NCBI GenBank assembly: GCA_022843385.1
Contig: JALHNT010000012.1
Coordinates: 1 to 64,000 of the forward strand
DNA: 64,000 nucleotides
Direction: 5' to 3'
From: Anaerolineae bacterium
Lineage (GTDB): Bacteria; Chloroflexota; Anaerolineae; Aggregatilineales; Phototrophicaceae
Shown here: positions 1-64,000 of the stretch, one piece after another
How the letters are laid out: every line of letters begins with the position of its first letter
How positions within the stretch are numbered: the stretch's first letter is position 1
Program-made: the position numbers and the translations under genes
Notes under the pieces: model-generated
Databases searched by the model: none
What the model saw: only the letters and a program-made list of their open reading frames with translations
What the model was told of the DNA's origin: nothing

Positions 1-1
1 T

Positions 2-1933
2 CAGGGCGGGCCGCACTTCAACATCGACATCGGTCACTTCATGGTGCAGGTGGCCGAGCAGAGCCGTGATGAAGAACTGGCCGATGCGGCGCGGGACGTG
101 CTGGCGGCGCTGCGCGAGGTGCTGATCTATGGGCAGGCCGGGACACAGTTAGAGCAGTTCACCAGCTACTACAACATCTACTTCCCCGAACGCAGCACCG
201 ATCTCTACCCGATCTACTTCGAGTGGACGCCGCTGCAAAGCTGGGCGCAGATGCTCCGCAGCTTCTTCGGTGGGGTCAGCGCCCGTTCGTCGGGCTTCCG
301 CGGCGTATCGGCTGCTCCTGCCGCCGCCCCCAGCCTGGTGCCGCGCGTCAACATCACCAACATCTATCCCGAAGCGGCGGTCAGCGTCAACTTGCCGGTG
401 ACGGTCTCGATGGAAGTGACCGGGCGCAATATCTCGCAGGGTGCCTTCACCGTCGATCAGATTCAACCGGATGGCACCGCCATTCGCCTGCTGTCGGCGC
501 GCATCGTCACCGAGGTGGTGGTCGATGGCGTGGCCGATTACATCAACCAGTGGAATCCCGGCGTGGATGACAGCGATTTCACCTGGGATACCGAGCTGCC
601 GGTGGTCAGCGATGGCGAGACCGAGAGCTTTGAACAGGTGACCACCTTCGACAGCGTATCGTCGATCTCCGGGCGCTATCGCTTCCCCGGTCAGGAACGC
701 TGGGTCGAAGTCACGGTGATCTTCAACGATGACCGCGAGACCGAAAGCGTCATCAGCCGCATCGAAGGGGCGGCCAGCGCGGCCCTGTCGCCCATCCGGC
801 TGGAGGCCGGCGGCGAGTTCCAGACCTATCGCTCGGTGGTCACGGCCGATGGGCGCGTGCGCATCGAACCCGGCACCAGCTTCATCTGGCCGGAAGACGG
901 CATCACCTATGAGTACAAGGCCGCGCCGGATGCCACCTATGATCTGGGCTTCCTGGTCGAGGCCGTCGGCGGCACGACCGGCTTCGGCAATGTTCAGATT
1001 GATGTCAACAACAGCGAAGCCGACCCGGAACTGGCCGGTTATGTCGATAACGACTGGGGCTTCATCTTCCAGCGCCCGACCGAAGACTGGTTCGGCGTCA
1101 ATTACTTCCCCGATGGCGAATTCCTGCAAACCAGCAGCTTCGATAATGAGCAGTTCATCTTCGTCTATCCGGTCTATGAGAGCGACGGCGACCTGCTGGA
1201 CATTGCCGAAGAAGTTCTGGGGCGCTATGACCTAGAGATCGATGGTCGCACCCGCGACATCGAAGTCGACGGGCAGGAAGCGCTGCAATTCGAGTTCAGC
1301 TACACCAACGACACCGGCGACTTCCTCGGTCGCGCCTTCTCGATCTACATCGAAGACCTGGAGCTGGGGCTGGTGTTCTCCGCCGAGGCGATTGATGAGG
1401 ATGATCTCGATTTCCTCTACGATCTGCTGGTCGATAACCTGACCTTCTTCGATGTGCTGGCTTTCCGCGAGAAGGACACCGGCTTCTGGGAGTCGGATAC
1501 CTTCGACAGCGAAGTGCTGCGCTACCCGATGCCCGTCAGTTGGGGTTACTTCGAAGAGGGCGACTGGTATGCCTATACGCCGGATGGCGATGAAGACAGC
1601 GCCAGCCGCGCCCTGATCCAGGAATTACGCAGCACCCGCGACGACGAGGCGGAAGTGCTGGCGGAACTCTTGCAGGACGAAGTGGAAGACAATGACGACT
1701 ATCAACTGGTCGGCACCGAGACTTACTACGGCGAGGTGAATACCTGGGAGATGGCGACTTACACCTACACCAACCGCGATGGCGAGGCTATCAGCGGGCG
1801 GATGTACGTGACACTGCGCGACGATGTGCCGTATGCGCTGTGGTTTGAAGCGCCAACCGAGGAATTCGACGCCACCTTCCGTCAGGTGTTCACCGTCGTG
1901 CTGGATGGCTTCCGCTTCATCGAGGAGCAGTAG
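2..1933 (+). CDS. Acidic secreted-type protein with two C-terminal repeated domains, 5' end outside window
   Basis: The frame is open from base 2, and residues upstream of the first ATG (position 41) read as protein (GGPHFNIDIGHF), so the true start probably lies before the window. I do not recognise the family. The visible protein is over 630 residues, rich in Asp/Glu, without membrane segments in the visible part. The last ~300 residues look like two related beta-rich modules, each opening with an aromatic pattern (DWGFIFQRP, then YPMPVSWGY) and closing on a hydrophobic strand (LLVDNLTFFD, VVLDGFRF), similar in feel to PsbP/DUF1795-like folds. A clear hairpin follows the stop. Function unknown; an extracellular or envelope role is inferred from composition only. 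Confidence 0.7.
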   Translation, partial: QGGPHFNIDIGHFMVQVAEQSRDEELADAARDVLAALREVLIYGQAGTQLEQFTSYYNIYFPERSTDLYPIYFEWTPLQSWAQMLRSFFGGVSARSSGFRGVSAAPAAAPSLVPRVNITNIYPEAAVSVNLPVTVSMEVTGRNISQGAFTVDQIQPDGTAIRLLSARIVTEVVVDGVADYINQWNPGVDDSDFTWDTELPVVSDGETESFEQVTTFDSVSSISGRYRFPGQERWVEVTVIFNDDRETESVISRIEGAASAALSPIRLEAGGEFQTYRSVVTADGRVRIEPGTSFIWPEDGITYEYKAAPDATYDLGFLVEAVGGTTGFGNVQIDVNNSEADPELAGYVDNDWGFIFQRPTEDWFGVNYFPDGEFLQTSSFDNEQFIFVYPVYESDGDLLDIAEEVLGRYDLEIDGRTRDIEVDGQEALQFEFSYTNDTGDFLGRAFSIYIEDLELGLVFSAEAIDEDDLDFLYDLLVDNLTFFDVLAFREKDTGFWESDTFDSEVLRYPMPVSWGYFEEGDWYAYTPDGDEDSASRALIQELRSTRDDEAEVLAELLQDEVEDNDDYQLVGTETYYGEVNTWEMATYTYTNRDGEAISGRMYVTLRDDVPYALWFEAPTEEFDATFRQVFTVVLDGFRFIEEQ

Positions 1934-1958
1934 CCCCCAGGATCAGCCAACATGACTG

Positions 1959-1992
1959 AATCGCAGGCGGGTGTTATGCCCGCCTGTTGATT
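1959..1992 (+). terminator. Hairpin after the first gene
   Basis: Perfect 8-bp stem CAGGCGGG/CCCGCCTG (1964-1971 and 1979-1986) with a 7-base loop and an outer AATC/GATT extension, 26 bases after the stop codon at 1933. The following bases (TTCTCATC) are only partly T-rich, so intrinsic termination is likely but not textbook. Confidence 0.6.
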
Positions 1993-2125
1993 CTCATCTC
2001 GACTTCCCTGTGTGCCACAGTGGATGAAGCACCTTCGGCCTTCCAGCGTCGTGCAGACTCGAGGGAGAAGAATGGAAATTGAAGCGCTCGGCTTAAGCCC
2101 AACATCGTAACGAATGGAGGCCAAC

Positions 2126-2326
2126 ATGGAATTTGAGGAATTGGGACTGAGCGAAAAGTGTTTGGAACGGGCAAAGCGGTCTGGGGCAGAAAATGTCGAG
2201 GAGATGATCGAAGTGCTAGATGAAAATTGGGGAGATACTGTTGACTATAGCGTTGGTATTGAGTGTTTGAATGAAATGGTGGATCGGCTTGAGGCATTAG
2301 GGCTATGGGTGCCACCCGGCGGATAA
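2126..2326 (+). CDS. Small alpha-CTD-like / helix-hairpin-helix protein
   Basis: 66 residues. The start at 2126 is chosen because GGAGG (2116-2120) sits 5 bases upstream; the in-frame ATG at 2114 overlaps that site. The first half (EELGLSEKCLERAKRSGAEN) resembles the C-terminal domain of RNA polymerase alpha subunit, whose typical pattern is ELxLSxRxxNxLKRAGIxTVxDL. The second half is a short amphipathic helix ending in GLWVPPGG. Free-standing alpha-CTD-like modules are known as small regulatory or unassigned proteins. No partner gene is adjacent. Composition is AT-richer than the flanking genes, like the WD40 gene downstream. Confidence 0.6.
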   Translation: MEFEELGLSEKCLERAKRSGAENVEEMIEVLDENWGDTVDYSVGIECLNEMVDRLEALGLWVPPGG

Positions 2327-2434
2327 TTCCACTTGCCCACGTCACGAAGTTGTTGGAAAGATATCCAGAAACGTGATCCCTATGCGACGGCATACCCATC
2401 AACAAAATGCTGATCTTGTAGATAAGGGCTGTGC

Positions 2435-3544
2435 TTGAAATACAGATACCTGTGGTTAGCGGTAATTGTCTTTGGGGTGATCCTGATTGTCGCAGGATAC
2501 CGCTTTTATATGTATCTTATACAACCATACGGTGAGTCACCGCCTCTTAACTGCTTTCCTGTCGATAGATTAGATGCTACCCCTGTCATTACAACTACAC
2601 CGACTCATGTCCTGGGATCGAATCCCCAGATTGAAGAAATTCAAACCATTCGAGTAAGTTCGGAACCGATACTTTATCTGGCGTACAATCATGATGGTTC
2701 TCAATTGGCAGCGGCTACCAATGGACAGGTATGGATTTTTGATTCTGACGACGCTGAACGCACCGAGTTAAAGGAAGTCTCAAGGACATTAGTGCGAGGT
2801 TTGGCGTTCAATCCGGTAAACGATGAGCTAGCTGTATTTGGTGGACACATAACCATTTGGGATACTCAGAATTATCGCAGGATAAAACAGATTGATGAGG
2901 GATTTGTCGAAAGTGTCGCCTATACAGACGATGGAACGCAGCTCATATTTTTAACCATCATAAGACAGGACACCCAAGATGAGCGCCAACTGCAAATATG
3001 GAGCACTAAGAATTATTCTAAAGATGCGACCATAAAATATCCGCATCTGGTTGACAGCTTTGCGATGACACCATTCGAGAATTGTGCTGTAGTCAAACAA
3101 CGAATGCTCGGTAGTTCGGGTGCCTATGACATGGCTTTGCTTGACTTAACCACTGGCGGTTGGAAGTTATTCAACCAGCAGAACGAGAGCATTCATCAGG
3201 TTGATGTGAGTCCAGATGGCAAAACAATAGCCAGTTTTAGCCGCACGGGTTTAAGTTTATGGAACACAGTCTCTGGAGAGCGGCTTCAGGCATCAGTTGA
3301 CAGTAACTCTTATATGGGTATGTTCTATAAACAAGGCCGACTTTTGATCGTTTTAGACATTTATAGAGATGATGGTCACAAGGGAAGCATTGCCCTTATT
3401 GACGTAGCAAGTGGTCAAAAGATTGCAGAAATCATGCGGAATCAAGCAGACCTCACTAACATTGTCATCCACCCAAACCAAGAGTATTTTGCCACTTCGA
3501 CGAATGATGGGCAGGTTATCATATGGAATATACGCCAGCAGTAG
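2435..3544 (+). CDS. Membrane-anchored WD40-repeat protein
   Basis: 369 residues with a TTG start (2435); no in-frame ATG is available before the membrane segment. Residues ~6-28 form a single hydrophobic helix, so the protein is probably an inner-membrane anchor with an extracytoplasmic beta-propeller. WD40-like blades end in patterns such as GQVWIFDSD, GHITIWDTQ, LQIWSTKN, GLSLWNTVS and GQVIIWNIR. Such propellers are scaffolds; no partner is visible. The gene is markedly AT-richer than most of the window and lies directly before repeat R1, which suggests acquired DNA. Function beyond protein interaction cannot be said. Confidence 0.75.
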   Translation: MKYRYLWLAVIVFGVILIVAGYRFYMYLIQPYGESPPLNCFPVDRLDATPVITTTPTHVLGSNPQIEEIQTIRVSSEPILYLAYNHDGSQLAAATNGQVWIFDSDDAERTELKEVSRTLVRGLAFNPVNDELAVFGGHITIWDTQNYRRIKQIDEGFVESVAYTDDGTQLIFLTIIRQDTQDERQLQIWSTKNYSKDATIKYPHLVDSFAMTPFENCAVVKQRMLGSSGAYDMALLDLTTGGWKLFNQQNESIHQVDVSPDGKTIASFSRTGLSLWNTVSGERLQASVDSNSYMGMFYKQGRLLIVLDIYRDDGHKGSIALIDVASGQKIAEIMRNQADLTNIVIHPNQEYFATSTNDGQVIIWNIRQQ

Positions 3545-3667
3545 GAAGTTGATCTGGATCTGTGGCTCCGCCTTAATTTTTCACAAACGACCTGCGCCTC
3601 AAGTGAGGTTCGCCTAACACAGACGGATGACAGTCGCGCAGACGGTCAGTGCTCAGGGCGAATCGCG
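3545..3667. other. Short non-coding stretch before R1
   Basis: No convincing gene, RNA or terminator between the WD40 stop and repeat R1; no T-tract hairpin was found. Confidence 0.5.
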
Positions 3668-3826
3668 CTCCCTCAACCTCGATTTTTCTCAACCATTCTC
3701 TAACCACCTGCCGACTGCCTTAACATCTCCCCTCCCGCAAAACGGTTAACGCCAACTCAGCTTAAGTCGTACCAAAAAGTTTACCAAAAGTTCACCCATA
3801 AGCGGGCAATCGGGCGTATCCTTCTC

Positions 3827-3854
3827 GTAGGGGCGATTCGCGAACCGCCCCTAC
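3827..3854. repeat. 28-bp near-perfect palindrome (R5 family)
   Basis: Arms GTAGGGGCG and CGCCCCTAC around TTCGCGAA, with one mismatch (A at 3836). It differs by one base from the perfect 28-mer at 36061-36088, and its arm pattern resembles 61702-61729. REP/MITE-like hairpin, here at the junction after block 1 of R1. Confidence 0.8.
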
Positions 3855-4040
3855 AACCCACTGGCAGCGCGCCACAACCGGAACTGCCACTGCCGCCGCC
3901 GCCACAGGGTAGTCGTCAGTCATCAGTCAATAGTCGGTGGTCGATAGACTGAAAGCTGAGGGCTGAAAGCCAAATGTCACAAAATGCACGTTTGACTTTG
4001 ACGACTTTGACGACTTTTGTGACTTTTGCGGGGCATGGAC

Positions 4041-4185
4041 GCTGCGGGTTAAAGCACTTTAAGAATTAAATCAGGTAATACTCTGGCGGACGTGCCGTTG
4101 CACGTCCCTACACCAATCGGTCATTCGTAGGGACACCCAACGGGGTGTCCGCGTAAACCGTTATCTGTATATTTTCTTAACCTGC
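4041..4185. repeat. Dispersed repeat R2, copy 1
   Basis: Starts GCTGCGGGTT and ends near TATTTTCTTAACCTGC. It carries two hairpin modules with CGTT or AACG loops (GGACGTGCCGTTGCACGTCC, and GGACACCC/GGGTGTCC). A second copy is at 37576-37717 and a rearranged partial one at 31643-31716. It sits between blocks 2 and 3 of R1 and is absent from the other R1 copy, so it was probably inserted there. Confidence 0.75.
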
Positions 4186-4562
4186 ATAAACCCACAGCTA
4201 TCCAGGGTGGTAAGCCTACTGAAAGGGCTGAAGGTGGAGACACACTACGGGCAGCCTGCTTCAGCAGGCTTTGGAAGCGATAGCCGGGGGCTTGAGCCTC
4301 CGGCAGCCTGGAAGCATGATTCACAAACTGCAAAAACGGACGGAGCAGAATTTGACGCATTTGCAGAATTTTACGCAGATTTGCTCGGTTTCGCTCTGTG
4401 TCCTCTGTGTTCTCTGTGTTGGTCTTTATGTCTTTGTCGTTGTTATTGTGTCTGTCCGACGACGACGACGACACAAAAGATGTGTACAGCGGGCAACCCA
4501 CCCTTCCCCGCCTCGGCGGCGCTGTCCTATACTGATACAGCATATCAACAAGGACATCAGAC

Positions 4563-5438
4563 GTGATGACGATTCAACAGCTCCTCCTCGACCCGCTGGC
4601 CCTGCCGTTCATGCAGCGCGCCTTCCTGACCGCCATCCTGATCGGGACCGTTAGCGGTGTGGTCGGCGTGTATGTGGTCACGCGCGGCATGGCCTTCCTG
4701 GGCGATGCGCTGGCGCACAGTGTGCTGCCGGGGGTGGCGATTGCCTTCCTCAACTTCGGCAACAATGGTCAGGCGCTGCTGGTCGGTGGACTGGTGGCGG
4801 GGGTGTTATCGGCGCTGGGGATCGGCTTTCTGACGCGCGGACGGCGGCTGGGGGAAGATACGGCCATCGGCATCGTCTTCGCTGGGACGCTGGCGCTGGG
4901 GATCGGCATCATCTCGACCGGGCAGAATTACGCGGTTGATCTGACCCATGTCCTGATCGGCAACATCCTGGCCGTCGGTGGCGATGACCTGCTGCTGATG
5001 GCGCTGGTCAGCCTGGTGGTGATCGCAATCATCGTCCTGCTGTATAAGGAACTGCTGGTCGTCTCCTTCGATCCGACGCTGGCGCAAACGCTGCGCCTGC
5101 CCAATGAAGGGCTGCGCCTGCTGCTGCTGGTGCTGCTGGCGGTGACGGTGGTGGTCGGGGTGCAGGCGGTGGGCGTGGCGATGGTAGCGGCCATGCTGGT
5201 GACTCCGGCAGCGACGGCGCGCTTCTTCAGCAAACGGCTGCATCACATGATGCTGCTGGCCGCGGTCATTGGGGCCGTCAGCGGCGTGATCGGCATGTAC
5301 ATCGCCTGGCACGCCAGCATGGCTCCCAGCGCAGCCATCGTCCTGACCATGACCGCGCTGTTTGGCATCGCCTTCTGCTTCGCCCCCGGCAAGGGCTATG
5401 TCTGGTCGCTGCTGGGGCGCAGCGCCACGACCGCCTGA
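4563..5438 (+). CDS. ABC-3 family metal transporter permease (ZnuB/MntB-like)
   Basis: 291 residues, 8-9 hydrophobic helices, matching the permease of zinc/manganese importers. The N-terminal region ILIGTVSGVVGVYVVTRGMAF followed by LGDALAHSVLPGVA is the family signature. The GTG at 4563 is the likely start: AAGGA (4550-4554) lies 8 bases upstream, against 11 for the ATG at 4566. The ATPase and metal-binding lipoprotein that normally accompany it are not in this window: upstream is repeat R1 and downstream is a convergent MFS gene. It is therefore an orphan permease here, with partners encoded elsewhere or lost. Confidence 0.85.
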   Translation: MMTIQQLLLDPLALPFMQRAFLTAILIGTVSGVVGVYVVTRGMAFLGDALAHSVLPGVAIAFLNFGNNGQALLVGGLVAGVLSALGIGFLTRGRRLGEDTAIGIVFAGTLALGIGIISTGQNYAVDLTHVLIGNILAVGGDDLLLMALVSLVVIAIIVLLYKELLVVSFDPTLAQTLRLPNEGLRLLLLVLLAVTVVVGVQAVGVAMVAAMLVTPAATARFFSKRLHHMMLLAAVIGAVSGVIGMYIAWHASMAPSAAIVLTMTALFGIAFCFAPGKGYVWSLLGRSATTA

Positions 5439-5447
5439 ATCACGAAA

Positions 5448-6740
5448 CTAATCGCCAATCGCTGGCTCGGTGGCGGGAATGGGCGGCGCTTCGGCGCGGT
5501 TGATCTCCCAACGGCGCAGATCACCGCGCAGGATGAGCATCAGCACCGCTCCGCTGAACAACAGAATGGCGTTAATTTCGATAGCCGTTGAGACACCGAG
5601 ATACTCCGCCGCCAACCCGACCAGTAGAACGGCAACGGTTTGCAGGCCGAAGGTAATCATGGTGAACAGGCTGAGGACGCGCGCCCGCAGCCCCGGCGGC
5701 GACATGAACTGCACCAGACCGAGCGACGTCGCAATCACCGTCGGCGCGCCCATGCTGCCCATCAACAGCGCCAGCGCCGAGAGCGGCAGGCTGCGCGAGA
5801 GGGCGAACACCACTAACCACAGGCTGATCCAGATGGTTGCGCCGGCAATCATCAGGCCGCTGCGCTTGTAGGACTGTGCCAGCGGCATAATCAGGACCAC
5901 CGCGATCAGCGCGCCGGCTCCAGAAGCGCTTTGCAGCACGCTGTAGGTCTGGGCATCGCCGTTCAGCAGCTTGTCGGCCACTGCCGGAAGCTGACTCATG
6001 ATGATCGACAGCACCAGAAACACGACCAACGTGGCGAAGATGAACAGGTCGATCATACGCGGCTGGGTACGGATGAAACGGAGCGCTTCGTTGACATCGC
6101 GCAGCGGGGTAATCGGGCCGGACTTGGTGGAGCGTACCTGGTTTGAACGCACGGCGATCAGGCTGGCGATGACGGCCAGGAAGCTGATGCCATTCAGCCA
6201 GAAGGCTTCGGCCATTCCGATGCGGGCGACCACCAGGCCAGCGATGGCCGGGCCGATCATGCGGCTGATTTGCAGGATCATGGCGTTCAGATTGACCGCT
6301 TTGCGGACTTCACTGGTGCTGGATAAGTCGCCAAGAAACGCTTGCTGCGCCGGAAGATCGAAGGCTGCTACTACGCCCAATAACAGACTCAGGACATAGA
6401 CATGCCAGACCTCTGCCGTCTTGGTCGTTACCAGCACAGCCAGGGCGAAGGCCAGCAGCATCGCGCCGACTTGCGAGACGATAAGTAATTTGCGTCGATC
6501 CACTCGGTCAGCAATCGCGCCAGCCCAGGGGCCGAGAAAGAGAATCGGCAAGGCATTTAACATGGGAACGATGCTGCTGGCGGCCTCTGATTTGGTCAAC
6601 TCCCAGACGAGCCAATTCTGCGCTGTTCCTTGCAGCCAGGTGCCGATGAGCGAGATAGCCTGACCGCCGAGGTACAGGCGGAAGTTCGGAAAGCGCAGCG
6701 GCGAGAAGCTGTCGCGGAGCGTGGACAGGACGCTCGTCAT
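5448..6740 (-). CDS. MFS exporter, EntS/MFS_3-like
   Basis: 430 residues with about 12 membrane helices. The N-terminal FRLYLGGQAISLIGTWLQGTA and the loop GAIADRVDRRKLLI are typical of the MFS_3 group that includes the enterobactin exporter EntS and many putative drug exporters. Start ATG at 6740 with GGAGG ten bases upstream. An 18-bp perfect palindrome lies 48 bases upstream of the start. Same strand as the PPOX, DUF6069-like and MarR genes, so a small regulated efflux/detoxification locus is plausible; the substrate is unknown. Confidence 0.85.
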   Translation of the reverse strand: MTSVLSTLRDSFSPLRFPNFRLYLGGQAISLIGTWLQGTAQNWLVWELTKSEAASSIVPMLNALPILFLGPWAGAIADRVDRRKLLIVSQVGAMLLAFALAVLVTTKTAEVWHVYVLSLLLGVVAAFDLPAQQAFLGDLSSTSEVRKAVNLNAMILQISRMIGPAIAGLVVARIGMAEAFWLNGISFLAVIASLIAVRSNQVRSTKSGPITPLRDVNEALRFIRTQPRMIDLFIFATLVVFLVLSIIMSQLPAVADKLLNGDAQTYSVLQSASGAGALIAVVLIMPLAQSYKRSGLMIAGATIWISLWLVVFALSRSLPLSALALLMGSMGAPTVIATSLGLVQFMSPPGLRARVLSLFTMITFGLQTVAVLLVGLAAEYLGVSTAIEINAILLFSGAVLMLILRGDLRRWEINRAEAPPIPATEPAIGD

Positions 6741-6787
6741 GACGGGGTGCCTCCAAAAAGGGTGTTGTGGCGCGGGACGATGAGAAT

Positions 6788-6805
6788 TCGATGACCGGTC
6801 ATCGA
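6788..6805. promoter_or_regulatory. 18-bp perfect palindrome, putative operator of the MFS gene
   Basis: TCGATGACCGGTCATCGA reads identically on both strands and lies 48 bases upstream of the MFS start. It is unlike the TTAGCC-type MarR sites further upstream, so another regulator is implied. Operator role is inferred from symmetry and position. Confidence 0.5.
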
Positions 6806-6872
6806 TAATCCTTACTCATTGTCGGGGAAAGCCGCCTGACCTGCAAGCGCCACCGTCCCGCTTAAAGCAGCC

Positions 6873-7295
6873 TTAACCCATGATGTTGATGATGACACGC
6901 TCGACTTTCAGGCGAATCGTGATGCGCTCCCGCGACAGCAGCTCCAGGATGCGCGGATCAGGCGGCGGGCCAGAGGGGATCGCCATCGAAGACGCCTGGT
7001 AGCGCGCCCCCAATTGACTGTAAAGCGCACGCCCCGGATCAGGCGACAGGGTCACGCTGCCGCTGACAGTGACATAGCGCATCCCATCTTCGATGCACAG
7101 CGACAGGCGCGGATCACGCAGCAGGTGTTTGTGCTTCAGGCTGCCTTCCGGCGTATTGATGATCACATCATCGCCATCCAGCATGTACCAGACCACCGTC
7201 TGGTGTGGCATCCCATCCGAGGCAATGGTAGCCGCGACTGCGAAACGCGGTTCTTCCAGAAACGCGCGAGCCACATCGGTCAATTGTGTTGTCAT
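6873..7295 (-). CDS. PPOX-class (pyridoxamine oxidase-fold) F420/flavin-dependent protein
   Basis: 140 residues, the usual size for the TIGR03618-like PPOX group. The N-terminal region has the split-barrel pattern RFAVAATIASDGMPHQTVVW, followed by INTPEGSLKHKHLLRDPRLS. Members bind FMN or F420 and reduce small substrates. Start ATG 7295 follows GGAGGAG by four bases. Lies between the MFS exporter and the DUF6069-like gene on the same strand. Cofactor cannot be decided from the sequence alone. Confidence 0.8.
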   Translation of the reverse strand: MTTQLTDVARAFLEEPRFAVAATIASDGMPHQTVVWYMLDGDDVIINTPEGSLKHKHLLRDPRLSLCIEDGMRYVTVSGSVTLSPDPGRALYSQLGARYQASSMAIPSGPPPDPRILELLSRERITIRLKVERVIINIMG

Positions 7296-7356
7296 ATGCT
7301 CCTCCTAATTCCCTGATGATTGGTTAACTTTGTGTCGGGTCGGTTAAACGCCTGGC

Positions 7357-7800
7357 TCAGGCGCGGGCGCGGTTGGTCAGCATCCAGATCGCGACCACGC
7401 CGGCGACGACATGCATGATTTCCAGCACCAGCACGGTTGGCAAACCAACCACCGGCGCACCCGGCATCATACCGGTCATCAGCAGCAGCGGTTGAGCGAA
7501 GGACAGCACCAGAACAATGATGGCAACGGTGCGGAAGGTGCTGACCGGGCGCTGGCTGAAGCGCGGCATCAGGCTGAAGACCAGCGTACCCAGCATCACG
7601 CCGATGAACGTCGCGGCGATGACGGCGACGGCGAAAGGCGGCGAGGGCATATCGGGCGGGGTGATGTTGAACGGTATACCCAGCGCCGCAGCGATCAGAT
7701 AAACGACGACATTGACCGCGGCAGCGATCACCGCCGCCAGCAGGCCGGTTTGCCAGATGCGACTGGCGGGGGCAAGGGACTCGGCAGATTGTACAGACAT
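7357..7800 (-). CDS. DUF6069-like four-helix membrane protein
   Basis: 147 residues with four hydrophobic helices (~16-42, 54-76, 88-112, 121-142) and a short polar N-terminus. Resembles DUF6069 proteins, which have no established function and are often next to MarR/TetR-type regulators. AGGAG lies 6 bases before ATG 7800. The palindrome TTAGCCGGCTAA is 34 bases upstream, so control by the adjacent MarR protein is likely. Family name is from memory of the pattern. Confidence 0.7.
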   Translation of the reverse strand: MSVQSAESLAPASRIWQTGLLAAVIAAAVNVVVYLIAAALGIPFNITPPDMPSPPFAVAVIAATFIGVMLGTLVFSLMPRFSQRPVSTFRTVAIIVLVLSFAQPLLLMTGMMPGAPVVGLPTVLVLEIMHVVAGVVAIWMLTNRARA

Positions 7801-7834
7801 GATCGACTCCTGTTGAAATAGACAGCCAGCATCA

Positions 7835-7846
7835 TTAGCCGGCTAA
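7835..7846. promoter_or_regulatory. MarR-type operator upstream of the DUF6069-like gene
   Basis: Perfect 12-bp palindrome TTAGCCGGCTAA in the 66-bp gap between marR and the DUF6069-like gene. A near-identical site (TTAGCCGACTAA) lies in the marR leader, so both are proposed targets of the MarR protein. Confidence 0.65.
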
Positions 7847-7866
7847 GTAAAACCGTAAAAAAGGGG

Positions 7867-8304
7867 CTATTCGCTCCCCGTCAGATTGGCATGAACCTGG
7901 AGCAGCAGCCGGCGCAGTACCACCCGCTCATCCAGCGTCAGGTTCGCCAGCGTGCGTTGTTCCAGTTGTGCCCAGGCTTCCTCAACTTCGCGCTGTTTTT
8001 GCTGGCTGGCCTCGGTCAGGTAAACCCGTGAGACGCGGTTATCTTCGGCATCCATGCGCCGCGTGACCAACCCGGAAGCCTCCATGCGCGACAACATCTT
8101 GTTGACGGTTGGCGGCTGCACCCCCAACCGTTCGGCGAGCTGCGATTGCGTCTGCCCATCCTCTTCCCAGAGCTGCATCATAAACATCTCCTGCCCGGCG
8201 TGCAGACCGATGCAATTCAGGTTCTGTTCTGCCGTGCTGCGATGCGCTTTGCAAATCTGGATCAGCAGAAAGCTCAGGCTTTGTTCAACATGAATGGGCG
8301 GCAT
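7867..8304 (-). CDS. MarR-family transcriptional regulator
   Basis: About 145 residues. The winged helix spans ~residues 50-100 (QSQLAERLGVQPPTVNKMLS, then LVTRRMDAEDNRVSRVYLT), flanked by dimerisation helices. The ATG at 8304 is preferred because AAGGTG lies three bases upstream; the GTG at 8310 falls inside that ribosome-binding site. MarR dimers usually repress their own operon and release DNA on binding a small aromatic ligand. It heads the same-strand group with the DUF6069-like, PPOX and MFS genes. Two matching palindromes, one in each leader, support autoregulation and control of the next gene. Confidence 0.88.
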   Translation of the reverse strand: MPPIHVEQSLSFLLIQICKAHRSTAEQNLNCIGLHAGQEMFMMQLWEEDGQTQSQLAERLGVQPPTVNKMLSRMEASGLVTRRMDAEDNRVSRVYLTEASQQKQREVEEAWAQLEQRTLANLTLDERVVLRRLLLQVHANLTGSE

Positions 8305-8319
8305 GGTCACCTTGATTAC

Positions 8320-8331
8320 TTAGCCGACTAA
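8320..8331. promoter_or_regulatory. MarR operator in its own leader
   Basis: TTAGCCGACTAA, one mismatch from symmetry and one base different from the site at 7835-7846. It lies five bases downstream of the -10 element, a position that would block initiation. Confidence 0.65.
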
Positions 8332-8336
8332 CCAAT

Positions 8337-8365
8337 AGGATAATCAGGAATAGCATTGCTGTCAA
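8337..8365 (-). promoter_or_regulatory. Sigma-70-type promoter of marR
   Basis: Reading the minus strand: TTGACA (8365-8360), 17-bp spacer, TATCCT (8342-8337). Perfect -35 and a moderate -10, immediately upstream of the operator at 8320-8331. Confidence 0.6.
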
Positions 8366-8407
8366 GAGGTCAGATGAATTGAGAAACAGTGCCAGGGAGC
8401 ATATCCT

Positions 8408-9442
8408 CTACGGCACCAGTTCCGCCCCTGACAGCACCTGCCCGCTGGCGGCGGATTGATAGCTGCCGAAGACCAGCCGCACCGTCTTGAGATTATCCGC
8501 GCCGGTGGTTTCCGCCGCGCCGCCGCGCAGCCCCTTCACCAGATCGGCCTGGCAGGCGACGATGCTGGAATGCGCCACATCATAGAACGGGTCGGCCCAG
8601 GGATAACGCGGCGGCGGGTAACGTTTGGCAAGAGTTCCGGCTTCGGTCGTCTCACGAATCCAGAAATCGGGCGCGAGTTCGAGCGAGCCTTTGGTCCCTT
8701 CGACCATGATGAAGGTCTGCGGGAACGCCTCGCGCTCCAGATAATTCTCGGCATAGGCCATCTCGACCAGCACCGTCACGTCGTCGCCCATGTTCAGCAT
8801 CATGGTCGCCACATCCTCGCCCTTGATATTCGGGTGAGCGCGATGCGTCTGGCAATAGAGGCGGTTGGCTTCGCCGAAGAGGCAGCGGGCGACATCCAGC
8901 GTATGGCTGCCCAGGTCGGTGATGATGAACTGCTCCAGTTCGGCCAGGAAGGGTTGATTCTTGAATACCGGGAAGCCGCTGATCATATCGATGCGGGCGC
9001 GGAAGGGTTGGCCGATGCGTCCGCTATCGAGCATGTGCTTGAACTGGCGGATGGGATACTGCCAGCGCCAGTTCTCGTTGACGAACAGCGGCACGCCGCG
9101 CTGTTGGCAAAAAGTCACCATCTCCACCGCTTCGTCCAGCGTGGTCGCCAGCGGTTTCTGGCACACCACCGGCAGCCCGCGCTCCGCCCCCAGCCGCGTC
9201 AACTGGGCGTGGGTTTCGACCGCGGTGCAGACATCGATGAAGTCCAGCTTCTCGTTATCGAGCAACGCCACCGGGTCATCGTAGACGGCCGGGATGCCGA
9301 ACTCGCGGGCGAGCGCCTCGGCTTTGGAACGGGTGCGGTTGTAGAGCGCCACACATTCGACGCCGCCCGCCTCGATCCACCCGGCCAGTTGATAGCGCGA
9401 CCAGAAGCCGGTGCCGAACATCGCAAAGCGTAATTTTTCCAT
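8408..9442 (-). CDS. apsD: Gfo/Idh/MocA dehydrogenase, probable D-apiose dehydrogenase
   Basis: 344 residues. N-terminal Rossmann fold (MFGTGFWSRYQ, residues ~7-17), the lysine motif CQKPLA near residue 95, and DLGSHTLDVAR near 180 are Gfo/Idh/MocA features. Known D-apiose dehydrogenases belong to this family and oxidise D-apiose to D-apionolactone with NAD. The family is broad, so the call rests on context: it is the last gene of an operon carrying lactonase, oxidoisomerase, DUF1537 kinase and RuBisCO-like genes of the apionate route. It follows the lactonase by 20 bases. A generic sugar dehydrogenase remains possible. Confidence 0.62.
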   Translation of the reverse strand: MEKLRFAMFGTGFWSRYQLAGWIEAGGVECVALYNRTRSKAEALAREFGIPAVYDDPVALLDNEKLDFIDVCTAVETHAQLTRLGAERGLPVVCQKPLATTLDEAVEMVTFCQQRGVPLFVNENWRWQYPIRQFKHMLDSGRIGQPFRARIDMISGFPVFKNQPFLAELEQFIITDLGSHTLDVARCLFGEANRLYCQTHRAHPNIKGEDVATMMLNMGDDVTVLVEMAYAENYLEREAFPQTFIMVEGTKGSLELAPDFWIRETTEAGTLAKRYPPPRYPWADPFYDVAHSSIVACQADLVKGLRGGAAETTGADNLKTVRLVFGSYQSAASGQVLSGAELVP

Positions 9443-9462
9443 CTTGGTTGTTCCTTGAATGA

Positions 9463-11382
9463 TTAATTGTCAATCCATCCCAGCGCATAGGGTGGCAGCG
9501 TCACCCGCCCCTCCGTCACCGCGACCGCGACCGCCTGCTCCGAATGCTGGTCATCCAGCCGGTGCAGGGTTTTCGCTGGGAATGGAAGCTGAACGGTCTG
9601 TGGCAGGTTGCTCAGGTTCGCCAGCAGCAAATGCTGTTGAGCATCGCGCATCAATAACAGCGCCTCTACCCGCAGCGGGTCACTGGACACCAGCGGGACA
9701 ACCTGGGCATCTCGCCACGCGCCCAGTTCAGCCAGCAGGTGATAAACCGGGAAGACCGCGCCGGGCAGCGACGGGAACTTCTCCGGCAGGGACGAACCGG
9801 CCTCAGCCTCCATCAACCCCAGCCAGCCGGTGGTCTCGTACAGAGTCACATGATGCAGATGCCCACTTTCGGCCAGATGTTTGAGGCAGGCCAATGTCCA
9901 GCCCGCCGCGAACAGTGACATCTGGCGTGGATCGACTTTGGACGGCAGCTCACCGGGCGGCGGTGGAATCTCCGGGCCGGTGGCGACCGGGTTGAATTGC
10001 TGCCGGAGCGTCAACGGACTGAGGGCGATGGGCTGGCCGCCGCTGTGCTGACGAGCCGTCGCGATCAGCTCTGGCAGCGCCGCTGGTGTTTCGGCCAACG
10101 AGGCATTGTCGTAGGCATGAACCTGGGGATTAGCGGTGAAGCTGATGAAATCCAGGTGTGCCGGGTCAGGCCACGCGCGGTTGAGTTCAGCGAAGTTGGC
10201 TTTGCTGCCGGCACCGACCGGGATGGATGAGTCGTAGGCGCTCAGGCTGGCACGCGCCAGTTGCGCCCAGCGATCGGCCGTCACCAGCTCGCGCTGATGC
10301 CACACCAGCCACGAGGCCAGTCGTGGTTTGATCTGCGGCAGCACGTCCGCCAGCGCCCGGAGTTCGTTTTCGGCGGCATCGCTCACGACCAGGGTGATTG
10401 CCAGCGGCAGGCCGAGCGCCTCGGCTTCCCGGCTGATCTGTTCCAGCCGCGCCCGCCAGCCCTCGTGAGTCAGGTTGAGTTCCAGACGCAGGTGCGACAG
10501 GTTGAGCGCCCGCAGTCGGTCAATCTCGTGCCGGCTGAGGGGCTGCCCATGACCGGCAGCGCTGACGCCCAGCGGCGGTAAGGGATGGGTAACAGATTCT
10601 GGCTGCCACTCCAGGCGCACTTCATCGGTCACAGAAGCAGCGGCGGGTGGAGCCGCGCCCAACAAGCTCAGGCGAATCTGCTGCCGGATTTGCGTCCCTT
10701 GCTGGACTTCCACCGGGAACGGGAGCGAGAGCGGGGTGCAGTAGGTCTTGAAAGAGGCGTCGATCCAGTTGCGCTGGTCTTCCAGTTCAAAGACCTCGCC
10801 CTCAAAGCGCAGTTCTGCCCACAGATCAGGCGTCACCTGATGGGTCATGGCGCGGAGATCGGCGAAGGGTGGGTGCGGCGTCGGCAGGCCATTGACGTAA
10901 ATTTGCGGCGCGACGTGCAGCGGGAAAGCCGTCATCGCGGCGGAGCCATCGCTGTGTTCCAGCTTGCAGGCCGCGCCGGCGCAGTCGCGGATGGGGTGCA
11001 GCACACAGAAACCGAGGCGGTTGCGCTTGAAGGTCGAACGCGCCTCGCCCTCGAAGGTGAAGCTGATCGTCCCCTGGGCGTCGCCGCTGATGGTCGCCTG
11101 CCAGCCGAAGTCGATGTCGCCGCGCTGATTATCGACGTAATAGCTGATCTGGAAGCTGTCATCGCTGATGTCCATGCGGACGTTCGCCAGCACGTTCGGC
11201 ACCGTCCCCCAGTTGTGATCGCGGACGGCGGCGTAGATGCGGCGGATGATCTCGCGTTCGCCCAGCCGGATGTAGCGCAGATCGCCGTTCTCGTAGATCA
11301 GCGACAGCGGCCCGGCGCGCAGCGGGATCGGTTCGGGTAACGGGGCTTCACTTCCGTAACGGATGACATTTGAAGAACGCAT
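9463..11382 (-). CDS. apnL: Probable D-apionolactone lactonase (ApnL-like)
   Basis: 639 residues from ATG 11382, supported by GAGGA eight bases upstream; a longer frame to 11751 would overlap the next gene and gives nonsense sequence. N-terminal ~300 residues are beta-rich (YENGDLRYIRLGEREIIRRI), the middle is TIM-barrel-like (LRLELNLTHEGW, SWLVWHQRELV), and the C-terminus is a small beta domain with LLLANLSNLPQTVQLPF, as in some glycoside hydrolases. This three-part layout and length fit the D-apionate lactonase family as I know it. It would open D-apionolactone made by the downstream dehydrogenase. Context is the main support; a glycosidase-like enzyme is the alternative. Confidence 0.6.
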   Translation of the reverse strand: MRSSNVIRYGSEAPLPEPIPLRAGPLSLIYENGDLRYIRLGEREIIRRIYAAVRDHNWGTVPNVLANVRMDISDDSFQISYYVDNQRGDIDFGWQATISGDAQGTISFTFEGEARSTFKRNRLGFCVLHPIRDCAGAACKLEHSDGSAAMTAFPLHVAPQIYVNGLPTPHPPFADLRAMTHQVTPDLWAELRFEGEVFELEDQRNWIDASFKTYCTPLSLPFPVEVQQGTQIRQQIRLSLLGAAPPAAASVTDEVRLEWQPESVTHPLPPLGVSAAGHGQPLSRHEIDRLRALNLSHLRLELNLTHEGWRARLEQISREAEALGLPLAITLVVSDAAENELRALADVLPQIKPRLASWLVWHQRELVTADRWAQLARASLSAYDSSIPVGAGSKANFAELNRAWPDPAHLDFISFTANPQVHAYDNASLAETPAALPELIATARQHSGGQPIALSPLTLRQQFNPVATGPEIPPPPGELPSKVDPRQMSLFAAGWTLACLKHLAESGHLHHVTLYETTGWLGLMEAEAGSSLPEKFPSLPGAVFPVYHLLAELGAWRDAQVVPLVSSDPLRVEALLLMRDAQQHLLLANLSNLPQTVQLPFPAKTLHRLDDQHSEQAVAVAVTEGRVTLPPYALGWIDN

Positions 11383-11413
11383 AATTTTTATCCTCGGTTC
11401 ATGACGATCCGCT

Positions 11414-12223
11414 TCAATCCGGGATGTATTGGCGCAGAACCGGCAGGCTGGCGACCACCCAGGCATCCTCTTTCGCAGCCGTGGCGTCGGCATCGGCTTC
11501 CGGCGCGGGCCACAATTCAAGGATGGCATTGAACGAGCGCCCCTGCAACTGATGCAGCAGTTCCGGCAGATCGAGCATCCCCTGTCCGGCGGGTGTACCT
11601 TCGACCATAAAGCCCATGTTGTGGTCGAGACGCCGCACCCGAAAATCCTTGATGTGCAGGTTGACAACATGCGGCCCCAGTTCAGCCACCACCCGGCGCG
11701 GGTCTTCCAGCGCACCGAAGGAATTGACGGTATCGAGACAGATGCCGACATACGGGCTATCCAACGAGTAGATGATGTCCACCAGCGTCCGCACCTTGAA
11801 GCGGTCGTGGTTCTCGATCGCCAGCGTCACCTTAGCCCGCTTGAACTCCGGCAGCATCCGGCGCAGCACGGCGATCACCTCAGCCGGTTCAGGATGATGA
11901 TCGCGGGTATCGACCACCACCCGCAGGATAGATGAGCCGCAGCGCTGCGCGATCTCCAGATAGCGGCGCAGATGATTGGGCTGGATACCGCGTGTGCCGA
12001 CTTCGATGGCGACGCCCAACCGCTGCGCTTCATTCACCAGCGCCATCAGGTCAGCCGATGACAGGGCGTCCAGCGGCAGGTTATCGGCGATCTGCACCAG
12101 ATGAACACCCCGTTCGGCGGCGCGGCGCACCAACCCCAGCGCATTCAACGGTTGGCTCGGTGGGGGATACCCCGGCACGCCAATCGACCAGGCGTATGCG
12201 TAACTGCCAATACCCAGCTTCAT
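11414..12223 (-). CDS. Xylose isomerase-like TIM-barrel enzyme (possibly OiaC-like decarboxylase)
   Basis: 269 residues of the sugar phosphate isomerase/epimerase (AP endonuclease 2) superfamily. Likely metal ligands are visible in order: Glu in AIENHDR, Asp in CLDTVNS, His in NLHIKDF and Glu in LELWP. Its ATG overlaps the stop of the preceding gene (ATGA). Members isomerise or epimerise sugars. As I recall, a non-phosphorylating 3-oxo-isoapionate decarboxylase (OiaC) also belongs to this superfamily, which would give this operon a second exit from 3-oxo-isoapionate. That assignment is inference. Confidence 0.75.
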   Translation of the reverse strand: MKLGIGSYAYAWSIGVPGYPPPSQPLNALGLVRRAAERGVHLVQIADNLPLDALSSADLMALVNEAQRLGVAIEVGTRGIQPNHLRRYLEIAQRCGSSILRVVVDTRDHHPEPAEVIAVLRRMLPEFKRAKVTLAIENHDRFKVRTLVDIIYSLDSPYVGICLDTVNSFGALEDPRRVVAELGPHVVNLHIKDFRVRRLDHNMGFMVEGTPAGQGMLDLPELLHQLQGRSFNAILELWPAPEADADATAAKEDAWVVASLPVLRQYIPD

Positions 12224-13266
12224 GATGATAACCCAAAGATGCGTTCAACCAGCGCGTACAGGGCGTCGGTTGGCCCCAGATAAACCAGCATCCCAAAGTG
12301 ATCGAGGGTGATGCTGCGCCCGGTGGAACCGCCAATCGCATCGCCGCTGGCTTCCATCTCGCCGTTCGCGCCGAACTGCCCGCCATCATTGTACACGTGG
12401 ATGGCATGACCATTAGCCCCCGGCTGATCGGGAATTTCTTCGGCGTACAGGCCGTCGGGATGGATGACGAAGTAGCGGACGAGCAGATAGCTCTGCCCAT
12501 CGTCCAGCGCGTTGATATAGCCGATTTGTCCCCTGGGGCTGGCGGCGCTGTAGCCGGTCTTGAACTGCCGCTGCCCGGTGATGGCGATACGAAAGACCTT
12601 GCCCTGCGGCGTCAGCGCCTGCAGCGTTGGATCGCCAAAGTAGGTAGCCGCTTTCATGTCCGGGTGGCCGAGGATGAACAATTCGCCGCCGGCGTTCAAC
12701 TGCGTCAGCACCCAGCTCTGGCTGACCGGGCCGCTGACTGGATGCGGGCTGAGTTCGATCTTACGCAGGTAATGCGCCCCGATGACAGCCTCAGCGGTCA
12801 TCGATGGGAGAAGCCCCAGGCGGCTGATGCTTTGCTCGACGCGCAGCCGAACCTCGCCCTGACTCAGATTATAGGCCTGAAGCGTCATCTCGGTTGAGAG
12901 ACGAGCGGATCGATCCCCTGCTCCCAGCCGGTACTGACCGGGGTCCATCGCCGCCGGGACGTGGTGCGATCCCCAGAAGTCAGCCCGATCCTTGATGTTG
13001 TACTGAATCTCCGGCGCAATCCACAAGCGCTCCCCGCCCATATTCCACTGCCCTTCGCGGCGGAAGCGGGCGAAGGACTCGGCTGACGCCAGCGCCGGGT
13101 TGATCCAGGTCAGGCTTTCGCCCTCGCGCCAGAACGGGCCGAAGACGCGCCCGCCGCGCTGCGTCACGATCAGGCTGAAGTCATTCCCCAGATCAACCGG
13201 CGCATACGGTTCGTCATTGGCCGCCAGCGCGCCGATCAGTTGGCGGTAGGTGATGTGGCTGTTCAC
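12220..13266 (-). CDS. Mutarotase-like beta-sandwich protein (DUF6786/DUF4380-like)
   Basis: 348 residues with a GTG start two bases after the ApnO stop. Beta-rich throughout, with RGGRVFGPFWREG near residue 35, MGGERLWIAPE near 75 and FVIHPDGLYAEE near 265. This pattern resembles galactose-mutarotase-like proteins of unknown function often found in sugar operons. No membrane segment or signal. In this operon it could interconvert ring forms of a substrate such as apiose; that is inference from context. Confidence 0.6.
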   Translation of the reverse strand: MNSHITYRQLIGALAANDEPYAPVDLGNDFSLIVTQRGGRVFGPFWREGESLTWINPALASAESFARFRREGQWNMGGERLWIAPEIQYNIKDRADFWGSHHVPAAMDPGQYRLGAGDRSARLSTEMTLQAYNLSQGEVRLRVEQSISRLGLLPSMTAEAVIGAHYLRKIELSPHPVSGPVSQSWVLTQLNAGGELFILGHPDMKAATYFGDPTLQALTPQGKVFRIAITGQRQFKTGYSAASPRGQIGYINALDDGQSYLLVRYFVIHPDGLYAEEIPDQPGANGHAIHVYNDGGQFGANGEMEASGDAIGGSTGRSITLDHFGMLVYLGPTDALYALVERIFGLSS

Positions 13267-13268
13267 GA

Positions 13269-14117
13269 TTATTTGGCGACCTTATGCGTGATCTCGGCCA
13301 CACTCTGCTTGAGCGCGTCGATGTTCATGATCTGCTCCATCCAGTCCGGCTTGAAGATTTTGTCGTAAGCCCGTTCAATCGCCAGCTTCGCGCCATCGGA
13401 GAAGGGAAAGCCGGAGATGCCGAAGATGATGGCGAACTCGATGCGGGCGTGTCCGCTCAGGAATTCCCAGGCCGCTTCAGGCGGGACGCCCATCTCAACC
13501 GCTTTGTCAAAAGCCTGTTTGACGGCGGTGATGACAGTGGCGGTGAAGGTTTCGGCCAGCGCTGGTTCCAGGATCGCCATCTGCTCGACGGTGATGCGGA
13601 ACGATTTCATGACCGGCTTATAGATGTCGCGGGCGATGGCCTCGCCTTTGGCATAATCTTCTTCCGGCCCATGATGCAGGGCGCAGACGATGTGGTGCTT
13701 GGCCTTGACGCCGCCGAACCAGTCGGTGCGGGCTTCTTCGGTCACTTCGTCGTTATACAGCGGTGGATGGCAGGGATGGGTGACGAAGTAGGTCAGGTCG
13801 TCACGGATGGGCATGACCTCGGCATAGGCCGCCGCCGGGTCGAGGCCGATGACCATGGTGCGCGGCTGGAGTTCTTCGATGATCTGCTGGGTGATGCGCC
13901 CGATCAGCGCGTCCGGCACCGCCAGGATGACGGCATCGGCGTTCGCCAGCGCCTCGGCTTGCGGCGTCGCGGTCAGGCCGCGTTTGGCGAGGTTGGCTTT
14001 CCCCGGTTCGCTGACCTCGACGTAATACACCTGATACTGCGGCAGGTCTTTGATATTGTCGGTGATGCGGCAGCCCATCTTCCCACCGGCACCCATCAAG
14101 GCAATTCTGGTTGTCAT
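13269..14117 (-). CDS. apnO: Probable D-apionate oxidoisomerase
   Basis: 282 residues. N-terminal Rossmann motif GAGGKMGCRI (residues 9-18), then AVILAVPDALIG and FVTHPCHPPLYN, and a helical C-terminal domain like 6-phosphogluconate dehydrogenases with LSGHARIEFAIIFG. D-apionate oxidoisomerase has this architecture; it oxidises and rearranges D-apionate to 3-oxo-isoapionate with NAD. Strong GGAGGAAG ribosome-binding site before ATG 14117. Placement directly after the DUF1537 kinase and RuBisCO-like genes fits the pathway. A different beta-hydroxyacid-type dehydrogenase is the alternative. Confidence 0.7.
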   Translation of the reverse strand: MTTRIALMGAGGKMGCRITDNIKDLPQYQVYYVEVSEPGKANLAKRGLTATPQAEALANADAVILAVPDALIGRITQQIIEELQPRTMVIGLDPAAAYAEVMPIRDDLTYFVTHPCHPPLYNDEVTEEARTDWFGGVKAKHHIVCALHHGPEEDYAKGEAIARDIYKPVMKSFRITVEQMAILEPALAETFTATVITAVKQAFDKAVEMGVPPEAAWEFLSGHARIEFAIIFGISGFPFSDGAKLAIERAYDKIFKPDWMEQIMNIDALKQSVAEITHKVAK

Positions 14118-14171
14118 GTTCTTCCTCCGAAAGATAATTGTGAACCCGTCCGTAAGTCTCTCTACCGTTTA

Positions 14172-14239
14172 CCTCACCCCCCGCCCCCTCTCCAATGGAT
14201 TGGAGAGGGGGAGTCGAGCCAAGCGAGATGGGGGTGAGG
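14172..14239. repeat. Nested hairpin repeat (R3) inside the operon
   Basis: Outer arms CCTCACCCCC (14172-14181) and GGGGGTGAGG (14230-14239) enclose a strong inner hairpin, CCCCTCTCCAAT/ATTGGAGAGGGG. Related in design to 31542-31566. It lies between kinase and oxidoisomerase genes, where it may stabilise or attenuate the transcript. Confidence 0.7.
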
Positions 14240-14253
14240 TTTCCGGATTGATA

Positions 14254-15615
14254 CTAAACGACGCCGCGCAGCAGGCTGCCGAAGTAATCCGGCTTGCCCA
14301 CCTGCCCGGCTTTGAGTGAAATCTGTAAGCCATCGAATGATGGATTGAGCGAACGCGCCCGGCACAACGGCGCGCCGGGGGCGATGGGCATGACGATCTC
14401 CAGGGCGTAGATGCCCAGTTGATGCGCCGCATGTCCACAGGTATCGCCGCCGGTGACGCAGACCCGGCGCAAGCCTGTTCGCTCCAGCAGTTCCTTCAGG
14501 ATCAATCCCTGCTGCGTCCCCAACCGCTGACCGACACTGGTTGCCCCCAGCCCCAGGGCTTCGAGCCGGGCTTTGGTAGCCGGTATAGCCGGGTCATCCG
14601 GGCCATGCGCCGAATACAGCAGCACATTTCGCCCCTCGCCCAACAGCCGCAGCGCCTCGGTCACCGTCCGGGCGCGTTCATGATCCGCCACCGCCGGGTC
14701 AACCAGCTTTACGCTCTCCAGCCGCAGCAGCGCGAACCCCTGCTCTTCCGCCCAATCGATCTGCGTCGCTGTCCCCGGCGCGGCGCTGCCAGAGACGATC
14801 AGCAGTTGCTCGACAGCTCCAGCGGGCGGAAGCGGTGGGGGCGGATGAACCAGGCCGCTGCGCTGCCAGTGTGCCGTCAGCGCATATTCCAAACCCGACG
14901 ACGATACGGTGAAGATGGGGCGCTCGCCGCGCTGCGACCAGATCAGCGCCCCGATTTTCTCGACATGGGTCTGGTCCAGCGTGTCCAGCAGGATGATCTC
15001 ATGCCCCTCCTCCAGCAGCTTGTGATAACGGGCGGCGATGACTTCATCGGATTGTGCCAGCCCCAGCACATCGATCAGTCCGATCCGGCGCGTCGTCTGT
15101 CGCCCTAGATGAAGCCGCAGATCGCCCTCGTCCATCGGCGTGATCGGGTGCTGGCTCATGGTCGGATGCCGATCCAGCCGGTAGGTGATCTCATTGACAG
15201 TGGCGAACAGATTGCCGAACACAAGATAGCGCTTGAGCGGCGGTGCGCCGACCATCATCGGCACGGCCTGCGGCTGAAAGATGCGCCAGCCGATCTCGGC
15301 TGCTGCGCCGATATTGCCCACCGTTGGTGATGAGTCGCAGGTTGAGCAGATTTTGTAATGGAACAACGGCGCACCCAACTGTTTCAGGGCGCTGAAGATG
15401 GGCGGCAGCGCGGCTTCCATCTGCGCCGGCGACATCGATCGGCTGACCCCGGCCACGCCAATCGCCCGCACATCGGGGAAGTGCTGGCGCAGGAACGTTT
15501 CATCGGGCGCGTCGAGGAACAACACCGCCGGGACGCCGCCTAGCACCAGCGCTTCCATCACATCGGTGGAGCCGGTGAAGTCGTCGCCATAGTAGGTGAG
15601 CAGCAAATCCTTCAT
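14254..15615 (-). CDS. oiaK: DUF1537-family kinase, probable 3-oxo-isoapionate kinase
   Basis: 453 residues, full length for the four-carbon acid sugar kinase family. The N-terminal domain starts YYGDDFTGSTDVMEAL (residues 8-23), the family's substrate-binding signature; the C-terminal nucleotide-binding domain carries RVCVTGGDTCGHAA near residue 390. Family members phosphorylate four-carbon acids or 3-oxo-isoapionate. The gene overlaps the RuBisCO-like gene by four bases (ATGA), so the two are translationally coupled, which points to the 3-oxo-isoapionate 4-phosphate route rather than threonate/erythronate catabolism, whose usual PdxA2/DenD partners are absent. Confidence 0.7.
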   Translation of the reverse strand: MKDLLLTYYGDDFTGSTDVMEALVLGGVPAVLFLDAPDETFLRQHFPDVRAIGVAGVSRSMSPAQMEAALPPIFSALKQLGAPLFHYKICSTCDSSPTVGNIGAAAEIGWRIFQPQAVPMMVGAPPLKRYLVFGNLFATVNEITYRLDRHPTMSQHPITPMDEGDLRLHLGRQTTRRIGLIDVLGLAQSDEVIAARYHKLLEEGHEIILLDTLDQTHVEKIGALIWSQRGERPIFTVSSSGLEYALTAHWQRSGLVHPPPPLPPAGAVEQLLIVSGSAAPGTATQIDWAEEQGFALLRLESVKLVDPAVADHERARTVTEALRLLGEGRNVLLYSAHGPDDPAIPATKARLEALGLGATSVGQRLGTQQGLILKELLERTGLRRVCVTGGDTCGHAAHQLGIYALEIVMPIAPGAPLCRARSLNPSFDGLQISLKAGQVGKPDYFGSLLRGVV

Positions 15616-16862
15616 GAGAGACCGCCATACAACGCCAGCGCCCCGCGCAGCGCCGGATGGGTCTGGGCATATTCTGCCAGCGGGATGCCGGCCAGCGCCG
15701 CTTCCCAGCCTTCGCGCAGACTGGCGACGCCGGCTGCCGGGCCATCAGGATGGGCCATGATACCGCCGCCCGCCAGATACAGCAGGTCGAGGCTGCCGAG
15801 CGCCTGGTAGGTATCCGGTGCCTGCCCGGCCCACTGACCGGATGAGAAGACTGGCAGGACGGTGTAACCATCCAACAGCGGCGTCAGACATTCGCGCGCC
15901 GAGGCGATGACCGACTCATCGCTCTCGCAGAATTTGTTGCGCAGGCCATTGACATGCAGATGATCCACGCCCGCCAGCCGGAAGAACTTCTGGAAGGCGA
16001 TGTATTCCCAGCCGAGATAGGGATGGCGGGTGAGCGCACCCCAGCCAGCGCGATGGCCGTGTATCGGTAGCTGAGAGTGACGGCGCAGATGAGCCACCGC
16101 CGCCAGCCCCACCGGGATCAGGTTGACCATGACGCAGGTGCCGCCGTGTTCCAGCACGATGTCATGTCCGCGCAGCATCTCATCCAGATCGCCGGTGATG
16201 TTGAACGCCACCATCACCTGTTTGCCGGTGCGATCCGCGAAGTCATTGACCACCCGCATCACGGCCTGGACGCGCTCGGCCAGCGGCGAATGTGGCGAAT
16301 TGGTTTGCAGTTCATCATCCTTGATAAAATCCAGCCCGGCCTCGCACAGCAGCTTGACCAGGTCAGCCGTTTGCTGTGGCGAGAAACCGACGCTGGGCTT
16401 GATGATCGTCCCCAACAGCGGACGCCCTTCGACACCGGTCAGGCGGCGCGTCCCTTCAATGCCGAACTGCGGGCCAGGATAAGCATCTTTGAAAGCCGGG
16501 GGGAACTGCACATCCATCAGGCGCAGGCCGGAGAACGGCCCCAGTTCGTACAGATTGCCGCTGACGGCGGTCATGCAGGTGGTCATTGAAGGGCCGATGT
16601 TGGCGAAGGGGAATGACAGCACCACTTCCGCCCGTTGATAGCGCTGGCCTTTGGCCGGTTTGGCCCCCGGCAGCGACGGCACATCCACCGTCTCCAGCTC
16701 GGTGATGCGTTCGACGCGCGCCCCGTGATTCGCCAGCAGTTCCGGCGTCTCCCCCGGCACCTTGACGAAGGTCCCGGCGGACTGCTCCCCGGCCATCAGG
16801 TCAACGGCGCGGCGCAACTCGTGGGCGGTTTCAAGGCGATAGGTGGCGTAAATGCGATCCAT
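15612..16862 (-). CDS. RuBisCO-like protein, probable 3-oxo-isoapionate 4-phosphate transcarboxylase/hydrolase or decarboxylase
   Basis: 416 residues from ATG 16862, preceded by GAGGGGA; the longer TTG start at 16895 is less likely. Large-subunit fold motifs are present: TIIKPSVGF (catalytic-type Lys ~155), FIKDDE (carbamylated Lys and metal ligands, 181-184), GHRAGWGALTRHP and HVNGLRNKF. Form I/II carboxylase signatures are not seen and no phosphoribulokinase is present, so this is a form IV protein, not carbon fixation. In apionate pathways such proteins either split 3-oxo-isoapionate 4-phosphate to 3-phosphoglycerate and glycolate (OiaT) or decarboxylate it (OiaX). Sequence reading alone does not decide between them. 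Confidence 0.75.
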   Translation of the reverse strand: MDRIYATYRLETAHELRRAVDLMAGEQSAGTFVKVPGETPELLANHGARVERITELETVDVPSLPGAKPAKGQRYQRAEVVLSFPFANIGPSMTTCMTAVSGNLYELGPFSGLRLMDVQFPPAFKDAYPGPQFGIEGTRRLTGVEGRPLLGTIIKPSVGFSPQQTADLVKLLCEAGLDFIKDDELQTNSPHSPLAERVQAVMRVVNDFADRTGKQVMVAFNITGDLDEMLRGHDIVLEHGGTCVMVNLIPVGLAAVAHLRRHSQLPIHGHRAGWGALTRHPYLGWEYIAFQKFFRLAGVDHLHVNGLRNKFCESDESVIASARECLTPLLDGYTVLPVFSSGQWAGQAPDTYQALGSLDLLYLAGGGIMAHPDGPAAGVASLREGWEAALAGIPLAEYAQTHPALRGALALYGGLS

Positions 16863-16897
16863 AAGCCGTTTCCCCTCAACCTGCTGCTGATTCAACC

Positions 16898-17929
16898 TCA
16901 GGTCTCGATTGGGCGGATGAAACGTCGTTTGAGCTTCGCCAAATTAGCTTCGCGCAGGCTGTCGAAAAAGATGGCGAGAAAAATGATGAATGCCCGCGCA
17001 ATCGGTTGCAGGTACAGATTAACCAGATTGAATTGCAGTCCGGTACCAACCATCTGGATGAGCATTGCCCCGATGACTGTGCCGAACACATTGCCTACGC
17101 CACCGAACAGGCTCGTTCCACCCAGCACCGCCGCTGCAATCGCATCGAACTCGCGGGTTTCGGCAAAGCTGCGATCCACCCGCCCGCCCAGTTGCGAAGC
17201 CAGGATGAACCCGGCCAGCCCAGCGCAGAACCCGGAGATCAGATAGACCAGGAACAGGGTGCGGTCGGTATTGATGCCGGCTTTCTTGGCGGCTTCGATG
17301 TCATTGCCAACGGCGTAGACCTGCCGCCCAAAGGGAGTCTGGGTCAGGATGAACCAGGCTGCCAGCACCACCAGCGCGAATACCACGATCGGCATGGGGA
17401 TGATGCCGAGCACCAGCGTTTGACCAAAAGCATTCATACGTTCGGGAAAGTCGATCTGCTGCGATTCGGTCAACGCCGTACCCAACCCACGCCCGATGAC
17501 CAGCGTTGCCAGCGTGGTCATGAACGGGATGATCTTCAGCCGGACAATGCAGAAGGCGTTCAGGGCACCGAACAGGGTGCCGACGACAATCGAGACCAGC
17601 AGCGCTGGCAGGATTTCCAGGCCGCTTGAACGCATCAGCAGCCCGGCACAGACCACCGACAGATACATATTCGAACCGACAGAGAGGTCAATGCCAGCAG
17701 TGAGCAGCACGAACGTCATGCCAACGCCGATGATGCCGGCGAACACTGCTGCCTGCTTGATGATGTTGAGCATGTTTTCTGGCAGCCAGAAGCGGGGGAA
17801 CTCCAGTCCGATGCCCTCGATCACCAGGCGCGGCGAGGTCAGACCAAACAACACAAATACGGCGATGAACAACACAATGGTGGAGTTGTTCAGGAGCAAT
17901 TGAAACAGGGTGGACATTCGCTTTTGCAT
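16898..17929 (-). CDS. Ribose-type ABC permease 2 of the apiose operon
   Basis: 343 residues, BPD_transp_2 (RbsC) family with 8-10 helices. Signature stretches are GVGMTFVLLTAGIDLSVGSN near residue 80 and AIAAAVLGGTSLFGGVGNV near 265. Together with the second permease (19464-20645) it would form a heterodimeric channel for the ATPase between them. Gene spacing to its neighbours is two bases on each side. Confidence 0.88.
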   Translation of the reverse strand: MQKRMSTLFQLLLNNSTIVLFIAVFVLFGLTSPRLVIEGIGLEFPRFWLPENMLNIIKQAAVFAGIIGVGMTFVLLTAGIDLSVGSNMYLSVVCAGLLMRSSGLEILPALLVSIVVGTLFGALNAFCIVRLKIIPFMTTLATLVIGRGLGTALTESQQIDFPERMNAFGQTLVLGIIPMPIVVFALVVLAAWFILTQTPFGRQVYAVGNDIEAAKKAGINTDRTLFLVYLISGFCAGLAGFILASQLGGRVDRSFAETREFDAIAAAVLGGTSLFGGVGNVFGTVIGAMLIQMVGTGLQFNLVNLYLQPIARAFIIFLAIFFDSLREANLAKLKRRFIRPIET

Positions 17930-17931
17930 TA

Positions 17932-19467
17932 TCAGTCTCGTTTCATCGGCTCATCGGCTGGCGAATGGTTTTCACGGAAAGCGGCGCTCAGGATGTGCTG
18001 GCGGTCAAACTGGTCGCGGGCAAATTCCCCGACCACCTCACCCCGGCTCATCACCAGAATGCGATCACACATGCCGATCAGTTCCTCCAGTTCGGAAGAG
18101 ATAATCAGGACGCCGCTGCCATCGGCAGCCAGCCGGTCAATAATGCTGTAGATTTCATACTTCGCACCGACATCAATGCCGCGTGTGGGTTCATCCATGA
18201 TAAAGATAGATGGGCGGGAAAGCAGCCACTTGGCAATCACCACTTTTTGCTGGTTGCCCCCGCTCAAGGACTTAGCGGGCTGTTGCCGAATGTCACCGCT
18301 CTTGAGCTGGAGAACACTGGCTGTCTCGCGGGCGCTTTCTTCCAGGTGCTGGGTATCAATCATCTGGATCAGATTGCGGGCAAACTCCGGCAGCGAGACC
18401 AGGCTGATATTGTTGGCAATATCAATGCTCATCAACAACCCCTCTTCGCGCCGGTTCTCGGTCACAAAGGCCATCCGGTTACGGATACTGCTGCGCGGCG
18501 AGGGGTTACGAACCGACTGGCCTTCGACCACGATGTCGCCCTGTTCAAACGGATCCATGCCAAAGATCATGCGCGCCAGCTCGGTGCGCCCGGAACCCAT
18601 TAGACCAAACAGACCCAGCACCTCGCCCCGATGGAGCTGGAAGGATACCTTCTCAACGATCCCGGCAGTACTGACATCCTTGATCTCCAGCAGGGACTGA
18701 TCAGTTGGGGTTGAAGTACGGGGCGGATATAGCTGCTCGATGCTGCGCCCTACCATCAGCGCAATCATGCGATTGACCGGGAAATCGCTGGCGTTTTCCA
18801 GCGCGACCAGTTCACCATCACGCATCACGGCGATTCGATCCGCCAGCTTGCGAACATCGCTCAGGATGTGGGAAATATAGATCAGGCCTTTACCCTGACT
18901 GGAAAGCTGATCCATGATCGCGAAGAGACGCTCGGTTTCCCGTGCCGTCAGCGAGGTAGTCGGTTCATCAAAAATGATGAGAGAAGCATCCTGATGCAGC
19001 GCTCTGGCAATTTCAACCAACTGCCGTTCGCCGGGGGAAATACGATCCACTGGAGTATCTGGTGCGAGATCAAGACCGACTGAAGCCAGCAGCGCGCGGG
19101 TCTGCTGTTTGATTTTGGCGCGATCAAAGCTGCCGGGAAATCGGGCTCGGGGAAAGTCGCTGATGAAGATATTCTCAGCGATGGACAGGTTGGTGAAGAG
19201 GTTGAGTTCCTGATGGATGAAGGCAATGCCGGATCGTTGAGCGGCAGCCGGTGTGCGCGGGCTGTAAGGCTGCCCATTGAGCAGCATACGACCACTATCC
19301 GGCGCGATCACGCCACCGACCAGATTCATCAGGGTGGATTTTCCCGCGCCGTTCTGCCCGATCAAACCCAATGTCTCGCCCGCATTCACGCTGAGGCTGA
19401 CACTCTTGACGGCAGCGATCCCGAAAAAGGCTTTGGTCAGTTCATGTAAATCCAGTAGGGTGGTCAT
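17932..19467 (-). CDS. Sugar ABC transporter ATPase (RbsA-like, two domains)
   Basis: 511 residues with two nucleotide-binding domains. First domain: Walker A GQNGAGKST (37-45), signature ISPGERQLVEIARAL, Walker B LIIFDEPTT. Second domain: degenerate P-loop GLMGSGRTE, intact signature LSGGNQQKVVIAKWL and FIMDEPTRGID. This asymmetry is normal for RbsA/MglA proteins. The start overlaps the preceding permease stop by four bases (ATGA). Powers import of the operon's pentose-like substrate. Confidence 0.92.
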   Translation of the reverse strand: MTTLLDLHELTKAFFGIAAVKSVSLSVNAGETLGLIGQNGAGKSTLMNLVGGVIAPDSGRMLLNGQPYSPRTPAAAQRSGIAFIHQELNLFTNLSIAENIFISDFPRARFPGSFDRAKIKQQTRALLASVGLDLAPDTPVDRISPGERQLVEIARALHQDASLIIFDEPTTSLTARETERLFAIMDQLSSQGKGLIYISHILSDVRKLADRIAVMRDGELVALENASDFPVNRMIALMVGRSIEQLYPPRTSTPTDQSLLEIKDVSTAGIVEKVSFQLHRGEVLGLFGLMGSGRTELARMIFGMDPFEQGDIVVEGQSVRNPSPRSSIRNRMAFVTENRREEGLLMSIDIANNISLVSLPEFARNLIQMIDTQHLEESARETASVLQLKSGDIRQQPAKSLSGGNQQKVVIAKWLLSRPSIFIMDEPTRGIDVGAKYEIYSIIDRLAADGSGVLIISSELEELIGMCDRILVMSRGEVVGEFARDQFDRQHILSAAFRENHSPADEPMKRD

Positions 19468-20645
19468 GTGCGCTGCTCCCGGTTGATGAGGCGTGTGCGC
19501 GTGACATCGATCAACGCCGCCAGTAGAATAAACCCACCTTTCACCGCATCAATCACAAATGGCGACAGCCGCATGGCATTCAGAATGTTTAGCAGCAGGA
19601 CGAAAAAGGCCACACCAAAGAAGGTTCCGCGCACCGAGCCTTTGCCACCGAACAGGCTGGTACCGCCGATCACCGCCGCGCCGATGATGTCTAGCAGCAG
19701 ATTGCCGCCACCCAGCGAGGGTTGACCGATTGCCAGACGTGCCGAGTACAGGATCGAGGCCACAGCCGCGCAAAATCCGCTGAACATGTAGACGCGGATG
19801 ATGACACTCTTGCTGGGTATGCCGGAGATGTCACTGGTGACGCGGTTGGTGCCAATCGAGAACATCTGTCGTCCGAAAACCGTTCGGGAGAGGATGAATT
19901 GGGATACGATTGCCAACCCGACAGCAATAACAAACGGATAGGTGATGAACTGGAGAATATCACGCCGCGCGATGTCCGGTGTGAGCTTGGGGCCAAGGTA
20001 GATGGAAACAATGTCACCTTTGCCCAGGGTGATGAAAGATTCCGGCAGGCCGGAAATGTTGCGCGATTGCGTCAGCCACAGGGCAAAAGCAGCGAAAAAA
20101 GTTGATGTCACCAGCGTGACCATGAACGGAGCCATATTAAAGCGTGTGATCGCGTAGCCGTTCAGATAACCGATGAAGGTGCCGACCAGCAGCATGACCA
20201 GTACGCCGACAGGTACCGCCAGATCGCTCCCGGCCAGAGGCCCACCTTCCGGGCGCATCAGAGTTCCCCATAACGGGCTCTTGTCAAAGAAAGAGGGATC
20301 AAGCGTTTGCGCCATGACAATCGCGCCGACCACGCTGGTGAAGCCCATAGTCGCCCCGACAGAAAGATCAATTCCGCCCAGGATAAGGACGAAGGTCTGT
20401 CCGATGGCAATCGCCAGCAGCGGCCACATATTCTGCACCTGGTTGGCGATGTTGCCGGGGGTGCCGAGTGTCGGAAAAAAGAAAGAGGCGGTAATGAACA
20501 GAATCAGGGTCAGATAAAGCACGAAATAATCAGAAAGAAGAAACTGCCGGATCAGACGATTGACAGTTGATTTTCCGCCGGCGCTGGGTCCTTCTCGGCG
20601 AACCAGGCTTTGTACGCGGTTCAGGCGATCATCCACAGTAGTCAC
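19464..20645 (-). CDS. Ribose-type ABC permease 1 of the apiose operon
   Basis: 393 residues with a GTG start and a ~40-residue polar N-terminal extension before the first helix. RbsC family signatures: IGQTFVLILGGIDLSVGATM near residue 85 and IIGAAVIGGTSLFGGKGSV near 325. Follows the binding-protein gene by 78 bases and is translationally coupled to the ATPase. Confidence 0.88.
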   Translation of the reverse strand: MTTVDDRLNRVQSLVRREGPSAGGKSTVNRLIRQFLLSDYFVLYLTLILFITASFFFPTLGTPGNIANQVQNMWPLLAIAIGQTFVLILGGIDLSVGATMGFTSVVGAIVMAQTLDPSFFDKSPLWGTLMRPEGGPLAGSDLAVPVGVLVMLLVGTFIGYLNGYAITRFNMAPFMVTLVTSTFFAAFALWLTQSRNISGLPESFITLGKGDIVSIYLGPKLTPDIARRDILQFITYPFVIAVGLAIVSQFILSRTVFGRQMFSIGTNRVTSDISGIPSKSVIIRVYMFSGFCAAVASILYSARLAIGQPSLGGGNLLLDIIGAAVIGGTSLFGGKGSVRGTFFGVAFFVLLLNILNAMRLSPFVIDAVKGGFILLAALIDVTRTRLINREQRT

Positions 20646-20723
20646 AGATTATCCCTCGGTCTAAGGCTGCCGTGATCAGTTATGTCGGGGGCGCATCCGG
20701 TTGATGCACCCCCATCATCTATT

Positions 20724-21758
20724 TTACTGATTCAGGAAGCCTTCGTCATAAAGCACACAGCCCCACATATCGCTGCGCTGGAACTGAATGTTGCCAGCAG
20801 TCAGGGCAAAGCCGGGGTCAATCAGCACTTCATTCGGCTGAGTTTCGCCATCGGCAATCGCCTGCAGCAGACGATTCATGGTCAATTCGGCTTCGAGGAA
20901 CAGGTTCTGAACGCCGGTCGCATCGACATAACCCTGGTCGATCAGCATACAGGCGGTCGCGTCGCCATCCAGACCGGCCAGCAGGACATGCCCCTTGGTG
21001 CCAGCGGGCTGCCACATGCCACGCGGTTCCAGCACGGCACGAATGGTCGGGAAGAGGAAGTCAGACGAGGTGAAGATGAAGTCCACATTCGGATTGGCGG
21101 TCATAGCGGCTTCGAGGTTCGCCAACGCAGTGGCAGCATCCCACTCGGTCGCCACTTCGATGGGTTCATTGAACATGCCGGGGTAGCGTTCATTGTAACG
21201 GTTGATGACATTGAAGAAACCGTCACGACGACCAATCGCGTTGGTGTCCTGCAGGGCGCCGACCAGGATCAGCGGAGTGATAGGGGCACCAGTGATCTCG
21301 AACTGACGCAATGCCTTCTGGGCAATGAACTCAACAGCCTGCTCGGTAGCGCTAACATTGTCGGCGACGACGGTGATGCCGCGTGAACGATCATTCGGCG
21401 GGCGGTTGAAGACGGCAATCGGCACATCCGAAGCCTGAGCCTCGTTGATGATCGTTACAGCGCTGTCACCATCCTGCGGAATGATGATGATGCCATCAAC
21501 ACCCTGGGCGATGCACTCGCGGATCTGTTCAAGCTGACGGTTCGGATCTTCATTAGCATTGTATTCCAGCACCTCAATCCCCTGATCGCGCAGGGTCTGG
21601 GTGATCGCACGATGTCCAGCAACCCAGAATTCGGTCTCCAGATCCTGGAAGCCGAAGCAGATTGTGACATCCTGGGCGCGAACGGTACCAATGACGCCGA
21701 GGATGCCCAGCGCCATCACCAGCAAAGCAACGATTGCAAAACGACGCACTCTATTCAT
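20724..21758 (-). CDS. Periplasmic sugar-binding protein of the apiose operon
   Basis: 344 residues from ATG 21758 (TAAGGAG upstream); a longer frame to 21821 adds no signal. Cleavable signal peptide: RR, then AIVALLVMALGILGVIG and VRAQD. The mature part is a type I (RbsB/LacI-like) binding fold with ECIAQGVDGIIIIPQDGDS and IAVFNRPPND. First structural gene after the GntR regulator; the palindrome ATTGTATACAAT lies 148 bases upstream of this start. Ligand predicted to be D-apiose or D-apionate from pathway context only. Confidence 0.85.
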   Translation of the reverse strand: MNRVRRFAIVALLVMALGILGVIGTVRAQDVTICFGFQDLETEFWVAGHRAITQTLRDQGIEVLEYNANEDPNRQLEQIRECIAQGVDGIIIIPQDGDSAVTIINEAQASDVPIAVFNRPPNDRSRGITVVADNVSATEQAVEFIAQKALRQFEITGAPITPLILVGALQDTNAIGRRDGFFNVINRYNERYPGMFNEPIEVATEWDAATALANLEAAMTANPNVDFIFTSSDFLFPTIRAVLEPRGMWQPAGTKGHVLLAGLDGDATACMLIDQGYVDATGVQNLFLEAELTMNRLLQAIADGETQPNEVLIDPGFALTAGNIQFQRSDMWGCVLYDEGFLNQ

Positions 21759-21905
21759 ATCCTTCTCGCTCCTTACTTTGAACAATCTTTGAAACGAACC
21801 GGCACAGTTTGGGTCATGCACACTCCTTCGTTCAGCTATTCATCGTCAGCGGCGGGTTGGCCCGCGCGCTCAGTAACCGGCAGCGCCGGATAACTGACAT
21901 TGCAT

Positions 21906-21917
21906 ATTGTATACAAT
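21906..21917. promoter_or_regulatory. GntR operator upstream of the binding-protein gene
   Basis: Perfect palindrome ATTGTATACAAT. It contains TACAAT, a possible -10 element on the minus strand, though the -35 (TTCTTT-like) is poor. The same sequence with one change occurs in the regulator's own promoter at 22667-22678. Confidence 0.65.
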
Positions 21918-21935
21918 CTGTAGGCACAAAGAATC

Positions 21936-22616
21936 TCACTTTGCGCCCACGATCCGCCGCACACCTAACCGGCATTCCCCGGCCACCCGTTCATTGATGC
22001 GCTGATTAACCGCGCGTAGTTGTTCCAGATCGCGCTGGCGGTAGGCATCCACAATATCGGTGTGGTCGCGGATGGCGTGGTATTCGTCATAATCTGGTAT
22101 GGCCTCGGCACGGACATAGAGCAGCGCCGCAATCTGTGCCACCAGTTCATCCCAGTTGCGCCGCAGCAGGGGATGTTCGCTCTCGTTGATCAGAAATTGA
22201 TGAAATGACATATCGGTGCTGCGGACATTCTTGAAATCGCCCGCTTCGATGAATTCACGCTGCCGTTCGATGGTCGCCTGCAATTGCTGGTGATCGGCGG
22301 CGCTCAGGCGTTGGATGATGAGTTCACCGGCGAAGTTTTCCAGCATCGTCCGCATCGAGAAGATGGTTACCACATCGTCTTCGGTGAAAACGCGCACGAA
22401 ACTGCCGCGATTGCGCGAGGCGACCACCAGCCCCTCGCGTTCCAGCAGGATCAGCGCTTCCCGCACCGGCGTCCGGCTGACACCCAACTGCTCGGTCAGG
22501 GTTTGCTCAACAATATGGTCATTGGGCTTCAGGCGGCCTTCGATGATGGCAGTGCGGATTTGCTCCACTACCTGTTCACGCAGACTGACTGAACGGATCT
22601 GGGAAAAAGAGGACAC
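21936..22616 (-). CDS. GntR/FCD-family regulator of the apiose operon
   Basis: 226 residues. N-terminal winged helix with TLTEQLGVSRTPVREALIL (residues ~40-58) and C-terminal FCD ligand-binding domain with likely metal-site residues in DMSFHQF and RDHTDIVDA. FCD proteins sense organic acids or sugars, often with a bound metal. The gene is upstream of, and on the same strand as, the transporter operon. Two matching palindromes, one before the operon and one overlapping its own promoter, support repression by this protein with relief by an apiose-pathway intermediate. Confidence 0.88.
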   Translation of the reverse strand: MSSFSQIRSVSLREQVVEQIRTAIIEGRLKPNDHIVEQTLTEQLGVSRTPVREALILLEREGLVVASRNRGSFVRVFTEDDVVTIFSMRTMLENFAGELIIQRLSAADHQQLQATIERQREFIEAGDFKNVRSTDMSFHQFLINESEHPLLRRNWDELVAQIAALLYVRAEAIPDYDEYHAIRDHTDIVDAYRQRDLEQLRAVNQRINERVAGECRLGVRRIVGAK

Positions 22617-22666
22617 TAAAAATGATCTCAGAAAAAAGGGTAATCGTCATCAAACAACTACGAATG

Positions 22667-22695
22667 ATTGTATACAGTAGGCAATATACTGTCAA
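22667..22695 (-). promoter_or_regulatory. Promoter and operator of the GntR gene
   Basis: Minus strand: TTGACA (22695-22690), 17-bp spacer, TACAAT (22672-22667). The -10 lies within ATTGTATACAGT (22667-22678), one base different from the site at 21906-21917, and ACAGTA/TACTGT arms fill the spacer. Classic layout for autorepression. Confidence 0.7.
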
Positions 22696-22776
22696 GCAGT
22701 TGATCGAATCGCAAACTGCTTCCCCAGGCAGACCATCTCATGGTATGCTCAGCGTGCCACAAAAAGGAGATCTTTT

Positions 22777-23358
22777 ATGTCGACTGCGCCTGACCTGACA
22801 CCCGAACTCATACGTGAGTATGTTATTTCAGCTCACGCCCGGTTGGAAAAAGTGCAGTCCCTGTTGCAGCAACACCCATCGCTGCTGACAGTACGACATG
22901 CCTGGGGGGAGAATGATTACGAGACTGCCCTGCAGGCGGCGGCCCATGTTGGCAACCGCCCCATCGCCGAGTACCTGCTCAGCCAGGGGTTCCCGCTGGA
23001 TATCTGTGCAGCGGCGGCACTGGGACGCGAGCAGGCGGTAGCCGACTTCCTCAAAGCTGACGCAACCCTGGCACAGGCGCGCGGTGCACATAACATCTCG
23101 CTCATCTATCACGCAGCTCTCAGCGGTAATATCGCTATCGCTGAAATGATTTATGCTGCTGGCAACCGTGAAGGGTACAGCTTCGCGCTGCATGCCGCCA
23201 TCAGCAAGGGGCATCTGGAGATGGTGCGCTGGCTGCTGGCTCATGGTGCCGATGACTGGACGGTAAAGAACTACGAAGGCAAGTCACTTGTGACCAAAGC
23301 AACTGAGCTGGGTCATCAGGCGATCACGCGGCTGTTGCGTGAACAAGGGGCAGAATAG
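22777..23358 (+). CDS. Ankyrin-repeat-like protein
   Basis: 193 residues with about four ankyrin-type units: ETALQAAAHVGNRPIAEYLL, then LIYHAALSGNIAIAEMIYAA, FALHAAISKGHLEMVRWLL and LVTKATELGHQAITRLL. No signal peptide, so probably cytoplasmic. Ankyrin proteins mediate protein contacts; no partner is evident. AAGGAG is upstream of ATG 22777. Transcribed away from the GntR gene and convergent with the next operon. Confidence 0.8.
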   Translation: MSTAPDLTPELIREYVISAHARLEKVQSLLQQHPSLLTVRHAWGENDYETALQAAAHVGNRPIAEYLLSQGFPLDICAAAALGREQAVADFLKADATLAQARGAHNISLIYHAALSGNIAIAEMIYAAGNREGYSFALHAAISKGHLEMVRWLLAHGADDWTVKNYEGKSLVTKATELGHQAITRLLREQGAE

Positions 23359-23457
23359 CGCTCAGATGAACACGGCTGCCCGACCCCATTCCTCCGTGCT
23401 GACATCCCCTCCTTCAGCGCGGCTTAACTCGGTAGCTTGAGACGAGGGAAGAGACTG

Positions 23458-23491
23458 TGGCGCAGGCCGGTGCGTAGGTCGACCTGCGCCA
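23458..23491. terminator. Hairpin between convergent genes
   Basis: Nine-base arms TGGCGCAGG and CCTGCGCCA with a 16-base loop, between the ankyrin stop and the end of the next minus-strand operon. No T tract on either side, so terminator function is tentative. Confidence 0.4.
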
Positions 23492-23519
23492 GAGCGAAAG
23501 GAGGAGAGTAGCGAGAGGA

Positions 23520-24536
23520 TTAGCCGCCCTTGGCCGCAATGTAAATATCGACGGTGGCCGCGGTCACGGTGTAGGTACCGGTGTTGTAATTGATCGGGAT
23601 CGGGACGATGCCGACCTGCTGATCGGTCTCGACGCTGCCGGTGAAGGCCAGCTTGTTGTTGAAGACATCGTACAGCGCCTTGACGCCCTGATAAGTGAAC
23701 AACTGGCGCTTCTGACCGACGCAGGCCGTCAGCACGCCTTCCTTGACCAGCGTCAGATGTTGCAACTCGGCGTCAACGCAGGTGGCAACGATGTCGCCTG
23801 CCCGCCCTGCTTCCTTGAGGGCGGCACCGATGCCAGGGCCAGACTCGCTGTTGAAGCCGGCCATACCCACCAGATCGGGGTTGGCGGTGATGAGGTTGGC
23901 GGCGGTCTGTGTGGTCTCGGCGATGTTTCCGCCGTCGCGCACCTGATCCAGCACCGTCAGGCCAGCCGGTTCGAGGACGGAACGGAAGCCGCGAATGGCC
24001 TGCTGATTGATCTCCTGTTCAGGATAACCCTGGGTCGCCACCGGCCCCTTACGATCCCCCAGTGCCCCCAACATGGCCTGCCCCTGCGCTACACCGAGGC
24101 TGAACCAGTCGGTGCCGATGAACGACAACCGCTTGCTGGCTGGCACATCAGCATCGACTGTCACCACTGGGATGCCAGCGTCGATAGCGGCGTCGATAGC
24201 CGGGATGAGCGCCGAGGGGTCCCAACCGACGACCATCATGCCCGATGGACGACGAGCAGTGGTCTGCTCGACAGCGGCTACCAGGCCGGGAATGTCTACT
24301 GTGTTCGGGCCGGCGATGGTGACGGTGACGCCCAATTCTTGGCCGATCTGGAACAGCGCCGGATGGTCATTGGCGACGAACAGCGGCAGATTGGTGAAGG
24401 CCGAGAGCCACACATATTCCTGCTGCTCCTGGGCGCGGCTCTTGCGGATGAAGGCCGGGAACGAGAGCGCACTGGCAGCCACCGCCGTGCCAGCACCGAT
24501 CTTCAACATATCACGACGCGAAATATTCTTGTTCAT
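23520..24536 (-). CDS. Tat-exported sugar-binding protein, second transporter
   Basis: 338 residues. The N-terminus has a twin-arginine signal (SRRDMLKIG, residues 6-14) followed by an Ala-rich helix, so it is probably exported folded. The mature part is a type I periplasmic-binding fold like RbsB/AI-2-binding proteins (MMVVGWDPSALIPAIDAAID; AGFNSESGPGIGAALKE). Last gene of the ATPase-permease-SBP operon, after a 144-base gap. Ligand unknown; control by the FadR-type regulator is inferred from the operator upstream of the operon. Confidence 0.85.
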   Translation of the reverse strand: MNKNISRRDMLKIGAGTAVAASALSFPAFIRKSRAQEQQEYVWLSAFTNLPLFVANDHPALFQIGQELGVTVTIAGPNTVDIPGLVAAVEQTTARRPSGMMVVGWDPSALIPAIDAAIDAGIPVVTVDADVPASKRLSFIGTDWFSLGVAQGQAMLGALGDRKGPVATQGYPEQEINQQAIRGFRSVLEPAGLTVLDQVRDGGNIAETTQTAANLITANPDLVGMAGFNSESGPGIGAALKEAGRAGDIVATCVDAELQHLTLVKEGVLTACVGQKRQLFTYQGVKALYDVFNNKLAFTGSVETDQQVGIVPIPINYNTGTYTVTAATVDIYIAAKGG

Positions 24537-24680
24537 GGTTGAAAGGTCTCCTTATGAGCAAAGACTTATTAGACTTTTGAAGCCGGTCTATGACTGCGGG
24601 ATGGATGAACGGTGACTGCCTCCTTTCTTCGATTAAGGACTGTGCAGGATTGGGCTGGCCGAGCCGCCACAGATTGGCGA

Positions 24681-25670
24681 TCAGCCACGCCGCCGGTTAA
24701 CCACTGTGTCCAGCGCCAGCGCACCGATCAGCACCACGCCGATGGTGATTTGTTCCAGCGTCGAAGGGATGCCGAAGATGATGATGATGTTGCGGATGAG
24801 CGCGATGAAGATGACGGCGATCAGCACCCCGAAGACATTGCCCTTCCCACCGGTCAGACTGGCCCCGCCCAGCACCACCGCCGTGATGACGCGCAGCTCG
24901 GCTCCATCACCGGCAATCGAGATGCTGCTCTCGATGCGCGCAGCGAAGACGATGCCAGCCAACCCGGCCAGCAGCGCGCTGATGACGAAGGCGATGATTT
25001 GCAGGCGCTCGACATTCATGCCCGACAGCAGCGCCGCCTTCTGATTGCCGCCGATGTAATAATACTGGCGGAAGAAACGGGTGCGGCTCATCAGGTAGTA
25101 GAAGAGGACGACGGTGAACAGGAACAGCCAGAAGCCGAACTGAAAGCCGAGGAAGGTCGATTGACCGATGGCGTTGAAGGAGTCCGGCAGGAAGTTGATG
25201 CCCGGCCCGCCGATGTAGATGGCGATGCCGCGAAAGATGCCCATCGTCCCCAGGGTGGTGATGAGGGCGTTGACCTTCACTTTAGCGACGATCACCCCAT
25301 TCAGCAAACCGCCCAGCGCGGCGCACAGCAGCCCGGTGGAAATTGCCAGCTCCAGCGGCCAGCCGTTGACTTTCAAGAGCGACCCGACGATCACGCCAGC
25401 CATCGAGAACATGCCGCCGACCGAGAGATCGAACACGCCGCTGACCATCAGCAGCAGCATCCCGACCGCCATGATGCCGTCGAAGGCCAGATTGCGCATC
25501 ACCGCTTGCAGGTTGTTGAGGGTGGGAAAGGTGTTGGGACGGGCAATCGACGCGATGACGACCACGACCAAGATTGCCACCAGCAGCGCCACCTCGCGGC
25601 GGAAGCCGATATTGCGCAGTGCTTGCAGCGGGTTGGTCGTGGCGCCCAGGGTAGAGGAAGAGGTGGTCAT
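24681..25670 (-). CDS. Ribose-type ABC permease, second transporter
   Basis: 329 residues of the RbsC family. Hallmarks are VGMLLLMVSGVFDLSVGGMF near residue 80 and TAVVLGGASLTGGKGNVFG near 265. GGAGAA precedes ATG 25670. Only one permease gene is present, so the channel is probably a homodimer, unlike the two-permease apiose importer. Confidence 0.88.
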   Translation of the reverse strand: MTTSSSTLGATTNPLQALRNIGFRREVALLVAILVVVVIASIARPNTFPTLNNLQAVMRNLAFDGIMAVGMLLLMVSGVFDLSVGGMFSMAGVIVGSLLKVNGWPLELAISTGLLCAALGGLLNGVIVAKVKVNALITTLGTMGIFRGIAIYIGGPGINFLPDSFNAIGQSTFLGFQFGFWLFLFTVVLFYYLMSRTRFFRQYYYIGGNQKAALLSGMNVERLQIIAFVISALLAGLAGIVFAARIESSISIAGDGAELRVITAVVLGGASLTGGKGNVFGVLIAVIFIALIRNIIIIFGIPSTLEQITIGVVLIGALALDTVVNRRRG

Positions 25671-25685
25671 AATCTTCTCCGGCCT

Positions 25686-27215
25686 TCAGTGATGGGTATC
25701 GAATGATGCCAGGGTCATAATCTGTTCTTCGCTGGCTTCGGCGCGCGGCATTTGCCCGGCGATGCGTCCGGCGCGCATGACGGCGATGGTATCGGCCACT
25801 GCCAGCACTTCCGGCAGCTCGGAGGAGATGACGATGATGGCCTTGCCTTCATCGGCCAGTTGCCGCAGCAGCCGGTGGACTTCAACCTTGACACTGACAT
25901 CGATGCCGCGCGTCGGTTCGTTGACGATCAGGATTTGTGGATCGACCAGCAGCCACTTGGACAGCACTACCTTCTGCTGGTTGCCACCGCTGAGGGTCTG
26001 CACCAGGCGCTGCACCGTCGGCGAGGCGATCTGCAACTGCTGGCGATACTGCTCGGCGGTCTGGTCACGGCGTGACTCGCTCCACCACCAGCGCCCGAAA
26101 CGCCCCAAGCTGCCGGAAGCGATGTTGTCGCTGATCGCCATCTCCAGGAACAACCCGGACTCCTTGCGATCGGGTGGCAGGTAGCCGATGCCGTGCTGGA
26201 TGGCATCATAAGGGGAACGGATGGCCTGTGGCTGACCCTCTACACAAATCGTTCCGCTGGCAAGCGGACGCGCCCCGAAGAGGCTGAGCGCCAGTTCATC
26301 ACGGCCCGATCCTTCCAGCCCGGCAATTGCCAGGATTTCGCCCCGGCGCAGGCTGAGGTTGATGTCGCGCAGCCGGACTTCGCCCGGCACGTCGCCCGGT
26401 GGATCGCTCAGGTTGGTGACTTGCAGCAGCGTCGGCGCATCGGCTGGGATCGTCCGCGCCTGGAAATCGTAGAGCATCTCGCGCCCAACCATCATCCGCA
26501 CCAGTTCGCGCGGCGTGGTCTTCTCCACTTCCAGCGTCCCCTGCTTCTCGCCATCCTTCAGCACGGTGGCATGACGGGCGATCTGGAAAATCTCGTCCAG
26601 CCGGTGGGAGATGTAGATCACGCCGACGCTCTGGCTTTGCAGGCGCTGGATGACGCGGAATAGCGCCTCGGTCTCGACACGGGTCAGCGCAGCCGTCGGC
26701 TCATCGAGGATCAGCAGTTTGGCGTTCAGCGAGAGCGCCTTCGCCACTTCCACCATCTGCTGGTGGGCGAACGACAGATGATCGAGCGGCAGGCGCGGGT
26801 CGATCTCCAGTTCCAGGTGCGCCAACAGATCGCGTGACTGGCGTGTGAGGGCGTCGGTGTCGATGCTGCCGAAGCGATTGAGCGGCTGGCGTCCGGCGTA
26901 GATGTTCTCAGCCACGCTCAGGTTGCTGAACAGGCTGCGTTCCTGATAGACGATGGCGATGCCGAGTTCCTGAGCATGACGCTCGGAACGGATGCTGACG
27001 GCCTGATGACCGTTGAAGTGGATGCTGCCGCTGTCGGGCTGGTAGACTCCGGCCAGCACCAGCATCAGGGTACTTTTGCCGGCACCATTCTCGCCGACGA
27101 CGGCATGAACCTCGCCATAGTCAACGGTCAAGTCAACACCCTTGAGGGCATGGACGCCGGGAAATCGTTTGTGGATGCCGGTCATTGCCAGCAGTGGATG
27201 AACAGGTGAGGTCAT
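25686..27215 (-). CDS. Sugar ABC ATPase (RbsA-like), second transporter
   Basis: 509 residues, two nucleotide-binding domains. First: Walker A GENGAGKST near residue 40, signature variant LSFAHQQMVEVAKAL, Walker B LLILDEPTA. Second: degenerate P-loop GLEGSGRDE and intact LSGGNQQKVVLSKWL. First gene of its operon; it starts 55 bases from the 17-bp operator 27271-27287. Weak ribosome-binding site before ATG 27215. Confidence 0.9.
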   Translation of the reverse strand: MTSPVHPLLAMTGIHKRFPGVHALKGVDLTVDYGEVHAVVGENGAGKSTLMLVLAGVYQPDSGSIHFNGHQAVSIRSERHAQELGIAIVYQERSLFSNLSVAENIYAGRQPLNRFGSIDTDALTRQSRDLLAHLELEIDPRLPLDHLSFAHQQMVEVAKALSLNAKLLILDEPTAALTRVETEALFRVIQRLQSQSVGVIYISHRLDEIFQIARHATVLKDGEKQGTLEVEKTTPRELVRMMVGREMLYDFQARTIPADAPTLLQVTNLSDPPGDVPGEVRLRDINLSLRRGEILAIAGLEGSGRDELALSLFGARPLASGTICVEGQPQAIRSPYDAIQHGIGYLPPDRKESGLFLEMAISDNIASGSLGRFGRWWWSESRRDQTAEQYRQQLQIASPTVQRLVQTLSGGNQQKVVLSKWLLVDPQILIVNEPTRGIDVSVKVEVHRLLRQLADEGKAIIVISSELPEVLAVADTIAVMRAGRIAGQMPRAEASEEQIMTLASFDTHH

Positions 27216-27270
27216 AAATAATCTTTGAACCGCAGTTTCCGCACAAAAAACAAAATTCGGATATAATCAT

Positions 27271-27287
27271 TGGTATGCGGCATACCA
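27271..27287. promoter_or_regulatory. FadR-type operator, copy 1
   Basis: TGGTATGCGGCATACCA, 8-bp perfect arms around a central G. The identical 17-mer is at 39976-39992. TGGT...ACCA ends fit the FadR subfamily of GntR regulators. Lies 12 bases downstream of the -10 of the ATPase operon promoter and upstream of the divergent regulator gene. Confidence 0.8.
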
Positions 27288-27299
27288 CTTTCATCTACG

Positions 27300-27328
27300 A
27301 TGCTATCATCCTTCGCTGATCCTGTCAA
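27300..27328 (-). promoter_or_regulatory. Promoter of the second sugar importer
   Basis: Minus strand: TTGACA (27328-27323), 17-bp spacer, TAGCAT (27305-27300), then 12 bases to the operator. Same arrangement as the promoter at 40004-40032. Confidence 0.6.
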
Positions 27329-27419
27329 TGAACTCGCACCAGTGGTTTGACGCTCACTCGTCATTCGATGTAGATTCAGATAGCATCCCATTGGCAGACA
27401 GCAAAGGTAACAGCGTCTC

Positions 27420-28160
27420 ATGCCCATCCAAACCCCTACACCCCAGTTCCAGGCATTGCCGCGCAACACGCTGGCCGAACAGGTCACTGAACAACTCGAA
27501 GATTTCATCGTCAGCCAGCACCTTCAGGCTGGTGACCGGCTGCCCTCCGAACGCGAGCTGGCGAAGCAGTTCGGCGTAAGCCGGACAGTGGTGCGCGAGG
27601 CAGTGCGCGCCCTGCAAGCCCGCAGCATGGTCGAGGTCAGTTCCGGCAGCGGCACGGTCGTCCGCGATGTCAGCACCCAGTCGGTGAGCAAGTCGTTCTC
27701 GATGCTGCTGCGCCAGGGACGTCCACACGTGGATTACGGGCTGGTCTCGGAAGTACGGCGGCTGCTGGAAGTCGAGATGTCTGGGCTGGCGGCGGCGCGG
27801 CGCACCGCTGACGATCTGGAGAAGCTCCAGGAAATTGTTCACACGATGGATGAGATGCAGCGCGATCGCGAGAGTTTCGCCCGCATCGATGTCGAATTTC
27901 ATGTGGCGGTCGCGGCGGCCACCCATAACAACCTGTTCGTCGTCATGCTCGAATCGCTGGCCGACATCATGCTGGAGGTGCGGCTGACCGGGTATGAGAC
28001 GCCGGGAGCGGCCACCCACGCGATCGATTATCACACCCGCATTTATGAAGCGGTACGCGATCAGGATGTCGAAGCGGCGCGGCGTGTCATGTCGGAGCAT
28101 CTGGATATGTCCGAGCATATTTTCCGTGAGGGTCTGGCACGGCAGCAGTCGGCGGAGTGA
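27420..28160 (+). CDS. FadR-type GntR regulator of the second catabolic regulon
   Basis: 246 residues. Winged helix with ERELAKQFGVSRTVVREAVRAL (residues ~40-60; subgroup-typical) and a C-terminal FCD domain with likely metal ligands in DVEFHVAVA, HAIDYHTRIYEAV and MSEHLDMSE. Divergent from the importer operon, with the 17-bp operator in the shared 204-bp gap. Because the same operator precedes the Zn-ADH operon 12 kb away, this protein is the best candidate to coordinate 23520-39810. Its inducer should be an intermediate of that pathway. Confidence 0.88.
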   Translation: MPIQTPTPQFQALPRNTLAEQVTEQLEDFIVSQHLQAGDRLPSERELAKQFGVSRTVVREAVRALQARSMVEVSSGSGTVVRDVSTQSVSKSFSMLLRQGRPHVDYGLVSEVRRLLEVEMSGLAAARRTADDLEKLQEIVHTMDEMQRDRESFARIDVEFHVAVAAATHNNLFVVMLESLADIMLEVRLTGYETPGAATHAIDYHTRIYEAVRDQDVEAARRVMSEHLDMSEHIFREGLARQQSAE

Positions 28161-28280
28161 CTATGCCCTCCAGGCACGTCGAAACCCCGATGATACCGTG
28201 CTTCATCAGAAGGAGTGTCAGGCGTCAGAGGCGATGCCTGTGAACCTGGCGCTCACTGGTATTCATGCAGTCCCTCGCCC

Positions 28281-29135
28281 CTAGCTCTTAACCGCACCCA
28301 TGGTGATGCCGCGCACGAAATGCTTGCGCACCAGCAGCCCCATGATGATGATCGGCAGGGTGGCGATGACGCCGACAGCGCTGGCGAGACCCCACTCATA
28401 CGACTGCGCCCCGAAGAACCGCGCCATCAGCACTGGCAGCGTCAACACATTGTTGCGCGTCAGGATCAGGGCGAAGAGGAATTCCGTCCATGAGAAGAGG
28501 AACACAAACACCGTCGTCGCCATCAGGCCGGGAGCGATTAACGGCAGGGTGATGAGCCGCAGCGATTGCAGGCGCGTCGCCCCGTCGATCAGCGCACTCT
28601 CCTCGACCTCCGGCGGCAGCTCGACCAGATAGCTGCGCAGCATCCAGATACAGATCGGCAGGTTGAAGAGGCAGTGCAGCAGGATCAGGCCGATGTAGGT
28701 ATCGACCAGCCCGACCACGCGGTAGAGCAGGAAGATCGGCAAAATAGTGGCGACGGGCGGCAGGATGCGCTGCGACAGGAACCAGAACGACAGATTATTG
28801 CCGCCGGTGTTGAAGCGCGCCATGCTGTAAGCGGTGGTCGCGCCCATCATCAACGTCAGCGCCGTCGTCCCCAGGGCCACGATGGCGCTGTCACGCAGGG
28901 CAGGCAGGGCATCGCCGGCGTCGGAGAAAGCGCGGATGTAATGCCCCCAGTGTGGTTCTTGCGGCAGATAGGTCGGCGGATAGGTGGCGTATTCTTCCGG
29001 CACCTTGAACGAGGTCGAGACCATCCAGAACAGCGGGAAGCCGAAGAACACGATGGCAACCAGGATGATGAGGTAGCGCAGTGCATACCAGGCGATGGTC
29101 TGCGCCCGATGGGCTGGACTGTGAGGCGTCTGCAT
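28281..29135 (-). CDS. Carbohydrate ABC permease, MalG type
   Basis: 284 residues from ATG 29135, supported by AAGGAG six bases upstream; a longer frame to 29162 would overlap the MalF-type gene. Six helices and the EAA-like loop ESALIDGATRLQSLRLITLPL near residue 190 mark the CUT1 family. Last gene of the long operon. No MalK-type ATPase is encoded here, so a shared ATPase elsewhere is expected. Confidence 0.88.
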   Translation of the reverse strand: MQTPHSPAHRAQTIAWYALRYLIILVAIVFFGFPLFWMVSTSFKVPEEYATYPPTYLPQEPHWGHYIRAFSDAGDALPALRDSAIVALGTTALTLMMGATTAYSMARFNTGGNNLSFWFLSQRILPPVATILPIFLLYRVVGLVDTYIGLILLHCLFNLPICIWMLRSYLVELPPEVEESALIDGATRLQSLRLITLPLIAPGLMATTVFVFLFSWTEFLFALILTRNNVLTLPVLMARFFGAQSYEWGLASAVGVIATLPIIIMGLLVRKHFVRGITMGAVKS

Positions 29136-29145
29136 CGTCGGCTCC

Positions 29146-30228
29146 TTAGGTCTCGCCAACACGGCGAATCAGGATCGTCGAAGCGATGACGATCACGATC
29201 ATGAACAGGATCGCGCCGGCAGCGGTATAGCCGAAGCGCCCGAACGAGATGCCATTCAGGTAAAGATAATAACTGTAGGACTCAGTCGAGCTGCCCGGCC
29301 CGCCCTGCGTCAGGATGTGGATGATGTCGAAGATTTTCAGCGCATCGAACAACCGCAGCAGCAGCGCCACCAGCAGCACCGGACGTACCACCGGCAGCGT
29401 GATACGCCAGAAGATCTGCCACGACGAGGCGCCATCGACCCGCGCCGCCTCATACAGCTCGGTGTTGACCGCCAGGAATCCGGCCAGCGCGATCAGAAAG
29501 ACGAAGGGCGTCCACTGCCAGACATCGGTGATGACGATGGCCGGGATCGCCAGTTGCGTGTTCGCCAGCCATAACAGATTCACCGGCTGCCCGGTCAGGC
29601 GGCTGAGGACATCGTTGACCGCGCCAAAGCGGGCATCCCACAACATGCGCCAGGTTTGCCCGGCGACGACCGGCGCGACCATCAGCGGCAGGATCAGGAT
29701 GGAGAGGAACAGGGCGCGTCCGGGGAATTCCTGCACGAACAGCGCCGCCAGCCCGATGCCCAGCACAAATTGCAGGCTGACCGCCAGCACCGCGATCATG
29801 ACCGTGTTACGCAGCGCACCCCAGAAGCGGGCGGTTTCCAGCAGCGTCACATAATTGTCGAGGAAGAGAAAGCGCTGCCCCGGCACCTGAACATCCCACT
29901 GCACCGTGCTGAGGCCGAGCGCGTAGAGCGTGGGGAAGATCACCACCAGAAAGACGAACACCATGCTCGGCATCACCCACAGCCAGGCCAACCGCTGCGT
30001 CCCGCTCAGGCGCAGCGCCACCAACCCCTGCGCCACCAGGATCAGTCCGGTGATGACCAGGATGGGGCCGATGTTGCGCAGCAGCAGAGTCAGCGAGGGT
30101 ATGGTGGGGGCAAGACTCATCAGGGCTGCCCCACCCAACAGCAGCGCCGCCCCGCCCAGCAGTAAACCCGCCCGCCAGCGCCCGGTGTCCAGCGCACCGG
30201 TTGCGGTGGATTGCGCGATTGATGTCAT
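29146..30228 (-). CDS. Carbohydrate ABC permease, MalF type
   Basis: 360 residues from ATG 30228 (GGGGGA upstream); the longer frame to 30315 overlaps the P450 gene and is rejected. Has two extra N-terminal helices (~20-85) before the usual six, and the EAA loop ELYEAARVDGASSWQIFWRI near residue 265. Starts 10 bases after the P450 stop, so it is co-transcribed with that gene, and is followed by the MalG-type permease. Confidence 0.88.
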   Translation of the reverse strand: MTSIAQSTATGALDTGRWRAGLLLGGAALLLGGAALMSLAPTIPSLTLLLRNIGPILVITGLILVAQGLVALRLSGTQRLAWLWVMPSMVFVFLVVIFPTLYALGLSTVQWDVQVPGQRFLFLDNYVTLLETARFWGALRNTVMIAVLAVSLQFVLGIGLAALFVQEFPGRALFLSILILPLMVAPVVAGQTWRMLWDARFGAVNDVLSRLTGQPVNLLWLANTQLAIPAIVITDVWQWTPFVFLIALAGFLAVNTELYEAARVDGASSWQIFWRITLPVVRPVLLVALLLRLFDALKIFDIIHILTQGGPGSSTESYSYYLYLNGISFGRFGYTAAGAILFMIVIVIASTILIRRVGET

Positions 30229-30238
30229 AAGTCCCCCT

Positions 30239-31441
30239 TCATGGCTGTAGCGTGACCAGCAGCGTCGCCAACCCACGCCGGTCGCCGCGCGGCTTCCAGA
30301 CCAGCGGCGCAGCATCGGCTCGTTGCAAGGATGTCAGGCGGCGCAGCATGACCTCCAGCGTCAACTGCATCTCCAGCCGGGCGATGGGTGCGCCGAGGCA
30401 GATATGCACACCCGCGCCGAAGCTCAGGTGTTTGTTGGGCGAACGATCCAGCACACAGCGCTCGGCCTCGGCAAACACCGCCGGGTCGTGATTGGCCGCG
30501 CCGAAGCCCAGCGCCACGATGTCGCCGCCGGGGATGTGCTGCCCGTGCAGCTCCAGATCATGGCTGGCGTTGCGCCCGAAAATCTGAATCGGTGAGGAGA
30601 AGCGCAGGAATTCCTCCACCGCTGACGGGATCAATCCCGGCTCGCGCTGGAGGCGCTTCCAGTCATCGGGATGTTCGGCCAGCCAGCACAACATCACGCT
30701 CAGGGCGTCGGCGGTTGTCTCGAAGCCAGCACCGAAGATCACGGTACAGTAAGAATGAATCTCGCTATCGGTCAGGCGGTGTCCATCGACTTCGGCGGCA
30801 ATCAGCAGGCTGATGAAGTCATCCTGTGGCTGGGCGTGGCGTTCAGCGATCAACTGATCGATGTGGGCGCCGAATTCCCGGCTGGCCTGCTGCGTCCCGG
30901 CCGGGTCTTTGGGTTGAAACATGCGATCCAGCCATTTGACCCACAAATGCGAATCGGCCGGCGGCAGTCCGGTGAAAGCCGCCAGCGCCCCGACCGACAG
31001 CGGCACGGCGTACTCGGTCGCCAGATCGCCGCCACCTTGCGCCAGCAGGTTATCGACCAGTCGTTCAATCAACGCCATGATCGGCTGGCGCAGTTTTTCC
31101 ACCCGTTCTGCCGAGAACACTGGATTGACCAGCGCCCGATAACGCGAGTGCAGCGGTGGGTCGAGTTCGATGGGCAGCATCGGCTCGGTGCGCGGGGTGA
31201 TGATCGGGATGGCGGTCACGCCGACCACGCTGGAGGTGTAACTGCGCCAATCCAGCGCCGCGCTCTTCACATCGTCATAGCGAGTCAGCAGCCAGAAACC
31301 GCCGTAGCGCGGGCTGTGCATCACCGGACAGTCCTGGCGCAACTGGTCATAATGCAGGAACGGGTTTTCCGAAAAGCTGCGGCTGTGAATATCGAGATCG
31401 TCGAACGCCTCGCAGCCGGCTGATGGGGTCGGCTCGTCCAT
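30239..31441 (-). CDS. Cytochrome P450
   Basis: 400 residues, a soluble bacterial P450. Heme-binding loop FGAGVHICLG (Cys near residue 350), I-helix AGFETTADAL with the acid-Thr pair for oxygen activation, and the K-helix EEFLR. No membrane anchor or fused reductase. It lies between the binding protein and the two permeases of a CUT1 sugar importer, 10 bases from the permease start. The natural reading is hydroxylation or O-demethylation of the imported compound, as P450s do for methylated marine sugars. No ferredoxin or reductase gene is nearby, so redox partners must come from elsewhere. Confidence 0.9.
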   Translation of the reverse strand: MDEPTPSAGCEAFDDLDIHSRSFSENPFLHYDQLRQDCPVMHSPRYGGFWLLTRYDDVKSAALDWRSYTSSVVGVTAIPIITPRTEPMLPIELDPPLHSRYRALVNPVFSAERVEKLRQPIMALIERLVDNLLAQGGGDLATEYAVPLSVGALAAFTGLPPADSHLWVKWLDRMFQPKDPAGTQQASREFGAHIDQLIAERHAQPQDDFISLLIAAEVDGHRLTDSEIHSYCTVIFGAGFETTADALSVMLCWLAEHPDDWKRLQREPGLIPSAVEEFLRFSSPIQIFGRNASHDLELHGQHIPGGDIVALGFGAANHDPAVFAEAERCVLDRSPNKHLSFGAGVHICLGAPIARLEMQLTLEVMLRRLTSLQRADAAPLVWKPRGDRRGLATLLVTLQP

Positions 31442-31541
31442 CTCATTCTCCCCCTTCGGTTGATGTCGGTCATCCCTGGGTGAAAGGCAATGCGTTTACA
31501 CAGACAGCGTATTACGCATTTTGTAGCCCTCATCCCCCCAG

Positions 31542-31566
31542 CCCCTTCTCCCAGTGGGAGAAGGGG
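31542..31566. repeat. Hairpin repeat (R3-like)
   Basis: CCCCTTCTCCCA, one base, TGGGAGAAGGGG: perfect 12-bp arms in the gap between the SBP and P450 genes. Confidence 0.7.
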
Positions 31567-31642
31567 AGCCATCGTGAACGACTCATTTGTAAGCCCCTCG
31601 TCCTGTTGGAGAGGGCCAGACGAGAGCGTAAATCATTACACG

Positions 31643-31716
31643 CTCTGGCGGACACCCCGTTGGGTGTCCCTACGAACCGTTGGGTGTAGGGACGGGCCGT
31701 TGCCCGTCCGCCAGAG
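31643..31716. repeat. R2-related inverted repeat, rearranged copy
   Basis: Outer arms CTCTGGCGGAC (31643-31653) and GTCCGCCAGAG (31706-31716) enclose two CGTT-loop hairpins, GGACACCC/GGGTGTCC and GACGGGC/GCCCGTC. The modules match R2 at 4041-4185 and 37576-37717 but in a different arrangement. Confidence 0.7.
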
Positions 31717-31732
31717 TTTTCCTTGAATCGCC

Positions 31733-33310
31733 TCACGCATCCAGCGGCGAGGGCGCATCCACCAGCGCCGGCTCGGCCGGGTAGGCACCGGGCATGCTCA
31801 GATAATTGGCGTAGGCCGCCTTCATCCGATCCAACCCCAGCCGTTCGACGATGCCGTTGAAGTCCGACGCGGCCGTGTCCAGCGCCGCCTGCGGGTCAGT
31901 CCCGGCATAGACGCTAGTCATGGCGCGGTCAATCGAGTCCAGGAATTCCTGACCGCCCGGTATCAGCAGATCGAGCGAGGCATTCTCGGCGGCCAGTTGC
32001 AGCGTCGCCAGATATTGCTCGGCTTCCGGCCACAGCTTCTTGTATTCTTCGGAGGCGAAGTGGCTGAGGCGGAACGGATCGCGCAGGGCATAGGGCAGCG
32101 TCACGCGCTGGAGGCTGATCTCCGGGCTGTTGAGCCACTGGCTGAAGAGATAGGCCAATTCCTGGCGCGGGCTGTCCGCCGAGACGCCCAGTACGAAGCC
32201 GCCGGCCATCTGGGTGATGTTGCCGGGAAACAGGGTATAGCCAGTCTTGCCGATGACCTGCGACTGCGGCAGGAACGAAAGCTGTTCGGCCTGCTGACCA
32301 TAACCGGCTGACCAACGCCCCAGCGGCGGCCAGAACCAGGTCATGGCATAGGCACCCGCCAGCCACTGCTGGAATGAGTCCACCGGGTTGATCTGCTCGA
32401 TGCCCGGCTGCATGAACTGGTTGAGGAAGGCTTCTTCACGAATCGTCCGCAGACCGGCGGCGCTGTTGACGGTGGCGGCCATGCTCTCCGGGTCGAAGAG
32501 GACGCCGCCGTTGGCCTTGAAGTGCTGGAGGAAGAGGAAGGAGTTGCCACCGGCACCCGTCGCCCGGCCAAAGCCCAGGCCATAGACATCCGGGGCCAGC
32601 TTCTCGGTAAAGAAGCGGGCGATGTCGGCCAGTTCCTTGTAATTGGTGGCGGGGGCCAGCGGATAACCGAAGGTGTCGGCGAATTCCGCGCCGTGTTCGT
32701 TGAACAGATCGGTGCGATAGTAGACCAGCAGCGTGTCGCCATCATCGAACAGACCGTAGGTCTTGCCATCATAATTGCCCATGCCGCGATACAACGGCAG
32801 CACTTCGTCCAGTTCACCGGCTGGCATATACTGCGCCAGGAAATCATCAATCGGCGCGGCCACGCCTGATGAGGCGTAATCCGGCACCCACGACGGTGAC
32901 ATGCTCAACACATCGAACGCGCCCGATTTGGCGATGCCTTCCTGTAACTGGCGCGAGTAGAGTTCGGTGCCGCCGGGGACTTCGACGACGTTGATGGTGA
33001 CGCCGGTGCGTTCCAGGAACAGCGGGCCGCTGAACAGCAGCGGGTCTTGTGCCTGAAGACCGCCTTCCCAGACCACGTTGAGCGTCTGACCGGAGAAGGC
33101 TTTGGCGGCTTCTTCGGCAATCTTCGATGACGACTGGACATCATCCTGCGCCCGCACCCGCCAGGTCAGGGCATTGACTGCCGGGAAGGACAGGCCGAGC
33201 GCCCCCATGAACTTCAGGAACGACCGGCGGGAAATCCGACCTTCAATGTAATTTTGGGTGACAGCAACGAGCGGCTTGGGAATATCGTGCATACGATCTT
33301 TACGAGACAT
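31733..33310 (-). CDS. Tat-exported family 1 solute-binding protein
   Basis: 525 residues from ATG 33310; the GTG 36 bases earlier lacks a ribosome-binding site. The N-terminus has a twin-arginine motif GRISRRSFLKFMG near residue 30, so a folded export route is likely. The mature part is an SBP_bac_1 protein (DVLSMSPSWVPDYASSG; YGLFDDGDTLLVYYRTDLF). Its permeases follow after the P450 gene. Large for a sugar binder, which suits an oligosaccharide or glycoside, but the ligand is unknown. Confidence 0.85.
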   Translation of the reverse strand: MSRKDRMHDIPKPLVAVTQNYIEGRISRRSFLKFMGALGLSFPAVNALTWRVRAQDDVQSSSKIAEEAAKAFSGQTLNVVWEGGLQAQDPLLFSGPLFLERTGVTINVVEVPGGTELYSRQLQEGIAKSGAFDVLSMSPSWVPDYASSGVAAPIDDFLAQYMPAGELDEVLPLYRGMGNYDGKTYGLFDDGDTLLVYYRTDLFNEHGAEFADTFGYPLAPATNYKELADIARFFTEKLAPDVYGLGFGRATGAGGNSFLFLQHFKANGGVLFDPESMAATVNSAAGLRTIREEAFLNQFMQPGIEQINPVDSFQQWLAGAYAMTWFWPPLGRWSAGYGQQAEQLSFLPQSQVIGKTGYTLFPGNITQMAGGFVLGVSADSPRQELAYLFSQWLNSPEISLQRVTLPYALRDPFRLSHFASEEYKKLWPEAEQYLATLQLAAENASLDLLIPGGQEFLDSIDRAMTSVYAGTDPQAALDTAASDFNGIVERLGLDRMKAAYANYLSMPGAYPAEPALVDAPSPLDA

Positions 33311-33456
33311 ACGGAATAATCCTTTCGCATCAATAATCTGGCTCACTGGACAGCTTGTGGACGCGCTTCAGCGGTGTTTCACCTCCCCCTCATCATTCCC
33401 CTTGAAGTGTTTCGTTTCACGCGCCTCGATCCTGTCTGAGGCCGCCGGATAATGCT

Positions 33457-34263
33457 CTACTCCTCGTCACGCGCCCAGGAGCCGCCCGCCAGAAAGCCGC
33501 CATCGACCACGATGTTCTGGCCGGTGATGTAGTTGCCGCCGGGCGTGGTCAGCAGCAGCGCCGCACCGACCAGTTCTTCCGGCTCGGCGGGACGGCGCAG
33601 CGGGATGCGATTGCGCAGCCAACTGGCCTTCTTCGGATCATCCCAGATCGGTTTGGACAGCGGCGTGCGGATGAAGCCGGGCGTGATGCAGTTCACCTGA
33701 ATGTTGTCGCCTGCCCACTCGACCGCCTGGACTTTGGTCAACTGTGCCACCGCACCTTTGGAGAGGCCATAGACCGAGACCGTATCGAGGGCGAAGAAGA
33801 TGTTGATCGACGTGATGTGGAGGATTTTGCCGCCGCCCTGGGCTTTCATGAGGGGATGTGCTGCCTGTGATAGAAAGAAAATCGCCCGTGTGTCGATGCC
33901 GGTGATGAACTCGTAATCATCCTCGGTCACATCGGCAATCGGTTTGCGGCGGTTGGTGGCGGCGTTGTTAATCAGAATATCCAGCCGGCCCATCTTCTGG
34001 TGCGCTTCAGCGATCAACCCGCGGCACTCGGCCACGCTGCCCAGATCGGCATACAGGGGGACGGCTTTCCCGCCCACCGCCGCGACCTCGGCGCAGGTTT
34101 GCTCCACCCGCTGCTGATCGCGGCCATGCACCCCAACGACTGCCCCCGCCTCGGCATAGGCCACCGCGAAGGCGCTGCCGATCCCGCCCGATGCGCCAGT
34201 GATCAGAACCGCTTTGCCTTCCAGCGAAAACAGACGGGCAAAAAGCGAGGCGTTTGCAGTCAT
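33457..34263 (-). CDS. Short-chain dehydrogenase (gluconate 5-dehydrogenase-like)
   Basis: 268 residues, classical SDR. NAD(P)-binding TGASGGIGSAF (residues ~22-32), NNAA near 95, catalytic Ser in HITSIN and Tyr-Lys in YGLSKGA near 165. The C-terminal GNYITGQNIVVDGGF is typical. Oxidises or reduces a secondary alcohol of a sugar or sugar acid. Lies 15 bases after the D-2-hydroxyacid dehydrogenase gene. Confidence 0.88.
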   Translation of the reverse strand: MTANASLFARLFSLEGKAVLITGASGGIGSAFAVAYAEAGAVVGVHGRDQQRVEQTCAEVAAVGGKAVPLYADLGSVAECRGLIAEAHQKMGRLDILINNAATNRRKPIADVTEDDYEFITGIDTRAIFFLSQAAHPLMKAQGGGKILHITSINIFFALDTVSVYGLSKGAVAQLTKVQAVEWAGDNIQVNCITPGFIRTPLSKPIWDDPKKASWLRNRIPLRRPAEPEELVGAALLLTTPGGNYITGQNIVVDGGFLAGGSWARDEE

Positions 34264-34278
34264 GGTCTTCCTCGATGG

Positions 34279-35238
34279 TTAGACAACCGGGTACAACGGC
34301 GTTTCCCCGCGCAAGCCGCGCAGGCAATTTTCGATGGTGATCTCGCCCATGCGCCGCACCCCATCCAGCGTGCGTCCGGCCATGTGCGGCGTCGCCACCA
34401 CGTTATCGAGTTGCAACAGCGGGCTGCCGGTCGGCGGCTCGTTGACGAAGGCATCCAGCCCCGCGCCCCACAGATGCTTGCTCCGCAGCGCCTCGGCCAG
34501 CGCCGCCTCATCCACCAGCGAACCGCGCGCCGTGTTGATGAAGATCGCGCCTTTTTTCATCGCGCCGATGCGCCGGGCATCGATCAGCACACCCTCGACC
34601 TGTTCGGCTGCCGCATGTAACGACAGCACATCCGAAGCGGCGATCAGGTCATCCAGTTCCATGAAGGTGATGCCGTGTTCCACCGCGAACGCCCTATCCG
34701 GGTAGGGATCATAGGCCGCCAGTTTCATGCCGAAGCCTTTGGCCCGCAGCGCCACACCCTTGCCGATGCGCCCCAGGCCGACGATCCCCAGCAGCTTGTC
34801 TTTCAGTTCGACGCCAAACGGCGACTTCCAGCCCCCGGCCAGGGTCGCCTGATGCACCGTCACCAGGTTACGCGCCACCGCCAGCAACAGCGCCAGCGTC
34901 AGGTCGGCCACCGAGTCATGGATCGCGCCGGGGGTGCTGCTGACGCTGACGCCTTTGGCTTTGGCCGCCGCCAGATCAATTGTCTCCAGCCCGACGCCGT
35001 GCTTGGCGATGGTCTTCAGCCGATCAGCGCTCTGGATGACACGCGCCGTCAGTTCATCGGTGCCGGTCACGATGCCGTCCACCCCTTGCAGCGCTGTCAG
35101 CAGCTCGTCTTCACGATACGCCCGCCCGCCGACGCCGTTGGGGATGACCTCGCAGCCGGCCTGTGCCAGTTGCGTCAGATGTTCCGGGAAAGCCTGACCG
35201 AACGACTTCGAGCCAATCAGCACCCGCCACTCAGCCAT
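34279..35238 (-). CDS. D-2-hydroxyacid dehydrogenase (phosphoglycerate dehydrogenase family)
   Basis: 319 residues from ATG 35238, which overlaps the SIS gene stop by eight bases. NAD-binding GIVGLGRIGKGVALR near residue 145, catalytic Arg in NTARGSLVDE and His in ATPHMAGRTL. Converts a 2-hydroxy acid to a 2-keto acid or the reverse. There is no C-terminal ACT domain, so a catabolic role is more likely than serine synthesis. Confidence 0.87.
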   Translation of the reverse strand: MAEWRVLIGSKSFGQAFPEHLTQLAQAGCEVIPNGVGGRAYREDELLTALQGVDGIVTGTDELTARVIQSADRLKTIAKHGVGLETIDLAAAKAKGVSVSSTPGAIHDSVADLTLALLLAVARNLVTVHQATLAGGWKSPFGVELKDKLLGIVGLGRIGKGVALRAKGFGMKLAAYDPYPDRAFAVEHGITFMELDDLIAASDVLSLHAAAEQVEGVLIDARRIGAMKKGAIFINTARGSLVDEAALAEALRSKHLWGAGLDAFVNEPPTGSPLLQLDNVVATPHMAGRTLDGVRRMGEITIENCLRGLRGETPLYPVV

Positions 35239-35854
35239 GCCCGCCTCCGCTCTGTTGTTTCTGCCGCGCCAGTTCATTCGCCCCGCCCAGCGGATGGGTC
35301 TGTGCCAGCGTCGCCACGTCGAAGCCGCGCAGCGTCTTGGCGATCAGCGTCAGCGCGTCGCCGAAGGCCCCCGCCGCCAGCGTGCTGCCGAAGGGGAGCA
35401 GCGCATCGCCCTCGGCTGCGGCATAGGTCGGGATGCGGTTGACGATGTGGCTCAAGCCGGCCAGTTCGCTCTCCGGATTGGCTGTCCAGGCGATGACAGT
35501 CGCGCCACGTTCGCGGGCGATGCGGGCGAAGGTGTTGATGTCGGCGCTCTTGCCGGCCTTCGACAGCAGGATGAGGACATCGCCGCTGCCGGGGATGGCC
35601 GACTCGCCGTGCAGCGCATCGCTGATCGGGATGTAAAAGGCTTTCATGCCGCAAGTCCCCAGCAGGTGCGCCAGCCGTTTCGCCATCGCCCCCGAAGTCC
35701 CCGCGCCGCTGACCAGGATGCAGCCGGGGCAGGTCGCCACCAACCGCGCCGCCTGGACAAAGCTGTCATCCATCGCCGCCGCGATCTGCTGCAAGGCTTC
35801 CGCTTCCGCCCGTACCAATGCCTGTCCCTGTGCCAGAATCTCGTTGTCGTTCAT
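35231..35854 (-). CDS. SIS-domain sugar-phosphate isomerase (KdsD/HxlB-like)
   Basis: 207 residues, single SIS domain without CBS domains. ILVSGAGTSGAMAKRLAHLL near residue 45 and ILLSKAGKSADINT near 95 form the phosphosugar site; the tail THPLGGANELA resembles the end of KdsD/GutQ proteins. Likely interconverts an aldose phosphate and a ketose phosphate. The next gene starts inside its stop region, so the two are coupled. Confidence 0.82.
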   Translation of the reverse strand: MNDNEILAQGQALVRAEAEALQQIAAAMDDSFVQAARLVATCPGCILVSGAGTSGAMAKRLAHLLGTCGMKAFYIPISDALHGESAIPGSGDVLILLSKAGKSADINTFARIARERGATVIAWTANPESELAGLSHIVNRIPTYAAAEGDALLPFGSTLAAGAFGDALTLIAKTLRGFDVATLAQTHPLGGANELARQKQQSGGGHG

Positions 35855-35871
35855 CGTCCCTGCTCTATGAG

Positions 35872-35961
35872 AGTGAAAAGTTGAAAGTGAAAAGTAAAAA
35901 GTTGTTAGTTGTTAGTTCCTAGTTGTTAGTTCTTAGTTCCTGGTTCTTAGGTGTTGGTTCA
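35872..35961. repeat. Low-complexity AGTT-type array (R4)
   Basis: Short irregular tandem words such as GTTGTTAGTT, CCTAGTTGTTAG and TCTTAGTTCCTGG, preceded by AAAAGTTGAAAGTGAAAAGT. Non-coding; units vary, so it is not a CRISPR or a regular VNTR. Sits directly upstream of the SIS gene start. Confidence 0.65.
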
Positions 35962-36060
35962 GTCGGTTGTGAATGTCGCCGGTCGAGCCGGTATCGGTTC
36001 AGTTTGCGGTGAGGTTCATTCCACCGCATGATAATTCTCAATGATGAGCCAACATCTCCC

Positions 36061-36088
36061 GTAGGGGCGGTTCGCGAACCGCCCCTAC
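36061..36088. repeat. Perfect 28-bp palindrome (R5 family)
   Basis: GTAGGGGCGG and CCGCCCCTAC arms around TTCGCGAA; fully self-complementary. One base different from 3827-3854. REP-like element between the RPE-like and SIS genes. Confidence 0.85.
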
Positions 36089-36156
36089 AGCCTGTAACCT
36101 GCCAATATGGCGTCCTCTCAACCGACAGGGCGACACTGGGTGTCTGTCACTCATCC

Positions 36157-36828
36157 TCATGTGCCTGGGCCACCGCCCACCAGCGCCCGCATGGCCGCCA
36201 CCTCAGCCGCCATGTCCGGCACCTTGTAGATACCGGCACCGAAGGCCACCGCGTTCACCCCGGCAGCCGCCAGTTCCGGCAGATGCTCACGTTTCACACT
36301 GCCGGCCACCTGAAGATCAACCATCGCGCCAGCGGCATCGATCATCCCTCGCAGCGCCCTCACCCGGTGCAGCACACGGGGGTCATAGACCGCGCCGCGA
36401 GTCCCTTCACCCGTCACCCGCGCCAGCAGCAGCACCGCATCCGTCATGCCGATCACTGGCTCAATCGTCGCCAGCGCCGTCCCCATGGTCAGCGCTAGAC
36501 CGGCCCGCATCCCGTGTTCGCGGATGACGAACAGCCCTTCGTAGAGCATGGTCAGGCTCTCGGCATGAACCAACAGCAGGTCAGTCCCGGCCTCAGCCAG
36601 CGCCGGGACAAAACGCAGCGGCTCCTGCGCCCCCAGATGCACCTCGAACGGCAGCTTCGTCAGCGGACGCAGCGCGGCAATCGTGCGCGGCGAAAAGCCC
36701 AGGTCGGAGACGAAGTGACCGTCGAACACATCGTGATGGATGAAATCCAGCCCCGCCGCTTCCAGCTGGGCGATCTCCTCCCCCAGGCGGGTATGGTCGC
36801 CGTTGAAGAGCGCAGCGCCCAGCCGCAT
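36157..36828 (-). CDS. Ribulose-phosphate 3-epimerase-like protein
   Basis: 223 residues from ATG 36828, with GGAGG nine bases upstream inside the cyclase-family gene. RPE-type elements: HHDVFDGHFV (metal His and catalytic Asp, ~residues 36-45), EVHLGAQEP with the second His, LLLVHAE, and the second catalytic Asp in MVDLQVAGS. The flexible active-site loop usually reading PGFGGQ is replaced by TGEGTRGAV, so the substrate is probably not D-ribulose 5-phosphate itself. AlsE-like epimerases of other ketose phosphates are closer in idea. Confidence 0.78.
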   Translation of the reverse strand: MRLGAALFNGDHTRLGEEIAQLEAAGLDFIHHDVFDGHFVSDLGFSPRTIAALRPLTKLPFEVHLGAQEPLRFVPALAEAGTDLLLVHAESLTMLYEGLFVIREHGMRAGLALTMGTALATIEPVIGMTDAVLLLARVTGEGTRGAVYDPRVLHRVRALRGMIDAAGAMVDLQVAGSVKREHLPELAAAGVNAVAFGAGIYKVPDMAAEVAAMRALVGGGPGT

Positions 36829-36832
36829 CGCC

Positions 36833-37495
36833 CTAGCCCTCCGGCTCGATGGCAATCGCCCGTACCGGCACCGCGTCCAGTTTGGTGATCGGCAAGGGCA
36901 GCGCGATCAGATACACCCGCTGGTGTTTCAGCTCGACCAGATTGGTCAGGCATTCCAGCACCGGGATGGCGGCGTTGTTCAGTAGCAGATGATTGGGATG
37001 ATGCTTGACGCCACGCACTTCAAAGCCGGAGCAGTCGGTGCCGAGGCAGTTGATCTTGCGATCTTCCACCAGCCAGCGACAGGCTTCCTCGGTCACATAC
37101 GGGCGATCATGCGATTGCGGCGTGCGGTACTGGGTGTGCCGCCCGGTCATCAGCAGCACCCGGTCGCCGACCTGAATATCGCCGGCCGCCTTCATCTCTT
37201 CCAGGCTGATCGGTTCATTGACCTGCTTGCTGCGGAAGTCCAGCACAATCGCCGGCCCCATCAACTGCTCGATCTTCAGGCTGGCGGTATCGCCGCCATC
37301 GGCCAGGTAGTGCAGCGGCGCTTCGACATGCGTCCCGACATGCGACCACATATAGACGCTGCTCATGATGTCGCCCTCGCGGGTGGTGCGTTCGCCGCGC
37401 CGCGAGACTTCCAGCGTGTATTGTTCCTGTCCGGGGTGCAGCACATGCGTCAGATCGACCACCCGGCCCTGCGGTATGTTGACAGTGTAGTTCAT
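36833..37495 (-). CDS. Cyclase-family metal hydrolase (kynurenine formamidase fold)
   Basis: 220 residues from ATG 37495, nine bases after GAGGAG; the ATG at 37504 abuts that site. The family metal motif HxGTHxDxPxH appears as HVGTHVEAPLH, with Glu in place of Asp. GTDCSGFEV is the second conserved region. PF04199 enzymes hydrolyse formamides, lactones or cyclic ketones. In this operon ring or lactone opening after the Zn-ADH step is plausible. Four bases separate it from the RPE-like gene. Confidence 0.82.
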   Translation of the reverse strand: MNYTVNIPQGRVVDLTHVLHPGQEQYTLEVSRRGERTTREGDIMSSVYMWSHVGTHVEAPLHYLADGGDTASLKIEQLMGPAIVLDFRSKQVNEPISLEEMKAAGDIQVGDRVLLMTGRHTQYRTPQSHDRPYVTEEACRWLVEDRKINCLGTDCSGFEVRGVKHHPNHLLLNNAAIPVLECLTNLVELKHQRVYLIALPLPITKLDAVPVRAIAIEPEG

Positions 37496-37575
37496 GGATG
37501 TCATCTCCTCGTTATTGCTGTAATGCGGCTACCAGTCCGGTCACTCGCATCACGATGATACTCAATGGTTGTGTC

Positions 37576-37717
37576 GCTGCGGGTTTAGGTGATTTAATTC
37601 CTAAATCGGGTAATGCTCTGGCGTAGGGACGTGCCGTTGCACGTCCATCGGCTTGTTCGTAGGGACACCAACAGGGTGTCCACGTAAACCGTTACCCGTA
37701 TATCTTCTTGATCCGCC
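37576..37717. repeat. Dispersed repeat R2, copy 2
   Basis: Matches 4041-4185 over its length, including GCTGCGGGTTT, TAATGCTCTGGCG, the CGTT-loop hairpin and GTAAACCGTTACCCGTATAT. Fills the gap between the kinase and cyclase-family genes. Confidence 0.75.
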
Positions 37718-37750
37718 TGACCATCTCACGATACGATACAAACGCCCCCT

Positions 37751-38788
37751 TCAATCATCTTCCCACATTTCCGGCACTTCCAGCCGGACGCCTTCCGCCC
37801 CGGTGGATACCCGATAGCTGCGCCCGCCCGCCGCCTCGATGGCCTGTGCTACCTGCGGCAGCGCCTCGGCTTCAGCGATGGCGATGATGATGCCGCCCCC
37901 GCCAGAGCCGGAAATCTTGGCTCCATACGCCCCTGCGCCGATAGCCGCTTCGATCAGCTGGTCGCTCTCCGGGATCGAGACCCCCATCTTAACCTGTAAA
38001 CACTGGTGCAGGTTGAAGATATGCCCGATTGCACGCAGATCGCGGGCTCCTAGCGCCTTGAGAAACGGATCGAGCAGGTAGCCCATATCGCGGAAGACGT
38101 GCAGCCGCGCCGGATTTTCCTCCAGCCACAGCCGGATATGGGTGTTGGTCTCGTTGGTGCGATGCTCAACTTGCGTATCACCGATGACGAACGGGATGTT
38201 GACGGTGAAGGGCAGCAGCCGAGCCTTCTCCTCCAGCGTGTAGCGGATGAGCGCACCCAGGACACAGGTGCTGCTGTCCAGGCTGGAACCATAGCCGCCG
38301 TGCGCGATGGCATCGCCCTGCCAGCCGAAGAAAATGTTATCTTCAGCGCTGAGAGTTTGACCGAAGACAGCGTAGGCCGCCCGCGCCATCGCCGTGTTGG
38401 CGGCAGCCCCCGACCCCATGCCGGAGCCAATCGGCAGCGCCGACTTCCACTCGATGTCCAGCCCCGGCCCCTCATGCCGACTGACGATATGCCCCAGCGC
38501 GTACCGCCCCGGCGCGTAAAAGTCGCTGCGGATGATGGCGACGATTTCATCCACCGCCTTGCGTTCGCGCAGCGCATCTACCTGCGCCTTGAAAGCCAGC
38601 AGGCGCTCGCGGCTGCCTGTCTCATGACGGGCACCGGAGGTGAAGCTGTAGCCGTCATCACGGCGGGCGGCGACGCGGCAGCGGGTGCGCAGTTCGACGG
38701 CAGTGTTGATGTTCGCCACGCCGCGATGAACGCCGTGTTCACCAAACAGGATGACCTTGCCGGGGGCGGAGGCGACGACGGGGGTCAT
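37751..38788 (-). CDS. GHMP kinase, mevalonate kinase-like
   Basis: 345 residues. Three GHMP motifs: APGKVILFGEHGVHRG (residues 7-22), PIGSGMGSGAAANTAM near 120 (usual form GLGSSAA) and KISGSGGGGIIIAI near 290. Closest in pattern to mevalonate kinase, but no other mevalonate-pathway gene is near and it is coupled to the Zn-ADH gene (stop and start overlap as TGATG). In this catabolic operon it more likely phosphorylates a sugar, polyol or cyclitol. True substrate unknown. Confidence 0.8.
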   Translation of the reverse strand: MTPVVASAPGKVILFGEHGVHRGVANINTAVELRTRCRVAARRDDGYSFTSGARHETGSRERLLAFKAQVDALRERKAVDEIVAIIRSDFYAPGRYALGHIVSRHEGPGLDIEWKSALPIGSGMGSGAAANTAMARAAYAVFGQTLSAEDNIFFGWQGDAIAHGGYGSSLDSSTCVLGALIRYTLEEKARLLPFTVNIPFVIGDTQVEHRTNETNTHIRLWLEENPARLHVFRDMGYLLDPFLKALGARDLRAIGHIFNLHQCLQVKMGVSIPESDQLIEAAIGAGAYGAKISGSGGGGIIIAIAEAEALPQVAQAIEAAGGRSYRVSTGAEGVRLEVPEMWEDD

Positions 38789-39810
38789 CAGTTGGTGGCG
38801 CTTTCCCGCACCAGCACACCCTTTTGCACCGCATCAGGATGCTCGTTCAGGCGGCGAAAAACATTCGGCGCATCCCACAGATCAAAGCGGGTGGCGACTT
38901 TGGGATAATGAATGTGGCCGCTCGCCAGCAGTTCCAGCGCTTCAGGGAAGCAGCTCACCGACGCCCGCGACCCGACAATCGTCATCTCCTTGCGGGTGAA
39001 ATCCAGGCCGGGGAAGTTAATCATCGTGCCGCGTTTGACCAGGCCGACGATGCAGATGCGCCCACCGGCGGCCACCAGATCAACCGTCTGTTCCATCGCT
39101 CTCGGGTTGCCGGTCGCTTCGATCACCACCGGCGCACCCTCACCGTGGGTCTGCGCCATGATGGTCTCGACCAGCGCCTCATTCGCCAGCAGCGTCTCCG
39201 CCCCCAGTTGTCGTGCCGTCTCCAGCCGCGACTCGACCACGTCGGTTGCTACGACGGTTGCGCCGCGCGCCCGCGCCGCCTCGATCAGCGCCAGCCCAAT
39301 CGGCCCACAGCCCAGGATCAGCACATACTCGGCACCCACTTCCGCCCGGCGGCAGGCCTGCACCCCGATAGCGACCGGTTCGGTGAAGGTGGCGTCGAAG
39401 GTCGAGAGTCCGTCGGGGATGAGGTGGATGTTCCTGGCGGGAGCCGTCACATAATCAGCGTATCCACCCGGCATATGCACGCCGATGATGCGCAGATTGG
39501 CGCAGCAGTTCGATTTGCCGACGCGGCAGGGGTAGCAGTGACCACAGCCGATGAAAGGCTCGACCACCACCCGCATCCCCGGCTCGATGCCCGTCACCCC
39601 CGCGCCGACCTCGACCACCTGCCCGGCGATCTCATGCCCGGCCACCACCGGATAGACGGCGTAGGGGTTCTTCCCCTGATAGATGTACATATCGCCAGCA
39701 CAGATGCCGGCCGCGCCCACCGACACCAACACCTGCCCCTCGCCCGGCCTGGGGGTATCCCAGTCGCCGGTGTGGATTTCATGCGGTTCGTTCATGATTA
39801 CGGCGCGCAT
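38788..39810 (-). CDS. Zinc-dependent alcohol dehydrogenase (sorbitol/threonine dehydrogenase-like)
   Basis: 340 residues from ATG 39810, with GAGGAG seven bases upstream. Catalytic zinc site: Cys in AGICAGD and His in AGHEIAG; structural zinc: CGHCYPCRVGKSNCC near residue 93. NAD-binding LGCGPIGLALIEAA near 165. Medium-chain dehydrogenases of this type oxidise polyols, cyclitols or threonine. First gene of the long minus-strand operon; promoter and 17-bp operator lie 166-222 bases upstream. Confidence 0.87.
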   Translation of the reverse strand: MRAVIMNEPHEIHTGDWDTPRPGEGQVLVSVGAAGICAGDMYIYQGKNPYAVYPVVAGHEIAGQVVEVGAGVTGIEPGMRVVVEPFIGCGHCYPCRVGKSNCCANLRIIGVHMPGGYADYVTAPARNIHLIPDGLSTFDATFTEPVAIGVQACRRAEVGAEYVLILGCGPIGLALIEAARARGATVVATDVVESRLETARQLGAETLLANEALVETIMAQTHGEGAPVVIEATGNPRAMEQTVDLVAAGGRICIVGLVKRGTMINFPGLDFTRKEMTIVGSRASVSCFPEALELLASGHIHYPKVATRFDLWDAPNVFRRLNEHPDAVQKGVLVRESATN

Positions 39811-39975
39811 CAACAGGCTCCTCTCGCCAGAGGCAAGCGGTCAGGCCGGGTCAGCAGAGGGGGGTAGTCTGTCGTCATCGGAGATACGGCGCAGGGGAGC
39901 GCCGGCCACAATGGATGCAATCCAGTCATCATCGTTTGTCCATGCAAAAACCACTTTTTCCAACAAGATTGTATA

Positions 39976-39992
39976 TGGTATGCGGCATACCA
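39976..39992. promoter_or_regulatory. FadR-type operator, copy 2
   Basis: TGGTATGCGGCATACCA, identical to 27271-27287, 11 bases downstream of the -10 element of the Zn-ADH operon promoter, near the expected transcription start. Confidence 0.82.
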
Positions 39993-40003
39993 CATTGACT
40001 CCT

Positions 40004-40032
40004 ATGATACTCAGCATTCGCCTGGCTGTCAA
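40004..40032 (-). promoter_or_regulatory. Promoter of the Zn-ADH to permease operon
   Basis: Minus strand: TTGACA (40032-40027), exact 17-bp spacer, TATCAT (40009-40004). Strong sigma-70 type. The rest of the 347-bp gap (39811-40157) shows no gene. Confidence 0.72.
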
Positions 40033-40157
40033 CCAACCTGCACGGGTTGGATACCCTGAGCATCCACCACCGCGCCAGTCCGGGCATGTAAGAATTGTTC
40101 CCGTAGCCGCTTCTGTACGATAACACATAGAAACATTTTTCGGAGCATCACGTTATC

Positions 40158-40754
40158 ATGATTGACTTCTCTCCCATCGCTCGCGGTGATATAAAATTAC
40201 TGGAGTTTTCACAGGGCTTCGGCGTCGCTGATCTCAAACAGGCCACCAACGACTCGATTGATTTCATGCTCGGCCTGACGCGCGACCTGACCGACGCCCA
40301 GGCCATCTTCCTGCCGCATGACCCGGAGGCCAATGATCCCTACGCCAAACCGGGCGAGGAGCATATCGGCTGGAGCGTGGCGCACCTGATCGTGCATGTC
40401 ACCGCCAGCAGCGAGGAATGGGCCACCTATAGCTCGATCCTGGCGCGTGGACTGGTTTACCCGGCAGAGCCGCGCCTGCGTTACGAAACCGAGTGGACGA
40501 CGGTCAAGACCACTGCCGAGTGTATCCAACGGTTGGAAGAAAGCCGCCGCATCCGCCTGAGCTACCTCGATGCCTGGCCCGATCAACCGCACCTGGATGT
40601 GCTGCGCCAGCTTTCGCCGCGCTATGTCGAGAAGTTCGGCGAGATGAACGCCACAGCCGGTTTCCTGTTCGGTCTGATGCACGAGGTCAATCATCACGCC
40701 CAGATGCAGGAAGCGCGGCGACAGGCGCTGGCGGCTGACCTGGCTGCGGTGTGA
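40158..40754 (+). CDS. DinB-superfamily protein
   Basis: 198 residues, four-helix bundle type. Likely metal histidines are in SVAHLIVHV near residue 78 and in HEVNHHAQM near the C-terminus. DinB-like proteins include metal-dependent thiol transferases and many of unknown role. Downstream recD2 starts 46 bases after the stop, so they may share a transcript, though no functional link is known. Confidence 0.75.
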   Translation: MIDFSPIARGDIKLLEFSQGFGVADLKQATNDSIDFMLGLTRDLTDAQAIFLPHDPEANDPYAKPGEEHIGWSVAHLIVHVTASSEEWATYSSILARGLVYPAEPRLRYETEWTTVKTTAECIQRLEESRRIRLSYLDAWPDQPHLDVLRQLSPRYVEKFGEMNATAGFLFGLMHEVNHHAQMQEARRQALAADLAAV

Positions 40755-40800
40755 TGTGCTACAATGATTTCCAGGGTCGATTACGAGACGTTTAGGCCAC

Positions 40801-42996
40801 ATGGAAGTCATCACCGGCACGATTGAACGAGTCACCTTTTACAATCAGGAAAACGGCTACAGCGTCCTGAAGATCACGCCGGAAGGCAATTATCCGGGGG
40901 CAGCCGCCCGTGATGGCACGGTGACGGTGGTCGGCTCGATGCCAGAACTCGCCCCCGGCGAAAGCGTCGAATTCAGCGGCACCTGGGTCAATGACTCGCG
41001 CTGGGGGCAGCAATTCCGCGCCGAGATGGTGCGCCCGGTCACGCCCTCGACCGAAGAGGGCATCGTCAATTACCTCGCCAGCGGCATCGTCAAGGGCATC
41101 GGCCCGGTGACGGCCAAGAAGATCGTCAACCACTTCGGCAAAGACACCATCAAAATCCTCGACCGCGATCCGCAGCGCATCGAAGAAGTGCCGACATTGA
41201 AAAGCGGCCTCGCGAAAGCGCTGGTTCAGGCCTGGAGCGAGAACCATTCGCAGCGCAGCAGCCTGATCTTCTTGCAGGGCTATGGCGTCACCTCGCGCAT
41301 GGCCGTCCGCATCCACAATGCTTATGGCGGCGAGACCGTCAGCAAGGTGCAGGAAGACCCCTACCGGCTGGCCGATGAGGTATTCGGCATCGGCTTCATC
41401 AAAGCGGATGTCATCGCTCAGAAGATGGGGGTGCAGCCGGATGCCGCCATCCGCATCCGCGCCGGGCTGCACTTCGCTCTCAACCGGCTGGCGCAGGATG
41501 GGCATACGTATGCTCCGCGTCCGCTGCTGCTGCAAACTGCCGCCGAGCTGCTGAAAGTCGATCAGACCGAACGTCTGGACGAGGCGCTCGACAGCGAGAT
41601 CGCCCGCGGCGAACTGGTGCGCGATACCATGCCCGATCACGACGGGACGCCCACGCCAGCCGTCTATCTGCCGTTGTACTTCCATTCGGAAGAAGGCTCG
41701 GCCGAACTGCTGCATCATCTGGCAACCAGCCCGTCGGGGATGGCGGTGGTGTGGAAGAAGAAGGACTGGCCGGAGTTCCTGCGCGAACTGGCGAAGCAGA
41801 ACAATGTCTCGCTCACCGAGCAGCAGCAGGGGGCGGTCAAGGCGGCGCTCACCAGCAAGGTCTCGGTGCTGACCGGCGGCCCCGGCACCGGCAAGACCAC
41901 CACCCTCCAGATGGTCATCAACGCCCTGCTGCACGAGAAGCGCACCTTCAAGCTGGCCTCACCCACCGGACGGGCGGCCAAGCGGCTGGGCGAAGCGACC
42001 GGTCAACTCGCCAGCACCATCCACCGCCTGCTCGGTTATGCCCCGGATGGCGGCTTCGAATACGATGAAGATCATCCGCTGGATACTGATATGCTGATCG
42101 TCGATGAGTCCTCGATGATCGATCTGGTGCTGTTCTACAATCTGCTCAAGGCCATCCGCCCGCATACCCATCTGCTGCTGGTCGGCGATGTCGATCAGCT
42201 CCCCAGCGTCGGCGCTGGCAATGTGCTGCGCGATGTCATCGACAGCGGCCTGGCGCATGTCACCCGGCTGGAGACCATCTTCCGCCAGAGCGAGGACAGC
42301 CTGATCGTCGTGAATGCCCATCGCATCAATCATGGCGAAGCGCCCCACATGCACAATAAGAGCAGCGATTTCTTCTTCTTCCGCGAGGAAGACCCGGAGC
42401 AGGCAGCGGAACTGGTGGTCGATATTGTGACCAACCGGCTGCCGACCCGCTTCGGCGTGAACGCGCTGGATGAGGTGCAGGTCATCGCCCCGATGTATCG
42501 CGGCGCGGTCGGCGTCGATGCACTCAACACCGCCCTGCAAACCGCGCTCAATGGCGGCGAACGTCAGGCGGAAAAGAAACTGGCCGGGCGGACTTTTCGC
42601 GCCGGCGACAAGGTGATGCAGATCCGCAACAATTACGAGAAGGAAGTCTTCAACGGCGACATCGGGCGCATCAGCGGCATCGACTTCGACGACAACCAGC
42701 TTGAGGTCATCATCGACGGGCGCTACATCTATTACGATTTCACCGAGGCCGATGAGTTGACGCTGGCCTACTGCATCAGCACCCACCGCAGCCAGGGCGG
42801 CGAGTACCCGGTGGTGGTCATCCCGTTGCTGACCCAGCACTACATGATGCTCCAGCGCAACCTGCTCTACACCGCCATCACCCGCGCCCGCAAGATGGTG
42901 GTCATGGTCGGGACGCAGAAAGCTGTCCATATCGCCGTCACCAACAACCGCGTCGCCGAGCGCTACTCCGGCCTGCTGCCTCGCTTGCAGGGGTAA
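40801..42996 (+). CDS. recD2: RecD2-type ATP-dependent DNA helicase
   Basis: 731 residues, normal RecD2 length. N-terminal OB-like region (GTIERVTFYNQENGYSVLKI), tandem helix-hairpin-helix region around residues 85-190, then SF1 helicase motifs: Walker A TGGPGTGKTTT near 358, Walker B IVDESSMID near 436, GDVDQLPSVG, and YCISTHRSQGGEYP and LLYTAITRAR near the end. 5'-3' helicase acting in DNA repair without RecBC. Housekeeping gene, probably terminated by the hairpin at 43180-43217. Confidence 0.93.
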   Translation: MEVITGTIERVTFYNQENGYSVLKITPEGNYPGAAARDGTVTVVGSMPELAPGESVEFSGTWVNDSRWGQQFRAEMVRPVTPSTEEGIVNYLASGIVKGIGPVTAKKIVNHFGKDTIKILDRDPQRIEEVPTLKSGLAKALVQAWSENHSQRSSLIFLQGYGVTSRMAVRIHNAYGGETVSKVQEDPYRLADEVFGIGFIKADVIAQKMGVQPDAAIRIRAGLHFALNRLAQDGHTYAPRPLLLQTAAELLKVDQTERLDEALDSEIARGELVRDTMPDHDGTPTPAVYLPLYFHSEEGSAELLHHLATSPSGMAVVWKKKDWPEFLRELAKQNNVSLTEQQQGAVKAALTSKVSVLTGGPGTGKTTTLQMVINALLHEKRTFKLASPTGRAAKRLGEATGQLASTIHRLLGYAPDGGFEYDEDHPLDTDMLIVDESSMIDLVLFYNLLKAIRPHTHLLLVGDVDQLPSVGAGNVLRDVIDSGLAHVTRLETIFRQSEDSLIVVNAHRINHGEAPHMHNKSSDFFFFREEDPEQAAELVVDIVTNRLPTRFGVNALDEVQVIAPMYRGAVGVDALNTALQTALNGGERQAEKKLAGRTFRAGDKVMQIRNNYEKEVFNGDIGRISGIDFDDNQLEVIIDGRYIYYDFTEADELTLAYCISTHRSQGGEYPVVVIPLLTQHYMMLQRNLLYTAITRARKMVVMVGTQKAVHIAVTNNRVAERYSGLLPRLQG

Positions 42997-43179
42997 CTCC
43001 AGGCTTGTTTTATGGCAGCGATCTCAGCATACTTATTAGCGGTTACGGTTCAGGCATGAGGCTGATGTGAATACAAATCATCTCGGTTGTCTGGTATTTG
43101 TGGAAATGAGCGGTGCGGTCGCCCATAGAGAAGGTGCGCCTGCTGCCCGGTAAGTCTATTATGTAATAGAAATTCGTTC

Positions 43180-43217
43180 AACGGCTGTGGATGCACCTGG
43201 TGTCCACAGCCGTTTTT
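43180..43217 (+). terminator. Rho-independent terminator between recD2 and the MFS gene
   Basis: Perfect 12-bp stem AACGGCTGTGGA/TCCACAGCCGTT with an 11-base loop and a TTTTT run. It ends only 27 bases before the MFS start codon, so it could also act as an attenuator of that gene. Confidence 0.8.
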
Positions 43218-43244
43218 GATTCGCGCATAGGCAAGGAAAAAAAC

Positions 43245-44600
43245 ATGAACGACAAGGGAATGCGTAAATTCACCCTCATCTGGCTGGGGCAAATGGTGTC
43301 GCTGTTCGGGACGGCCACCACCCGTTTTGCCCTGCTGACCTGGGCTTATGAGCAGACCGGGCAGGCGACCTCGCTGGCGCTGCTCGGCTTCTTCAGCTAC
43401 AGCCTGTACATCCTGCTCAGTCCGATGGCCGGGGTAATCGTGGATCGGCTGGATCGGCGATTAGTGCTGATCGTCAGCGACCTGGGAGCTGGCACCATGA
43501 CTGCCATCCTGCTGCTGCTCTACAGCAGTGGTCAATTACAGGTATGGCATCTCTATCTGGCCGAAGCGCTGACCGGCGCGTTCGAAGCCTTTCAGCTCCC
43601 CGCTTATGCCGCAGCCACCACCATGCTCCTCCCTAAAGAACACTACGGGCGCGCCAGCGGAATGCGCTCGCTGTCCTATTCGGCATCACAGGTGGTGGCC
43701 CCGGCCTTCGCTGGCATCGCCCTGAATGCTATCGGATTAGGCGGCATTATGCTGATCGATGTCGCAACATTCTTCGCCGGTATCGCGCCCCTGCTCTTCA
43801 TCACCATCCCGCGCCCCGTGGCTCCGGCACAGATAGCGGGTCAACCGCGCAGCAGCCTGTGGACCGAGATGCTGGCCGGCTTCGGCTACATCCGGGCTCG
43901 CGGCGGGCTGATGGGATTGCTCTTCATCTATTCCGGCATCAATCTGGCGGCGGCGCTGACCTATTTCGCCGTGCTGGCTCCGCTGGTGCTGGCACGCACC
44001 GGCGGCGATACCGTCGCGCTCGGCAGCGTCCAGGCAGCGTTGGGGGCGGGCGGCATCCTGGGTGGCATCGTCATGAGCGTGTGGGGTGGGCCGAAGCGCC
44101 GCATTCATGGCATCCTGGCGTTGGGGGCGGTCTCGTTTCTGGTGGGCGACTTCCTGACGGCGGTCGGGCGCAGCGTGCCAGTGTGGATGTTCGCCGAGTT
44201 TTTTGCCACCTTCTTCGTCCCCTTCATCGTCGGCGCGGATCGTTCGATCTGGCAGAGCAAAGTGGAACCAGCCATGCAGGGGCGGGTGTTCGCCATCCAG
44301 AACCTGTTGCAGCAGGCATCTCTGCCCATCGGGTATCTGGTGGCCGGGCCGCTGGCCGACCAGGTCTTTGAACCCGCCATGCGCGAGGGCGGATCGCTGG
44401 CCGGGATATTCGGCGGTTTGCTCGGCACCGGGCCGGGAGCAGGCATGGCTTTGATGTTCATCTGCACCTCAATCTTCGGCTGCGTCGTTTGTCTGAGCGG
44501 CTATCTATTCCCCTCGGTGCGCAACATCGAGGACGATCTGCCAGATCACGACGTCGTGCCCGATGAGTCCGATGCAGCCTATGGTACTGGTGCCGCATAA
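43245..44600 (+). CDS. MFS transporter
   Basis: 451 residues from ATG 43245 (AGGA upstream); the longer frame from 43191 runs through the terminator stem. Twelve helices, with GVIVDRLDRRLVLIVSDLGA near residue 65, typical of macrolide/MefA-like MFS_3 exporters. The acidic soluble tail DDLPDHDVVPDESDAAYG is unusual. Substrate unknown. Confidence 0.85.
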   Translation: MNDKGMRKFTLIWLGQMVSLFGTATTRFALLTWAYEQTGQATSLALLGFFSYSLYILLSPMAGVIVDRLDRRLVLIVSDLGAGTMTAILLLLYSSGQLQVWHLYLAEALTGAFEAFQLPAYAAATTMLLPKEHYGRASGMRSLSYSASQVVAPAFAGIALNAIGLGGIMLIDVATFFAGIAPLLFITIPRPVAPAQIAGQPRSSLWTEMLAGFGYIRARGGLMGLLFIYSGINLAAALTYFAVLAPLVLARTGGDTVALGSVQAALGAGGILGGIVMSVWGGPKRRIHGILALGAVSFLVGDFLTAVGRSVPVWMFAEFFATFFVPFIVGADRSIWQSKVEPAMQGRVFAIQNLLQQASLPIGYLVAGPLADQVFEPAMREGGSLAGIFGGLLGTGPGAGMALMFICTSIFGCVVCLSGYLFPSVRNIEDDLPDHDVVPDESDAAYGTGAA

Positions 44601-44724
44601 AGCGCTTCTGCACTACAATCAGCATATAAAGAGCGAAGGGCAACAGCAGGGCAAGCGCCTTGTACCCCAACGCCGATTTGGCATAAGCTAGAGATAGACC
44701 GTTTTTATGACATGGAGGAAACTG

Positions 44725-45879
44725 ATGCGAAGAAGCACCCTGTATTTATTGATCGCGCTCATCGTGCTGTCCCTGGCCGGAAGCGCATTTGCCCAGGCCC
44801 CGACCGCCACGCCCGCCAACCCCAACGCCAACATCACCTGGCCGCCGCCGGTTTATGTCCTGCGCGGTGCTTTCACCATTCGCGGCTCGGCCAACCTGCC
44901 CAACATGACCAACTGGCTGCTGGAATATCAGGCCATCGTTGACGCTGGCGTGGCGACGCCTGACCCCGCTGCCTGGCTGCCGATCACCCTGCCCAGCCGC
45001 AGCGCCATTCAGGATGCGGTGCTGGCGGTCTGGGATACCACCACGGTGCCGGATGGCCTGTGGCGGCTGCGCCTGACCATCAATCTGGCGAACAACACCC
45101 GCGTTGTGACCGAAGTGAGTCCGCTGCGCGTCGAGAATTTCCCGCCACCCTTTGCCGGCGTGGTGCAGAATGTGCCGACCCAGGCACCCCAGGTGCTGCC
45201 CACCCTGATCCCGACGCCGACCGCCTTCTCCACCAATCCGACGGCTACCGCCAACCGCAACGCCAATGTGCGCCGGGGCGATGGCACGCAGTATGAAGTG
45301 ATCGGCAACCTTCCGGCAGGAGCCTCGGTTCCGATTGTTGGTATCAGCAGCCTCGGCACCGGCTGGTATCTCATCATCCTGCCCAACGGCGCGCAGGGTT
45401 GGGTCGCCCCCAGCGTGGTCGATGTGACCGGCGACTTCCGCAATGTGCCGCGCATCAACCCACCGCCCCCGCCATCGCCAACGCCCATCCCGATCACGAA
45501 CACACCCGCCAGCAGCGTCAATCTGGTGGCCGGTAATTTCCGCTTCGATCCGGGTTCACCCAACTGTAACCAGGCCTTCAGCGTCTTCATCGACATCGCC
45601 AACCAGGGCAGCGTCATCAGCCCGCCAGCGGTCTTCACCGTGCAGGATTTCCGCCGCGCTGACGGCTCGTTCCAGGTGCAGAACAGCATCAGTATCCCCA
45701 GCATCAATCCGGGACAGACCATCAACGTCGGCCCGGTCACGCTCTCCGTTGCGACCTTCTACAACGAAGAACATGTGCTGCGCATGGTGGTTGATCCAGG
45801 GAATGCTGTCTTCGAGAACAACGAAAGCGACAACATTCGCGAGGCGATCTACTTTCTGAACAAGGCCGCCTGCCCGTAA
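44725..45879 (+). CDS. Secreted SH3b + CARDB protein
   Basis: 384 residues from ATG 44725, six bases after GGAGG; the ATG at 44707 is too close to that site. Signal peptide LYLLIALIVLSLAGSAFAQA. An N-terminal beta domain is followed by a bacterial SH3 domain at ~190-240 (NVRRGDGTQYEVIGNLPAG; GWVAPSVVDV) and a C-terminal CARDB-like adhesion domain (VDPGNAVFENNESDNIR). Pro/Thr linkers separate them. Probably binds cell-wall or surface polymers. Confidence 0.82.
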   Translation: MRRSTLYLLIALIVLSLAGSAFAQAPTATPANPNANITWPPPVYVLRGAFTIRGSANLPNMTNWLLEYQAIVDAGVATPDPAAWLPITLPSRSAIQDAVLAVWDTTTVPDGLWRLRLTINLANNTRVVTEVSPLRVENFPPPFAGVVQNVPTQAPQVLPTLIPTPTAFSTNPTATANRNANVRRGDGTQYEVIGNLPAGASVPIVGISSLGTGWYLIILPNGAQGWVAPSVVDVTGDFRNVPRINPPPPPSPTPIPITNTPASSVNLVAGNFRFDPGSPNCNQAFSVFIDIANQGSVISPPAVFTVQDFRRADGSFQVQNSISIPSINPGQTINVGPVTLSVATFYNEEHVLRMVVDPGNAVFENNESDNIREAIYFLNKAACP

Positions 45880-45906
45880 GGTCAACGGAATCTATTCCGG
45901 TTGCCA

Positions 45907-46656
45907 TCAGGCCGGGGCGAACACCGTACCCGTCCCGGCCTGTAACCCCGCCAGATTGGTGATGACCGCCCGGCTGACACCGGTCTCCAGCGCATACAGC
46001 GCCGTCTGCACTTTAGGGATCATGCCGCCGAAGATCGTGCCATCGGCGATCAGCGCCTCGGTTTCGGCTGGCGTCAGCGATGACCTGACCTGCCCGTTCA
46101 CCAGCACACCTTCGACATTGGTCAGGAAGATGACGCGCTCGGCCTGAATCGCTTTCGCCAGCGCCCCGGCCACATGATCGGCGTTGACGTTGTAATTCGT
46201 CCCCTCGCCCAGACACACCGGCGCCACCACCGGCGTGATGCCGGCTTCCAGCAGGCGCAGCAGCACATCACCCCGCGCCGCCACGACACGCCCGGTGAAG
46301 CCCATATCCTGCTGCGGATGCGGCATCTTCTCTGCCCGCACCAATCCCTGATCGACGCCGCTCAGTCCCAGCGCCTCCAGACCGGCTTGCAGCAGCACCC
46401 GCACCAAGCGCTTGTTGACACTGCCACACAACACCATCTCGACCACTTTGAGCGACTCGGCATCAGTGATGCGCACACCATCCAGATAGCGTGGCTCGAT
46501 GCCCATCACCTTTTGCAGGGCGCTGATTTCCGCCCCGCCGCCATGCACCACAACGGTCGGGGCCTTCAATCCCCGGATAGCCGCGGCAAATGTTGTCAGA
46601 TAAGCGGGATCATCGAGTTCGTGACCACTGACTTTGATGAGGATTGGCGCTGGCAT
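45907..46656 (-). CDS. argB: Acetylglutamate kinase family (ArgB/LysZ)
   Basis: 249 residues. Amino-acid kinase motifs: ILIKVSGHEL at the start, VVHGGGAEISAL near 38, YNVNADHVAGALAKA near 155 and GGMIPKVQTALYAL near 210. Phosphorylates N-acetylglutamate in arginine synthesis, or the LysW-linked analogue in lysine synthesis. No other arg or lysW-type genes are in the window, so the two cannot be separated by context. Convergent with the SH3/CARDB gene. Confidence 0.82.
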   Translation of the reverse strand: MPAPILIKVSGHELDDPAYLTTFAAAIRGLKAPTVVVHGGGAEISALQKVMGIEPRYLDGVRITDAESLKVVEMVLCGSVNKRLVRVLLQAGLEALGLSGVDQGLVRAEKMPHPQQDMGFTGRVVAARGDVLLRLLEAGITPVVAPVCLGEGTNYNVNADHVAGALAKAIQAERVIFLTNVEGVLVNGQVRSSLTPAETEALIADGTIFGGMIPKVQTALYALETGVSRAVITNLAGLQAGTGTVFAPA

Positions 46657-47206
46657 AGTCTCTCGTATTGGCTAATATGGATCGATGAAGCGCGTATTAT
46701 GTACTGGCCGATGAGGAATGAAAAGAGATGGTTGGGCATTGCGGATGGGGTTCTAGAACGGAATGACAATTTTGTCAATCCTATATTAAGAATTAACCCA
46801 ATACCCTTAACACTCCATGAAGAACTAGCGAGGTTCAACAAAAATCAGCTATAGTGTGTGGGTAGATTAACCCATACGAGCCAAACGCTGATCTGGTTTA
46901 ATTACAAGCGTCCAAACTCGCCAAGTGCGATCTTTGAGTAGGTGACATCATGTTAGACTCTGCAAGACTGACGACCAGACACCGCAGCGCCATAACACCC
47001 CCCTCCCATCACTGCTACAACGTGCCTGCCTATGAGCAAGTGGGTGTCGTCCCGACACGCGACAACGCTTCGATTCACACCGAATTCTGCATTAATTTCT
47101 GAGCCAACCTGAAGCCTGCTCGCTCGTCCGATCAGGTCGTTTTGGCGTACCTGATGACCGGCTACCGGCGTCCATGTTGGCGTTTTTGACGTTCAAGGAT
47201 TTTTGA
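46657..47206. other. 550-bp gap without a supported gene
   Basis: AT-richer than the flanks at 46740-46860. No RNA gene, strong promoter or repeat match was identified; short open frames lack ribosome-binding sites and family features. Confidence 0.5.
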
Positions 47207-48652
47207 ATGACGGATTTTATTTTCAAGCAGTTGATTAACGGAAATTGGGTCGAAGCCGCCAACGGCGGAGTCTGGCCGCTGGTCAACCCGGCCACCGAGT
47301 CAGTCATCATGGATGTGCCGTTCGGCGACGCCGCCGACGCTGAGGCAGCCATCGATGCGGCTGCGGCGGCCTTCCCTTCCTGGTCGCGCAAGACCCCCTA
47401 CCAGCGCGCCGACGTGCTGATGAACACAGCCCAGTGGATTCTGGCGCGGGTCGAGCAGCTTGCGCCGATCACCACCGAAGAGAGTGGCAAACCGTTGAGC
47501 GAGTCGCTGGCCGAGTGGCGCAGCGCTGCCAATTATCTGATCTGGAATGCCGAGGAATGCAAGCGAGCCTATGGCCGCAGCATCCCGGCGCGGCTGCCCA
47601 CCCGCCGCATCCTGGTGGTGCAGCAAGCGCTGGGTGTCATCGGCACCATCACCGCCTGGAACTTCCCGGTCTACAACATTGTCCGCTGCTGGTCGGCGGC
47701 GCTGGCGGCTGGCTGCACCGTCGTCGGACGACCCTCGGAATATACGCCGCGCTCGGCCATGATGATGGCGCAGGCGCTTCACGAATCCGGCGCACCGGCG
47801 GGGGTCATCAACTGCATCAACGGCGACCCGGCAGCGATGGCCCAGGTCATGCTCAAGGATGTGCGGCTGCGTAAGATCAGCTTCACCGGCAGCACCCGCG
47901 TCGGCAAGCTGCTGCTGGATGGCGCATCGCAGACCGTGACCAAGCTGGCGCTGGAGCTGGGCGGGAATGCGCCGGTGATCGTCTTCCCCGATGTGAATGT
48001 GACCGAAGTTGCCAAGCAAGCCGTCGCCTGGAAGTACCGTAACGCCGGGCAGGTGTGCGTCGCGCCGCAGCGTTTCTATGTCCACAGCCGCGTCCTGGAA
48101 GAATTCACCGAGCGCGTGGCCGAGCAGTCACGTGCGCTCCGGCTGGGGAACGGTCTGACCCAGGGGACCGAGGTCGGCCCGCTGATTAATGCCGTGCAGC
48201 GGGATCGAGTGGAAGCGATGGTGGCGGAAGCCGTCGCCCAGGGGGCAGAAACGCTCAGTGGTGGCTCACGCCCGGGCGATATGCCCAAAGGCTACTTCTA
48301 CAGCCCAACGGTCATCACCAACCTCACCGAAGACATGCGGCTGTATCGGGAGGAAATTTTCGGGCCGGTGCTGCCCATCGTCGGGTTCAGTGACCCGGAT
48401 GAAGCGCTGGCGTTGGCGAACGCGACCCCGTATGGGTTAGCGGCATTTGTGCAAACCAATGATCTGAACACCTCTATTCGCATGTACGAAGGATTGGAGT
48501 TTGGCATGATCTGCGTCAATGATTGGCTGCCTGCCACCCCGGAAGCGCCCTTCGGGGGAATCAAACAGAGTGGATTGGGGCGTGAATGTGGCCTGGAAGG
48601 GCTGGAGGAATATATGGAAGCGAAGACTGTCTTCATCGGAGGTGTCACATGA
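47207..48652 (+). CDS. NAD(P)-dependent aldehyde dehydrogenase (succinate-semialdehyde type)
   Basis: 481 residues. Catalytic Glu in LALELGGNAPV near 250 and Cys in NAGQVCVAPQRF near 285; cofactor region ITAWNFPVY near 148. C-terminal EAPFGGIKQSGLGRECG is typical. Closest by feel to GabD-type succinate-semialdehyde or glycolaldehyde dehydrogenases. AAGGA seven bases before ATG. The stop overlaps the next gene's start (ATGA), so it works with the GNAT protein. Confidence 0.87.
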   Translation: MTDFIFKQLINGNWVEAANGGVWPLVNPATESVIMDVPFGDAADAEAAIDAAAAAFPSWSRKTPYQRADVLMNTAQWILARVEQLAPITTEESGKPLSESLAEWRSAANYLIWNAEECKRAYGRSIPARLPTRRILVVQQALGVIGTITAWNFPVYNIVRCWSAALAAGCTVVGRPSEYTPRSAMMMAQALHESGAPAGVINCINGDPAAMAQVMLKDVRLRKISFTGSTRVGKLLLDGASQTVTKLALELGGNAPVIVFPDVNVTEVAKQAVAWKYRNAGQVCVAPQRFYVHSRVLEEFTERVAEQSRALRLGNGLTQGTEVGPLINAVQRDRVEAMVAEAVAQGAETLSGGSRPGDMPKGYFYSPTVITNLTEDMRLYREEIFGPVLPIVGFSDPDEALALANATPYGLAAFVQTNDLNTSIRMYEGLEFGMICVNDWLPATPEAPFGGIKQSGLGRECGLEGLEEYMEAKTVFIGGVT

Positions 48653-49341
48653 TGCCCAAGCACCCGCACCACCACCATCTGCGCGGACACCTGCGCGCCG
48701 TGGTCGTGCCAACAACCCCGCAGTATGCGCGTCCGCTGGAGAAAATCCAGCCGTTGATCTTCCCCACGCTGAAGCCGGAAGAATTGTTCACTGAAGCCCA
48801 TTACCTGCATCATCACCGCCTGTTCCCCCAGGGACAGTTCACCGCCCTGGTGCACCAGGATGGGCATTGGGTGGTGGCCGGTTCGACGGTGACCTTCCGC
48901 ATCAATTTCAGTTTCTTTGAAAAAGAACACAGTTTTGAAGAGGCGATTGATAGCGGCTGGTTGAGCAACCACAACCCCGAAGGCGAGTGGCTGTATGGAG
49001 CCGATGTCAGCGTGCATCCGGATTATCGCGGGCTGGGTCTTTCGAAGATGCTCTACGATGCGCGGCGGGCGCTGGTGCGGCGGTTGAATCTGCGTGGCGA
49101 AGTGGCCGGCGGGATGCTGCCCGGTTATTATCGTTATCGCGATCAGATGGACATCGAGACCTATGTCGATAAAGTGGTGGCGGGTGAACTGACCGACCCA
49201 ACGCTGACGGCTCAGGTGCGCTCCGGCTTCCGCGTCAAGCGCGTCCTCTACAACCACATCACTGACCCCCGCTCTAACAACTGCGCCGCCCTCATCGTGC
49301 GGCAGAACCCACAATATCATCCGAGCTACGTCTATGCTTAA
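48649..49341 (+). CDS. GNAT-family acetyltransferase
   Basis: 230 residues from ATG 48649, with GGAGG six bases upstream and an ATGA overlap with the aldehyde dehydrogenase stop. Acetyl-CoA site: VHPDYRGLGLSKMLYDARR near residue 120. The His-rich N-terminus (HPHHHHLRGH) might bind metal. Acceptor unknown; coupling suggests it acts on an amine related to the aldehyde. Confidence 0.8.
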   Translation: MMPKHPHHHHLRGHLRAVVVPTTPQYARPLEKIQPLIFPTLKPEELFTEAHYLHHHRLFPQGQFTALVHQDGHWVVAGSTVTFRINFSFFEKEHSFEEAIDSGWLSNHNPEGEWLYGADVSVHPDYRGLGLSKMLYDARRALVRRLNLRGEVAGGMLPGYYRYRDQMDIETYVDKVVAGELTDPTLTAQVRSGFRVKRVLYNHITDPRSNNCAALIVRQNPQYHPSYVYA

Positions 49342-49381
49342 TCAGGCGGAGTAATGGAAACCGAATCCATCGCGTCTTCTT

Positions 49382-49417
49382 AACCCCGCTGGTGAGGCAC
49401 CAACGGGGTTTTTCTTT
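49382..49417 (+). terminator. Rho-independent terminator of the ALDH-GNAT pair
   Basis: Stem AACCCCGCTGGTG/CACCAACGGGGTT with a 3-base loop and one mismatch, followed by TTTCTTTT. Starts 40 bases after the GNAT stop. Confidence 0.85.
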
Positions 49418-49511
49418 TGTAGGGACAGGTCAGTTACTGCTTCTGCGACACGCTGCTGCTAAAAGACCTGCACATCCCGCTTGGGATTGCTCCAGTGGCG
49501 CACGACAGTGG

Positions 49512-50210
49512 TCACATGGACAGATAATGCGGATCACCTTGCACCCAACCAATGAACAGACGTATGTCGTGATAGCGTGTCACTTCGCTGAGCGCTTCTG
49601 ATTGAATCGCAACATCGTAAGCTGCGGCAAGAGCTTCAAAGGCTGAGAAATTCGCGTGGATTAGGCTGAATGAATGCACTAGCATAATCGCGTAACGCGC
49701 ATTGAATGTCTCTGCTTCAATCACGGCACTGGCGGTGCGCTGAATGAGTTGATAGGCAACCGGATCGGCGCGTTCCTCAGCGAGTTGCACTTTGTCAAGC
49801 AACTGCTTCAGGCGCTTGCGGCGGTTCTCTAAGTCGCCATCCCTCTTCCACGCGGAAACCGACTGGTTGCTGTTCCCGAACGGCTCGTCCACTTTGCCTT
49901 CAACCGTGATGCTCACCAGTTGGCCGTCAGCCGCTTTAGCCAATACAAAAACGTCACTATGAGGCGGTTCTCCGTGACCAGCAAGTGGTGTGATTTTCTC
50001 TGGAATAACCAGCAACGGCTCGGTATGGCGCAGTGATCGCTCTGGAGACGAAGCAAAGAGATGCTGGATTTCTGGCGGCCAGCCATTTGAGCCGTTCCAA
50101 CTATGGGCCAGTGTTCGAGCTGAGTAACCCGTTCGCCAGTGCTTCGCCGGGTCTTTAAGATACCGCTGCCAATCGTCCGGGCTGGTCGCAGATACAAAAA
50201 TGCGGGTCAT
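49512..50210 (-). CDS. DUF6946-like protein of unknown function
   Basis: 232 residues. N-terminus DPAKHWRTGYSARTLAHSW and the central SITVEGKVDEPFG match my memory of DUF6946. The latter resembles a nuclease-like ExK strand of the PD-(D/E)XK fold, but that is speculative. No membrane segments. Neighbours are unrelated small genes. Confidence 0.65.
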   Translation of the reverse strand: MTRIFVSATSPDDWQRYLKDPAKHWRTGYSARTLAHSWNGSNGWPPEIQHLFASSPERSLRHTEPLLVIPEKITPLAGHGEPPHSDVFVLAKAADGQLVSITVEGKVDEPFGNSNQSVSAWKRDGDLENRRKRLKQLLDKVQLAEERADPVAYQLIQRTASAVIEAETFNARYAIMLVHSFSLIHANFSAFEALAAAYDVAIQSEALSEVTRYHDIRLFIGWVQGDPHYLSM

Positions 50211-50448
50211 GATTGCTTCTCATCAATTTACCAACACTACATACGATAACTCAATATCTGCCGTTCAGAAGCAGTCCCACGGTCTCTCCACCATCATCAT
50301 ACTGACTCTGCCTGAAGCAGACAGCGAGAGCAAGACCGGCACCCTGATTCCCAAAGACCGGTGCGCCGCACAACAATGTGCATAAAGAACTCCTGGCAGG
50401 TGCTAGAATAAAAACCAATCATCGAATTGAAACTCGAGGAATACACGA

Positions 50449-50907
50449 ATGAGTCTCTACTTCGATATGGTTATCAATTGTGATTTGCGCGAGGATACGC
50501 CCGATGATGTCATTGAGATCATTAGAAGTCTCACCCAGACTGGCTACCGTTTGGGATTCACCCCACAAATGGATGTACCAGGTAAGGGAAATGTCTGGTT
50601 TCAGTTCGATGATTATCACTTTCTCGCACCGCTACCAGAGCAAGATGTTATCTCAAACTTCCGGCGTGTACATCGCTTAACCATACTCGATGAAGGCAAC
50701 CGAGAAGTATACCAATTCCGATTGCAGTATTGTGCCAGTTGGATTCATGATGATTTTTGGGCACATCACCATATCCCTTTTGTATATTGGCTTGCCCAAT
50801 ATTCGTGCGAAGGGTTTATTGGCTACTACATCGAAACCAATGCATCGACTTCAAGACTCAATCCACTTGTCGTTTTAAATCGCAGTCTAAAGGAGCCTAA
50901 CACTTAG
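50449..50907 (+). CDS. Unknown 152-residue protein, AT-rich
   Basis: GAGGA lies eight bases before ATG 50449. The sequence is rich in aromatic residues (FRRVHRLTILDEGNREVYQF; IPFVYWLAQYSCEGF), without signal peptide or membrane helix. I do not recognise a family. The gene and its surroundings (50.2-51.2 kb) are AT-richer than the rest of the window, suggesting acquired DNA. The following 240 bases hold no supported gene. Confidence 0.6.
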   Translation: MSLYFDMVINCDLREDTPDDVIEIIRSLTQTGYRLGFTPQMDVPGKGNVWFQFDDYHFLAPLPEQDVISNFRRVHRLTILDEGNREVYQFRLQYCASWIHDDFWAHHHIPFVYWLAQYSCEGFIGYYIETNASTSRLNPLVVLNRSLKEPNT

Positions 50908-51147
50908 ACTCACTTGCTCCGCAAACATCGTGTTTATCATTACCGTCCTACATCAGCAGGGTGTTTTGTATTTGGAGATATTGCTATGAGCCTATTGCAG
51001 ACCTATTTGAGGTCATCGTGGACGCGTCCGTCGCCTTATTGATCGCAAACTATGAGACGGCAAAATACAGATCCCCAATTAACAGCATGTACGCACTGGC
51101 AAAGAAGATGAAGCACCTGACAGTTCGTGACCTGTCGCTGTTCAGGA

Positions 51148-51753
51148 TCACGGATTTTGGGCAGGCGGATTGACATAGTCCCGCAGGTATTCAAATTCAT
51201 ACTGCATCAATCCCCAGAATGATTCGAAACGAATCGCTCCTGGCCGCCAATGGGCATAGTAGTAGGCTTCCCACTCGCCATCAGCGTTAATGCGCTCCGG
51301 GTTGAGGATATAGCGCGCCGTTCCAGCTTCCTCTTTTTCACTGATGGCGATCAATGCCTGGAGGTGTTGCAGAAAGCTGCCGGTATCATCGTCTTGCGGA
51401 TAGGTCTCTTTTGCTTCGGCCTGCCAGCTCAACCAGAATTCGAGATCGTCTTTCTCAAGCGCCAGGAATGGATCCACCTCCTGAAGCGCATACAGGCGCG
51501 GGACGAGCATCCCCACCTGCAAGAAACCATTGGATGTCAGCAGAAATTGTCTGTAGGACGGGGGCAATCTTAAACCGAGACGGGTCTCAAGCGCCTGTAC
51601 TTCGGCTTCGGTCCCAGCGTCCTTGCCTAACCAGCCGGCCTTAACCGCCTGAACCACGCCCGGTGGATAGTACGGCAGGTCACCTCGATCCAGCCGTTCC
51701 AGGAGCAAATCATTGTATTGTTTCAGCCAAGTACCCCAGTCGGTTGTATCCAT
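51148..51753 (-). CDS. SMI1/KNR4 (SUKH) family protein
   Basis: 201 residues. The N-terminal LETRLGLRLPPSYRQFLLTSNGF-like region (here around residues 50-72) is the SUKH signature, followed by an acidic middle and FWGLMQYEFEYLRDYV at the end. SUKH proteins often act as immunity proteins to nuclease or contact toxins. No toxin gene is adjacent, so that role is only possible. Confidence 0.8.
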   Translation of the reverse strand: MDTTDWGTWLKQYNDLLLERLDRGDLPYYPPGVVQAVKAGWLGKDAGTEAEVQALETRLGLRLPPSYRQFLLTSNGFLQVGMLVPRLYALQEVDPFLALEKDDLEFWLSWQAEAKETYPQDDDTGSFLQHLQALIAISEKEEAGTARYILNPERINADGEWEAYYYAHWRPGAIRFESFWGLMQYEFEYLRDYVNPPAQNP

Positions 51754-51838
51754 GTTTCAACCTCATCCACATGTGATGTGTTCAGGTCTGGCAGATCGCG
51801 TCATTCCTCAGCGACGACACGCTGATAGAGAAGGACGA

Positions 51839-52561
51839 CTAATCCTCAAGTGAGATGATGTCGCCTACGCGAATAGAGCCTTTGCGCTCAGTCGAACCAT
51901 AGATGCCGAGGCAAGTCTCGTGCTGTTGAGCGATGGTCTTCAGGACGGTCGCATCTTTCTCAAGGGTCACTGGATCGAAGTTGACCATTACACAGCGTAT
52001 GTCGCGTTCAGTCACGTGCATGGCTGGCGCATCGAGCGCAGTCCCGAATCGAAGCCGCCTTCCGACCCAGGTATCTTCAGCAAACGGTCGTCCATCCAGA
52101 AGTTCCACCACGATATTGGGTCTGAAGCGGGCGATCTCAAGCGTCCGGCTGGTTTCGTGACTGACTGCGGCGATGGTTTCCTGGCTGATGAGGGACAAGG
52201 CGGCCTGGTCGAAAATTCCGCTATCCAACCGCATCGGATGCACCGCCGCGCCATACACATGGCTGATGCGCTCGGCCAAGCGCGCATCGGAAAGCGCCAG
52301 CTCCAATCCGTCTGGTGTCTGCACCTGGATTAAACCGTTTGCGCTGTCGCCATTGGCGTAACGCGGCTGGTAAAGCAGCAGGTCGGGACAACGGCTGGCG
52401 GTCAGCCAGGGCATCCCAACCAGCTCGTTGGTGCGGACAAAGGCGAAGCGCCGGTCGCCTTCAAAGCCGTGCCAGCCCAGTTCAATCTCGGTTAGCGTCT
52501 CGCCAGCCATTGACTTGACCGGGTAGCGATACAGCGCACGCACGACCGCAACTTGTGTCAT
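51839..52561 (-). CDS. MOSC-domain protein
   Basis: 240 residues. N-terminal MOSC_N strand ALYRYPVKSMAGETLTEIEL, then the MOSC core with RFRPNIVVELLDGRPFAEDTW and RDIRCVMVNFDP. The usual conserved Cys is present in DIRCVMVN. These proteins transfer sulfur or act as molybdenum-cofactor amidoxime reductase subunits. No Mo-enzyme gene is next to it. Confidence 0.85.
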   Translation of the reverse strand: MTQVAVVRALYRYPVKSMAGETLTEIELGWHGFEGDRRFAFVRTNELVGMPWLTASRCPDLLLYQPRYANGDSANGLIQVQTPDGLELALSDARLAERISHVYGAAVHPMRLDSGIFDQAALSLISQETIAAVSHETSRTLEIARFRPNIVVELLDGRPFAEDTWVGRRLRFGTALDAPAMHVTERDIRCVMVNFDPVTLEKDATVLKTIAQQHETCLGIYGSTERKGSIRVGDIISLED

Positions 52562-52775
52562 TGATCGGTTTCCCTTGCAGACAGCAGCGACTCGTCATGC
52601 GGTTTAGCATAACCGATTTTCTGCATCTTGACCGTTTCAGTGCGCCTAAGGGTCAGAGGCACCAGAAAGGATTTCACCCTGCCTGAAACGCACGGCTCAA
52701 GGTTTCGGCACATCAGCGTCAACACTCATCAGGCTCATATCCAGCGACTTCCGCACTCAGACCATCAAAGATATC
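52562..52775. other. Non-coding stretch before R1 copy B
   Basis: No gene, terminator or recognised repeat seen. Confidence 0.4.
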
Positions 52776-53264
52776 CTCCCTCAACCTCGATTTTTCTCAA
52801 CCACTTTCTAACCTTATGCCGACAGTCTTAACCGCCGCGCTCCTGCAAAACGGTTAGCACCGACTCAGCTTAAGTCGTACCAAAAAGTTTACCAAAAGTT
52901 CACCCGTAACGGGGTAATCCGGGGTAATCTTCTCGTAGGCGGTGTGGCCTGCCACACCGGTTCACGAACCACCCGCCCAATCGTTCGTCACGACGGTTCT
53001 GAATCAGGGTTGAGGGAAATGTTCACAAAATGCACGTTTGACTTTGACGACTTTGACGACTTTGACGACTTTTGCGAACCGCATTCTCTCGGACTATCGA
53101 CTGATTCACAAACTGCAAAAAGGGCGATGCAGAATTTGCCGCATTTGCAGAATCTTGTGCGGGTTCACTCGGTATTCTCTCTATATTCTCTGTGTCCTCT
53201 GTGTTCGACTTTCTGTCTTTGTCACTCTGTCGGTGTCTGTCCGACGACGACGACGACACAAAAC
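52776..53264. repeat. Composite dispersed repeat R1, copy B (non-coding)
   Basis: Matches copy A (3668-4478) in three blocks: 52776-52939, 53017-53080 (one more TTTGACGAC unit than copy A) and 53102-53264 (ends in a GAC triplet run and ACACAAAA). Blocks 2 and 3 are only about 20 bases apart, so this copy lacks the R2 insertion. A diverged palindrome follows block 1 at ~52935-52980. Confidence 0.8.
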
Positions 53265-53609
53265 TCGAGTTGCTCCCGGAGTCTGTAATCATCAGTCGAT
53301 AGCGGATAGTTTCAATCAGCAAAATCAGCAGCAACGGGGGGTAGTCTCAATTGGCAGCACAAACGCCTGAGCATCTTTTCTGACGACTATGAACTGATGA
53401 CTGACGACTGATACGCGAATTGAAAAAGGACTGATGCGAATCTGACGAATCTGACGAATCATCGCTCGGCTTGATCGCTGTAGTGAATTTGTTATGTATC
53501 AGCACACGGCTGACCTCGACGTTCATCTTTTGCTGCAAGAGGTCTGTAGAACCGGCTCTCACCATTACAGAGGTATCGGTTCACCAGTTGATGCGAAACA
53601 GATCGAGCC
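53265..53609. other. Non-coding stretch after R1 copy B
   Basis: Holds low-complexity words of the ATCAGTC/GACTGATG/CTGACGAAT type (53281-53460), like those in R1 copy A at 3910-3970. No gene supported. Confidence 0.5.
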
Positions 53610-54803
53610 TTACTCACCCGCTTCCGACGTTGCCGTGATCGGTGGGCCGGCGGTCTGGGTGGCGAATACGGCGCGCTCGGTGTCCCGCACTGGAATAGTC
53701 GGATCGCCAATGACAAAGCCGTCCGGCGTCGCCGTCGGTTGGGTCAACTGAGCATCCTGCGTCAATTGCAGATCCTCACTCACCGGTCGAGTGCCGGGCA
53801 AGGGCAGCGGCGTCCAGGTGAAGGTCGGCGTCACAGTTGCCGTCGGCGTTGGCGTCGGCGTCGGTGTCAGCGTCGGTGTACGTGTCAGGGTCGGCGGAAC
53901 ACGGGGTGTCCCAGTCTGCCTGATGGTTGGCGTCGCGCTCGGCGGCGGGGTGTCGCTGGCCGTCGGGCTGCTGGTCAGAGTTGCCGTCGGCGATGGCGTG
54001 CTGGCCAGAGTCGGAGTCGTCGTGGCGGCAATCAGCGGCAGCGTTTCCCCCAGGCTCGGTGGCAGTTCGCTGCTCATGGGGCGGATCACGCCGCTCTCCA
54101 GCGCCTGGGTAGTAATCATCATCAGATCAGAATAGACGGCCTGGGTCTGGGTCGTCGGACGCACCGTTCCCAGCACGTTCTGTGCCTGCCGCATGAAGGC
54201 CAGTGTTTCGGCCTGGTCAGCCGGGTCAGGGAATGATGTCAGGAAGTAGAGCGATTTATGCAGCTCGACCAATGACTGTTCATCGAGTCGCCCCGCGTCA
54301 TTCAGCGCTTTCACCTCGCCCAGACGGGTCTGCGCCAGTTGCAGCCAGATGTCCTGCAAGCGTCCGATGATGGTGGCGATCACTAGCACCACCGATTCCC
54401 ACCAGCGCTTGACACCATACAGCGACTCGCCCGGCAGTTGGTTGGCCGAGGCCGCCACCAGGCCGGCTCCACTCCCCAGGCTGATGACCACCGCGATCAG
54501 GATCACCGCGGCCAACCGGCTGATCGCCAGCGGGATGACGCGGCGCGGCGCGGGTTTGACCAGTTGTAGCGGCGGGGGTTGTTGGCGCAGGCGGGATTCC
54601 AGGCGGTTGACCGCGTCGGCGGACATCTGCGGCGATTTCATCCGGCGGGTCAGCAGGCTCACTTGCAACAGCGGCTTGAGTTCGACAGCCTGTTCGGGAA
54701 AATCACGCAGGCATTCGTCCACCGTCTTCTGACCGCGCAGCACCGCTTCCAGGCATTCCGCCAGGATGTCGTCCAGTTCCGGGTTGTAACGCGAGTCGTT
54801 CAT
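53610..54803 (-). CDS. DUF5667-domain membrane protein, putative anti-sigma partner
   Basis: 397 residues. N-terminal cytoplasmic part begins ELDDILAECLEAVLRG with FPEQAVELKPLL, a pattern common in sigma-linked proteins. One membrane helix at ~92-115, then the DUF5667 region ANQLPGESLYGVKRWWESV, and a long Thr/Pro-rich stalk (TPTLTPTPTPTPTATV). Its start overlaps the ECF sigma stop (ATGA). An anti-sigma or signal-sensing role is inferred from coupling and topology; no zinc-binding anti-sigma motif is seen. Confidence 0.78.
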   Translation of the reverse strand: MNDSRYNPELDDILAECLEAVLRGQKTVDECLRDFPEQAVELKPLLQVSLLTRRMKSPQMSADAVNRLESRLRQQPPPLQLVKPAPRRVIPLAISRLAAVILIAVVISLGSGAGLVAASANQLPGESLYGVKRWWESVVLVIATIIGRLQDIWLQLAQTRLGEVKALNDAGRLDEQSLVELHKSLYFLTSFPDPADQAETLAFMRQAQNVLGTVRPTTQTQAVYSDLMMITTQALESGVIRPMSSELPPSLGETLPLIAATTTPTLASTPSPTATLTSSPTASDTPPPSATPTIRQTGTPRVPPTLTRTPTLTPTPTPTPTATVTPTFTWTPLPLPGTRPVSEDLQLTQDAQLTQPTATPDGFVIGDPTIPVRDTERAVFATQTAGPPITATSEAGE

Positions 54804-55405
54804 GACAATCCTGACAGTAGCGTATCCAGGTCGAAACCGGCTTTCTCCAGCCGCTTCGCCAGCGCCTTCAAAGCCCGGTGCTGCAACTGCTTGATGGCGT
54901 TGGCATTTTTTCCCATCAGATCGGCCACCACTTCAATCCGCTGGCCTTCGATAAAACGTAATACCAACACCTGCTGCTGGTCGCCGGTCAGCGCTGCCAG
55001 CCCTTCACGGAGGGCTTTGGCCGCCTGCCGCCGCAGCATGCCTTCGTCCATATCGGCTGTGACCGCAATTGGCTCGGCGTCCAGATCGGTATCTTCCGGG
55101 CGGCGATCCTGACGCCGGTAATGATCGACCACACGGGCATGGGCGATGCGGTACAGCCAGGCGATAAATGGCTTGCCCTGATCCTGATACGCGCCGATGC
55201 CCTTCAGCGCCCGGACAAATACATCACCGGTAAAATCTTCCGCCAACTGCACATCGTTCAGCCGGTGGTAGATGTAACGAAAGATGGCCTGAACATGGGC
55301 CTGATACAGACGAGCAAACGCATCAGCGTCGCCGCGCTGCGCCAGCCGCAGCCAGCGTTGTTCCTCAACGCGATCCACAGGGGTGTTCACTCCGTTGCTG
55401 CTCAA
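54800..55405 (-). CDS. ECF-type RNA polymerase sigma factor
   Basis: About 201 residues. Region 2: DADAFARLYQAHVQAIFRYI and AEDFTGDVFVRAL; region 4: LTGDQQQVLVLRFIEGQRIE and NANAIKQLQHRALKAL. The start is uncertain: TTG at 55405 lacks a ribosome-binding site and an in-frame GTG five codons later is possible. Coupled to the DUF5667 membrane protein. No target promoter motif could be identified here. Confidence 0.88.
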   Translation of the reverse strand: MSSNGVNTPVDRVEEQRWLRLAQRGDADAFARLYQAHVQAIFRYIYHRLNDVQLAEDFTGDVFVRALKGIGAYQDQGKPFIAWLYRIAHARVVDHYRRQDRRPEDTDLDAEPIAVTADMDEGMLRRQAAKALREGLAALTGDQQQVLVLRFIEGQRIEVVADLMGKNANAIKQLQHRALKALAKRLEKAGFDLDTLLSGLS

Positions 55406-55500
55406 CTGTGATCCGCGCTGTTCATAGCGTATACCGCGCGCGGATGCAAAAGGTTACGCTTCCACTATACACCCAACCGGCGTAATCGATGACTGACTGT

Positions 55501-55528
55501 TTGCAGGGTAATCCCGCTTCTGTATAAT
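55501..55528 (+). promoter_or_regulatory. Promoter of the methyltransferase gene
   Basis: TTGCAG (55501-55506), 16-bp spacer and a perfect TATAAT (55523-55528), ending 41 bases before the start codon. Confidence 0.65.
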
Positions 55529-55569
55529 CGCTGCTTATTCCAACCGAGCTTACCCGCAGGCAGTGAACC

Positions 55570-56379
55570 TTGAAAGAGCCGCAGCAAAAACCGCTTCCGC
55601 CTTCGCTGTATACCGAAGAGTATTTCCTGACGGCCTGTGAAGGCTATAACGAATTCGCCAGCAGCGAGGGCGAGCATCTGTCACGGCGGCTGGATGCAGC
55701 CTTTGCCCTGGCCGAAGTGACGGCTGGCATGTGCATCCTCGATGTCGGCTGTGGGCGTGGCGAAATCCTGCGTCATTGTTCCAAGCTGGGTGCCGACGCT
55801 TATGGCATCGACTACGCGCCGGTGGCCGTGCGTATGTCACAGCAAGTCATCCAGAGCGTCAACGGCATCACCCCTGGCACAACCGCTGTTATGCAGGCCG
55901 ATGCCAAGAAGTTGCCATTCCCCACCGGCAAGTTTGACCGGGTGCTGATGTTTGATGTGGTCGAGCACCTCCATCCCTGGGAACTGCATGAGGCTATGCT
56001 GGAAGTGCATCGCGTTCTCAAACCAGAGGGCAAATTCATCATCCATACCGCCCCCAACGTGTGGTATGACCGCTACGCCTACCCGATGGTGCGGCTGGTG
56101 CGGACGCTGATGGGGCAAGGCGACCAGTATCCCAAAGACCCGCGTCAGTTCGGCGTGGCCGTCAACCAGCATGTGCATGTCAATGAACAGTCGCTCTGGA
56201 GCATGGATCGGGCGCTGCGGCAGGCCGGCTTTGCCGGGAAGGTGTGGCTGGATAGCCCGCCGCAGAACCGGCAGGAGAACCCGCTGTTGGCTGGCCTGCG
56301 CTTCCTGGCCTTTGATGTGCCGCCGTTTCGCTGGTTCTTCGAGCGCGAAGTATTTGCCGTCGCTGGCAAAGCCCGCTGA
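55570..56379 (+). CDS. Class I SAM-dependent methyltransferase
   Basis: 269 residues with a TTG start (no ATG before the core fold). SAM-binding ILDVGCGRGEILRHC near residue 57, then YGIDYAPVAVRM and the post-III strand FDRVLMFDVVEHL. Resembles small-molecule or glycan methyltransferases (Methyltransf_11/23). Substrate unknown. Confidence 0.83.
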   Translation: MKEPQQKPLPPSLYTEEYFLTACEGYNEFASSEGEHLSRRLDAAFALAEVTAGMCILDVGCGRGEILRHCSKLGADAYGIDYAPVAVRMSQQVIQSVNGITPGTTAVMQADAKKLPFPTGKFDRVLMFDVVEHLHPWELHEAMLEVHRVLKPEGKFIIHTAPNVWYDRYAYPMVRLVRTLMGQGDQYPKDPRQFGVAVNQHVHVNEQSLWSMDRALRQAGFAGKVWLDSPPQNRQENPLLAGLRFLAFDVPPFRWFFEREVFAVAGKAR

Positions 56380-56425
56380 TCCTCATCTCCGGCAGACCCA
56401 GACATCATCGTTTTTAACAGGCAAG

Positions 56426-56453
56426 TCCCCTCATCGCTACAGGGATGAGGGGA
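56426..56453. terminator. Hairpin between convergent genes
   Basis: TCCCCTCATC/GATGAGGGGA, 10-bp perfect arms, 8-base loop, between the methyltransferase and peptidase genes. Poor T tracts on both sides. Confidence 0.5.
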
Positions 56454-56461
56454 TGTTCTAT

Positions 56462-58378
56462 CTACTGCACGCTGAAGGCCTCCAGCGCCGGGATGAAGAC
56501 GCTGCTGTACAAGGCGCTGCGTTCGTTGGGCGGATAGTGGATCATCACCAGATAGGTCATGCCCTGCGCTTCCGAGATGGCGAAGTCATAGGACAGGCTG
56601 TTGTACTCGGTTTCATAGAGCGACCACAGCATCCCGTTGGGCGTGGTGCGGGTCGATACCGGCTGAATGGTGGTGCTGATGCCGAACTGCTCGGTGATGA
56701 GGCGCATGACGCGGGTGGTGCTGACCTCGCCGATGATCAGATTGTACAGCGCCGCATCCTCACCGCCAGGTCGCACAAACACACCGCCGCCGTAATCCTC
56801 CCAGGCTTCGGGCCGCAACCCGCTGACCCCCATGTAATCGTCGCTGAACGGCACCAGCGTGATGCTCTTATCAACCACAGTGAAGATCGGGCGCGGCATA
56901 TCCGGGATGCAGCTTGAGTCCGGCGCGACCAGCGGGTTATTGAGGAAGGCCAGCGCCATAGTCTGCGGGCATTCGCCGGAGAGCGATGCGCCATGCCCCA
57001 CGCCGGGATATTCGTAGTAGTACCCGCGCGTCAGGTAACGGGCGGTGTCGGCGGCCCAACTGGGCGGGGTGATCGGGTCGAACTGACCGGCCATGACGAG
57101 CGTCGGAATGGCGCTGGCGACTGGCAGGTTCTCCACCGGATTGACGGGCGGCGCACTCCAGAAATCGCAGGTGCGGAAAAAGATTTCACCCAGGTTCGGC
57201 GCGTCATCCATGAACCCGCGCAGATCGGGGAAGGTAGCCGCCGAGGCCTGGTATTCCTCCAGGGTGGTGAAGGGCGCTTCTTCGGCACACTGCACCGACA
57301 TCATCATGCCGGTGCTGAACCCTTCCTCATCATACAGCAGGCTCGCCAGCACCCGCCCCAGCAGGGTGTAGTTGCCCTGGAAGACTTCGACGATCACCTG
57401 TGGCACTTCGGGGATGCGCCATTCGGCGTACAGCATGCTAAAGGCGATGCGTACCAGCAGATCGCCGTTGACCTGCACCTCATAGCGCCGGTCAAACTTG
57501 GGATGGGTGATCGTCACCTGCGCCGGACTCAGGTTGAGCATCTGCACCGTGTTGGTGAAGATCAGACCCAGGCTGGGATAACTGGCATTACACACCGCAT
57601 CCTGGGCGCAGGCATTGAACAATTCGTCGAAGGCGCGCTGGGCGTTGGGCGCGGTTTGCAGCAGGTTTGACTGCGGCGGATACACCGAGTCGAGGATGAC
57701 GCTGCGGATGCCATCAGGATAATCACGCATGACAGTCAGGCCCAGCCGCGTGCCATAGGAGATGCCGTACAGATTCCACTGTGGGATGCCCAGCACCTGA
57801 CGCAGGTCGTTGAGGTCGGCGGCACTGGCGGCGCTGTTGTAGGCATCCAGGTTGACTCCCCGGCTGACCAACCGATCATGGCAGGTCTGGAACGCCTGCA
57901 CCACCCGATCCCGCCGCTGAGCTGGCGTTAACGGATCATCCAGAATATCGTAAAGCAGGCTGGTATATTCGGGGCAGGTGAGCTGTGGTTTGGAATAACC
58001 GGTGCCGCGCTGGTCAAAGATGATGAAATCCCGGTCTTCGACGAAGGCGCCGAAGATCATATCGAAGTAAGCGCCCATGCTCTCCAGCGCATTACCGCCC
58101 GGCCCGCCTTCCAGATAGACCACCGGATCGGGCGCTTTGTCCGGGTTCTGGCTGCGGAAGATGGCGACGGCCAGGCTGATCGTGCCGCTGGTCGGGTCAG
58201 CCCGGTCTTCCATCACAATCAGGTCGCCGCATTCCACCGGCGTCCCCCAATCAAATACCTCGAAGTCACACTCGGTGGCTTCCCAACGCGGTACGGCCTG
58301 CTGAGCGCGCACCGGCATCCATGAAAAGACGAGGCTGATCCCCCCCAACAATGCCGCGAACCACGACATTCTGTGCAT
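56462..58378 (-). CDS. Secreted alpha/beta-hydrolase, TAP-like peptidase
   Basis: 638 residues with signal peptide (MSWFAALLGGISLVFSWM, cleavage near VRAQQ). Oxyanion region LEGGPGGNA near 90, nucleophile YGISYGTRLG near 200, Asp in AGQFDPITPP and His in PGVGHGAS form the triad. Family of tripeptidyl/prolyl aminopeptidases with a TAP C-terminal domain. A ~130-residue C-terminal extension past the triad is extra and unassigned. Likely releases peptides outside the cell. Confidence 0.85.
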   Translation of the reverse strand: MHRMSWFAALLGGISLVFSWMPVRAQQAVPRWEATECDFEVFDWGTPVECGDLIVMEDRADPTSGTISLAVAIFRSQNPDKAPDPVVYLEGGPGGNALESMGAYFDMIFGAFVEDRDFIIFDQRGTGYSKPQLTCPEYTSLLYDILDDPLTPAQRRDRVVQAFQTCHDRLVSRGVNLDAYNSAASAADLNDLRQVLGIPQWNLYGISYGTRLGLTVMRDYPDGIRSVILDSVYPPQSNLLQTAPNAQRAFDELFNACAQDAVCNASYPSLGLIFTNTVQMLNLSPAQVTITHPKFDRRYEVQVNGDLLVRIAFSMLYAEWRIPEVPQVIVEVFQGNYTLLGRVLASLLYDEEGFSTGMMMSVQCAEEAPFTTLEEYQASAATFPDLRGFMDDAPNLGEIFFRTCDFWSAPPVNPVENLPVASAIPTLVMAGQFDPITPPSWAADTARYLTRGYYYEYPGVGHGASLSGECPQTMALAFLNNPLVAPDSSCIPDMPRPIFTVVDKSITLVPFSDDYMGVSGLRPEAWEDYGGGVFVRPGGEDAALYNLIIGEVSTTRVMRLITEQFGISTTIQPVSTRTTPNGMLWSLYETEYNSLSYDFAISEAQGMTYLVMIHYPPNERSALYSSVFIPALEAFSVQ

Positions 58379-58587
58379 CTGTGCGAACCTTACACTCGTT
58401 GGTCAGATAGGACTGTAGTCCTATATCAGCATAACACTACTTCTTCGCGTCGAAGTATTAAATTTGTGTGTTGGGATTGCAGCAGCGCGGCAGCGGCTAC
58501 CGTTGATGTGTCACAGTTGATTTCTCGCTGAAAATCAGACCAAACCTGTCCGTCACTGACTGGTCTGACAACGGACAGGTATACCTA

Positions 58588-59154
58588 TCAGGAGCCGCTG
58601 CCCGCCCCTGGATCAACAGTGGGGGGTTCGGCCGTTGGTGGATCGAATGGGATCGGCGTCTCACTCGGAGGAGGCGGCACTGGCGTCTCACTTGGAGGAG
58701 GTGGTATGGGTGTATCCGTCGGCAGTGGTAAAGGCGTGGCCGAGGGCAGTGGTATCTCTGTCGGTGGCGGAGCCAGTGTTGGGAAAGGAGTCAGGGTCGG
58801 TGCCAGTGTATCGACTGGGACGACGATGAAAGGTGTCGCCGATGGGAAAATCACCTGCGTCGGCTGCACAGCAGGCGGTATAAATTGGAGCGGCGTCGGT
58901 TGCAGCGGGCTGAGCTGGGTCGCAGTCAAATTCAAGGGAGTCACGCTGGGCAGTCCGCGTGTCGGCGTGATGTCGCCGCCAATCGGTGTGCTGGTGGCAA
59001 CTGGCGTCTGCTCACCAGCGCTGGCACGGCGCGGCGGAGCTGTCCCCCACAGGACAAAACCGATGCAATAGAGGGGTAGCGTGATGAGGATGATGCCGAA
59101 CAGAGCAATGCGGATATTCCGCCGGCGGCGTTCTATACTTTCCAGACTATCCAT
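58588..59154 (-). CDS. Membrane-anchored Pro/Thr-rich protein, paralogue 2
   Basis: 188 residues. Short basic cytoplasmic start (ESIERRRRNIRI), one helix (LFGIILITLPLYCIGFVLW), then an extracytoplasmic stalk dominated by Pro, Thr and Ser with repeats like PPPPSETPV. Shares the RRRNxRxAL-helix-WGTAP layout with the gene upstream, so the two arose by tandem duplication. No catalytic domain; perhaps a surface spacer. Confidence 0.75.
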   Translation of the reverse strand: MDSLESIERRRRNIRIALFGIILITLPLYCIGFVLWGTAPPRRASAGEQTPVATSTPIGGDITPTRGLPSVTPLNLTATQLSPLQPTPLQFIPPAVQPTQVIFPSATPFIVVPVDTLAPTLTPFPTLAPPPTEIPLPSATPLPLPTDTPIPPPPSETPVPPPPSETPIPFDPPTAEPPTVDPGAGSGS

Positions 59155-59193
59155 AACCCACCTTCAACAAGCCGTGCAGGGTAACTATAGCAC

Positions 59194-59218
59194 AAAAAGA
59201 ACCCGTCGCAGCGGGCTC
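59194..59218 (-). terminator. Rho-independent terminator after paralogue 1
   Basis: On the minus strand: GAGCCCG, 6-base loop, CGGGTTC (one mismatch), then TTTTT. Lies between the two paralogous genes. Confidence 0.7.
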
Positions 59219-59239
59219 TTCTCCGGCGCTTGACCTCCG

Positions 59240-59710
59240 CTAGTTATCGAACGGCAGCGGCGTGTTGGTGATAGCCGGTTGGGTCGGTGGCGGTGGATTG
59301 GTAGGCGGCGGCGGGTTCGTCGGTGGTGGTGGATTGGTAGGGATGAACGGCGTCGCTGACGGGAAAGGCGTAGTGGTCGGGATGAACAGCGTTGGCAGCG
59401 CCTGGGTAGGGATGGGGATTTGAGTCGGGAAGCCCGGCTGCGTCGGCACACCAATGGTGATGGGCAGTGGCGTGATGCTGGCAAAGCCATTGCCAAACTG
59501 CGAGGTGGGGCTGGGCGAGACCAGCGGCAGTTGCGTCGCCAGTACGTCGGTGGGCAGCGGTGCGGGTGTGGGCGTTGTGCGCTGCGGCGCAGTTCCCCAC
59601 AAAAAAATACCAGCGCAATACAGCGGCAAGGTGACAATGATGATGGTGATGAGGGCGACGCGCCAGTTGCGCCGCTGTCGTTCAATGGCCTCGCGTCGCG
59701 AATAATTCAC
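59240..59710 (-). CDS. Membrane-anchored Pro/Thr-rich protein, paralogue 1
   Basis: 156 residues, GTG start after GAGGTGA. Basic N-terminus (EAIERQRRNWRVAL), one helix (TIIIVTLPLYCAGIFLWG), then a Pro/Thr-rich tail with NPPPPTNPPPPT repeats. Same architecture as 58588-59154. Function unknown. Confidence 0.75.
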   Translation of the reverse strand: MNYSRREAIERQRRNWRVALITIIIVTLPLYCAGIFLWGTAPQRTTPTPAPLPTDVLATQLPLVSPSPTSQFGNGFASITPLPITIGVPTQPGFPTQIPIPTQALPTLFIPTTTPFPSATPFIPTNPPPPTNPPPPTNPPPPTQPAITNTPLPFDN

Positions 59711-59885
59711 GGTGTCACCTCATTGCTTCATCGCGGCTCAAACGCTTGTGCATGGTTCTCATGATACCAGACTGTCAGCGCTTTTGCAGCGGCGTGAGTG
59801 AGGGATAGGAGCGCCGAAGAGTTGGCCAGAAGCAACCCTGCCCCAACCGCTCAACGGACAGGGCAGAATCGGTTCAAGGGATAAT

Positions 59886-60710
59886 CTAGCGCGCCAGACC
59901 GTTGGCAGCGAACCACTGCGCTGCCTGAGCGATGCTGTTGCCACTATCGACGACTTCGATGATCAGGCGCGGCCTGGCTTCGATCTTGCCCAGCGCGGCG
60001 AAGATGGCCTTGAAATTGATGAGGCCATCGCCGGGGACCCAGTGCCGATCAGCATAGCCATCGCTGTCCTGCAAATGGACATGCCCCAGCAGCGACCCGG
60101 CATAACGAATCCAGTAATCCGGCGGTGGCGCACCCAGTTGATGATTGATGAAGACATGACCGACATCAACGCTGGCGCGGACATGATCGGAGCTAAATGA
60201 CTCGACCAGTTCCAGCCAGACCAGCGGATCACGATCATAAATAGTTTCGATGACCAGGGTACAGCCGATCTTGCTGGCCTGCTCCACCGCCGGGCCGAGC
60301 GTATCCTGGATCACACTCAACAGGCTGAACACGCCATTATCGGCCAGCGGGGCGAAGGGCGTCCCCAGAAAGTCGAACGGACTGTGGATGACCATGTGGC
60401 TGCCACCGATTTCGGCGCAGAAATCGAGCGCCTGCATCAGCCGTTCCTGCACCGCTGCCCGCACCTTGCTGTCCATCGCCGCCAGCGGGATGCCCCAGAA
60501 CGGGCCATGCACGCCCATCCGCCCGCTATAGCCATCGAGCTGCGCCTTCACATTGTGGGCGATGGGCTGCCAGTCGCCGTCGAAGATATTCGGCCAGGCC
60601 GGGTCCTGAATCTCCAGGTCACGCTGATCGGCGATCAGCCAGTCGCGGTATTCCGCCAGTTTGCTGGCGGGCATCGCCGCGCCAACCAGCGGCAGTCCGG
60701 TTTCGGTCAT
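59886..60710 (-). CDS. Xylose isomerase-like TIM-barrel enzyme in the ugp-like cluster
   Basis: 274 residues from ATG 60710 (AAGGAG upstream). Likely metal ligands: Glu in LVIETIYDRD, Asp and His in ASVDVGHVFIN, His in GHVHLQDSD and Glu in LIIEVVDSG; also MGVHGPFWG near 70. Sugar phosphate isomerase/epimerase superfamily. Follows the EEP phosphodiesterase by 58 bases and may process the released polyol or sugar. Confidence 0.8.
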   Translation of the reverse strand: MTETGLPLVGAAMPASKLAEYRDWLIADQRDLEIQDPAWPNIFDGDWQPIAHNVKAQLDGYSGRMGVHGPFWGIPLAAMDSKVRAAVQERLMQALDFCAEIGGSHMVIHSPFDFLGTPFAPLADNGVFSLLSVIQDTLGPAVEQASKIGCTLVIETIYDRDPLVWLELVESFSSDHVRASVDVGHVFINHQLGAPPPDYWIRYAGSLLGHVHLQDSDGYADRHWVPGDGLINFKAIFAALGKIEARPRLIIEVVDSGNSIAQAAQWFAANGLAR

Positions 60711-60768
60711 GAGAGACTCCTTGTGTAAGATGAGCGTAATGAGCAAATACGTCAGATGGGTGCCGGCG

Positions 60769-61650
60769 CTATTCGACCACTGCCACCACCGGATAATGAT
60801 CGCTGGGAAACAGCGGCGGCTGGGCATCGCGCACAATCCGTGAGGAGTGGACGCGGTAGGCATAGTGAATATCCTTGCACAATATCCAGTCGATGCGCAT
60901 CCCGATGTGGGGGAACTGGTCACCAGTCATGCCATGAAAGGTGTTGTGGGCTGGCCCATCCTGATTGCCTGCTTCCAGCCACAGATCACGGAAGCCAGCC
61001 GCCTGAAACGTGTCGTACACCTGGGTGTTCTCCATCCAGTGCGGGCGTTCCTGAATGAATTCGCGTTCCCGCACCGGCAGCCGCGCCAGCCAGACATCTT
61101 CCAGCAGGTGAGCGCGGGCATTGAAGTCAGCCGTCATGAAGGCGGCATCCACATCAGTCAGCAGATCGGGCAAGCGGCGGACGATCAGATAAGCGCTGTT
61201 GGCGCGGCCCAGTTCGCTGTCGTGCGGCAGATGGCTGTTGAGGTGCAGCAGCCGCCGACCGGTCACTTTATCCAGCAGCTTGACCCAGTTGACGGTGCGC
61301 CCCTGCGTCACGCCCCAATCCAGCGCATAACGATCGGGCGTCTCGTTGAGGAAGAAGTGACCGCGCTCGAAAGCCTCGAAACGCGCCGCCTTCCAATAGA
61401 TGGCGCAGTAATAATGATGACCGCTTTGATTTTCGCGGGCAGTCTCCGCGCCCAGTTCCACTTCATAACCCGGCAGCTCGGTGGCATAGGTTTCCTGGTT
61501 GCCGCTCTGAAGCTCCTGAAAGCCGATCAGATCAGGATCGTGCGCCTTAATGGTAGCGACGTTGAGCGCGGCGCGGAACGGCCAGTTGTTCGCGCCATCC
61601 TCGTAAAACGCGCCTTTGATGTTGAAGCTCATCACGGTGAATGCTGTCAT
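60769..61650 (-). CDS. Endonuclease/exonuclease/phosphatase-family phosphodiesterase
   Basis: 293 residues from ATG 61650. EEP motifs: VMSFNIKGA at the start, DLIGFQELQSG, HLNSHLPHDS, FMTADFNA and the closing SDHYPVVAVV. No signal peptide, so cytoplasmic. Position after a Ugp-like binding protein suggests cleavage of an imported phosphodiester; a nuclease role cannot be excluded. Confidence 0.85.
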   Translation of the reverse strand: MTAFTVMSFNIKGAFYEDGANNWPFRAALNVATIKAHDPDLIGFQELQSGNQETYATELPGYEVELGAETARENQSGHHYYCAIYWKAARFEAFERGHFFLNETPDRYALDWGVTQGRTVNWVKLLDKVTGRRLLHLNSHLPHDSELGRANSAYLIVRRLPDLLTDVDAAFMTADFNARAHLLEDVWLARLPVREREFIQERPHWMENTQVYDTFQAAGFRDLWLEAGNQDGPAHNTFHGMTGDQFPHIGMRIDWILCKDIHYAYRVHSSRIVRDAQPPLFPSDHYPVVAVVE

Positions 61651-61701
61651 GAGGTTGTCCTTCCCGGCGGTATGGGGAAACATGACGGTGGGCGGGTGGA
61701 A

Positions 61702-61729
61702 GGTGGAGCGACTCGTGAGTCGCCCCACC
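61702..61729. repeat. 28-bp imperfect palindrome (R5-like)
   Basis: GGTGG, then GCGACTC-GT-GAGTCGC, then CCACC with one mismatched pair. Same length and layout as 3827-3854 and 36061-36088 but a different core. Lies between the SBP and EEP genes. Confidence 0.65.
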
Positions 61730-61746
61730 GGTGAGGACCGGAGCGG

Positions 61747-63174
61747 TTACGAACCGACGGTCAGGTTGTATTCGGTCAGCTTCTCGTTGGCGCTCTCAAC
61801 GGCACGATCCAGCGCTTCCTGAGCGGTGGCCGCCTTGCCGGTGAAGAAGTCATCCATCGCGGTGATGACATCCTGGCGCATCGAGACGAACACGCCGGAG
61901 ATGTGAGCCGAGTTGGCATCGGTCACTTCGCCCGCGCGGATCGAGTCAATCGCGACCTGGAACTGGGGGAAGTTGACCAGCGCATCGCTCATGGCCTGGT
62001 TTTCATACGAGGCCAGCACCACCGGGTAGTAGCCGGTGTTGGCGGCCCAGACGGCCTGGGTTTCGGGCAGAACCGACCACTTCATGAAGTCCCAGGCACC
62101 GGCCTGTTGTTCTTCGGTGCCGGTGTTGGTGATCCACAGCGACGCGCCGCCGACGATGGTACGACCGGTGGCATCAGGCTGACGCGGCATCATGATGGTG
62201 CCGACTTCCACACCCTGGCCGGCGCGTTCCGCCGAGGCGATCAGGGTACGCAGGCTGGCAATGCTGGAGAAGGTCATGGCGACTTCACCATTGGCATAGG
62301 CCGCACCCGCCGCCGAACCGCCGCCGGGGCCGTAGTAAATGGCCGAGCCGTTGTCGATCATGCTCTTGAGGAAGTTGAAGTAGTTGACGCCGATTTCACC
62401 ATTGAAGGTGTATTCCTGCATCCGTTCCGCGCCACGACCGTTGTTCGGCACACCGAACAGGCTGTTGTGGACGGCGTGAATCTGTTCGAAGAACCAGCTT
62501 TCCGGATAGACGGCCAGACCATAGCGGGTGACGTTACCGGCGCTGTCACGAACCGTCAGGGCTTCGGCAGCGGCGATGATTTCATCATAGGTCCAGATGG
62601 TCTTGTCCGGGTCCAGGCCAGCATCGCGGAAAGCAGCACGGTTGATATAGAGCATGGCGGTGGACGAGTTGAAAGGCATCGAGTACAGGGTGCCGCCGAC
62701 GGTGTAGTTGGCGCGCACGGCCGGTTCGAGGTCATCGATCACGGCGGTCAGGCCATCGCGTTCCAGCAGTTCCTGCACCGGGATGATGCTGCCGGTGTCG
62801 ATCATGCGCTGGGTGCCGGCTTCGAAGATCTGCACCACGTTGGGCAGGTCGCCGCTCGCCAGACCGGCGTTGATCTTGTTGATGGTGTCATCATAGCTCG
62901 ACTGGAAAATGGCTTCGATGTAATAGGTGCTCTGGCTCAGGTTGTACTGATTGACGGTTTCCTGGACGACGTTGCCCAGCAGACCACCCAGACCATACCA
63001 GAACGTCACCTTGATCGAGCCTTCGGGTTGGGCCACTGGCGGCACCGAGGTGATGGTGGGCTGTGGGGTAGCGGTGGGATTATCCTGGGTCACGGCGGTC
63101 ATGGGCAGCGACAACGAGATCGTTGCCAGGACCAGGACGAGCATCACTGAAAGCAGGACACTAACCTTCTTCAT
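61747..63174 (-). CDS. ugpB: UgpB-like solute-binding protein
   Basis: 475 residues from ATG 63174, with GGAGG upstream; a longer frame to 63639 overlaps the permease gene. Signal peptide VLLSVMLVLVLATISLSLP. A short Thr/Pro linker leads into an SBP_bac_1 domain: VTFWYGLGGLLGNVV, FQSSYDDTINKINAG and VQIFEAGTQRMID. The last two match UgpB (glycerol-3-phosphate/glycerophosphocholine). Downstream phosphodiesterase fits such a ligand. Exact ligand not proven. Confidence 0.75.
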   Translation of the reverse strand: MKKVSVLLSVMLVLVLATISLSLPMTAVTQDNPTATPQPTITSVPPVAQPEGSIKVTFWYGLGGLLGNVVQETVNQYNLSQSTYYIEAIFQSSYDDTINKINAGLASGDLPNVVQIFEAGTQRMIDTGSIIPVQELLERDGLTAVIDDLEPAVRANYTVGGTLYSMPFNSSTAMLYINRAAFRDAGLDPDKTIWTYDEIIAAAEALTVRDSAGNVTRYGLAVYPESWFFEQIHAVHNSLFGVPNNGRGAERMQEYTFNGEIGVNYFNFLKSMIDNGSAIYYGPGGGSAAGAAYANGEVAMTFSSIASLRTLIASAERAGQGVEVGTIMMPRQPDATGRTIVGGASLWITNTGTEEQQAGAWDFMKWSVLPETQAVWAANTGYYPVVLASYENQAMSDALVNFPQFQVAIDSIRAGEVTDANSAHISGVFVSMRQDVITAMDDFFTGKAATAQEALDRAVESANEKLTEYNLTVGS

Positions 63175-63212
63175 GCACTTTCCTCCATATTCGACGAACA
63201 AAATGAGCGTTT

Positions 63213-64000
63213 TTAGCCTTTGAGCGCACCCGCCGTCAAACCGGCGACGAGTTGGCGCTGGCCTAAAACCAACAGGATCAGGGTGGGCAGCATCACGATC
63301 AGCGTGGCTGCCATCTGGGTATTGAAGACCGCGTATTCGAAGTTGCGGAAGACGGTGATGCCAACCTGTGTCGTGCGCCATTCCGGGCTGTTGGTCACCA
63401 GCAGCGGCCAGTAGAACTGATTGTAGGTGCTGAGAAAGGTATAGACGGCCAGCGTCGCCAGCGCCGGACGCGACAGCGGCAGCAGGATCGACCACAGGTA
63501 TTGCAGCCGGCCACAACCATCCACCAGCGCCGCTTCGTACAGGTCTTTGGGCAGCGTCAGGAAATACTGGCGCAGCAGGAAGATACCGAAGGCGCTGGCG
63601 AGGAACGGCACAATCAACCCCTGGAAGCTGTCCTTCCATTGCAGGCTGGAGATGAACAGGTAGTTCGGGATGAGCGTGGCCTCGAATGGCACCATCAGCG
63701 TCCCCAGGGCGAAGAACAACATGATCGTCTTGCCGGGGAAGTTCAGGTAAGCCAGGGCGAAGGCCATCAACGACGAGGTGGCGAGGACGCCCAGCGTCAC
63801 GCTGCCGGCCACGACGAACGAGTTGAGAATCCAGCGGCTCAGGATCGGCTGCTGCTGAAACAGCGCCGGGAAGATGCCCCAGTCCAGCCGGCTGAAATCC
63901 GGGATCAGGTTGGGGGCCAGCGTGTCGCCTTGCAGCGCCAGCGACAGGGCGAACACCAGCGGGAAGAGCAGGATGATCGAGGTGACGATCAGCATCAGGT
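63213..64000 (-). CDS. ugpE: UgpE-like ABC permease, 5' end outside window
   Basis: At least 260 residues; the frame continues past base 64000, so the start lies outside. Six-helix CUT1 permease with the EAA loop DLYEAALVDGCGRLQYLW near residue 150 and FLLRQYFLTLPKD just before it, closely like E. coli UgpE. Stop 39 bases before the binding-protein start. Partner UgpA and ATPase are not visible here. Confidence 0.8.
   Translation of the reverse strand, partial: LMLIVTSIILLFPLVFALSLALQGDTLAPNLIPDFSRLDWGIFPALFQQQPILSRWILNSFVVAGSVTLGVLATSSLMAFALAYLNFPGKTIMLFFALGTLMVPFEATLIPNYLFISSLQWKDSFQGLIVPFLASAFGIFLLRQYFLTLPKDLYEAALVDGCGRLQYLWSILLPLSRPALATLAVYTFLSTYNQFYWPLLVTNSPEWRTTQVGITVFRNFEYAVFNTQMAATLIVMLPTLILLVLGQRQLVAGLTAGALKG

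Follow-up and report, generated by a model that had tools for sequence, protein, structure and literature searches.

Does an uncultured Chloroflexota bacterium encode a complete route for the uptake and oxidation of D-apiose, and which type of RuBisCO-like protein (RLP) would end it? The D-apiose oxidative pathway of Proteobacteria was reportedly described by Carter et al. in 2018. The question is raised by one block of genes in a window of 64,000 nucleotides (the whole stretch of DNA analysed) from an Anaerolineae metagenome-assembled genome with an estimated contamination of 7%. Based on open reading frame calls and Pfam and NCBIfam profiles, twelve genes, all on the minus strand, form an operon-like block at 8408-22616:

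21936-22616, minus strand: GntR/FCD regulator, 226 residues, GTG start (PF00392, E 1.8e-19; PF07729, E 2.2e-17)
20724-21821, minus strand: sugar-binding protein (SBP) of the ribose/xylose type, 365 residues, alternative start at an internal ATG, codon 22 (PF13407, Peripla_BP_4, E 5.4e-38)
19464-20645, minus strand: ABC permease 1 (PF02653, BPD_transp_2, E 7.6e-32)
17932-19467, minus strand: two-domain ABC sugar ATPase (PF00005 in two stretches)
16898-17929, minus strand: ABC permease 2 (PF02653, BPD_transp_2, E 7.1e-42)
15612-16895, minus strand: RLP, interpreted as OiaT-type, with a TTG start or an alternative one at ATG, codon 12 (PF00016, E 3.7e-69; NF042437, OiaX, 492 bits, E 1.4e-147)
14254-15615, minus strand: OiaK-type DUF1537 kinase, predicted 3-oxo-isoapionate kinase (NF042436, 541 bits, E 2e-162)
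13269-14117, minus strand: predicted ApnO-type D-apionate oxidoisomerase, PGDH_C (PF16896, E 3.8e-52)
12220-13266, minus strand: DUF6786 protein, candidate apiose mutarotase (PF20583, E 2.4e-9)
11414-12223, minus strand: OiaC-like TIM barrel of the xylose isomerase type, AP_endonuc_2 (PF01261, E 2.4e-21)
9463-11382, minus strand: predicted ApnL-type D-apionate lactonase, 639 residues (NF049900, 300 bits, E 2.8e-89)
8408-9442, minus strand: predicted ApsD-type D-apiose dehydrogenase, Gfo/Idh/MocA (PF01408, E 3e-23)

The original prediction of a one-strand set consisting of a Gfo/Idh/MocA dehydrogenase, a lactonase, an ApnO-like enzyme, a DUF1537 kinase, an RLP, an importer, and a GntR regulator over this span is borne out by the profile matches, as is its claim of tight junctions. 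Three gene pairs overlap by 4 bp (permease 1/ATPase, RLP/OiaK, and DUF6786/TIM barrel), three are separated by 2 bp (ATPase/permease 2, permease 2/RLP, and ApnO/DUF6786), and the remaining five junctions measure 20, 31, 78, 114, and 136 bp. Its inventory was correct for the genes it named but overlooked the DUF6786 and OiaC-like genes and left the RLP type undecided. The lactonase start is best placed at 11382 rather than at the start of a 762-residue open reading frame. All three NCBIfam models fall short of their curated cut-offs (ApnL, 300 of 750 bits; OiaK, 541 of 700; OiaX, 492 of 700), as does the OiaK of the Shinella apiose cluster against NF042436 (438 of 700), and the NCBIfam profile search gave no ApsD model match for the window dehydrogenase.

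The window encodes ApsD, ApnL, ApnO, OiaK, and an RLP with a sugar importer, the gene set of a D-apiose oxidative operon. As had been proposed, proteobacterial apiose clusters encode a homologue for each step from apiose to 3-oxo-isoapionate 4-phosphate, and the comparison that was suggested gave identities of 40-44% for ApsD, 44-52% for ApnO (52% to Microvirga and 49% to R. etli, with 35% to Erwinia), 43-49% for OiaK (49% to the annotated Paraburkholderia OiaK), 47-62% for the RLP, and 29-31% for ApnL. The closest solved structure to the dehydrogenase is 5uhw (E about 2e-77), which we take to be Agrobacterium ApsD; the predicted structure of ApnL consists of a beta-sandwich and a GH30-like barrel. 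The same five enzymes and a sugar ABC importer are clustered in Shinella, Microvirga, Paraburkholderia, and R. etli, likewise with a GntR-family (NanR-named) regulator nearby. In contrast to these clusters, the window belongs to the Chloroflexota, carries the extra DUF6786 and OiaC-like genes in another gene order, has two permeases and no DUF2291 gene, and encodes a distant ApnL and a distant SBP, which shares 22% identity with two proteobacterial SBPs.

Among 41 genomes searched for the operon genes, including the source genome, 10 carry a full-length OiaK. All twelve genes recur in identical order in three relatives (G414, G409, and G413), and hence the operon represents more than chance. 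The ApnO, DUF6786, OiaC-like, and ApsD genes stand together in eight of the 10 OiaK-bearing genomes, with ApnL in between in four, which argues for an apiose-type operon that follows the proteobacterial route; the GntR regulator is at the locus in nine of the 10, the source genome included. ApnL is a weak apiose marker in the phylum, as its homologues mostly have no OiaK or RLP neighbours (several contigs are short). It has matches in 18 of 400 genomes, the source genome included. Of the 17 neighbourhoods outside the source genome (in some cases contigs of 3-6 kb), that of G365 alone combines ApnL with RLP, OiaK, and ApnO genes and a strong Gfo match.

Judged from gene content and homology, the operon very probably encodes an apiose pathway. 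The importer would take up D-apiose, and the DUF6786 protein, with its mutarotase-like fold, may accelerate the interconversion of apiose ring forms. ApsD would oxidize apiose to apionolactone, ApnL would open the lactone to D-apionate, and ApnO would yield 3-oxo-isoapionate by oxidation and hydroxymethyl migration. OiaK would phosphorylate this intermediate, and an OiaT-type RLP would release 3-phosphoglycerate and glycolate by carboxyl transfer and hydrolysis of a C-C bond. The five pathway enzymes stand together, and ApnO and ApsD are near to apiose-cluster proteins, so another branched sugar or lactone is a quite improbable substrate, even if the low identities of ApnL and the SBP and the missing ApsD match would suit one. 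RLP-kinase pairs also occur in other settings: for eight such pairs, apiose genes were not found within about 8 kb, and the RLP-kinase module is therefore not apiose-specific. Taken as a whole, the locus is likely a self-regulated operon for D-apiose uptake and oxidative catabolism with an OiaT-type RLP, which would extend a branched-sugar pathway characterized in Proteobacteria to an uncultured Chloroflexota family.

Regulation is suggested by two motifs:

21906-21917, between gntR and the importer genes: putative palindromic operator ATTGTATACAAT (motif search of the source assembly and relatives)
22667-22678, upstream of gntR: putative operator ATTGTATACAGT, a variant of ATTGTATACAAT ending in GT (motif search of the source assembly)

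The 12-mer ATTGTATACAAT is also present between gntR and the SBP gene in G414, G409, G413, and G406, and the exact matches of ATTGTATACART in the 7.85 Mb source assembly are these two sites alone. The operon is apparently self-regulated by GntR, which would repress it through the two palindromes until an intermediate binds.

The type of the RLP determines how the route would end. The nearest NCBIfam model is the decarboxylase OiaX, but naming the window protein after this model was rejected on the tree and the residues. A clade of OiaX with the RLPs of G408, G406, and G412 excludes the window RLP in three trees (support 100/99, 85/98, and 97/99) whose deep RLP forks are without resolution. In a set of 34 rows, E60, N123, and S379 are replaced in all 10 OiaX-clade RLPs and kept in all 24 others, including that of the window, which matches RuBisCO at 11 of 12 catalytic positions, H327 among them, with serine in place of K177. 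The protein is 62% identical to its Microvirga counterpart, 59% to that of Paraburkholderia, and 48% to R. etli OiaX. It has in common with OiaX (3-oxo-isoapionate-4-phosphate decarboxylase) the RuBisCO-like fold, the K201/D203/E204 triad, and the pairing with OiaK, whereas E60, N123, H327, and S379 are changed in annotated OiaX. Because it falls outside the OiaX clade with E60, N123, and S379 intact, the window RLP is read with reasonable confidence as OiaT-type (transcarboxylase/hydrolase); we infer that complete RuBisCO-type residues are a mark of OiaT. According to a passage of PMC6302742, the characterized OiaT is the Xanthobacter enzyme, which would be expected to keep the carboxylation and hydrolysis residues as the window RLP does. 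For its placement in the tree, no Xanthobacter record was present among the matches listed (60 and 45 of about 300).

An apiose pathway that instead ends in an OiaX-type decarboxylase, making L-erythrulose 1-phosphate despite the kept residues, is unlikely. The top model is in its favor, OiaX-clade RLPs occur in the same kind of operon in three relatives, and an RpiB of the source genome comes near to D-erythrulose-4-phosphate isomerase (199 bits against a cut-off of 240); this isomerase-like (DerI-like) gene, however, adjoins FGGY kinases away from the operon, a single TIM gene was found in the source genome, and clade position and kept residues, H327 included, favor the OiaT type. The R. etli OiaX cluster has TIM and D-erythrulose-4-phosphate isomerase genes, and the window operon has neither. 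Gene neighbourhoods offer thin support: genes of the LerI/DerI type adjoin one of seven proteobacterial OiaX genes examined, and pyk or eno/ppc adjoin three of 14 other plasmid RLPs examined. The isomerase was rejected as an operon partner, since in G000, G409, and G413 the DerI-like genes sit with FGGY-type kinases, as read from the sequence.

Three operons of the same genus pair an OiaX-clade RLP with a Chloroflexota-type OiaK, so the RLP has probably been swapped within an otherwise kept operon. For the full set of eleven family RLPs, the AU test spoke against vertical descent (p 0.0004 after removal of the active-site columns; 0.001 with more rows), the group having been picked after a tree had been seen and the rows chosen by hand. 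A wider reading, held just short of evenly balanced, is that one genus re-fitted its apiose operon, some members with a transcarboxylase/hydrolase RLP and others with a decarboxylase, while OiaK and the rest stayed, that E60/N123/S379 separate the mechanisms, and that DUF6786 is a branched-sugar mutarotase. If true, these residues would mark the difference between carboxyl transfer with hydrolysis and simple decarboxylation, on one and the same substrate. Such a natural pair of RLPs, which share an operon type and, presumably, a substrate, would make it possible to test which residues decide between the two reactions.

Functions may be suggested for two unnamed genes, OiaC-like and DUF6786. 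The OiaK/RLP scheme leaves the OiaC-like gene unaccounted for. The product of this gene is 33% identical to an ApnO-linked Erwinia homologue, which, partly from its gene context, we take to be OiaC, and 37% to that of Shinella. In a 15-row alignment, 29 columns are invariant, including E137, D164, H190, and E236, presumably metal ligands as in the superfamily, and the metal-binding and pocket residues of the ApnO-linked homologue are present in the window protein. The Erwinia gene gave no match when compared with E. coli. It is possible, though doubtful, that the pathway branches at 3-oxo-isoapionate, which the OiaC-like protein would decarboxylate to L-erythrulose and which OiaK and the RLP would process by a separate route. 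The invariant columns would fit a branch, as would the Erwinia homologue, located between LerI-type TIM and ApnO genes at a locus with DhaK-type kinase and TIM genes, and the position of the OiaC-like gene between ApnO and ApsD genes wherever a locus has it; yet a Dak1-type kinase is present in three of eight genomes with the OiaC-like gene (in the source genome on another contig), a second TIM was not found in the source genome, and identity to the aligned plasmid homologues is just 33-38%. L-erythrulose kinase and LerI genes are absent from the window locus. The OiaC-like protein was also considered as a LerI substitute.

The DUF6786 model (pLDDT 91.8) points to a galactose-mutarotase-like fold, its best but loose Foldseek matches being aldose 1-epimerases. 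The match to 3nre (E 4.8e-8, probability 1.00, TM 0.43/0.50, rmsd 9.3) supports the fold class only; across GalM, 3nre, and 1ns4, the overall fold is common, whereas TM is 0.35-0.50, rmsd 7-12 Å, and identity 8-11%. The residues H290, E303, and E305 are conserved and may include the catalytic His and Glu of an epimerase. The protein is a candidate apiose mutarotase, a role that we consider evenly poised. The family is not confined to apiose loci: nine of 22 have ApnO, OiaC-like, and ApsD genes, one is beside ApnL, and 12 are elsewhere or on short contigs; 12 of the 22 are labelled Chloroflexi, Chloroflexota, Anaerolineae, or Aggregatilineales, in keeping with a Chloroflexota placement of the window.

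In the literature searched, DUF6786 was not found by name, and the pathway abbreviations had unrelated uses among the matches listed. The literature passages on apiose and Chloroflexota describe no Chloroflexota apiose operon, but mention form IV RuBisCO or refer to Carter et al. Plant-polymer use, which had been said to be implied by the operon, is backed only indirectly; the apiosidase and GH28-type genes of the source genome are all on contigs other than that of the operon. It is nonetheless plausible: the apiosidase family occurs at three places in the source genome and in six of the 10 genomes, and GH28 in two.

The region 8408-22616 consists of twelve genes, all on the minus strand, as defined by gene calls and Pfam/NCBIfam matches. 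The order of transcription is gntR, sugar-binding protein (SBP), permease, ATPase, permease, RuBisCO-like protein (RLP), OiaK-type kinase, ApnO-type oxidoisomerase, DUF6786 protein, OiaC-like TIM barrel, ApnL-type lactonase, and ApsD-type (Gfo/Idh/MocA) dehydrogenase. The apiose-type gene set that the original prediction placed here is present and conserved in relatives, and the many overlapping or near-touching junctions it described are found as three 4-bp overlaps and three 2-bp gaps; the remaining five gaps measure 20, 31, 78, 114, and 136 bp. For the ApnL-type gene, 11382 is taken as the start, since the model begins to match at residue 131 of the 762-residue open reading frame and the relatives align from that point. 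As judged from sequence comparison, the window carries a real, conserved apiose-type operon that is a variant of the known proteobacterial pathway. The assembly comprises 117 contigs, with an estimated completeness of 95.7% and contamination of 7.0%. Just upstream of the operon lie a second ribose-type SBP and ATPase (23520-27215) and, apart from these, two binding-protein-dependent permeases (28281-30315).

Homology was assessed by BLAST against proteobacterial genes from clusters that are for the most part complete for apiose. Identities are 40-44% for the ApsD-type protein (five references), 44-52% for the ApnO-type (five references; 35% to Erwinia), 43-49% for the kinase (four), 47-62% for the RLP (four), 29-31% for the ApnL-type (four, one of which, from Mesorhizobium, is not part of a full cluster), and 22% for the SBP (two). 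The proposed pathway enzymes (Gfo, ApnO, OiaK, RLP, and ApnL) have homologues in proteobacterial apiose clusters. The enzyme set is also present in Shinella, Microvirga, Paraburkholderia, and R. etli, the last in a stretch that ends before its lactonase gene. The window proteins score below the curated NCBIfam cut-offs, a weak argument against membership since OiaK of the Shinella cluster likewise falls short (438 of 700). Among solved structures, the Gfo protein matches 5uhw (E 2e-77; entry title 'Oxidoreductase protein'), which we take to be ApsD, the ApnO-type matches 5t57 (E 5e-76), and the RLP matches 3nwr (E 5e-131); no meaningful match was found there for ApnL or DUF6786. For ApnL (9463-11382), neither a Pfam match nor a solved relative passed the thresholds applied. 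Its predicted model (pLDDT 80) combines a beta-sandwich with a barrel, and the top Foldseek matches are GH30 xylanases, unusual for a lactonase. Carter et al. 2018 reportedly described the order of the pathway's reactions and what OiaX, OiaT, and OiaC each produce. Decarboxylation and transcarboxylation/hydrolysis of 3-oxo-isoapionate-4-phosphate are ascribed to RLPs from A. radiobacter K84 and X. autotrophicus (PMC6302742), and a Rhodobacteraceae strain with such a cluster is reported to grow on D-apiose (PMC11747546).

The survey of relatives covered 41 genomes, the window's own plus 40. An OiaK-model match is present in 14 and is full length in ten, counting that of G408, which is interrupted by an in-frame TAG. 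Among these ten OiaK-bearing genomes, the whole gene order is common to the window's genome and the relatives G414, G409, and G413. In G408, G406, G412, and G421, gntR and the importer lie between an ApnL/RLP/OiaK block and the genes ApnO-DUF6786-OiaC-like-Gfo. Neither the DUF6786 nor the OiaC-like gene occurs within the stretches read of G423 and G420; ApnO and ApsD are also absent within that of G420. In the G408 locus (L094), in-frame TAG codons occur in OiaK (minus strand, 8979-8981) and the ATPase (plus strand, 17588-17590) of the same apiose operon, reflecting either decay or an assembly error in that MAG. Chloroflexota-type apiose operons also appear on contigs labelled Bacteroidetes (L127) and Pleurocapsa minor (L133); the former label is probably wrong, as L127 appears to correspond to G409, of the window's genus. 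Two haloarchaeal plasmids (L003 and L146) encode OiaK-type kinases with 50% and 46% identity to the window kinase. L146 also has an RLP (59% to that of the window) and, within the stretch read, no ApnL or ApsD gene; another substrate is therefore probable.

Of chief interest to the specialist, the RLP in this kind of operon has probably been exchanged, as the trees suggest. A tree of 30 rows places the RLPs of G408, G406, and G412 with annotated OiaX, the decarboxylase type (support 100/99), and the window RLP with those of G413, G414, and G409 (100/99). With active-site columns and four long or outgroup rows removed, OiaX-clade support is 85/98 and a single clade of all eleven family RLPs, a group defined after seeing a first tree, is rejected (p 0.0004). 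Adding nine plasmid rows gives 97/99, with the single family clade again rejected (p 0.001). The kinases of G408, G406, and G412 remain in the Chloroflexota group (nine rows, 95/91; G408 only up to its TAG). Besides the window's own, only the RLPs of G365 and G273 exceed 430 bits on the OiaX model among 400 genomes of the phylum, own included.

Residues were compared in 34 RLPs, a selection from match lists that include about 300 plasmid records, using spinach numbering and residue roles. E60, N123, and S379 are replaced in all ten OiaX-clade rows and retained in the remaining 24, including the window; K175, K201, D203, E204, H294, R295, and K334 are retained in all 34. At position 327, the seven OiaX-clade rows from Proteobacteria carry Q and the three from Chloroflexota carry H, so the latter differ from OiaX. 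The window RLP would still be able to perform that half of RuBisCO chemistry that comprises carboxylation and hydrolysis, and hence be OiaT-type (transcarboxylase/hydrolase). A triose-phosphate-isomerase-type gene (TIM) and a D-erythrulose-4-phosphate isomerase (258 bits, cut-off 240) adjoin one of seven fetched proteobacterial OiaX-clade genes, and, among 14 plasmid RLPs fetched from outside the OiaX clade, three have pyruvate kinase or enolase/ppc genes next to them (L145, L147, L229; L152 is unannotated), a context that favors this typing thinly.

Two putative operators are the sole exact ATTGTATACART matches in the window's assembly, where the reversed pattern, run as a control, has none:

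21906-21917, putative operator ATTGTATACAAT, exact ATTGTATACART match
22667-22678, putative operator ATTGTATACAGT, exact ATTGTATACART match

Among nine relatives checked, the motif occurs at both spots in G414, G409, G413, and G406 and as a single copy in G412 (exact), G408, and G423 (each one letter off); it was not found in G421 and G420. The GntR/FCD protein may therefore regulate its own operon.

Plant-polymer use, implied in the original prediction, is plausible for the host. The apiosidase family PF13204 occurs at three places in the window's genome and in 6 of the 10 genomes, and GH28 at one place and in 2 of the 10. In the window's genome these genes sit on contigs other than that of the operon, and a search of the assembly found no exact operator copy on them.

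No NCBIfam model names the OiaC-like protein. Its homologue in an Erwinia operon accompanies a DhaK-type kinase, TIM, and ApnO, a composition that presumably fits the OiaC route; literal OiaC requires L-erythrulose handling. Dak1 is present in three of the ten genomes, own included, all among the eight with the OiaC-like gene, and exactly one TIM in nine (none in G421), a missing Dak1 or TIM being a soft absence in these incomplete MAGs. OiaC-like genes also occur in TRAP clusters with a split transketolase and an SDR (L117, L118, and L119; DhaK-type kinase in the first two), possibly a further branched-sugar pathway.

In a Foldseek search with the predicted DUF6786 model (pLDDT 91.8), every one of the top eleven matches is an aldose epimerase or a galactose mutarotase (lowest E 4.8e-8, TM 0.35-0.50, rmsd 7-12 A), and phosphorylases appear further down the list. 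An alignment search through two peptide patterns in 84,980 species genomes found 22 loci, seven of them contigs already among the surveyed genomes; nine adjoin ApnO, OiaC-like, and ApsD genes, and one adjoins ApnL only. Since non-mutarotases share the fold and other sugar clusters carry the gene, the protein is a candidate mutarotase only. In L125 and L129, DUF6786 adjoins fucose-isomerase-like, SAF/homoserine-dehydrogenase-like, and zinc dehydrogenase genes, as named from their sequences.
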